Virus record (IMG/VR): IMGVR_UViG_3300038429_000040
Span: 1-26,104 of that record
Strand: one strand, 5' to 3'
Length of the DNA stretch: 26,104 nt
Source of the DNA: a virus
Shown: in pieces, positions 1 through 26,104 of the stretch
Layout of the letters: every line of letters starts with the position of its first letter
Numbering within the stretch: position 1 is the first letter of the stretch
Notes under the pieces: model-generated
The model's input: only the letters and a program-made list of their open reading frames with translations
Told to the model about the DNA's origin: nothing
The model's database searches: none
Program-made: the position numbers and the translations under genes

Positions 1-41
1 TTGACTGTGCAGAAAAGCCCAGTAACAGCACCTGTAGTCAT
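1..41 (-). CDS. Next tail gene, first 13 codons only (possibly tail tube)
   Basis: An ATG at 41..39 is preceded five bases away by a perfect AGGAGG (complement of 47..52), so this is a well-supported start. Only MTTGAVTGLFCTV is visible before the window ends. It follows a DUF3168-type tail terminator, and in many siphovirus-like genomes the next gene encodes the major tail (tube) protein. That identity rests only on gene order, because too little protein is visible for recognition. Confidence 0.6.
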   Translation of the reverse strand, partial: MTTGAVTGLFCTV

Positions 42-75
42 AAGTTCCTCCTGTGAACTTTCATTGTTAAGTTGC

Positions 76-510
76 TCAAGTTGTCGGCTCCAGATGGAAC
101 CGGTATCGGATGATTCCGTGCCGGACGACGTGCGTCGGCGCGGAGGCATCAATCAGAATATCGAACAAATCTATCAACACGAGCGGCACGTTGTAGCCCG
201 TGACCGTGAGCGGCGTTCCGCTCACCGCCTGGCTCACGGCACTCATCATCTCGGCGCACTCTTTGTTTCCGGCATAGTCGGAAAAAATGTCGATGGTGAC
301 GATGTGGTTCTCTGAGAATCGGTCCTGCGCCGAAAAGTTCGTCGAGCGCACGCCGTATGGCCCGGAGATGTGGACGAACGGGAACGCCACCGTCTCCGGC
401 ACCTCATCATATATCCGGTAGGCAGAGGTCACGCTGTCCGTCGTCAGCCGCGTGTAGAGAGCGGATAGCAGATCATAAAATCCAATGTTCCATTGCATCG
501 TATATGTCAC
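76..510 (-). CDS. DUF3168 / gp17-like tail completion (tail terminator) protein
   Basis: The 144-residue product has the usual size and pattern of DUF3168 tail terminators: an N-terminal helix (FYDLLSALYTRLTTD), the strand motif YDEVPETVAFPFVHIS, a central beta strand NHIVTIDIFS, a helix with EMMSAVSQAVSG, and a final strand HGIIRYRFHLE. Family members form a ring that caps the tail tube at the head-proximal end. The chosen start is GTG at 510..508 because GAGG lies seven bases upstream; an ATG at 498..496 is the alternative. The gene lies 23 bases after the large glycosyltransferase fusion and just before a probable tail tube gene, which fits the role. Confidence 0.8.
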   Translation of the reverse strand: MTYTMQWNIGFYDLLSALYTRLTTDSVTSAYRIYDEVPETVAFPFVHISGPYGVRSTNFSAQDRFSENHIVTIDIFSDYAGNKECAEMMSAVSQAVSGTPLTVTGYNVPLVLIDLFDILIDASAPTHVVRHGIIRYRFHLEPTT

Positions 511-533
511 GGAGTTTCCTCATGCCTTAAGTC

Positions 534-3140
534 TTACGCATATTGATTGATGACCTTTTCGAGCCCGTGCTTTTGCAGGAAATATGACGGCACCCCGGCC
601 CGTCTATATCCCTCGTATTCGTATGTCGGCTCGGAACGCTGATGAACGGCCCGCACATCGACGCAGACAGCCGCCTTCCATCCGGCCTCTTTGAGCCGGA
701 GAAAGAAGTCCATGTGTTCCCACTCAACGAGGATTTTATCATCCCACCGCACGCTGTCAAATACCTGACGTTTGGCGAGGAAGAAGTTCGGCACCTGGTC
801 GGCGTACTTGAACAGCACCCCGCCGGTCTCGGAGACCGCCCCGCCAGCGCTGACGCGGAGCAGGAGCGCGCCGTTGCGCTCGAACCGCAGACCATTCGCA
901 TAGGTCTTGCCGCCGTAGAGTTCGAGGCTGTTCTCCAGCCCGAGCAACGCGGCGACGACGCCGAGTTTCGAGTCGGAGTCCAGCACCTCTTTCATCTTCA
1001 GCAATCCGTCGCCCGGAGGGATGAGAATGTCATCGTCCATCATCAGCACGTAATCCTCGGTGATGGCTTTGACCATCGCGTTCCGGCCGGCAGAGATGCC
1101 GGAGTTGAACGGGAGCCGGATGACGGCGTGGCCCTGCTCCATGAGTTTCGCGTAGCGGTACGCTTTCGCGTCGCTCGGCGTCGGCCCGTCGTCGGCGATA
1201 TAGATTTTATACGGCAACGGGCAGTTCTTTTCGATTGTGTCGAGCGCCCGCATCAGCACCGGCTCGCGCATGAACGTCTTGATAGCGATGGCGATTTTCC
1301 CGGCCCATGCGTTCGGCTCCACGGACTTCTGCGACTCCTTCATCAGCGCGGCGTTGTTCAGGATTCGCCCGCGAATGCTGGAGGACGAGATGCCCCGCGT
1401 GTACGGGAAGAACACGACCTTGCCGCCGAACGTCTCGACGAACTCCGCGCCGGGACAGGCGTCCCAGTCGTCGCCGTGAACCAGATAGTCGGGATGGATG
1501 TCGAGTTTCTGGAAGTCCTGTATCGGGTTCTTGTCGTTCTGCGTGATGACCTCATCCACGAGGTCGAGCGAGGCGACGATTTCCTTCCGCTCGGCGAACG
1601 GGATGATAGGTTTCGCCTTGTAGCGGGCCGCCGCTTCATCGGTTAGCACTCCGACGACGACTCGCCCAAGACGACGGCAGTTGCGGAGGATGTTGAGATG
1701 CCCGGCGTGGAACAAGTCCCACACGCCGCCGACGAACACCGTCCGGTTATCCTTGAGGAAGTTCTTGTCGATGGCCTCGCAGTCGAGCCAATACTTGTAT
1801 TCGCGGTCCGGCGTCCGCCAGTCTTTTCCGTAGCGCTCGGCGAGATACTTCTCCGTCGGTGCCGGCAGATAGACTTCCATCCCACGATAAGTGACCGGCT
1901 CCAGTTCTTTGAACAACTCGGCGGAGAACACATGAGGCAGGAAGTCGCGGTTCTCTTTGCCCGCCTGCTCGGGCCCCCAAGCGCCGTGCCACCACATATC
2001 GCCGCGCACGCCGAAGAAGAACAAATCGAACTTGATTCTATCGCCGCCCGCGTTCTTCCAGAACGACACCTCCAGCACGCGCGGCCCGCGCCGCCAGTCT
2101 TTGTAATGCTCGAATCCGGCGGCGATGAAGTCTTTCTTCAGCGCATCCCATGACTTGCTGTTCTCCGGCGCGATGCCGATATCAATGTCCGGGTCCCACG
2201 ACATGAGTTTCCGGTCGCGGAACACGCCGAGGCAGGTCCCGGCCTCCAGCCACCATTTGACGCCGTGGCGGTTGAGGATTTCGATGGCCGTCGCCAGGAT
2301 AGAGTCTTTCGGGTCAATCTCCACGCGCTCCTCCATGTCGAAGAATGAAATCGGGTTCGTCGCGTTCCAGTCGTTCCACGACTGCCAGACGCCCCACTTC
2401 TGCCCGAACAGCCGCCACCCTTTCGGGCGGTTCCGATAATGGTCGTACTCTTTGCGGTCAGCGTCTTTTCCGTGGTCGTGCGTTGCCGTGACCTCGGGCA
2501 CATAGGCGACCCGCCATTTCGTGCGCGTCTTGAGCGACCAGAAGAAGTCGCAATGCTCCAGCGCGGTCTTGAACTGCGCGTCCCATGGATTCGACTCCCA
2601 CGCTTCGCGCCGCATCAGGAACACATTGAGAATGAGGTCGCACTTGCAGAACCTGATTGACGGCTTCCCGGTCGCTCCGGCCGCGAGCCACTCCGGACGA
2701 ATGAGTTTGGTGACATAGAAATTATCGTCCTGAATCTTCATCATCGCTTCGTAGTGGCGCTCGCCGACTCCCGGCTGAAGGAGATGACCGCCAGCGAGCC
2801 CGATGGTGGGCTCTGCGTCCAGCACCTGACGGAGTTTCTCGATGACGGTCTCCTCCGTGAAGAGGATGTCGTCCTCGCATACGAAGATGTATCGGAACTG
2901 CGCCGGTATCTGCTCCAGCGTCGCGTTCCGCACGCCGCCCACCCCGAGGTCAAACGGATGGCGGACGAGCGTCGAGCACGTTCGTTTGCAGAACGCCTTG
3001 AGCGCCGCCTGCTGGTCCGCGTGCCCGTTGTGCCCGATGAAGATGTCGATGTCCGGGTAGAACCGACGGATGGACTCGACGCACCGCTGGGTCAGGTCGT
3101 CGCGCAGGAAGGCGGTCACGAGGATGCAGGTGTCACTCAT
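534..3140 (-). CDS. Four-domain GT2 / LicD / cytidylyltransferase / GT2 fusion enzyme
   Basis: The 868-residue protein carries four recognisable units. Residues 1-255 form a GT-A (family 2-like) glycosyltransferase with an acidic metal-binding motif CEDD at 88-91. Residues about 278-450 are LicD/fukutin-like, with EAGTCLGVFRDR followed by SWDPDIDIG (299-322) and KFDLFFF near 370. Residues 466-596 are a TagD-type cytidylyltransferase with the HAGH nucleotide-binding motif (479-482 region) and an ISSSSIR motif at 584-590. Residues 615-860 are a second GT2 domain with DDG at 650 and MDDD at 701-704. Known LicD enzymes transfer a phospho-alcohol from a CDP donor, and TagD-like enzymes make such donors, so the fusion could make and transfer a phospho-alcohol on a glycan it also builds. 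The substrate is unknown. ATG at 3140 overlaps the previous stop as ATGA; an in-frame start at 3206 is rejected because it would extend deep into that gene. Confidence 0.88.
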   Translation of the reverse strand: MSDTCILVTAFLRDDLTQRCVESIRRFYPDIDIFIGHNGHADQQAALKAFCKRTCSTLVRHPFDLGVGGVRNATLEQIPAQFRYIFVCEDDILFTEETVIEKLRQVLDAEPTIGLAGGHLLQPGVGERHYEAMMKIQDDNFYVTKLIRPEWLAAGATGKPSIRFCKCDLILNVFLMRREAWESNPWDAQFKTALEHCDFFWSLKTRTKWRVAYVPEVTATHDHGKDADRKEYDHYRNRPKGWRLFGQKWGVWQSWNDWNATNPISFFDMEERVEIDPKDSILATAIEILNRHGVKWWLEAGTCLGVFRDRKLMSWDPDIDIGIAPENSKSWDALKKDFIAAGFEHYKDWRRGPRVLEVSFWKNAGGDRIKFDLFFFGVRGDMWWHGAWGPEQAGKENRDFLPHVFSAELFKELEPVTYRGMEVYLPAPTEKYLAERYGKDWRTPDREYKYWLDCEAIDKNFLKDNRTVFVGGVWDLFHAGHLNILRNCRRLGRVVVGVLTDEAAARYKAKPIIPFAERKEIVASLDLVDEVITQNDKNPIQDFQKLDIHPDYLVHGDDWDACPGAEFVETFGGKVVFFPYTRGISSSSIRGRILNNAALMKESQKSVEPNAWAGKIAIAIKTFMREPVLMRALDTIEKNCPLPYKIYIADDGPTPSDAKAYRYAKLMEQGHAVIRLPFNSGISAGRNAMVKAITEDYVLMMDDDILIPPGDGLLKMKEVLDSDSKLGVVAALLGLENSLELYGGKTYANGLRFERNGALLLRVSAGGAVSETGGVLFKYADQVPNFFLAKRQVFDSVRWDDKILVEWEHMDFFLRLKEAGWKAAVCVDVRAVHQRSEPTYEYEGYRRAGVPSYFLQKHGLEKVINQYA

Positions 3141-3697
3141 ATCTGCTTCACCATGACGCCGATTCCGAGATTCGGGATGGTCATCTTCCACGGGTCGGCC
3201 CAGCACGAGAACTTGATGAACGTCGCGTCGGATTTATCCTCATACTCGCGGCGCAGGTATTCCCAGAATTGCATCGCCCCCGGCTCCTTCTTGTTGTCAA
3301 CGTCGTGGAATGCGATGAGCCGTGGGGCGTTCGGTCCCCATAACTCATAATCGGCCTTGATGCCTTCATAGGTGTGGTCGCCGTCAATGAACAGCAGGTC
3401 GATGGGTGCGTGCCCGCTCAAGTCGAAATAATCCTGAAGCGTTAAGGGGTTGTGGCTGTCGCCGAGAATATCGGGCTTGAAGATGCCGTCGGTTTTCAGG
3501 TCCACGCCGAAGTGCCGGGCGTGCATCGCCGCCTCGTAGAACCGCTTCTGGCGGTTGTCCCACGTGCCGATCTCGACGACAACCGGGTCCGTGATGTCCC
3601 GGTGCGCGAAATAAGCCGCCGCGAATTCGATGAACATCTGCCACTCGTTGCCGTTCTGAAGCGGCATCATGAAGTCGGAGAAAATCCTCAGGTACAT
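3137..3697 (-). CDS. Class I SAM-dependent methyltransferase (Methyltransf_24-like)
   Basis: The 186-residue product shows the SAM-binding strand and loop VVVEIGTWDNRQ at about 39-50, the acidic strand HFGVD at 62-66, and the motif LLFIDGDHTYEGIKADYELW at 101-120, followed by IAFHDV at 128-133. These are typical of the CmcI/Methyltransf_24 group, often found beside glycosyltransferases, where they O-methylate sugars. It starts by TAATG overlap with the gp10-like gene (AAGGG about eight bases upstream) and ends by ATGA overlap with the four-domain fusion, so translation is probably coupled to both. The likely target is a glycan made by neighbouring enzymes; this is inferred from context only. 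Confidence 0.82.
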   Translation of the reverse strand: MYLRIFSDFMMPLQNGNEWQMFIEFAAAYFAHRDITDPVVVEIGTWDNRQKRFYEAAMHARHFGVDLKTDGIFKPDILGDSHNPLTLQDYFDLSGHAPIDLLFIDGDHTYEGIKADYELWGPNAPRLIAFHDVDNKKEPGAMQFWEYLRREYEDKSDATFIKFSCWADPWKMTIPNLGIGVMVKQI

Positions 3698-4182
3698 TAT
3701 TTCAGCCCTTCATCTTCATTGAGCGCCGCTTGCAGGCGCGGATACACATCATTCATGTGAGAGAAGAACGCCGGCGAGAGATACGGGCGCCCGGCCACGT
3801 AGGTGGCGACATAACTCGACGTGACGCTCTGCTTCTCGGCATGGATTGTGTGCCCGAATTCCACGAAGGGGGCATATTCCACGTTCGTCCCGACGACGAC
3901 GGCGAACCCGCCCGCCGGGACATCGGTCGGCTGACCCACGCCGTCCGCCGTATCAGCCTTGCCGTCAACCGAGCCGAACCCCTTGCCGCTGTCGGTCCAG
4001 TTGTAGGAAATCGAGGCGCGGAGCCGGCCCGTTTGCCACGGGCACATTGACTTCGCGTCACGCTCGATGTCGGCGGCGACCCATTTCAACGCCTGTTGCA
4101 TCTTCGCCTGCTTGCGCTTGCCCCACTCTTGGAGGTTCGAGAACAGCGCATCCAGCCCTTCGATTTTGACGTTGATTTCCAT
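3697..4182 (-). CDS. HK97 gp10-like head-tail protein
   Basis: The 161-residue protein has the family marks of HK97 gp10-like proteins: IEGLDALFSNLQEW near the N-terminus, TGRLRASISYNW after a helix, VEYAPFVEFGHT in the middle, and GRPYLSPAF near the C-terminus. These proteins act at the head-tail junction or early in tail assembly. The start is ATG at 4182, which overlaps the head-closure stop as TGATG; a longer in-frame start at 4233 is less likely because it lies inside that gene. A loop rich in Gly and Asp (DSGKGFGSVDGKADTAD) lies between the conserved blocks and looks flexible. Confidence 0.85.
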   Translation of the reverse strand: MEINVKIEGLDALFSNLQEWGKRKQAKMQQALKWVAADIERDAKSMCPWQTGRLRASISYNWTDSGKGFGSVDGKADTADGVGQPTDVPAGGFAVVVGTNVEYAPFVEFGHTIHAEKQSVTSSYVATYVAGRPYLSPAFFSHMNDVYPRLQAALNEDEGLK

Positions 4183-4514
4183 CAGCGCACTTCCATCACG
4201 GCGAGTTCCATGTAGGTCTTGGCCATGTCCCATTGGATGATGAGTTTCACGTCATACACGGAGCCGTCATCCAGAACCAACCGGTCGCCCTCTTTGAGTC
4301 CATCAAGATATTCGAGATAGACTTTGTAGTTGGCGAACACGGTTTTCTTATCGTAGTCCCACAGCATCTCTTTCGTGAACAGACTGTTGAACCGGCACGG
4401 GACGTTGGACCGGACGAGCGCGTAGGACTTGGAAGAGTTCCCGCCCAACTCGTCCGCCGTATAGACGGCCCGCGTGATGTTGACGGTGCGGTTGTAGAGA
4501 TTGTCGCGACTCAT
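4182..4514 (-). CDS. Head closure / head-tail joining protein
   Basis: The 110-residue product is the size of SPP1 gp16-like or HK97 gp7-like head closure proteins. It has an N-terminal segment NRTVNITRAVYTADELGG, a central VPCRF strand, and a beta-rich second half where EGDRLVLDDGSVYDVKLI resembles the small-barrel pattern of this group. Such proteins bind under the connector and seal the filled head. The start has GGGGG about six bases upstream (TTTTCG spacer). Its place between connector and gp10-like gene supports the assignment. Sequence identity in this family is low, so the exact family name is uncertain. Confidence 0.7.
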   Translation of the reverse strand: MSRDNLYNRTVNITRAVYTADELGGNSSKSYALVRSNVPCRFNSLFTKEMLWDYDKKTVFANYKVYLEYLDGLKEGDRLVLDDGSVYDVKLIIQWDMAKTYMELAVMEVR

Positions 4515-4623
4515 CGAAAACCCCCTGGATTGCGCTGTAGGGCGTTTTCCGGCTCGACCCCGTGTTGTACCCGGGCAACGGATAGAAAACCGTTCCTAGC
4601 GCATCCTAGACGGCAAAGACGGC

Positions 4624-4815
4624 TCATTTATCCCCCTCCCGCAGACGTTTCTCCTTCTCGGCGGGGGCGAAGTCCCACCGCCAGGCGTCCGTCACGCCCC
4701 GGCGCTTCATGTCCTCATATTGCTCGGACACCCATTGCATCAGCACCGGAATCTCGTTGGCGTCCGAGGTCCAGAGTTTCACGCCCACGTCGTTGATGGA
4801 GATCGTCGTCGGCAT
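4624..4815 (-). CDS. Small protein of unknown function (63 aa)
   Basis: This short gene starts with an ATG that overlaps the connector stop as TGATG, giving MPTTISINDVGVKLWTSDAN and a charged helical C-terminus ending in KEKRLREGDK. I do not recognise the family. The length, coupling and position between connector and head-closure genes suggest a minor head or assembly protein. About 109 bases follow before the head-closure start; they hold a weak five-base-pair inverted repeat (4577-4594) and a short direct repeat GACGGC but no gene that I can support. Confidence 0.65.
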   Translation of the reverse strand: MPTTISINDVGVKLWTSDANEIPVLMQWVSEQYEDMKRRGVTDAWRWDFAPAEKEKRLREGDK

Positions 4816-5972
4816 CAGATGACTACCTTCTTGAATTGTGCGAGTTCGGCCCGCACCTGCTCCGGCATCCCGTTCTTGAAGTCGGCGAGCGTGTAGGTGT
4901 AGTCGCCGAGCCGCTCCTCCTTGAGCGCGAGGTCTTTGGAAATCATGTTGTATTTGAACTTCACCAACTCCAGACACGCGAGTTCGAGTTCATACGGTAT
5001 CTGCTGATATCCGGCCCAGTAGGTGATAAAGTATTCCAGGCTCCGAGAGAACCCGCTCGGGTAGTAGAGAATGCCGGGATTGCGCCGCTCATCCGAGCCC
5101 GGTCCTTTCTCGAAGAGGTAGTAGTCGAGATAAAAATTCGTGACCTCGATGCCCAGCCGGCGCGGATAACAATCCCAGCGGGCTCCGTAGGACGGGAGCA
5201 ACTCTGTCGTCTGCAAATTTGAGACGTAGATGTTGTTGGCGAAATAGATGCCATAGAGTTCGAGATACCAACCGGGGACCGCGTTGATAGCGTCGCGCAG
5301 AAGTCCGATGTTCGCATAATCGGAAAGTTTCAGCGTGGCGACGGTCACGTTGTCCGCCGTCAGGATGAACGATGTGTCGGTGATTTCGATGTACGCGGTG
5401 CTGGCGGCGTTCGAGCAAGCGATGAGCCCCGCCGTCGTGCGTCCGCACTTAATGCTGTTGACGCGGTTCACCGGATACTGGTCCAGCACGAGGCGCGGGT
5501 TGTCGTTGCCCCAGTAGACTTCGTTCGTATATTGACGGGCGACGAATTTGCGGTTGCAATAGCGCTCGATATAGTCCGAGGCGCGCTCGATGAGCCGCTC
5601 AACAGTCCATGCGTCGATGGTCTGCAACGTCGTCGGCGCGTTGAGACACGCCATTGACCCAGTCGAGACAAGATAAGCAGAGTCGGATTGCTCCGCGCAG
5701 AGTAGGCCTGCCGACCAGCCGGAGGTTGCGTTGATGCCGGCAACGAGTTCGACCATCGTGTTGTAGTCGGGGTCGGTGAACGTGAACGTCGTTGTCCCGC
5801 CATCTGTCCCACCCGTTATGATGAGCGTCAAGGCAGCGCTGGACGCCTCGACGGTAGCGGCGGTCGCGTCCGTTGCGGTCGCGGAAACCCAGAGTGCGTT
5901 CTTGCGCGGCGATACGCCGAGATAGGCGAGCGCCTCGTCGGTCGATGTCAATGCGTATTTATTCAGACTCAT
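4815..5972 (-). CDS. Head-tail connector (gp6/gp15-like) with two inserted domains
   Basis: The connector core is visible as TSTDEALAYLGV at the start, then WTVERLIERASDYIERYCNRKF (122-143), LVLDQYPVNRVNSIKCG (161-177), and the C-terminal helices PYELELACLELVKFKYNM (326-343). Proteins of this family form the ring below the portal and usually have roughly 100 to 200 residues, whereas this one has 385. The extra length sits in two Thr/Ser-rich beta-like inserts, about 26-115 and 180-260. The inserts resemble each other: YNTMVELVAGINATSGWSAG in the first and IGLLRDAINAVPGWYLELYG in the second. They may form surface domains on the neck. AGGAG six bases upstream supports the ATG at 5972. Confidence 0.75.
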   Translation of the reverse strand: MSLNKYALTSTDEALAYLGVSPRKNALWVSATATDATAATVEASSAALTLIITGGTDGGTTTFTFTDPDYNTMVELVAGINATSGWSAGLLCAEQSDSAYLVSTGSMACLNAPTTLQTIDAWTVERLIERASDYIERYCNRKFVARQYTNEVYWGNDNPRLVLDQYPVNRVNSIKCGRTTAGLIACSNAASTAYIEITDTSFILTADNVTVATLKLSDYANIGLLRDAINAVPGWYLELYGIYFANNIYVSNLQTTELLPSYGARWDCYPRRLGIEVTNFYLDYYLFEKGPGSDERRNPGILYYPSGFSRSLEYFITYWAGYQQIPYELELACLELVKFKYNMISKDLALKEERLGDYTYTLADFKNGMPEQVRAELAQFKKVVI

Positions 5973-5981
5973 GGCTGACTC

Positions 5982-6257
5982 CTAGAGCGGTTCCTCGACC
6001 TCGAACGATGAGGTGTCGCCATAGCCCTTCCAGTCGGGCGTCTCGACGTATGCTTGTATCTGCCAACGGCCGGCCTCGTTCAAATCGTTCGCCACGGTGA
6101 TGTAATAGATGACCGTCGGACCGGACTGCGCGGCGGTCCAGTTGCCTTCGATTCCGGTCGGCGTTCGGTAGTGAATTTGCATGAGCGTGGCCGCCGAGAC
6201 ATCAACGCCACAATCGAGTTCGATTGTCGTGTCGGTTTCGCCGAGGTATATAGGCAT
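5982..6257 (-). CDS. Small beta-sandwich virion protein (BppU-N-like pattern)
   Basis: The 91-residue protein is predicted from its alternating pattern to be all beta: TTIELDCGVDVSAATLMQIH, then GIEGNWTAAQ, VIYYITV, and GRWQIQAYVET. This resembles the N-terminal domain of BppU-type baseplate proteins and other small immunoglobulin-like virion domains, but I cannot name a family with certainty. A strong AGGAG lies seven bases before the ATG. It follows the repeat protein by ten bases and precedes the connector, so a structural or adhesion role is likely. Confidence 0.6.
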   Translation of the reverse strand: MPIYLGETDTTIELDCGVDVSAATLMQIHYRTPTGIEGNWTAAQSGPTVIYYITVANDLNEAGRWQIQAYVETPDWKGYGDTSSFEVEEPL

Positions 6258-6267
6258 CGTTATGCTC

Positions 6268-8391
6268 CTACGGAATGATTTTATTCTCGATCAGGATTAT
6301 CCTGTCTATCACAGAGGGCCGCCGGGGGACGGAGCGGTCGATGACGCTTGATGCCCGAATAAGACACCGCGCTCGGCTGATTTTCACCGTCGGCTTCATC
6401 AATGAGAAATGCCCGTTGTCTACCGCGACTGCCGCTGTAGCATTGAGGATGGAGCCGATGGAGACGAATACATGTGGCGCGGTAAATAGACCCTCGACGG
6501 CTCCGACGTTCATTGTTACCGCGCCCTGCACGAGCAGGCTCTGAGTGACGGCCGAGAATGACCCCGCCACCGCGTCCGGCGCGATGACGGATGATAGCGA
6601 TAACGACGGGCCGATTATCGAGAATGCGCCAGCCACAGAATTAGACGTGACATGCGAATCGCAGACGGCTGAGGCGCTGGGCATGAACTGCCCTGCGATA
6701 GCATTGAGTTCGAGGGTCGCGTTAATGTTCTGTTGACTGATAATGAGCATCGGCTGGGCAGGTGTGAAATAGCCGAAAATGGCATCCGGCACTTCATCGA
6801 CATCAGTCAGTATCGCAACCGCAATCTGCGCGAACGCCCCGCCAATTGCCTGAGGAGATGCGGTAGCGTCGGTGTTCGCTTGCGCCGTCGGCTGATTGAA
6901 TTGACCCGTGACGGAATTCGGGGCAACCGCCACGCTGACGGTCGTTGCGACCGACGGGTGGACTGCATCGAACTGGCCGCTGACGGCATTCAGAGTGATT
7001 TCGGCTGAGGTTCCGAGTTGAAGCGCCGGCGCCTGCAACGAGAATTGGCCGCCGAGGGCGACGGGGGCGATGATGACCGGGATAACAATGGTCGGGTCGA
7101 TGGAGAGGAATTGCCCGCCGATAACGCTCGGCGTGAACAAGGCCGTTCCGACGACCAAAGATGTCGGGAGTGAAAACTGTCCGTCAATATCGTAGGCGAC
7201 AAGCGAGGCATCCAGGTATTCCGCAAGAAGTGGCACGGAGAACGCGCCACCTATCGGCGCAGGCGTGACATTCGCCGGCATCCCGGCAATAATAGTAACA
7301 CCGGGCTGAGAGAATTGGCCGGCGATGGCTGTGGCTTCCACACAGAGCACACTGACTGAAACGTATGAGTTATTCGGGGCCGTGAAGGCGCCCGCGATAG
7401 GCTCGACCATAATGTTCGTGCTGATGGACCCGCTCTGCGCGACCGGAGTCGGCGCGATGGGGATGAATGTACTGGCTCCTGGAGCCGGGGTCCGGGCAAT
7501 AGAGACGGATATTTGAGTGGCGAGAGGCGTGGGTGTCCCCGCGATGACATCAACGGCGAAGTACGTGGACAGGGAGAGGCTTGGGTTATTCGGGGCGACG
7601 AAACGCCCGGAGGCAGAGCCAGGAATGATGACCGCAGACCCGACGGTATAAGGTATGACAGAACCGAATGTCCCCATCTGCGGCGCGACAATCACCGTCG
7701 GTGAGATGGAGATGCTGGGATTCGGGGCGTTGCATTGCCCCAGTAACGCGGACGGCTGCACGACCGTGGAGATAGAGAGCGCCGGCGCCAGAGGCAAGAA
7801 TTGACCCGTCACTGATGTCGGGATAACTGTGTCGTTAAAGATGATGAACGCGACCGGGGCAACCGTCGAGAATTGACCGGCCGTAGCATTTGGCACAACG
7901 GTCGTGTTAATCGTCGCAGAGATTGACGGGGCTACCGTCGAGAATTGACCGGCCGTAGCATTTGGCACAACGGTCGTGTTAATCGTCGCAGAGATTGACG
8001 GGGCTACCGTCGAGAATTGACCAGCCGTAGCATTCGGCACAACAACTGCTGACGCTCCCCCTGTCTGTGCCGGTTGACCGAACTGGCCGGCGATAGCAGG
8101 AGCGGCAACGAGCGATGCCGCCAATACCGTGACGGCGATGGTCGAGAATAAATTAGCAATTGCGTTGACGGAGGCCTGTACCCAAACGGAGGCTGTCGCC
8201 GCCACCGTCGAAAATAAACCCGCGACTGCAGCGGGCGTTATGGTCGTGCTGATAGCGAGCGACGGGTCAACAGTTAAGAACTGCCCATCGACATCGGCTG
8301 GCGTGTACCATTCAGCGGCCGTTGTGGACGGGCTGTTCGGGGCCGCAAGCGCCCCGGCGACAGCGTTTGGCGTAATCGTAGCGTCTGCCAT
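6268..8391 (-). CDS. Long repeat protein, about 24-30-residue beta-type repeats, likely fibre or surface protein
   Basis: The 707-residue protein consists almost wholly of some two dozen imperfect repeats with the core P-x-A-(I/V/T)-x-G-(Q/A)-F, followed by a Pro and a run of alternating Ser/Thr/Ile/Val. Clear examples are VVPNATAGQFSTVAPSISAT, VIPTSVTGQFLPLAPALSIS and SVIGGQFLSIDPTIVI. The composition is Ala, Val, Thr, Ser, Pro and Gly with almost no Lys or Arg until the basic C-terminal tail (RARCLIRASS onwards). No known family is recognised. Two copies near 7862-8005 are identical in DNA. Its place after two beta-helix proteins suggests a tail, fibre or capsid-surface component. The start has only a weak AGG upstream. 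Confidence 0.75.
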   Translation of the reverse strand: MADATITPNAVAGALAAPNSPSTTAAEWYTPADVDGQFLTVDPSLAISTTITPAAVAGLFSTVAATASVWVQASVNAIANLFSTIAVTVLAASLVAAPAIAGQFGQPAQTGGASAVVVPNATAGQFSTVAPSISATINTTVVPNATAGQFSTVAPSISATINTTVVPNATAGQFSTVAPVAFIIFNDTVIPTSVTGQFLPLAPALSISTVVQPSALLGQCNAPNPSISISPTVIVAPQMGTFGSVIPYTVGSAVIIPGSASGRFVAPNNPSLSLSTYFAVDVIAGTPTPLATQISVSIARTPAPGASTFIPIAPTPVAQSGSISTNIMVEPIAGAFTAPNNSYVSVSVLCVEATAIAGQFSQPGVTIIAGMPANVTPAPIGGAFSVPLLAEYLDASLVAYDIDGQFSLPTSLVVGTALFTPSVIGGQFLSIDPTIVIPVIIAPVALGGQFSLQAPALQLGTSAEITLNAVSGQFDAVHPSVATTVSVAVAPNSVTGQFNQPTAQANTDATASPQAIGGAFAQIAVAILTDVDEVPDAIFGYFTPAQPMLIISQQNINATLELNAIAGQFMPSASAVCDSHVTSNSVAGAFSIIGPSLSLSSVIAPDAVAGSFSAVTQSLLVQGAVTMNVGAVEGLFTAPHVFVSIGSILNATAAVAVDNGHFSLMKPTVKISRARCLIRASSVIDRSVPRRPSVIDRIILIENKIIP
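7862..8045 (-). repeat. 72-bp tandem repeat (two identical copies plus a diverged partial copy)
   Basis: The segment 7862-7933 recurs exactly at 7934-8005, and a third copy from 8006 matches for about 40 bases with a few changes before diverging. The period of 72 bases equals 24 codons and keeps the reading frame of the repeat protein. Exact identity between neighbours, against weak similarity elsewhere in the gene, indicates recent duplication or gene conversion. Confidence 0.95.
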
Positions 8392-8404
8392 TGATTGCCT
8401 ATGC

Positions 8405-9514
8405 TTAGAAGTTCATCGTCACCACAGTGGCGAGATGGGGGCCGACAGATAGATTCTGAGTTGCCACGACGGTTTGGGTGACCGGAAAGTATGCCCCGGC
8501 AAGTGCGGCGAGGGCAACGGTGACGGGGCTGCTGGCCGCAACGTACTCGCTTGCCCCGATTGAGGGCGGGTTGTCGTAGGCCGTGCCGATAATGTCCGTC
8601 GTGAAATTCATCGGAGCCGCGTCGCCCTGCGTATATGTTCCCGTGTGGTAGAGCCCCGAGCCGGTGCCCGCGATGCGGAAGTCTTCGGAGCCCGGCGTGA
8701 CGTTCTGGAATTGTGTCGTATTCTTGGCCATACTCGTCAGCCCGCTTGAGCCGGTCGTGTCGGACGAGGCACAGGTCGTCATGGAGTTGACGGTGGTATA
8801 GGCGGCATGCGACCCGGAGGCGTAGCAGTTCTTCATCGTCAGGGCTGTGCCCGATCCGATGACCCCGTTGTAATTGCCCGCAAAAACGGAGTTGTAGCAG
8901 TAGACGGGTTGTGCCGTCGCTAGATATAGTCCAGCATTATTCGAGGTGGCGTATGTTCCGTGACCGCAGTCGATGTGATTCCAGATATAGACCGTCAGGT
9001 TCGCGGCAGTCGCGCCAAAGGTTAACCCAGGTTCCGAGTATGAATTATTGGCGGCTCCTTGCGTCAGGCAGTCGGAGAGTATCAGGACTGAACCGGACTG
9101 GGCTGCGTTTACGTAGAAATTGTACTGGGCCGCGCTGACGGACGAATGACCGAATTGAAGGCCATCTATGATGACGTAGAACTGGACGTTTGAGGATGGA
9201 TGAAAGCTCGCGGCATTAGTGACATAAACCCCATAGGCAGCCGTGGTCTGGTGTCCCAGATGCCGAGCCGCTGCCGTGGTGTGAATCCAGAGCCAGTTTG
9301 TGATCTTCGATTTCGGGAGATTTGCCGTTACCGCAGTCGTGTCCCATGCTGACCACGAATTGTCTACTTTTATCTCTGCGGTGTAGCCGCTAGACGCAGT
9401 GAGGTCGGGATAAGTTCCGTAGAGAGCGGCAAGAGCGCCCTGGAGAGTTGTCCAACTTGTACCGGAGTTCGAACCTGTCGGAGTGACGGTATAGACCAAA
9501 GGTGAAATAGCCAT
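8405..9514 (-). CDS. Right-handed beta-helix virion protein (369 aa) with C-terminal repeat module
   Basis: Residues about 60-300 show the irregular short-strand pattern of right-handed parallel beta-helices (pectate-lyase-like fold), with rungs such as FYVIIDGLQFGHSS, LTVYIWNHIDCGHGTY, VYCYNSVFAGNYNG and LTMKNCYASGS. The end of the helix carries DIIGTAYDNPPSIGASEY, a motif common at the end of phage beta-helix proteins (cf. R..PDIGA.E). The last 40 residues contain ALAALAGAYFPVTQTVVATQ, which looks like one unit of the repeat protein encoded next. No catalytic residues can be assigned. GAGG six bases upstream supports the ATG. Likely a surface or tail protein acting on or binding polysaccharide, which is inference. 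Confidence 0.72.
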   Translation of the reverse strand: MAISPLVYTVTPTGSNSGTSWTTLQGALAALYGTYPDLTASSGYTAEIKVDNSWSAWDTTAVTANLPKSKITNWLWIHTTAAARHLGHQTTAAYGVYVTNAASFHPSSNVQFYVIIDGLQFGHSSVSAAQYNFYVNAAQSGSVLILSDCLTQGAANNSYSEPGLTFGATAANLTVYIWNHIDCGHGTYATSNNAGLYLATAQPVYCYNSVFAGNYNGVIGSGTALTMKNCYASGSHAAYTTVNSMTTCASSDTTGSSGLTSMAKNTTQFQNVTPGSEDFRIAGTGSGLYHTGTYTQGDAAPMNFTTDIIGTAYDNPPSIGASEYVAASSPVTVALAALAGAYFPVTQTVVATQNLSVGPHLATVVTMNF

Positions 9515-9517
9515 GCG

Positions 9518-11389
9518 TTACCTCACTACCGGGTGCGCCCCGAGGTCCGGCGCCGTGCCGTAAAGGACGCGCACCCCATCTGAATTGCTGTAGAGCCAAA
9601 TCGACGCCCCGTCATTCCACGTCATCGGCGAGGCGAGCGTGATGACGTTATTCACATAATCTACCGCCTGAATCTGGACGATGTTTCCGACCGTTCCGAT
9701 CGCTATCCAGTCCGGGAACAACGTCACGCCGTGAGTCAGCGCAGATCCCCACGTTCCGTCCTGGAAGAATAGGGCATCGGGAGTTCCATTCGGGTAGCCG
9801 TAAGCCGCCGATGGAGCGCCAACGCCAACAACCAGCGTGGTCGAACCGGCACCCGCTCCGACGGCGTGCGTCAGCGGTTCCGCTGCGCCGATGCAGGGCG
9901 ACCCGGCTTGTAGGGTCAGGTCCGGGAGTAGCGCGTTAGTCGGGTCGAGGACTGTCTTTTCCGGATTCGTGAACTCCGGGTCGCCGTTCGCTGTTAGCCA
10001 GTTGCTCTCAATCCTATTTGTTCCGGCATAGGCCGGATAAACGTCCGTTCCTCCGCCAGACTGATAAACGATGTTGTTAATGATGGCGTTTCCGTCGAAC
10101 TGGTAGCCGCCATACCAGCGTATCCCGCACCCCTCCCATTGGTTAGCCAAGTAGGGAGCCCCGATGTTGTTATAGCGCCCGCTATTGAAGATGGTGTTGT
10201 TGAACACCCGATTGGCGTTGGCGACGCCGTAGGCAGGGGCGGGCGATTGGTACTTCATCAGGATTCCGTTGTTCTGGGCGTGGTAGATATCGTTATAGCG
10301 GACGATGTTCCCAGAGGTTGTTAGGCATAGACAGTCGCCCCCATCATCCTCCGAGGGAGGGCCAGCATATCCAAGGCGATTGCTTTCGATTAGCGCATAT
10401 TGGTGCGGGGCCTGATAGCAGTCCATGCTTAGTACGCGATGACCCCAGAGCGGAGTAGAAACAGCAGGCGGCACGGAATCGGGGCCATAAAGAGGCTGTA
10501 CGCCCGACCAGGGTTCGTTCCCCTCGTTGTGCATATAATTGTGTTTAAAGACGTTGTACTGGGAGAACACCTCTATACAATGATGCCCGGCGTTGTAGAT
10601 AACGCCATTCTCTACCGTGTTGTTGCCGCTAACCCAGTCGTATCCAGGGATGCCGATCTGTAGGCCCATCGTCGCGGCAACCTCCGTAGGAGACACCTCG
10701 TAGAGATGTCCTGTGTTCCGAAGGACGTAGTGATGGAGCCAGTTGTGGACGTTCGGCGTAATCGGGGCGTTCGATGTCCACCAGCCCGTATATCCGTTTC
10801 GGTTAGCGTTGATATCCGTATAGGCGATTTCATTATAGGACGCGCCCCCGACCAAGACGAGCGGACGCCCGTAGTCCTGTGTTATTTCGGTGTTAGGTGG
10901 GCTATCTACATTGATACCCCAAATCTTATGCCAACTCACTGCGGACAGCAGGATACCGTAATAATACCAATACACCGGGGCCGCATGGCCGGGAATGCCG
11001 GTATCCTTGAAATGGATGACGGGCGTTTCGCCCGTGTAGTTTATCCAGGTGATTTTCGCAGACTGCGTGCCCGAGTGGACCGGAGCAAGCGGGCAGTTGT
11101 ATGTCCCGCCCCGCAGAATAACCGTGTCTCCGGCGGCGGCGTTGGCGTTGGCCGTGGCCAGCGAACAGCAGGCCACGCTCGTGAGCGGGGTCGTGCCGTA
11201 GGCGCTGGCCCAGGACGCCGTCCCGGTGGGGCTCACCCAATAACCGGGCCCCCCCGACCCACCCCCGCCGATCGTCGTAAATATTGTCGGTATCGGCTGA
11301 AACATCGACCCGGCAAGGAACGCGGGCGACGGCGAGATGGAAAGGCCCGCTATGATGCGGACATTTCCGGTCGATAACGCGGGTGACAT
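9518..11389 (-). CDS. Right-handed beta-helix protein (623 aa), polysaccharide-lyase-like fold
   Basis: After a Gly-rich linker (TIGGGGSGGPGYW, about 39-51), the protein has AGDTVILRGGTYN near 86-98, the typical first rung of DUF1565/chondroitinase-B-like beta-helices, followed by PbH1-like rungs such as NNTVENGVIYNAGHHCIEVF, NIVRYNDIYHAQNNGILMKY and ANRVFNNTIFNSG. The C-terminal part (about 500-610) is a separate beta domain with GAGSTTLVVGVG and ITLASPMTW, ending in PDLGAHP. The first 40 residues include SPSPAFLAGSMFQPIP, resembling a unit of the nearby repeat protein. Proteins of this kind are phage tail spikes or depolymerases, but no active site is certain. The ATG is preceded by GAGG about ten bases away in the end of the radical SAM gene. 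Confidence 0.78.
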   Translation of the reverse strand: MSPALSTGNVRIIAGLSISPSPAFLAGSMFQPIPTIFTTIGGGGSGGPGYWVSPTGTASWASAYGTTPLTSVACCSLATANANAAAGDTVILRGGTYNCPLAPVHSGTQSAKITWINYTGETPVIHFKDTGIPGHAAPVYWYYYGILLSAVSWHKIWGINVDSPPNTEITQDYGRPLVLVGGASYNEIAYTDINANRNGYTGWWTSNAPITPNVHNWLHHYVLRNTGHLYEVSPTEVAATMGLQIGIPGYDWVSGNNTVENGVIYNAGHHCIEVFSQYNVFKHNYMHNEGNEPWSGVQPLYGPDSVPPAVSTPLWGHRVLSMDCYQAPHQYALIESNRLGYAGPPSEDDGGDCLCLTTSGNIVRYNDIYHAQNNGILMKYQSPAPAYGVANANRVFNNTIFNSGRYNNIGAPYLANQWEGCGIRWYGGYQFDGNAIINNIVYQSGGGTDVYPAYAGTNRIESNWLTANGDPEFTNPEKTVLDPTNALLPDLTLQAGSPCIGAAEPLTHAVGAGAGSTTLVVGVGAPSAAYGYPNGTPDALFFQDGTWGSALTHGVTLFPDWIAIGTVGNIVQIQAVDYVNNVITLASPMTWNDGASIWLYSNSDGVRVLYGTAPDLGAHPVVR

Positions 11390-11395
11390 CTTCGT

Positions 11396-12094
11396 TCATC
11401 CTCTTCCGGAATTCGGGCACGTCTCGCACGGCAGTTCAATCTCCGCGAGATGCGCCCGCCAATCTGCTGTGAGTGGAATGCCTTTGCCGGGGTTCTTCAG
11501 GCCCCATGCAATACAGCACCCGTAGAGCGTGCTGTTGAAGCAGGAAACCATGTCCGACTCATACCACCAGCACGGCGTCCCTGGATAGGGTGGCGCGGCG
11601 TAGGGGAAGTGGTAGGAAATCTCATTCCATCGCAGACCGATGTGGCCTTGCTCCGCCATGTACTTGCCGACCGCGACACACGCTTCGGTGTTCGTGCGGG
11701 TGCCGTAGCGCATGACAAACTCATCCGTGTAGTGGGAAAGATAGACGCGGTGGTACTTCATCAACAGCGGCAATGCCTCGGGATGCTCCTTGAACAGCCA
11801 GCCGTTCGTCACGAGCATCACGTCGTCGCATTGAAAGATATCGGCGAGGCGGTTCGATATCTCCGCGAACTGTGAGTGCATCGTCGGCTCGCCGCCCGTG
11901 ATTTCGAGCGTCTTGATAGGCCCGATGAGCGACCCGATGCGCCGCAACTCGTCGAGCGGCAGTTCCCGCCATTCGATGCGCGGGTCATACCACGCCAACT
12001 GCTCGCGCACGATACAGTTCGGGCACCGCCGATGGCAGACCCGTGTTATCGGAATCTGTATCCGCTCGACCGTGCGCGTCTCTGAGAACTTCAT
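11396..12094 (-). CDS. Radical SAM enzyme with extra cysteines (SPASM/Twitch-like)
   Basis: The 232-residue protein has the CxxxCxxC iron-sulfur motif CHRRCPNC at 20-27 and the SAM-contact motif ITGGEPT at 65-71, followed by VMLVTNGWL. The C-terminal part holds further cysteines (175, 185, 193, 194, 223, 226) ending in LPCETCPNS, a spacing that suggests an auxiliary cluster as in SPASM or Twitch proteins. Such enzymes modify peptides, sugars or nucleotides by radical chemistry; the substrate here is unknown. The ATG overlaps the stop of the glycosyltransferase-methyltransferase gene as ATGA, so the two are probably made together. It is shorter than full SPASM enzymes. Confidence 0.85.
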   Translation of the reverse strand: MKFSETRTVERIQIPITRVCHRRCPNCIVREQLAWYDPRIEWRELPLDELRRIGSLIGPIKTLEITGGEPTMHSQFAEISNRLADIFQCDDVMLVTNGWLFKEHPEALPLLMKYHRVYLSHYTDEFVMRYGTRTNTEACVAVGKYMAEQGHIGLRWNEISYHFPYAAPPYPGTPCWWYESDMVSCFNSTLYGCCIAWGLKNPGKGIPLTADWRAHLAEIELPCETCPNSGRG

Positions 12095-13278
12095 CGCTCG
12101 TCAACTTTTACGACCCAGATTGTCTCCGCAGTGTCGGGCTCTCCGAATCGCTCTGTCACCGCTTCCTGCACGCTATGCCAATGCCAGTCATGGCCGCAGA
12201 GTATCCGCTTCGCCTTCGGGAGCCAGGCCTCGATGTCCGCCTTCACGGATTCATAGCCGTGATTGCCGTCGATGAACACCATGTCCACCGACTTGTCGGG
12301 GAACAGCGCCGCCGCCTCAAGGCTCGTCATGCGCTTCACCTCAAGGTTCGGGAACTCGCCGACGTTCACTATGAACTCGTCATACACATCGTGGTCCGGC
12401 ACTTCAACGGTCGGACTCCGCACTTCGTTCGGCGAGCCCAGCCAGGTGTCGACCGCCGTGACTTTGCCCTTGCACCCGGACAGCAGAGCGTGCGTCGAGC
12501 GGCCTTTCCAACTGCCGACCTCGACGATGCTCTCCATCCGCTTCGCAGTCTCGAAGAGCCAGTTCAACTCCGGCACGGTCATCCACCCGCCGATTTCGTT
12601 TGTATAGAGTTCATGCTCCTCGCGCATCTTGACCAACATCGCCGCCGCCTCGTAGTCGCTTCGCCCGTATGACCACTTCCCGATATGCGAGAGAGGGATT
12701 GACGGGTCGGCCCAGACCTTGAAGCCGAGTTTGCGGACGCGACGGCAGAACGATAAATCCTCGCCCTCTTCCTTGCCGTTTGCGTCGAGCCCGATGCCGA
12801 ACGGCGTGCCGATGTTCAGCACGACCTCCGGCGTGAACTGCTCCAGCACCCGGCGCTTGACGAGCAGGAAGCCCGCGCCCATCGCGTCGACCTCAAACAG
12901 TCCGGTGCGGGGGATGTCCCAGCGCGTGTGGAACATATTCTTCTCGTCCAGTTTCATGATGAGCGGCCGCGCCTCGCGCTCCTTGCGGAAATAGACGCCG
13001 CCCACAACGTCGAGGTCGTGTTTCATCAGCCGATAAATGCCATATGGCGGGAACGAGATATCGCTATCCAGCCACATCAGAAAGTCGGCATTCGTGACGT
13101 TCAGGAATGACATCGCCATGTCGTTCCGCGATGCGGAGATAAGCGAGCATTCGTTCGTCAGCACCTTGTGCCCGATGCCGCGCTCATCAAAATACGAGCG
13201 CGCCGCGAGCAACGAGTGTAGGCACTCCGGCTCCAGTTGGCCCCGCATGACCGGGACCGCCAGTAAGACAGTCGGCAT
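12091..13278 (-). CDS. Glycosyltransferase-methyltransferase fusion
   Basis: Residues 1-215 form a GT-A glycosyltransferase with the metal-binding DSD at 71-73 within FLMWLDSDISFPP, GGVYFRKE near 93-100 and an acidic EGEDLSFCRR at 171-180. Residues 235-395 form a class I methyltransferase: IVEVGSWKGRSTHALL (251-266), TAVDTW, and MVFIDGNHGYESVKADIEAW (333-352), then CGHDW. The second domain is similar to the separate methyltransferase at 3137-3697. A GAGGAGG just upstream of the ATG is among the strongest ribosome sites in the window. The enzyme probably adds a sugar and methylates it, or methylates the product of a neighbour; acceptor unknown. Confidence 0.87.
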   Translation of the reverse strand: MPTVLLAVPVMRGQLEPECLHSLLAARSYFDERGIGHKVLTNECSLISASRNDMAMSFLNVTNADFLMWLDSDISFPPYGIYRLMKHDLDVVGGVYFRKEREARPLIMKLDEKNMFHTRWDIPRTGLFEVDAMGAGFLLVKRRVLEQFTPEVVLNIGTPFGIGLDANGKEEGEDLSFCRRVRKLGFKVWADPSIPLSHIGKWSYGRSDYEAAAMLVKMREEHELYTNEIGGWMTVPELNWLFETAKRMESIVEVGSWKGRSTHALLSGCKGKVTAVDTWLGSPNEVRSPTVEVPDHDVYDEFIVNVGEFPNLEVKRMTSLEAAALFPDKSVDMVFIDGNHGYESVKADIEAWLPKAKRILCGHDWHWHSVQEAVTERFGEPDTAETIWVVKVDER

Positions 13279-13295
13279 ATAGCCCTCCTCGAAAG

Positions 13296-13844
13296 TTATT
13301 TGGTCACCGAGCCTCCGACGCCGAGTGGCGCAGGTGTGACAGTCACGCTCACCGAGTCCGCCGTGACTGTCTTATGCACAACCGTGCCGACGGGCGCGGC
13401 ACTCAGATTCTGGCCCTCCAACGCATTGTCTTTTTTAACCTTGACCTTTGTTTCCGGAACGCGAGATTTGTCCATTGCTGGCTCTCCTATTCTGACCCCG
13501 ATGCGGGCCATTATCGTGTTCAACGCAGACGGGTGCGTCATCACCTGACCCGTTGCCGGGTCGATCGTGATAGCCAAATCATCCAAGAGCGCCGCCATCG
13601 AAAAGTCCTTGCGGTCAGTGATGGCAACGTCGGATAGCCCATGTTCAATGAGCCACCCTTGAACGATGGCGCGGGAGCCGTCGTTGCCTGCTCGGGCGGA
13701 GAATATCCTCACTTCAATGCCGGACTGCTTCAGCGTGCGGAGGAATGAGACGACTTCTTCGTTGTCCGCCCCGTAGGTCTTGCCGTTCCCGGAGGGGAAC
13801 TTCACGAGAGCCCCGTCGAAATCAAACCCAACCCACCCGTTCAT
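13296..13844 (-). CDS. HAD-like phosphohydrolase with low-complexity C-terminal tail
   Basis: Residues 1-100 match the small HAD-like proteins common in phages: VGFDFDGAL at 5-13 (motif I; the usual Thr after DxDG is Ala), FSARAGNDG at 48-56 (motif II), ITDRKDFSMAALLDDLAI at 75-92 (the DD acting as motif IV) and DPATGQV. The remaining 80 residues are rich in Lys, Val, Thr and Ser and have no recognised domain. HAD enzymes remove phosphate from sugars, nucleotides or nucleic acid ends. Its position just upstream of the glycosyltransferase-methyltransferase suggests a sugar-phosphate role, but this is only context. The AGGG before the ATG is unusually close (two to three bases). Confidence 0.72.
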   Translation of the reverse strand: MNGWVGFDFDGALVKFPSGNGKTYGADNEEVVSFLRTLKQSGIEVRIFSARAGNDGSRAIVQGWLIEHGLSDVAITDRKDFSMAALLDDLAITIDPATGQVMTHPSALNTIMARIGVRIGEPAMDKSRVPETKVKVKKDNALEGQNLSAAPVGTVVHKTVTADSVSVTVTPAPLGVGGSVTK

Positions 13845-13853
13845 GACCCTATG

Positions 13854-14270
13854 TCAGGACAGGTGGATGATGCCGGCCGTGGACCATTGAACCGTGAACG
13901 TGCCGTTCGTGGCTGTCTGCGCTCCGCCGAAATCGAAGTAGCAGATGAGGTTGTCGGTCGAGGCCGCCCCGGTGGACTTGTACACGACAGCGCCCGTTGC
14001 GGTCAGCGTAACGCTGGACCACGCGACGTTCGCCCCACCCCATTGACCCCAATGGTTCGTGGTGTCGGTCGTGACGGTGAGGGTCGTGATAGAGACTCCG
14101 CCCGTGGTGTAGTTGGTCGTGCTGACTTCGCTCGTGACGCTGGACCGGAACTGGTGCGACGAGAGGGCTGTGTAGCCGTTAACGAGCAGACAGTACACGG
14201 TCGCGGTCGTGAGGTTGATAGCCGCATCCATCACCGAGGACTTGAAATAATCATACAGAAGGGATGCCAT
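13854..14270 (-). CDS. Beta-rich phage virion protein of unknown function (138 aa)
   Basis: The protein begins MASLLYDYFKSSVMDAAINL and continues with an all-beta, Thr/Ser/Gly-rich sequence (YCLLVNGYTALSSHQFRSSV, TGGVSITTLTVTTDTT). This pattern, a short N-terminal helix followed by strands that include a conserved YCLLVN, is common among small uncharacterised phage structural proteins encoded near capsid and fibre genes. GGAGG lies six bases upstream of the ATG, which suggests strong expression. It could be a decoration or fibre-associated protein; no function can be read from the sequence. Confidence 0.65.
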   Translation of the reverse strand: MASLLYDYFKSSVMDAAINLTTATVYCLLVNGYTALSSHQFRSSVTSEVSTTNYTTGGVSITTLTVTTDTTNHWGQWGGANVAWSSVTLTATGAVVYKSTGAASTDNLICYFDFGGAQTATNGTFTVQWSTAGIIHLS

Positions 14271-14306
14271 TTTTTACCTCCATGTGGTAATGGTCTGTAT
14301 CGCAAG

Positions 14307-14324
14307 GGTCATGGTAACATGACC
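14307..14324. other. Perfect short palindrome (7-bp arms, 4-base loop)
   Basis: GGTCATG and CATGACC flank GTAA in the 80-base gap before the 138-residue virion gene. It lacks a following T-run on either strand, so it is not a typical terminator. It could be a protein-binding site or an mRNA hairpin. Confidence 0.4.
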
Positions 14325-14350
14325 GTCTTGTCGTCGAATGTTTCTTCTTT

Positions 14351-14527
14351 TCATTTTGCCAGCGGTGGGTTCTCCACCATCTTGTTCATCGGCGGCACGC
14401 TGACGAACTTCGCGATGCCCTGCGAGACCCAGACGGCGGCGCAGTCCGCCGTGACGCTCCGCCGCTCGCCGCGATGGGCGCACTTCCAATCGACGAGGAA
14501 CTCGACCTCAATCGTTGTGGGTGACAA
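14351..14527 (-). CDS. Small head-type protein (58 aa), probable TTG start inside the endonuclease gene
   Basis: The reading frame encodes TTIEVEFLVDWKCAHRGE, then CAAVWVSQGIAKFV and a Pro/Lys tail. This resembles small phage proteins of the type K-V-x-F-L-x-D-W-x-G...G-x-A-x-x-L-V-x-x-G-I-A found near capsid genes. No ATG or GTG lies at the expected place. A TTG at 14527..14525, with GGAGAGG four bases upstream, gives MSPTTIEVEF and a full-length protein. The last six codons of the HNH endonuclease overlap it in another frame. The frame also extends upstream to an ATG at 14584, inside the endonuclease gene. The endonuclease insertion may have replaced the original start. Confidence 0.6.
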   Translation of the reverse strand: MSPTTIEVEFLVDWKCAHRGERRSVTADCAAVWVSQGIAKFVSVPPMNKMVENPPLAK

Positions 14528-15290
14528 TGCGCCTCTCCACGATCTTAAGAGAGTGTAACAGTCGAAGTTCTTGATAAGTCTCATAAAAGAACTGCCACTT
14601 TTGCCGAGTTTCTGGCTTACCGTAGGTTAGGGAATGGCAAGAATCGCACAGAGCAATGAGGTTGATCTGGTCTTCGTTTTTCTTATCTCCGTCAATATGG
14701 TGAACGGGCAATGCTCGCCAAGTAGCCACCGCCCCGCAAAATTGGCACAAATGCTTATCGCGCTGGCGAACTTCATATCTAGTGCGTCTCACAAATGCGC
14801 TCGTATAGGGTTCATAGGAGGCGCCTCCATTCCATGTCGGACTCTTCTCCCCGCTTCGCCCATACATCGGATTTCCTGGACCAGTACACCCGAGACGGAA
14901 GCAAGAGCGAGAACAATAGATACGCTTCTGGTCAGGGGTTTGTGTTGCGGGAACAAAAATCAACCTCCCGCAATGGGTGCAAGGAATAGCGACTTTCTCC
15001 TCCCAGCGATAGTTATTCGCCCCGCATAGCCATAGGTGATAGCAACGACTAGAACAAAAATTCCTTGCGTTGTTTGTTCGATATTGCTTACCCATGAACA
15101 CTCGTCCGCATTGCTTACAGGCATATTCCCTGGTCTTGCCCTTCCAGCGCGGCGCACCTTTGCCGGATTGAAAAACGCCTAAGCATTTCTTAGAGCAACA
15201 GATTGCGGGGCGTTTGTTGATGAAATAATTGCTCACATAAAACGGCTCCCCGCAAACAACGCACATAATAATGACGCCTTTTTTGCTCAT
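14508..15290 (-). CDS. Free-standing HNH homing endonuclease with zinc knuckles
   Basis: The 260-residue protein has three zinc-knuckle-like units of CxxC...Cx3C type at about 10-36, 58-83 and 104-130, then a GPGNPMYGRSGEKSPTWNGG segment resembling NUMOD3-type DNA-binding motifs (137-156). The HNH domain follows: LCQFC at 181-185, LPVHHIDGDKKN at 194-205 and NLIALCDSCH at 210-219. The start at 15290 overlaps the GT4 stop as ATGA; an alternative ATG at 15266 has AAAAAAGG ten bases upstream and begins directly at the first knuckle. The gene is visibly more A+T-rich than its neighbours and uses codons such as CTA that they avoid, consistent with recent arrival. Such enzymes cut a target allele and spread themselves by homing. 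Confidence 0.88.
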   Translation of the reverse strand: MSKKGVIIMCVVCGEPFYVSNYFINKRPAICCSKKCLGVFQSGKGAPRWKGKTREYACKQCGRVFMGKQYRTNNARNFCSSRCYHLWLCGANNYRWEEKVAIPCTHCGRLIFVPATQTPDQKRIYCSRSCFRLGCTGPGNPMYGRSGEKSPTWNGGASYEPYTSAFVRRTRYEVRQRDKHLCQFCGAVATWRALPVHHIDGDKKNEDQINLIALCDSCHSLTYGKPETRQKWQFFYETYQELRLLHSLKIVERRIVTHND

Positions 15291-16537
15291 GCTTTTGATA
15301 TCTTGCGTTCCATATCTACAAATAGTGGCTCCCAAAACTTTGGGAATACGTTGTCCCAGTCATACTCCAGAATGCCGCTTCGGACCTTCTGCGCTATCGC
15401 GCCGCGGTCGCACGGCTTCACGGCCGCGTAGCCTTCTTCGAGCGCATCCAGCACGGCCCCGGCGTCACAGCGGAGGCGGAAGCCTTCCGTACCGAGCCAC
15501 TCGCGGTCGGCGAACTTGTCCGTCTTGATGAGCCAGCCGGTCTTGCAGAGTTCCGGCCCGCTGGTCGTATCGGTCACGACGACGGGAACGCCGCACGCCT
15601 GAGCCTCGATGATGGGAACGCCGAAGCCTTCGCCGCGTGTCGGGAGCGCGAATAGGTCGAACCCGTTGTAGATATTCGCCATCATCGTCGCGTCGATCCG
15701 GCCCATCCACATCGCGCCCTGGTCCGGCCATAGCACCCAATCGTTGATGCCGATGTTCTTGGCGATTTGCTGATAGTTGAGCGTCTCGGCGAGAATCCCG
15801 CCAGCGTGTGAGTGCAGATAGAGCCGCGCTTCTTCGTGCCGCTCGTGGAACACTTTGAACGCCTGCATGAGCGGGATGTAGCCCTTGCGGTCATCGCCGT
15901 AGTTAAGCCCGACGGCACCGATGAGGAACTCGCCGCCCTTGAGCCCGACGGCCTTGCGGAACGCCTCGCGCCCGGCTGGGCGGATCGTGAACACCGACGC
16001 GTCCATGCCGAGCGGCGCGTAGATAGGCCTTAGCCCCATCGCCTCAAGTTCTCGGATAGCGTGCCGCGTCGGGCCGATGACGATTCCCGGCTCGACGAAT
16101 ATCTCTTTCATGCGCTCCGATATCCATTCGGAGTCGATGTACGCGACGGCCGCCCATTGCTCTTTCGGGAACAGACGGTGGCCGCACATCGTCCAGATGT
16201 CCCACGACGTGAAAACGTAATCGAACTTCTCTTGCTCCATCATCTTGTTGATGTAGTAGCCGTTCGTGCCGTCGAACACATCGATGCCCTGGACTTCCTC
16301 GTAGAGTTTGCCGAGCAGGGTGGACGGGTCTTGATGCGCGTCAACCGCCGTGCCAACCTCATCGACCAACTCCATCATCCGGGCGCGGTCATACCAATAA
16401 TGCCACCCGGTCGTCTGATGCTTCGTGGCGATTCGGACGTAGTGACCCGCGTCCGTCAGCCGCCGCACCGCTTCAGCGGTGACGATGCCGTATGCGGTCT
16501 TGCAGTCCGGCTCGCTCGAACTCCAAATAATTCTCAT
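15287..16537 (-). CDS. GT4-family (GT-B fold) glycosyltransferase
   Basis: The 416-residue protein starts MRIIWSSSEPDCKTAYGIVT, giving the N-terminal Rossmann-like domain of a GT-B enzyme. The second domain contains GAVGLNYGDDRKGY at about 207-220 (nucleotide-sugar loop), LYLHSHAGG at 239-247, and the retaining-enzyme motif RGEGFGVPIIEAQACGVPVV at 301-320, where Glu303 and Glu311 form the E-x7-E pair. GT4 enzymes transfer a sugar from an activated donor with retention of configuration. AGGAG five bases before ATG supports the start. It is the first gene after the capsid block and opens the accessory region. Acceptor and sugar are unknown. Confidence 0.88.
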   Translation of the reverse strand: MRIIWSSSEPDCKTAYGIVTAEAVRRLTDAGHYVRIATKHQTTGWHYWYDRARMMELVDEVGTAVDAHQDPSTLLGKLYEEVQGIDVFDGTNGYYINKMMEQEKFDYVFTSWDIWTMCGHRLFPKEQWAAVAYIDSEWISERMKEIFVEPGIVIGPTRHAIRELEAMGLRPIYAPLGMDASVFTIRPAGREAFRKAVGLKGGEFLIGAVGLNYGDDRKGYIPLMQAFKVFHERHEEARLYLHSHAGGILAETLNYQQIAKNIGINDWVLWPDQGAMWMGRIDATMMANIYNGFDLFALPTRGEGFGVPIIEAQACGVPVVVTDTTSGPELCKTGWLIKTDKFADREWLGTEGFRLRCDAGAVLDALEEGYAAVKPCDRGAIAQKVRSGILEYDWDNVFPKFWEPLFVDMERKISKA

Positions 16538-16551
16538 TCATGCTCCTGGTC

Positions 16552-16588
16552 GGAAGGGCGGGGGGCCGTTGCCGACCCCCCGACTTCC
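16552..16588 (-). other. Strong GC hairpin between capsid block and GT4 gene
   Basis: On the minus strand GGAAG and CTTCC (outer 5-bp arm) enclose GGGGGG and CCCCCC (inner 6-bp arm) around a ten-base loop. There is no T-run after it, so it is not a standard rho-independent terminator. Its position, just after the capsid-type genes and before the GT4 ribosome site, would suit an attenuator or a processing or stability element. Confidence 0.5.
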
Positions 16589-16623
16589 TGATATCGCTTC
16601 TGAGTTTGCACTCCTGCTTCTGC

Positions 16624-17052
16624 TTACATTGAGGGGACGGTGGACTGTTTGTAGCGTGCCCGCCCGCCGATGAGAGTGACGATGCCGAGTTCGGTTCCCG
16701 AGCCGTTGTTCGTCGTTCCGAGGAACGAAACGTACTGGAAGCCGTTGCCGGCGTCGAGGTCCTGACCTCTGACCTGGCAAACGAGCGCGAACGTGCTGGC
16801 CGTCCCGCCGACCACGGTGGCCGTCGCACCCGTGACCGTCTTGGAGCCGGACCCCGTGGAGGTCGAGGCCTGATACGCCTTCAGCGTCAGCGTCGAGCCG
16901 GAGGCGAGGGCCGAGCCGGAGAGAACGCCGACCAGAAGGTCATAGTTGGCCATGTTGGCGTAGGTGGTCGTGATGGTGCTTTGACCGATGGAGACGTGAT
17001 AGCCTCCGTACAGCACGTCGTATTGCTGTGTGAAATAGTGAATGTTGCCCAT
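16624..17052 (-). CDS. Small virion protein downstream of the capsid genes (possible decoration protein)
   Basis: The 142-residue protein is beta-rich: YHVSIGQSTITTTYANMANY, then YDLLVGVLSGSALASGSTLT, GGTASTFALVCQVRGQDLD and FQYVSFLGTT, ending GRARYKQSTVPSM. This arrangement resembles widespread small phage structural proteins encoded right after the major capsid gene, in which the C-terminal segment has a GPRY- or ARYxQ-like motif. It could be a head decoration protein or a minor head protein. AGGAG eight bases upstream supports the ATG. The assignment rests on pattern and location, not on a named family. Confidence 0.62.
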   Translation of the reverse strand: MGNIHYFTQQYDVLYGGYHVSIGQSTITTTYANMANYDLLVGVLSGSALASGSTLTLKAYQASTSTGSGSKTVTGATATVVGGTASTFALVCQVRGQDLDAGNGFQYVSFLGTTNNGSGTELGIVTLIGGRARYKQSTVPSM

Positions 17053-17067
17053 ATTTGGGTCTCCTTG

Positions 17068-18105
17068 TTAACTGTGTGTGGCGATCGTGACAAACGGGCT
17101 CACGGTTGTGGACCCGTTCTTCGGCGTGATTGCCGAGGACAGCATCGGCTGTCCGTCCACGCGGAACGTGATTCGCCAGAACGTCTCATCTGTGACGTAG
17201 CCGTAAGAACCGGGAACGTGCTGAGACGCATCGATGATGATTGACCTGTCGGCTATCAGGTAGTGGGCGAAATCGGCGAGAATCAAATCGCCGAACGTGC
17301 CGAGTGCCGTGGCTTGCTCGGTAACGATAAATGGCCGCCCGAGGATTGTGTTCTGCCCCATGTCGATGTGATTGGCGAGCGCCGTGTCGCTGCGCTTGAG
17401 TTTGATGAGGGAGGCGAGCGCGCCGGGGCTGACGAGCCACACGGCCCGCTTCCAACTGTCGGGGAGGAAACGAGCCGCTACACCGGCGATGTCCTCGTAG
17501 TAGATATCGGTGGATGTCCCAGCGGCACGGACTGTCTTGATGAGCGCGGGGCAATTGAGAATCCCGAGCGGTTGGCCGGCGCCGGAGCCGCGAATGAACG
17601 CGGCGTCCTCGACAAACGCCAGAGCGCGGCCGATGAAGGTGCGCATGAGGTTGCCGAAGTTGTCAACGTCGGCCATGAGTTCGTTCGCCGTGAAGAACCC
17701 GCCCCCGAGTTTGTGTGGCGTCATTTCAACATCTCCGAACTTGATGCCGGAGATGACGCTCGCGCCGCTGATGGCGGTCGCCGGGGCCATCCATGTGAAC
17801 GTCACCCCACCGTAGATGTAGGTGGAGCGGTCGCTTTCAACGATGGTCCGCACGTGGAGCGAATCGGTGTGCGCTTTCAGCACCACCGCCCGAGGCCGGA
17901 CGATGGCATCCTCCAGCGCAACCGCCATGATTTGAGAGGCCCATTCCTCAGGGATGAGGAAACCGCCGAGAGAATCATCCGACATAGCAAGGTGCCCAGT
18001 CTTGACGAGCCGACTGTCGGACGCTTGACCAATGCTGACGGCGCGGGCGCGGACTAGAAATTCACCGAGACTCTTGAAGCCGCCCGTCTTTGTATCGTAA
18101 TCCAT
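17068..18105 (-). CDS. HK97-fold major capsid protein, second copy, no delta domain
   Basis: The 345-residue protein is a paralogue of the adjacent capsid protein. It shares DDSLGGFLIPEEW (43-55), EMTPHKLGGGFFTANELMAD, FIRGSGAGQPLGILNC, the TILGRPFIVTE segment, and DFAHYLIADRSIIIDASQ. These correspond to the N-arm exit, the spine and E-loop region and the P and A domains of the HK97 fold. Unlike its neighbour it has only about 40 residues before the DDSxGG block and no charged helical scaffold domain. AGGAG six bases before ATG gives a good start, only 15 bases after the first capsid gene. It could occupy a special place such as pentamers or could be an alternative shell protein; both are inference. 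Confidence 0.87.
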   Translation of the reverse strand: MDYDTKTGGFKSLGEFLVRARAVSIGQASDSRLVKTGHLAMSDDSLGGFLIPEEWASQIMAVALEDAIVRPRAVVLKAHTDSLHVRTIVESDRSTYIYGGVTFTWMAPATAISGASVISGIKFGDVEMTPHKLGGGFFTANELMADVDNFGNLMRTFIGRALAFVEDAAFIRGSGAGQPLGILNCPALIKTVRAAGTSTDIYYEDIAGVAARFLPDSWKRAVWLVSPGALASLIKLKRSDTALANHIDMGQNTILGRPFIVTEQATALGTFGDLILADFAHYLIADRSIIIDASQHVPGSYGYVTDETFWRITFRVDGQPMLSSAITPKNGSTTVSPFVTIATHS

Positions 18106-18120
18106 TTTCTGCTCCTAGCG

Positions 18121-19371
18121 TCAGGACGTGGTCGAGGCGAGTCCGACGAACGGGGAATAGGTGGCGGAGTTGTCCTTCAAGGTCAACTTCGTCTGGGGCC
18201 AGCATTGCCCAGCGACGCGCAGAACGAACCGCCATGCGGTCTCGTCGTAGTCGAATCTGATGTGCGTGGAGGCGTCGATGGTGATGGCCTGGCGATCGCC
18301 GATGAGGTAGTAGGAGAAGTCGGCGAAGATAATGTCGTTTGCGGTTGCGAGATGGGGCAGTTTTTCCGTGATGAACACGGGCCGGCCCAGGAGCGTCCAG
18401 TTGATGCCGAGGTGTGCATCCGGCTGAAAGACCAGGATGCGGGTATACTCGGTCGAGAGATACTTGGTGCCCATCGTGATGAGTTCGGGAATGAGGCTCG
18501 GGTTGATGACCCAGACCGCTCGATTGAGCGACGTGGGGAGCATGGCCGCATACATCTTGGCGATGTCGTCATAGGAGATGTGCGACACGACGGCCCGATA
18601 GACGGAAGAGAGACAGCCGCAGTTCAGGACGCCCAGGGGCATACCGGCACCGGAGCCACGCAGGAAAGCGTAGTCCTCGTTCCACGCCCACGCCTTCGCG
18701 AACTGCCGCTTGAGCATCGGCTCCAGCGCGATGGCGCTGTCGGCGAGCAATTCGTTCGAGGCATAGGTGATGCCGGCCAATTTGTGCGGCGTCAATTCCA
18801 TCTGACCGAACAGCGGTGCGGTCCCAGACTTCTGGGCCGCTTCTGCCGTCCAGTAGGCGATGATGCCGCCGAACAGGGACGAGACGTGGCTCGTGTCGGC
18901 GACATAGGGGATTTTCAGCGAGTCGGTCGTCATCGGAATGACGGTCGGCCCGCACCGGCGCACGATTTCATCTTCGATTGCCAGTTCCTGCAGGTCTGCC
19001 CTATAGACCTCAGGGACGAGGAAACCGCCCATTGAGTCGTCGGCGATTTCCGAGTGTCCCGTCGTGCCGGCCCCGCCTTTCTCCTCGACGTAGAGTTTGG
19101 CGAGACGCGGGTCGAGAGTGCCCGACTTGCGGGACCGATAGATGGAGTCCAAGAAATACCGGAAGCCCTTGAACTCCTTGGCGGCTTCATTCGCCGCTTT
19201 TTGCTTTTCCTCGGGGATGAGGAATTTCTTATCGGCTTCCTTGATTTTGGCCTCTGCGTCGGCGCGCTGTTCCTTCATAGCGTCGGCGACGTACTTGCCC
19301 ACCGCCTCGTTGACGGCGAGTTTGACGGCCTCGTCGATTTGAGCATTAGCCTGTTTGGTTTCGTCGCTCAT
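18121..19371 (-). CDS. HK97-fold major capsid protein, first copy, with N-terminal delta domain
   Basis: The 416-residue protein has a highly charged helical N-terminus (about 1-70, KQANAQIDEAVKLAVNEAV and following), which looks like the delta or scaffolding domain removed by the prohead protease. The capsid fold begins near IADDSMGGFLVPEV (109-122) and includes ELTPHKLAGITYASNELLAD, FLRGSGAGMPLGVLNC, LLGRPVFITE and DFSYYLIGDRQAITIDAS. This layout is standard for HK97-type coat proteins processed during maturation. It follows the protease by four small genes. The ribosome site is weak (GGAT six bases before ATG), which is surprising for a coat protein and suggests coupling to the preceding small gene that ends four bases upstream. 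Confidence 0.92.
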   Translation of the reverse strand: MSDETKQANAQIDEAVKLAVNEAVGKYVADAMKEQRADAEAKIKEADKKFLIPEEKQKAANEAAKEFKGFRYFLDSIYRSRKSGTLDPRLAKLYVEEKGGAGTTGHSEIADDSMGGFLVPEVYRADLQELAIEDEIVRRCGPTVIPMTTDSLKIPYVADTSHVSSLFGGIIAYWTAEAAQKSGTAPLFGQMELTPHKLAGITYASNELLADSAIALEPMLKRQFAKAWAWNEDYAFLRGSGAGMPLGVLNCGCLSSVYRAVVSHISYDDIAKMYAAMLPTSLNRAVWVINPSLIPELITMGTKYLSTEYTRILVFQPDAHLGINWTLLGRPVFITEKLPHLATANDIIFADFSYYLIGDRQAITIDASTHIRFDYDETAWRFVLRVAGQCWPQTKLTLKDNSATYSPFVGLASTTS

Positions 19372-19375
19372 AAAA

Positions 19376-19573
19376 TTATCCGATGCTGGCTTTGGATTTC
19401 GGCGTGTCGTGCCGCCCGCCGCGCTTCGTGCGTCCTGACATCTCCAGCCGCCTGTTCACCGGCTGACACTTCTCACGGAGTGTCTCCACCGGGTACTGGT
19501 GCGGCCTGATGTCTCTAGAGCCGGAGCGGGGTGCTTGCCGAATGAGAGCCGAGGCCAGCAGATGTATCGTCAT
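19376..19573 (-). CDS. Small basic protein (65 aa), possible
   Basis: This reading frame starts by ATGA overlap with the zinc-ribbon gene and ends four bases before the capsid start, exactly filling the gap. The product is rich in Arg, Lys, Ser and Pro (SGRTKRGGRHDTPKSKASIG at the end) and matches no family I know. The coupled start and exact fit favour a real gene, but the Arg-rich composition is also typical of chance frames in GC-rich DNA. Translation through it could help feed ribosomes to the capsid gene, whose own ribosome site is weak. Confidence 0.5.
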   Translation of the reverse strand: MTIHLLASALIRQAPRSGSRDIRPHQYPVETLREKCQPVNRRLEMSGRTKRGGRHDTPKSKASIG

Positions 19574-19776
19574 AGTAAAACGCTGTCGTCGGGGATGTCC
19601 TCGGCGACCTGAAATTTATGTTCCATGTCTTTATTGCCCAGCGGATGCGTGAGCCGGAACTTCGTTTGGCACTTCGCGCACTTCACAACGGCGGTGCGGC
19701 GTCCGAGTTCATCGAATGCATCACGCGCTTTTCCGACGAAGCCGCATCCGGGGCATACGATTTCGATTTGGCTCAT
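19570..19776 (-). CDS. Small zinc-ribbon protein (68 aa)
   Basis: The protein has two CxxC knuckles, CPGCGF at 8-13 and CAKCQT at 33-38, separated by 20-odd residues including GRRTAVVKC, and followed by KFRLTHPLG. This is the pattern of a treble-clef or zinc-ribbon fold that binds one zinc ion; the C-terminus is acidic. The ATG overlaps the previous stop as ATGA. Small zinc ribbons of this kind occur in phage head clusters, but their role is not established and nothing more specific can be read here. Confidence 0.7.
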   Translation of the reverse strand: MSQIEIVCPGCGFVGKARDAFDELGRRTAVVKCAKCQTKFRLTHPLGNKDMEHKFQVAEDIPDDSVLL

Positions 19777-20033
19777 GTCAATGTGTATTGAGGCATCCCG
19801 TTGTTTGAATCAACGGACTGGGTGCCGTTGCCTATGGTCCCGCCTCCCCAATAAGGAGTCGTTATCGGATCCCAATGAGGCCAGTATCCCGGCCATTGAT
19901 AAGGCGGATATGACGGCCAATGCTCGATGACCCGGATGATGGTCGTCGGAGGCTGTGTCGTCAGCGCCTCGACCTGTTTCTTCAGGGCTTCGAGTTCGCG
20001 GAGCAGGTCCGCATGTGTCGGTTGCTTTTTCAT
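19773..20033 (-). CDS. Small coiled-coil protein with aromatic, proline-rich tail (86 aa)
   Basis: Residues 4-26 form a predicted coiled coil (HADLLRELEALKKQVEALTT). The rest is unusual: repeated Trp, Tyr and Pro (EHWPSYPPYQWPGYWPHWDP), then Gly- and Asn-rich sequence. I do not recognise the family. The ATG overlaps the protease stop as ATGA, with AAGG four bases upstream. Its place between protease and capsid genes and its coiled coil would suit an assembly helper or minor head protein, but this is inference from position. Confidence 0.62.
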   Translation of the reverse strand: MKKQPTHADLLRELEALKKQVEALTTQPPTTIIRVIEHWPSYPPYQWPGYWPHWDPITTPYWGGGTIGNGTQSVDSNNGMPQYTLT

Positions 20034-21316
20034 CTGACCTTACCTCTCAGTTTATCAACGGCGAGAGCGATGCCCTCGTTGATTTGCTTCCGCAGTTCTT
20101 CGGGCGGGATGGCCTTCAGAATATCGAGCGCCACCTGTTTCACCATCTCCTTGTCGAGCGGGATGGCGGCTGGCGGGTTCAACTTTTCGGGCTGTTCAAC
20201 TTTCGTGAACACTTGCTTTTCTTGAACAACAGCGGGTAGAGCGCGAATCATGTCCTGTGTATCAAGAATCTCGCCCAGGATGTTCTCGTACATCCCGATG
20301 GTCTCGTCGTGCATGGCGTCGCGAAGAGCATCAGAGCGAGACAAGTTTACCACAAACGGAATCATCGTGTCCTCATACACCGCTTGAGCGATGGTATCGT
20401 GGATTTCCTTGTGGTCGTTGACCCAGGCGCGCGCCGTCTCCATCGTCCACTTGTCTTTGTCGAACAGGTAGGTGATGATTTTCTTGCAGTCAACGCAGTA
20501 CAGCGATTTGATGCCCTTCGCGTCGGACAACGACATCGTGCGAATTTTGTGACCGCTATGGTCGCCCTTGTCCACGGGGATGCGGATGTAGTTCTCCGTC
20601 ACCTCGGGCTTGCCGACCGCCTCGTCGAGTGCCTTCTCGACAACGGGTTCGACGGCCTCTTTCGCCATCTCGACAGTCGCGGACGAGTCCGGCGCGTCGG
20701 GGTTGAATTCTTTCGCCGTCGCGGCGGAGATGATACCCTTGCCGACAGCCAGAGTCAGCGCCTCGGGGCATGACGGGATAGGCACGGCGCTGTATTCCAA
20801 CAGTTCCCACTTCTTGTAGATGCGTCGCGGTGTGTCATCGCCCGCCTTCTGCACCGGCTCTTCCCACTCGATCGGGATGAAGCCGATAGACCATGCGCGG
20901 CAGAGCGGTCCGCTCCCGCCGATGTCCTCCGTATAGGCGCGATAGACCTCTTCGGCCTTCGCGGAGTTGGCAAACACCGTCTTGGCGAGGATACCCTTGC
21001 CGTCTTTGCGGAGCCACATATTCTTCGCCACCGGCAGGGAGTGGTAATCATGCCCGAACGGCACGACCGGGTTCTCGCGGAAGTGCTTCTCCTGCAGACC
21101 GTCCGGCAGGATGACCTCGCCGTCGCGGTCCTTGACGCCGGTCGTGATGTATGACACCACGGACCGCTCGGAGGGGTTCGACTCGACCGTCTCGGAGGTG
21201 CCGTACTTGACGACAATCTCCAGGTCGTCTTTCTTGATTTTCAGTCGCTGGGCAACCTCGGCGGCCTTGTCGGGATATACATCGACGAATTTCTTTCTCT
21301 CGGTAACAAAATCCAT
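20030..21316 (-). CDS. Prohead protease (HK97 gp4-like, S78 type) with long C-terminal extension
   Basis: Residues 50-190 form the protease: SVVSYITTGVKDRDGEVILP, PVVPFGHDYHSLPVAK with the probable catalytic His89, CRAWSIGFIPIEWEE with the probable nucleophile Ser143, and ELLEYSAVPIPSCPEA at 171-186. These blocks are diagnostic of herpes/HK97-type prohead proteases, which cut the delta domain from the capsid protein. The extension (190-428) includes a CVDCKK pair (274, 277), FDKDKWTMETARAWVNDHKE (285-304) and a helical C-terminus; similar blocks occur in other environmental phage proteases, but their role is not known to me. It may serve as built-in scaffold. AGGAG seven bases before ATG supports the start. 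Confidence 0.87.
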   Translation of the reverse strand: MDFVTERKKFVDVYPDKAAEVAQRLKIKKDDLEIVVKYGTSETVESNPSERSVVSYITTGVKDRDGEVILPDGLQEKHFRENPVVPFGHDYHSLPVAKNMWLRKDGKGILAKTVFANSAKAEEVYRAYTEDIGGSGPLCRAWSIGFIPIEWEEPVQKAGDDTPRRIYKKWELLEYSAVPIPSCPEALTLAVGKGIISAATAKEFNPDAPDSSATVEMAKEAVEPVVEKALDEAVGKPEVTENYIRIPVDKGDHSGHKIRTMSLSDAKGIKSLYCVDCKKIITYLFDKDKWTMETARAWVNDHKEIHDTIAQAVYEDTMIPFVVNLSRSDALRDAMHDETIGMYENILGEILDTQDMIRALPAVVQEKQVFTKVEQPEKLNPPAAIPLDKEMVKQVALDILKAIPPEELRKQINEGIALAVDKLRGKVR

Positions 21317-21329
21317 TGCCTGTCTCCTT

Positions 21330-21770
21330 TTACTTCAGCGAGAATTCTCCTCGCTTGTGGGCCTGCTTCAAGGCCGCGTTTATCTCCGGGAGGTGCTTCC
21401 CGTACCAGATGCGGAACACCTCGGGGTTCACTTTCAATATTTTTGCCATCTTGTCCATGTCATAGACCTGGGCGTTCAGGAACTCGACGACCTTCTTCAA
21501 GTCGATGTCCGGCAATGCGTCCGGCGACACGACGCTCGACGGATACGTCTCCATCAGCGTGCGCAGTATCGCCTTGACCTTGCCCTGCTGTTGGTCCATG
21601 ATGCGGTTCATGGTGTGCGCGCCGGCGTTGACCCACTTCAGCAACCGCTCCAGGTTCAGGTCGAGTTCAAGAGCGATTTTCTCGCCCGTCCAGGAGAGCG
21701 TCTCGGTCATGTACTTCCATGCGACCCAGCGCTCCAATGCCTCTAGCGTGTCATACTTCCAATCGGTCAT
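21330..21770 (-). CDS. Protein with two helix-turn-helix-like segments (146 aa)
   Basis: Two segments look alike and resemble the helix-turn-helix of homeodomain-type phage proteins: KIALELDLNLERLLKWV (31-47) and KMAKILKVNPEVFRIWYG (107-124). Between them lies a helical stretch with QQQGKVKAILRTLMETY. The protein may bind DNA, perhaps as a small-terminase-like or packaging factor, but its place between MuF and protease genes is unusual for that and no family is recognised. The ATG overlaps the MuF stop as ATGA, with GAGGAGG just upstream, so expression is probably coupled and strong; a longer in-frame start at 21836 lies inside the MuF gene and is rejected. Confidence 0.68.
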   Translation of the reverse strand: MTDWKYDTLEALERWVAWKYMTETLSWTGEKIALELDLNLERLLKWVNAGAHTMNRIMDQQQGKVKAILRTLMETYPSSVVSPDALPDIDLKKVVEFLNAQVYDMDKMAKILKVNPEVFRIWYGKHLPEINAALKQAHKRGEFSLK

Positions 21771-24700
21771 GTTTCCTCCTCTTCGCTTTCGCTTTCCGCC
21801 TCTTCGATCTCCGGCACGATGGGTAGAATACAGCACCGGCAGTTCGGATGGTCGGGCGGCTCGTTCTCGCCGTCAGAGAAGTCCTCATCGAGCGCGACGA
21901 CCTCGCCATCGAGTACGGCGCAATCTTCGCAGTTGTGGACAAGGATGCCGTTAGCAAAATATGTATGTGCGCCCTCAACTTCCAGATTGAACACAAAGAA
22001 TGGTTGACTTCCGAGGACGAGAGTGGTATAATAACTATAGATACCATGTATATATGTGCTTATTGCCACAAGCAATTTATCCCAGCTTATCAATTGCAAA
22101 CTCGCTCTCGCCCTAAGTATTGTTCTCGGACGTGTTACCATCGAGCCACGAAATTTGGGCAAACCAAGACGTGCCCAGTTTGTGGCAAAGCGTTCTATGC
22201 CTACCCCTCCCATAGGGACAAAACGCATTGCTCGCGGGCTTGCTTGGCCGCTTCGGCTCCGATCATTACGAAGACCTGCCCGGTCTGCGGGAAGAATTTT
22301 GAGGTTCATAAGTCTATCGCTCATCGCTATAAGGTTTGCAGTTGGGCCTGCCGGACAAAGTTCCTCGTGCGGAAAATATGCCCCCGATGTGGGAAACAAT
22401 TCGTCGCATATACGCCTCGGATGAAGCATTGCTCGGAAGCCTGCCGTCGCCCACCAGTATTCGTTGACTGCTTGAACTGCGGCAAGAGATTTAGAACGAC
22501 ACCATCGACAAACGCAGAGCGAAGATTCTGTTGCTTCTCGTGTTGCCGCAAATATCACGGCGAGACTTCGATTGAGCGTGCGGTTCGTGAAGCCCTGGAG
22601 CGTTTGCGTATTCCTTTCAGCCCAGAGCATCCCGTCGGGAGACTCAGCGTTGACTTTTATCTGCCTCAGCAGAACGCGTGCCTTGAGATAGATGGAACGT
22701 ATTGGCATTCTGACCTGGCGAAAGATGCCAAGCGCGACGCGAGGTTGCGTGAACTTGGCTATCTTGTTTTCCACATTGCCGAGAGTGAAATAAAAAACGC
22801 GAGTGACCTGGACGACTTGATTGTCACTCGTCTTCAGTCGGCTCCCATGTCGTAGGGCTTGAATTTCCCGCCAGCCATAGCCAACTTCATACACCGGATG
22901 CTCGGCAGTTGCCGTCAGCCGTCGCCCATCGGATGTCTCTATCTCGATCATCTTGCCAGCATATCTGCGCCGCATAGTCCGCGAGACCCGTCGCCAGCCC
23001 GCATGAGTAAGAACTTCGTCGCCCTTCTGGATATCCTGGATATGCGTCTCTCCGCTTCTGGTGATGACATTCGTGTTCGCCGGAAAACAGGTCAAATCAT
23101 CCTCACTCGCCATCCATTCCTTTGATTCCAGCACGCTCTGCTTGTACGTCTCGACCGCCGCGGCGTTCGATGCGCGCAACGTCTCGGTGCGCGCTATGCG
23201 CTCGGCGCGATATCGGTCCCACGACTGGAACATCTCCGTGATGCGCCGCGTGAGGTCCGGAATGCCTTCTCCGGCTATCATCCCGGCGCGCAACGTGTCG
23301 GTGAGCATCTCCTGGCTGGTCGTCTGCAACTGGTCAGCGAGTTTGATGGTGTACGTGCGAAGATACTCCACGAGCGCAGGAGAGGTCATATCGAAGTCAA
23401 TGCCGAGTCCGTAGTTGTCGTTTAGAGCGTCGCCCTCGGCGTCCAGTATCGCTTTGAATATGGGTCGCAGTTCCTCGGCTGTCAAGTTCTTCATCGCGCT
23501 GGAGCCGGCTAACCACCGCTCGATGAGGTCGGGGCGGTAGTCTTTGCCGGAGCCTCGACAAACAAGGCAAGGCGTGTTGATGAGCCCCACGTCCGTAGAG
23601 ATGTGAGCGTAGCCTGTTCCCTTGCAGTCTGGGCAATCTTTCTGGTGGCCGGAGTGCTTCATGTGCGCGAGCATGATTTTCCGCTCATGCGCCCAGACGC
23701 GCCGCATCGCGGCAGAGATGCGATGCTCGAACCGTTTGAGCCGTCGATTCAGAGCGAGAATGACGCGCCGGCGTTCCGTCATACTGATTTTGCGCCCGCG
23801 GGGCCGTTTCACGACAGCCAGGACTGCGGCCTGGCTGTCAAAATGGCTCCTAGACCCTCCCAGCGGGGTTTCCGGGGCGATTAGAGCGTGAGCCGTGGCG
23901 TGTTCGTTCGCCTTGAGCGCCTCGGCGAGTTTCGCCGTGAGCGTTTCCGGATGCAGGCGCGCCTCCAACTCTACGCGGCTCGCTTCATGATGCGCTCGGT
24001 CATACGGTATCCCCGTCAGCATCAGCCCGCGCTCCGTCAATTCGTGAAGCGCGAAGAACGGCATCTCGGGCGGCTCATCCTCATCGTCGAGCCACATCTC
24101 GCCGGGCGGGATGAATGTCGCATAGACGAGGTCGTGGCCGCCTTCCGTGAAGTCGTCATCGTAGTCCTTGCGGATGAGGTCGCCGTCCACGAGCCAGCAC
24201 ATGACGTAGGCGTTGCTGTACGCGTCGATTTGCTCGAGGTGAACGCGCTCGGCGGCGTCCGGCGCATCCATCGGGCCACGATAGACACCGCCGGCCGACT
24301 GGCGCTCGTCGCGCTCTTTGCGGTCGGCGTATTCCAGCGCGTGGTCGTAATCGTCACCGCCGACCATCAGGCGGTACTCCGTCGCCATGTGGTCGATATA
24401 GAAGCCGTATTCATACGCGAACACGGAGTTGTCAATCCAGAACTCTTTCTCCGGAATGAAGAAGAACCGGTAGTGCTGGCCGAAGTTCGTGAAGTCCGTG
24501 TCTATCTCGCGACGGATGTAGTCGCCGTGGACAAGCCAGACTTGGAACTCGCCGCGTGTTTCGTAGAGATGGTCATGCGCCAACATGATTTCGTCCGGCG
24601 TGACCGTCTCCTCACCCGTGTCACCGGCGGCCCGAACAACCGCGTTGTCCACATGAACAACACCGTTGCCCACCCGTGCGGCTATCGTCTCGGCCAGACG

Positions 24701-24781
24701 TTCGGCGATACCGTCACGCGCCGCTTCCGCCAGAAAGCGGTCGGCCACCGTGACGGCGAGGTCAGCACGACGTTGTTTCAT
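21767..24781 (-). CDS. MuF-type head morphogenesis protein interrupted by an intein
   Basis: The 1004-residue precursor would give a 618-residue spliced product. Residues about 65-160 and 180-275 are two copies of one domain (VWLVHGDYIRREIDTDF and CWLVDGDLIRKDYDDDF). The second copy carries HELTER (246-251) and AHHEASRVE, a possible metal-binding set. CPDC and CLVC at 383-408 form a DnaJ-like zinc knuckle. The MuF domain covers about 480-564, with RAERIARTETLRASNAAAVE, then resumes after the intein with CEDCAVLDGEVVALDE and PPDHPNCRC. MuF proteins are minor head proteins bound to the portal. The intein replaces nothing; it sits before the conserved Cys of the TCxxC motif. ATG at 24781 overlaps the 28-residue gene's stop as ATGA, with GGAAG upstream. 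Confidence 0.87.
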   Translation of the reverse strand: MKQRRADLAVTVADRFLAEAARDGIAERLAETIAARVGNGVVHVDNAVVRAAGDTGEETVTPDEIMLAHDHLYETRGEFQVWLVHGDYIRREIDTDFTNFGQHYRFFFIPEKEFWIDNSVFAYEYGFYIDHMATEYRLMVGGDDYDHALEYADRKERDERQSAGGVYRGPMDAPDAAERVHLEQIDAYSNAYVMCWLVDGDLIRKDYDDDFTEGGHDLVYATFIPPGEMWLDDEDEPPEMPFFALHELTERGLMLTGIPYDRAHHEASRVELEARLHPETLTAKLAEALKANEHATAHALIAPETPLGGSRSHFDSQAAVLAVVKRPRGRKISMTERRRVILALNRRLKRFEHRISAAMRRVWAHERKIMLAHMKHSGHQKDCPDCKGTGYAHISTDVGLINTPCLVCRGSGKDYRPDLIERWLAGSSAMKNLTAEELRPIFKAILDAEGDALNDNYGLGIDFDMTSPALVEYLRTYTIKLADQLQTTSQEMLTDTLRAGMIAGEGIPDLTRRITEMFQSWDRYRAERIARTETLRASNAAAVETYKQSVLESKEWMASEDDLTCFPANTNVITRSGETHIQDIQKGDEVLTHAGWRRVSRTMRRRYAGKMIEIETSDGRRLTATAEHPVYEVGYGWREIQALRHGSRLKTSDNQVVQVTRVFYFTLGNVENKIAKFTQPRVALGIFRQVRMPIRSIYLKARVLLRQIKVNAESPDGMLWAERNTQTLQGFTNRTLNRSLAVIFAATREATESSLCVCRWCRSKSLAAVQAVNEYWWATAGFRAMLHPRRICDELFPTSGAYFPHEELCPAGPTANLIAMSDRLMNLKILPADRAGLRNDRSRSGQASPRAMRFVPMGGVGIERFATNWARLGLPKFRGSMVTRPRTILRARASLQLISWDKLLVAISTYIHGIYSYYTTLVLGSQPFFVFNLEVEGAHTYFANGILVHNCEDCAVLDGEVVALDEDFSDGENEPPDHPNCRCCILPIVPEIEEAESESEEEET
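22004..22032 (+). promoter_or_regulatory. Near-consensus sigma70 promoter for the antisense endonuclease
   Basis: TTGACT (22004-22009) and TATAAT (22027-22032) are separated by exactly 17 bases, and TGG directly before TATAAT adds an extended -10 element. A transcript would start around 22039, only about seven bases before the endonuclease ATG at 22046, so the mRNA would be leaderless or nearly so; no Shine-Dalgarno site is visible. The promoter lies inside the codons for the C-terminal splicing domain on the other strand. Confidence 0.72.
22046..22855 (+). CDS. Intein-nested, antisense zinc-knuckle homing endonuclease (Vsr/DUF559-like)
   Basis: This is the only gene on the plus strand. Its 269-residue product has five CxxC...Cx3C zinc knuckles at about 4-30, 43-66, 78-102, 112-133 and 142-167, mostly of the form CPxCGKxF...HCSxAC. 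The C-terminal domain (174-265) looks like a PD-(D/E)xK nuclease of the Vsr/DUF559 type: SIERAVREALERLRIPF, LSVDFYLPQQNACLEIDGTY with Asp203, Glu214 and Asp216 as candidate catalytic residues, then RDARLRELGYLVFHIAESEI. The ATG is chosen because the first knuckle begins at once and a promoter lies just upstream; the frame is open further 5-prime, to 21848. It is more A+T-rich than its surroundings. It presumably cuts intein-less MuF alleles and spreads the intein. Confidence 0.87.
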   Translation: MYICAYCHKQFIPAYQLQTRSRPKYCSRTCYHRATKFGQTKTCPVCGKAFYAYPSHRDKTHCSRACLAASAPIITKTCPVCGKNFEVHKSIAHRYKVCSWACRTKFLVRKICPRCGKQFVAYTPRMKHCSEACRRPPVFVDCLNCGKRFRTTPSTNAERRFCCFSCCRKYHGETSIERAVREALERLRIPFSPEHPVGRLSVDFYLPQQNACLEIDGTYWHSDLAKDAKRDARLRELGYLVFHIAESEIKNASDLDDLIVTRLQSAPMS

Positions 24782-24864
24782 TGTTTCTTCCGTCCCCAGA
24801 TGAACCACGTCAGCCCCATGATGATGGTGAACAGCAGAATGACGATGACTTTGACGAGACTCAT
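24778..24864 (-). CDS. Small single-pass membrane peptide (28 aa)
   Basis: The frame is ATG at 24864 to TGA at 24778, giving MSLVKVIVILLFTIIMGLTW and a charged end FIWGRKKQ. It has one clear hydrophobic segment of about 20 residues followed by a positive tail. GGAGGCGAG directly precedes the ATG, the ATG overlaps the portal stop as ATGA, and its own stop overlaps the MuF ATG in the same way, so it exactly bridges two essential head genes. It is too short for most gene finders. A role in membrane association, lysis or simple translational coupling cannot be told apart from sequence. Confidence 0.65.
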   Translation of the reverse strand: MSLVKVIVILLFTIIMGLTWFIWGRKKQ

Positions 24865-26104
24865 CTCGCCTCCAATCGTTCCTTGATAATATCCATCGCG
24901 CTCCGCGCCAGGTTCTCGGCGAGCGTCTCTTCCTCTTCCTGCGCCATCTCCGGGTTCGGCACCGCGTTCGCGGTGATGGAACTCAGCGGCACCATCAGAT
25001 TGCTCACGAGCGGGTCGTCGCCGCCGTCAACGGGTTCTTCGCCCAAGTCGGCGCGGGCCTCGTTGATGGCCAGGATGCCGGCGGCTGTGTAGGTCTTGCG
25101 CTCGTTCATCTCCAACTCTCGGTTCGCCGGCACCGGGTCTGAGAATGACAGGAATATCTTCTCGTCAAACAGCGGACAGAGCGATTGATTGATTTTTTCT
25201 TCCAGTTTCCGCAGACGGGGCAGAATGCCGTTCTTCGCGTGTCGGTAGTCGCCGACCTCGGCGTTAGAGCGCGAAACGCCTTGCGCCGTCAACACGGAAA
25301 TGTTGACATCCAACGCCGCGCAGATTTCTTCTCTATTCAGTTTCCGCCAATCGACGTTCGCCATCTCCTGCATCGTCATCGTCGTCTTGACGAACTTAAC
25401 GTCTGGCGGCAGGATGGCGGTCTTGCCCGCCTTGGCGTTGCCCTGATAGCGCTGGGAGAAGGTCTCCGCCAGCCGGTCACGCTCTACGGCGCTCACGTTC
25501 TCGCCGAGTTCCAGCACGCCGCCGACGTTGGCGCGGTTCGCAAATAACGCCTCCTCCAACTCGTACAACTCGCGGTTCGTGTAAATGGCATCGGAGATGC
25601 CTTGAACCGGGCCGAAGCCGGAGAAGAAGTTGCGCGGATTCGGGCGCCGGAAGTAGATGATTTCCTCTGGCGGGAACTCATGCTTCGCCCGCCCGCGCTC
25701 GTAGATGTAGCCCTTGATGAACGCGCTGGCGTCGGGTATCGGGTTGATGTACTGCGCGCAAACGGGCCATATCTCCGTCGGCACGCCGAGCGTCTTGTCG
25801 GGCGGTATCCACCAGTACGCCTCTCCGGTCAGGTCCATATCGACGATGGTCATGTACCACAGGTCCGACGCTTCAATCCACGGGTTCGGGTTGATGAGCA
25901 GGTCGATGAGCGGATGGTCCGTGATTTCATCGACATCGTCGGAGTTCTCCATCTTGACGACGAGGTTTGGGTTCGACTCCAGCCATTTACGGCGCGGGCG
26001 GTTGATGGATTTCGTGCGGCAGGTCGTGAACTTCTGGCCTGTCGTCTCTTTCGTCGTGTAGAGGTGCCACGGCACGGCGGCGCAGGTGTTGCCGTTCAGA
26101 TTGA
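24861..26104 (-). CDS. Phage portal protein, 5-prime end outside the window
   Basis: At least 413 residues are visible. The frame continues past the GTG at 26075 to the window edge with NLNGNTCAAVPWHLYTTKE, the usual N-terminal block of HK97/lambda-type portals, so the true start is further upstream. Later blocks include DHPLIDLLINPNP, LTGEAYWWIPPD, EIWPVCAQYINPIPD, EIIYFRRPNPRNFFSGFGPV, NVGGVLELGEN, and MANVDWRKLNREEICAALDVN. Portals form the dodecameric ring through which DNA enters the head. The C-terminus is acidic and helical (AQEEEETLAENLARSAMDII). Gene order portal, MuF, protease, capsid supports the call. Confidence 0.93.
   Translation of the reverse strand, partial: NLNGNTCAAVPWHLYTTKETTGQKFTTCRTKSINRPRRKWLESNPNLVVKMENSDDVDEITDHPLIDLLINPNPWIEASDLWYMTIVDMDLTGEAYWWIPPDKTLGVPTEIWPVCAQYINPIPDASAFIKGYIYERGRAKHEFPPEEIIYFRRPNPRNFFSGFGPVQGISDAIYTNRELYELEEALFANRANVGGVLELGENVSAVERDRLAETFSQRYQGNAKAGKTAILPPDVKFVKTTMTMQEMANVDWRKLNREEICAALDVNISVLTAQGVSRSNAEVGDYRHAKNGILPRLRKLEEKINQSLCPLFDEKIFLSFSDPVPANRELEMNERKTYTAAGILAINEARADLGEEPVDGGDDPLVSNLMVPLSSITANAVPNPEMAQEEEETLAENLARSAMDIIKERLEAR

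Follow-up and report, generated by a model that had tools for sequence, protein, structure and literature searches.

The locus considered here raises the question of whether one stretch of DNA can encode an intein on one strand and a homing endonuclease on the other, using the same triplets for both, and whether such an arrangement is confined to a single virus. The window, i.e., the whole stretch of DNA that was analysed (26,104 nucleotides; IMG/VR virus record IMGVR_UViG_3300038429_000040, positions 1 to 26,104), contains a MuF-type head protein gene on the minus strand, together with a plus-strand nuclease gene that lies within its intein (Table 1). A codon-aligned antisense endonuclease of the homing type, contained within a contiguous intein, is the supported and best reading of these features, with the window very probably containing a mobile intein whose homing endonuclease has been overprinted on the opposite strand; expression, splicing, cleavage and homing are what we infer from the DNA. 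Both reading frames, the splicing blocks, the predicted folds, the codon avoidance, the recurrence and the mosaic distribution are established. The arrangement is real and was confirmed to be a recurrent architecture, rather than a single odd locus.

Table 1. Features of the MuF locus, in positions of the window.
Feature	Coordinates	Strand	Basis or remark
MuF-type head protein precursor with intein	21767..24808	-	1013 codons and stop
N-extein, ending in ...SEDDLT	23090..24808	-	PF04233
Intein, 386 codons, C1 ... HN, followed by Cys+1	21932..23089	-	TIGR01445 and TIGR01443, Hint fold
Hint domain, N-terminal part (intein residues 1-102), blocks A and B	22784..23089	-	model strands to residue 102
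Sense linker (intein residues 103-363)	22001..22783	-	no endonuclease domain, no confident fold
Hint domain, C-terminal part (intein residues 364-386), block F to HN	21932..22000	-	TIGR01443, model
C-extein, starting with CEDCAVLDG, stop codon included	21767..21931	-	MuF frame
Antisense endonuclease gene, 269 codons and stop	22046..22855	+	same triplets as intein frame
Vsr/I-Bth0305I-like catalytic domain, nuclease residues 172-269	22559..22852	+	structure match
Promoter-like site TTGACT-17-TATAAT, TG before second hexamer	22004..22032	+	13 nt before nuclease ATG
Two-way coding segment, nuclease 3' end against Hint strands 84-87 and 92-102	22784..22855	.	model

The MuF precursor contains a contiguous intein

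The minus-strand precursor is part of a head-gene module that also includes genes for a portal protein (24861-26102), a maturation-protease-like protein (20030-21316) and the major head protein (18121-19371). Profile searches revealed matches to PF04233 and TIGR01641 (MuF/SPP1-gp7-type) flanking the intein, with PF04233 corresponding to precursor residues 503-574 and the MuF match picking up again at residue 958-960; the host frame is contiguous across the intein. That the splicing blocks are found on the minus strand, as held by the original prediction, was borne out by matches scoring above the cut-off to TIGR01445 (intein N-terminal region; precursor residues 574-640) and TIGR01443 (intein C-terminal region; precursor residues 939-960), and by a class 1 cis-splicing signature comprising C1, TAEH as the block B TxxH motif, a terminal HN and Cys+1. 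Within the N-extein, a DnaJ-like CxxCxGxG zinc motif (PF00684, below cut-off) was seen at minus-strand residues 387-423.

Searches of the precursor with Pfam and TIGR profiles revealed no endonuclease family fused in the intein frame, such that this is not a canonical endonuclease-bearing intein. A decayed sense endonuclease in the linker was ruled out by this absence of a family match and by the lack of a confident fold. A group I or group II intron was also considered and rejected, with no such match at gathering score being obtained in Rfam searches of the window and loci L021, L035, L036, L055 and L121, where the sole match was to a tRNA in L035.

A nuclease gene shares the triplets of the intein

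Between the splicing blocks, a plus-strand zinc-knuckle endonuclease had been proposed, with its codons and those of the intein occupying the same triplets. Indeed, the product of the plus-strand ORF contains zinc-knuckle motifs and matches DUF559 above the Pfam cut-off, the ORF lies inside the open minus frame, and the two frames are in register. The long frames within the intein are the sense frame of 386 codons and an aligned antisense frame of 307 codons, the next longest being 127 codons. As the nuclease spans intein codons 80-348, its 3' end lies opposite the codons of the Hint strands modelled at residues 84-87 and 92-102. The earlier view of the stretch as encoding a nuclease and an intein linker thus holds for the linker and is too narrow in extent, since the overlap also reaches Hint strands (residues 84-102). 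The overlap goes further in the phages Snoke, SaI_NFG_5577, Aaphi23 and PvVp04_M, whose nuclease frame extends to intein codon 2 to 6 and so covers the splicing blocks as well.

The nuclease and the intein were next modelled. The nuclease model (mean pLDDT 82.6; eight aligned sequences) matched I-Bth0305I (3r3p) over residues 172-269 (Z 13.2, 94 residues, rmsd 2.8, 27% identity) and Vsr (1cw0; Z 12.1), with a Vsr-type PD-(D/E)XK fold being recognised over residues about 168-268. EDxHD is the catalytic-residue motif of Vsr-like/I-Bth0305I homing endonucleases; E177, D203 and E214 are invariant in all eight aligned nucleases. A protein of the mitochondrial ribosome that has this fold but is not a nuclease (9i05_Xr) reached Z 14.0 against the nuclease model and, with non-nuclease chains scoring equally high, the fold by itself is no proof of nuclease activity. 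The intein model is weak overall (mean pLDDT 38), and as it was based on four aligned sequences rather than eight, its confidence is not strictly comparable to that of the nuclease model. Here, residues 1-102 and 364-386 form Hint strands, with the Hint parts mostly at pLDDT 50-84, while the sense linker is at 20-33 (residues 111-360 at 20-28). The closest structure is that of the gp41-1 intein (6qaz; E 8.5e-9, TM 0.68 by target length).

The locus is also found on seven IMG/VR contigs (L002-L008), all of which retain both frames, with those of L005 and L008 reaching the contig ends. The nuclease of L002 is identical to that of the window (allele A), while L003-L008 present a second allele (allele B; 726 of 810 bases identical in L003) that differs by about 10% in the insert, is 6 bases longer due to an in-frame indel and has an open minus frame in every copy. 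The differences between the alleles are clustered as an island, with 90 of 113 base differences falling within columns 651-950 of the precursor alignment. When the observed A-to-B changes were placed at random, a mean of 3.5 antisense stops appeared and 2.7% of the runs yielded none, a simulation that by itself offers modest support. Neither the eight contigs retrieved by the nuclease nor the seven retrieved by the N-extein included an intein-less allele of the MuF gene of the window.

The antisense arrangement recurs in other phages and host proteins

The check suggested with the original prediction, which consists of looking between the blocks of MuF inteins for plus-strand Vsr/DUF559 genes, was positive in many phages. 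Named phages were retrieved by searching with the intein-bearing protein. In KMB36 and Vibrio phage 1.266.O, the inter-block DNA encodes, antisense and in register, a helix-turn-helix and DUF559/Vsr-like nuclease. The antisense arrangement was also seen in fEg-Eco06 and Vibrio phages 1.082.O and 1.265.O, in each of seven further records checked (Snoke, SaI_NFG_5577, Fosterous, Vivi2, Aaphi23, 1N2-2 and PvVp04_M), and in six of another seven (vB_StyS-sam, MSW-3, P12620-1, Malisha, a Helicobacter prophage and Vibrio phage 1.113.A). Together, 18 named phage or prophage records, as well as IMG/VR contigs, present an antisense nuclease within an intein. The arrangement is absent from P1068, where the nuclease is free-standing beside an intein-less MuF gene, and from MaeS, where the nuclease sits between genes; no antisense nuclease was found in Yoloswag, and VIPECOTPH05A served as intein-less comparator. 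When two of these nucleases were used as tblastn queries, 48 and 102 phage records were matched, with the checks covering the named records.

Among IMG/VR loci, L035 and L036 contain MuF inteins of the same design, with nucleases respectively 46% and 41% identical to that of the window. A further IMG/VR scan (A5), considering 31 of 33 loci after L126 and L127 were omitted as 100% copies of L125, revealed a clean aligned antisense frame in 29 loci, 28 with block A in the printed flank. The same scan of genome contigs yielded one locus, in an Aggregatibacter prophage, while a plasmid search returned seven weak records. The host proteins of eight A5 loci included MuF (three loci), Phage_min_cap2 (three loci), a protein with no host domain match (one locus) and, in L155, a uracil-DNA glycosylase with DNA polymerase A. 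A TxxH pattern sought in a fixed slice of the intein missed 9 of 16 rows, in which TPNH, TPKH or TANH was recognised by eye. The alignment of the PHROG family phrog_15127 runs through the entire Aaphi23 intein. As such, the original reading of the window as containing an antisense endonuclease in an intein stands, although the arrangement is neither a one-off nor restricted to MuF.

These loci probably form a broad class of two-strand phage inteins, with MuF, Phage_min_cap2 and uracil-DNA-glycosylase/DNA-polymerase hosts and at least two nuclease families (zinc-knuckle and helix-turn-helix). The same reading includes an extreme form (Snoke, Jerseyvirus-type, Aaphi23 and PvVp04_M), in which some 270-325 codons would probably specify two unrelated enzymes on opposite strands and the block F codons would also provide the nuclease with its ribosome-binding site and start codon.

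Conservation of the nuclease frame and signs of mobility

It could be argued that the antisense ORF encodes a decayed nuclease or one serving a defence or domestic role other than homing, the intein now being immobile. For the window group, with no known intein-less allele, homing is indeed unobservable. Still, this explanation appears unlikely, given how the nuclease frame is the better conserved. In 12 of 13 pairs, identity was higher in the nuclease frame than in the sense frame over the same codons (the exception, KMB36/fEg-Eco06, being a tie), and the changes between alleles A and B numbered 22, 13 and 50 at nuclease codon positions 1, 2 and 3, respectively. The match of the nuclease fold to a homing endonuclease also stands against an immobile intein, as does the apparently recent transfer of inteins between close relatives elsewhere.

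Such transfer was considered in five close pairs. Three of these are more similar in the intein than in the extein, which suggests homing: KMB36/fEg-Eco06 (892/894 vs. 933/1044), Vibrio phages 1.266/1.082 (0.984 vs. 0.858) and Snoke/SaI (0.839 vs. 0.696). The reverse holds for Fosterous/Vivi2 (0.895 vs. 0.956) and window alleles A/B (0.921 vs. 0.988), where, judging from the alignments, it is the insert and not the host gene that diverged or was replaced. The mosaic evidence is thus not uniform, with three of the five pairs pointing to homing. The existence of close relatives without an intein also speaks for spread. DNA resembling the KMB36 MuF gene was found in 496 records, four of which cover at least 80% of the query. 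At the empty site of intein-less VIPECOTPH05A, the sequence reads ACGATT/TGT, as compared to ACAACG/TGC in both intein-bearing phages, KMB36 and fEg-Eco06. No clear co-conversion gradient was detected in flank identity. A strong co-conversion tract was likewise rejected, as none was seen past the junction, where KMB36 and fEg-Eco06 have adjacent bases in common that differ in one intein-less phage.

An intact through-frame distinguishes the window from a split intein

A second possibility, namely that the intein is split and acts in trans around a free-standing antisense nuclease, the through-frame of the window being incidental, has in its favour that the Hint domain is closest to gp41-1, a split intein, and that exactly this layout exists in L037. 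There, an antisense nuclease 46% identical to that of the window lies between the halves of a split MuF intein (2644-3012, minus strand; 2986-3807, plus strand; 3580-6216, minus strand). The C half, a separate ORF of 122 codons with an ATG of its own, encodes the C-intein and C-extein; the N half is also a separate ORF. With the host frame of L037 split, the codon constraint is gone, and nine antisense stops are found among 30 Leu/Ser-box codons (14.6 expected). Were splitting the rule, antisense stops would pile up elsewhere as they have in L037, whereas the window, allele B, L035, L036 and every other embedded member counted have retained the through-frame. A split intein is accordingly a quite improbable account of the window, and a contiguous intein with an antisense endonuclease remains the preferred one.

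Antisense stop codons are avoided where the host frame is open

TTA, CTA and TCA in the nuclease would be barred because they are stop codons in the precursor. The 16 Leu and 18 Ser codons of the window nuclease include none of the three, just as had been stated. The other nuclease-like gene of the window (14508-15335, minus strand), which is free-standing and scores just below the Pfam cut-off for HNH (21.3 vs. 21.4 bits), does use CTA near position 15027, as had also been noted, and contains five such codons. The chance of such avoidance in the window nuclease alone was P = 0.033 according to the codon usage of 16 phage genes, and P = 5e-4 according to its own use of A-ending codons in other codon boxes. 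Moreover, the caution raised earlier concerning long aligned antisense frames in other genes was well placed, as such runs reach 352 codons in ordinary window genes. On its own, the window is therefore only suggestive.

Comparison with related genes, including the free-standing relatives called for in the original prediction, was thus decisive. In the first 16 cases, no Leu or Ser codon was TTA, CTA or TCA. These cases and 21 of the 29 clean A5 loci (L125, L132, L135, L136, L137, L144, L146 and L149 being omitted as copies or fragments) were clustered at 60% identity. In the 29 representatives, each sharing less than 60% identity with the others, none of 873 Leu/Ser-box codons was TTA, CTA or TCA, as compared to 158 expected on the basis of the A-ending usage of each gene. 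The zero-stop clusters include members at 43-46% GC, as well as the AT-rich Helicobacter prophage (0/24 vs. 6.7 expected). Six further named records also contained no antisense-stop codons.

As controls, ten genes were picked by hand, of which nine free-standing or split-intein homologues were counted and L055 was kept apart. The nine contained 80 antisense-stop codons, with 107 expected. L153 contained 3/42 (5.4 expected) and P1068, counted separately, 12/27 (15.6 expected), the nuclease of both lying tail-to-tail behind an intact MuF gene that has no intein. The null, which overshoots by about a quarter in the nine controls, is incapable of explaining zero. In a separate scan (A1) of the best 80 of 115 relatives, 73 loci contained at least one such codon, the loci without any being L032-L036 (inteins), L055 (a methylase insert) and L052. 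The last is an AT-rich, unrelated HNH gene that avoids these codons outside an intein, and so counts against a perfect rule. The scan sets were collected by protein similarity, independently of open frames. Because it relies on comparison across relatives and not on the window alone, the antisense constraint can be considered settled.

The remaining explanation, i.e., that GC content and codon bias account for the open antisense frame and that a nuclease simply landed in the intein gene, draws on the 352-codon runs and the P of 0.033 but is already refuted for the class by the 0 of 873 count, AT-rich and 43-46% GC members included, and by the near-expected counts in free-standing and split homologues, and has next to no likelihood in the window, where the insert needed the right register and a length that is a multiple of three as well.

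Putative expression signals and a model for the two-strand element

The promoter-like site upstream of the nuclease gene is the sole such site in the region 21850-23000 and is equalled by 0.5% of 120-base windows taken at random from the contig. Allele B keeps both hexamers and their spacing. Transcription from this site would yield a nearly leaderless mRNA; no Shine-Dalgarno match was found before the window nuclease ATG. A promoter-like score of 11 of 12 matches was obtained for 6 of 16 members (the window, L006, L021, L112, L122 and L123). A promoter in every member was rejected, as L022, L113, L036, L118 and L119 were at background. With starts being picked mechanically, the nuclease start coincides with the block F His codon in 16 of 32 members and lies elsewhere in the other 16. 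For 15 of the 16 block F starts, the complement of the codons that follow provides a Shine-Dalgarno match of at least 4 bases.

In the model that we favour, translation of the minus-strand MuF gene would generate one long precursor, in which the Hint domain, parted in sequence by some 260 unstructured linker codons, would fold and excise itself to release mature MuF. The linker would be the mere complement of a Vsr-like (I-Bth0305I-type) zinc-knuckle endonuclease on the plus strand, probably transcribed from its own promoter-like site within the DNA encoding the C-terminal part of the intein. As a free protein, the nuclease would cleave those MuF alleles of co-infecting phages that lack the intein, and repair off the intein-bearing copy would install the element in full. 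TTA, CTA and TCA would be kept out of the nuclease by selection on the host gene, while selection on the nuclease would fix the rest.

Such carriage of a homing endonuclease by an intein lies outside textbook accounts, in that the two share DNA and not polypeptide, so that the nuclease and splicing could be expressed and evolve separately. The arrangement provides a natural experiment on antisense coding, with some 30 lineages in which both strands are open and split or free-standing relatives in which they are not, and is a plausible intermediate between fused, split and free-standing homing endonucleases. Moreover, a nuclease gene on the opposite strand would lie concealed behind many database entries for phage "intein linkers" and "head proteins".

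Relation to known systems

Like canonical large inteins, such as PI-SceI, the window intein comprises a Hint domain inserted in-frame at a conserved residue and associated with a homing endonuclease. In those inteins, however, splicing domain and endonuclease belong to one polypeptide, whereas here the endonuclease is encoded on the opposite strand and the excised protein is without a nuclease domain. In fractured genes, reportedly described in 2009, a free-standing gene for a Vsr-like endonuclease is said to separate the halves of a split intein. Such genes share with the window the I-Bth0305I/Vsr-like kind of nuclease and a Hint domain nearest to gp41-1, yet involve two ORFs around the endonuclease, as seen in L037, their relative; the window host gene is unbroken, with one frame running through the antisense nuclease.

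In the available portion of PMC11855218, the ShiLan domain is presented as a hidden HNH endonuclease in an insert of an actinophage methylase, encoded on the same strand and out of frame. As far as that portion goes, in both systems the host frame stays open through an insert that a homing endonuclease overlaps in a different frame. The window differs in that its nuclease is Vsr-like rather than HNH, lies on the opposite strand and is found within a splicing element, the intein with its Hint domain. The same portion cites, for overlapping reading frames, a preprint on actinobacteriophage inteins of "non-canonical architecture" (Gosselin, Arsenault and Gogarten, 2025), which may cover the Gordonia MuF inteins considered here. 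Should that preprint describe antisense endonucleases, then what is new here would be reduced to the breadth of the arrangement and the codon evidence. Inteins in the MuF proteins of KMB36 (PMC11162368) and of UPWr_S Salmonella phages (PMC8425127), which, from the portions of these papers available, are the same as or close kin of those considered here, are noted there with no mention of an antisense gene. A literature search, mostly short of full text, revealed no report of an antisense endonuclease in an intein; an earlier description might be contained in Dassa (2009), the Gosselin preprint or Gorbalenya (1998).

Related nucleases in other genomic settings

In the course of these searches, related or similarly hidden nucleases were encountered in other settings. 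Neither the frame of the TerL intein of Tetrasphaera phage TJE1 (HQ225832; L115) nor its antisense strand encodes a nuclease, but a second frame on the intein strand encodes a hidden HNH_3 endonuclease (E 5e-14). Nuclease relatives lie tail-to-tail behind intact, intein-less MuF genes in L153 (nuclease, 2965-3837, plus strand; MuF, 3768-4622, minus strand) and L161 (nuclease, 1495-2394, plus strand; MuF, 2388-3164, minus strand), possibly reflecting an ancestral or an escaped state. In L009 and L010, a 34%-identical nuclease (about 4974-5795, plus strand), located outside any intein, begins where a tail gene of the same strand ends.

Finally, L055 contains a zinc-finger nuclease (2992-3783, plus strand), kin to F-LimVII-type homing endonucleases, antisense within a minus-strand DNA methylase frame (1573-3927), between the DPPYGLS and FMGKCWD motifs of the methylase; the same is true of L159 and L160. 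No Hint blocks and no Rfam intron were seen in L055, and the methylase frame is open (0/24 box codons vs. 7.1 expected). L055 is an antisense counterpart of the ShiLan insert, and hints that antisense overprinting can protect a host gene without any intein.
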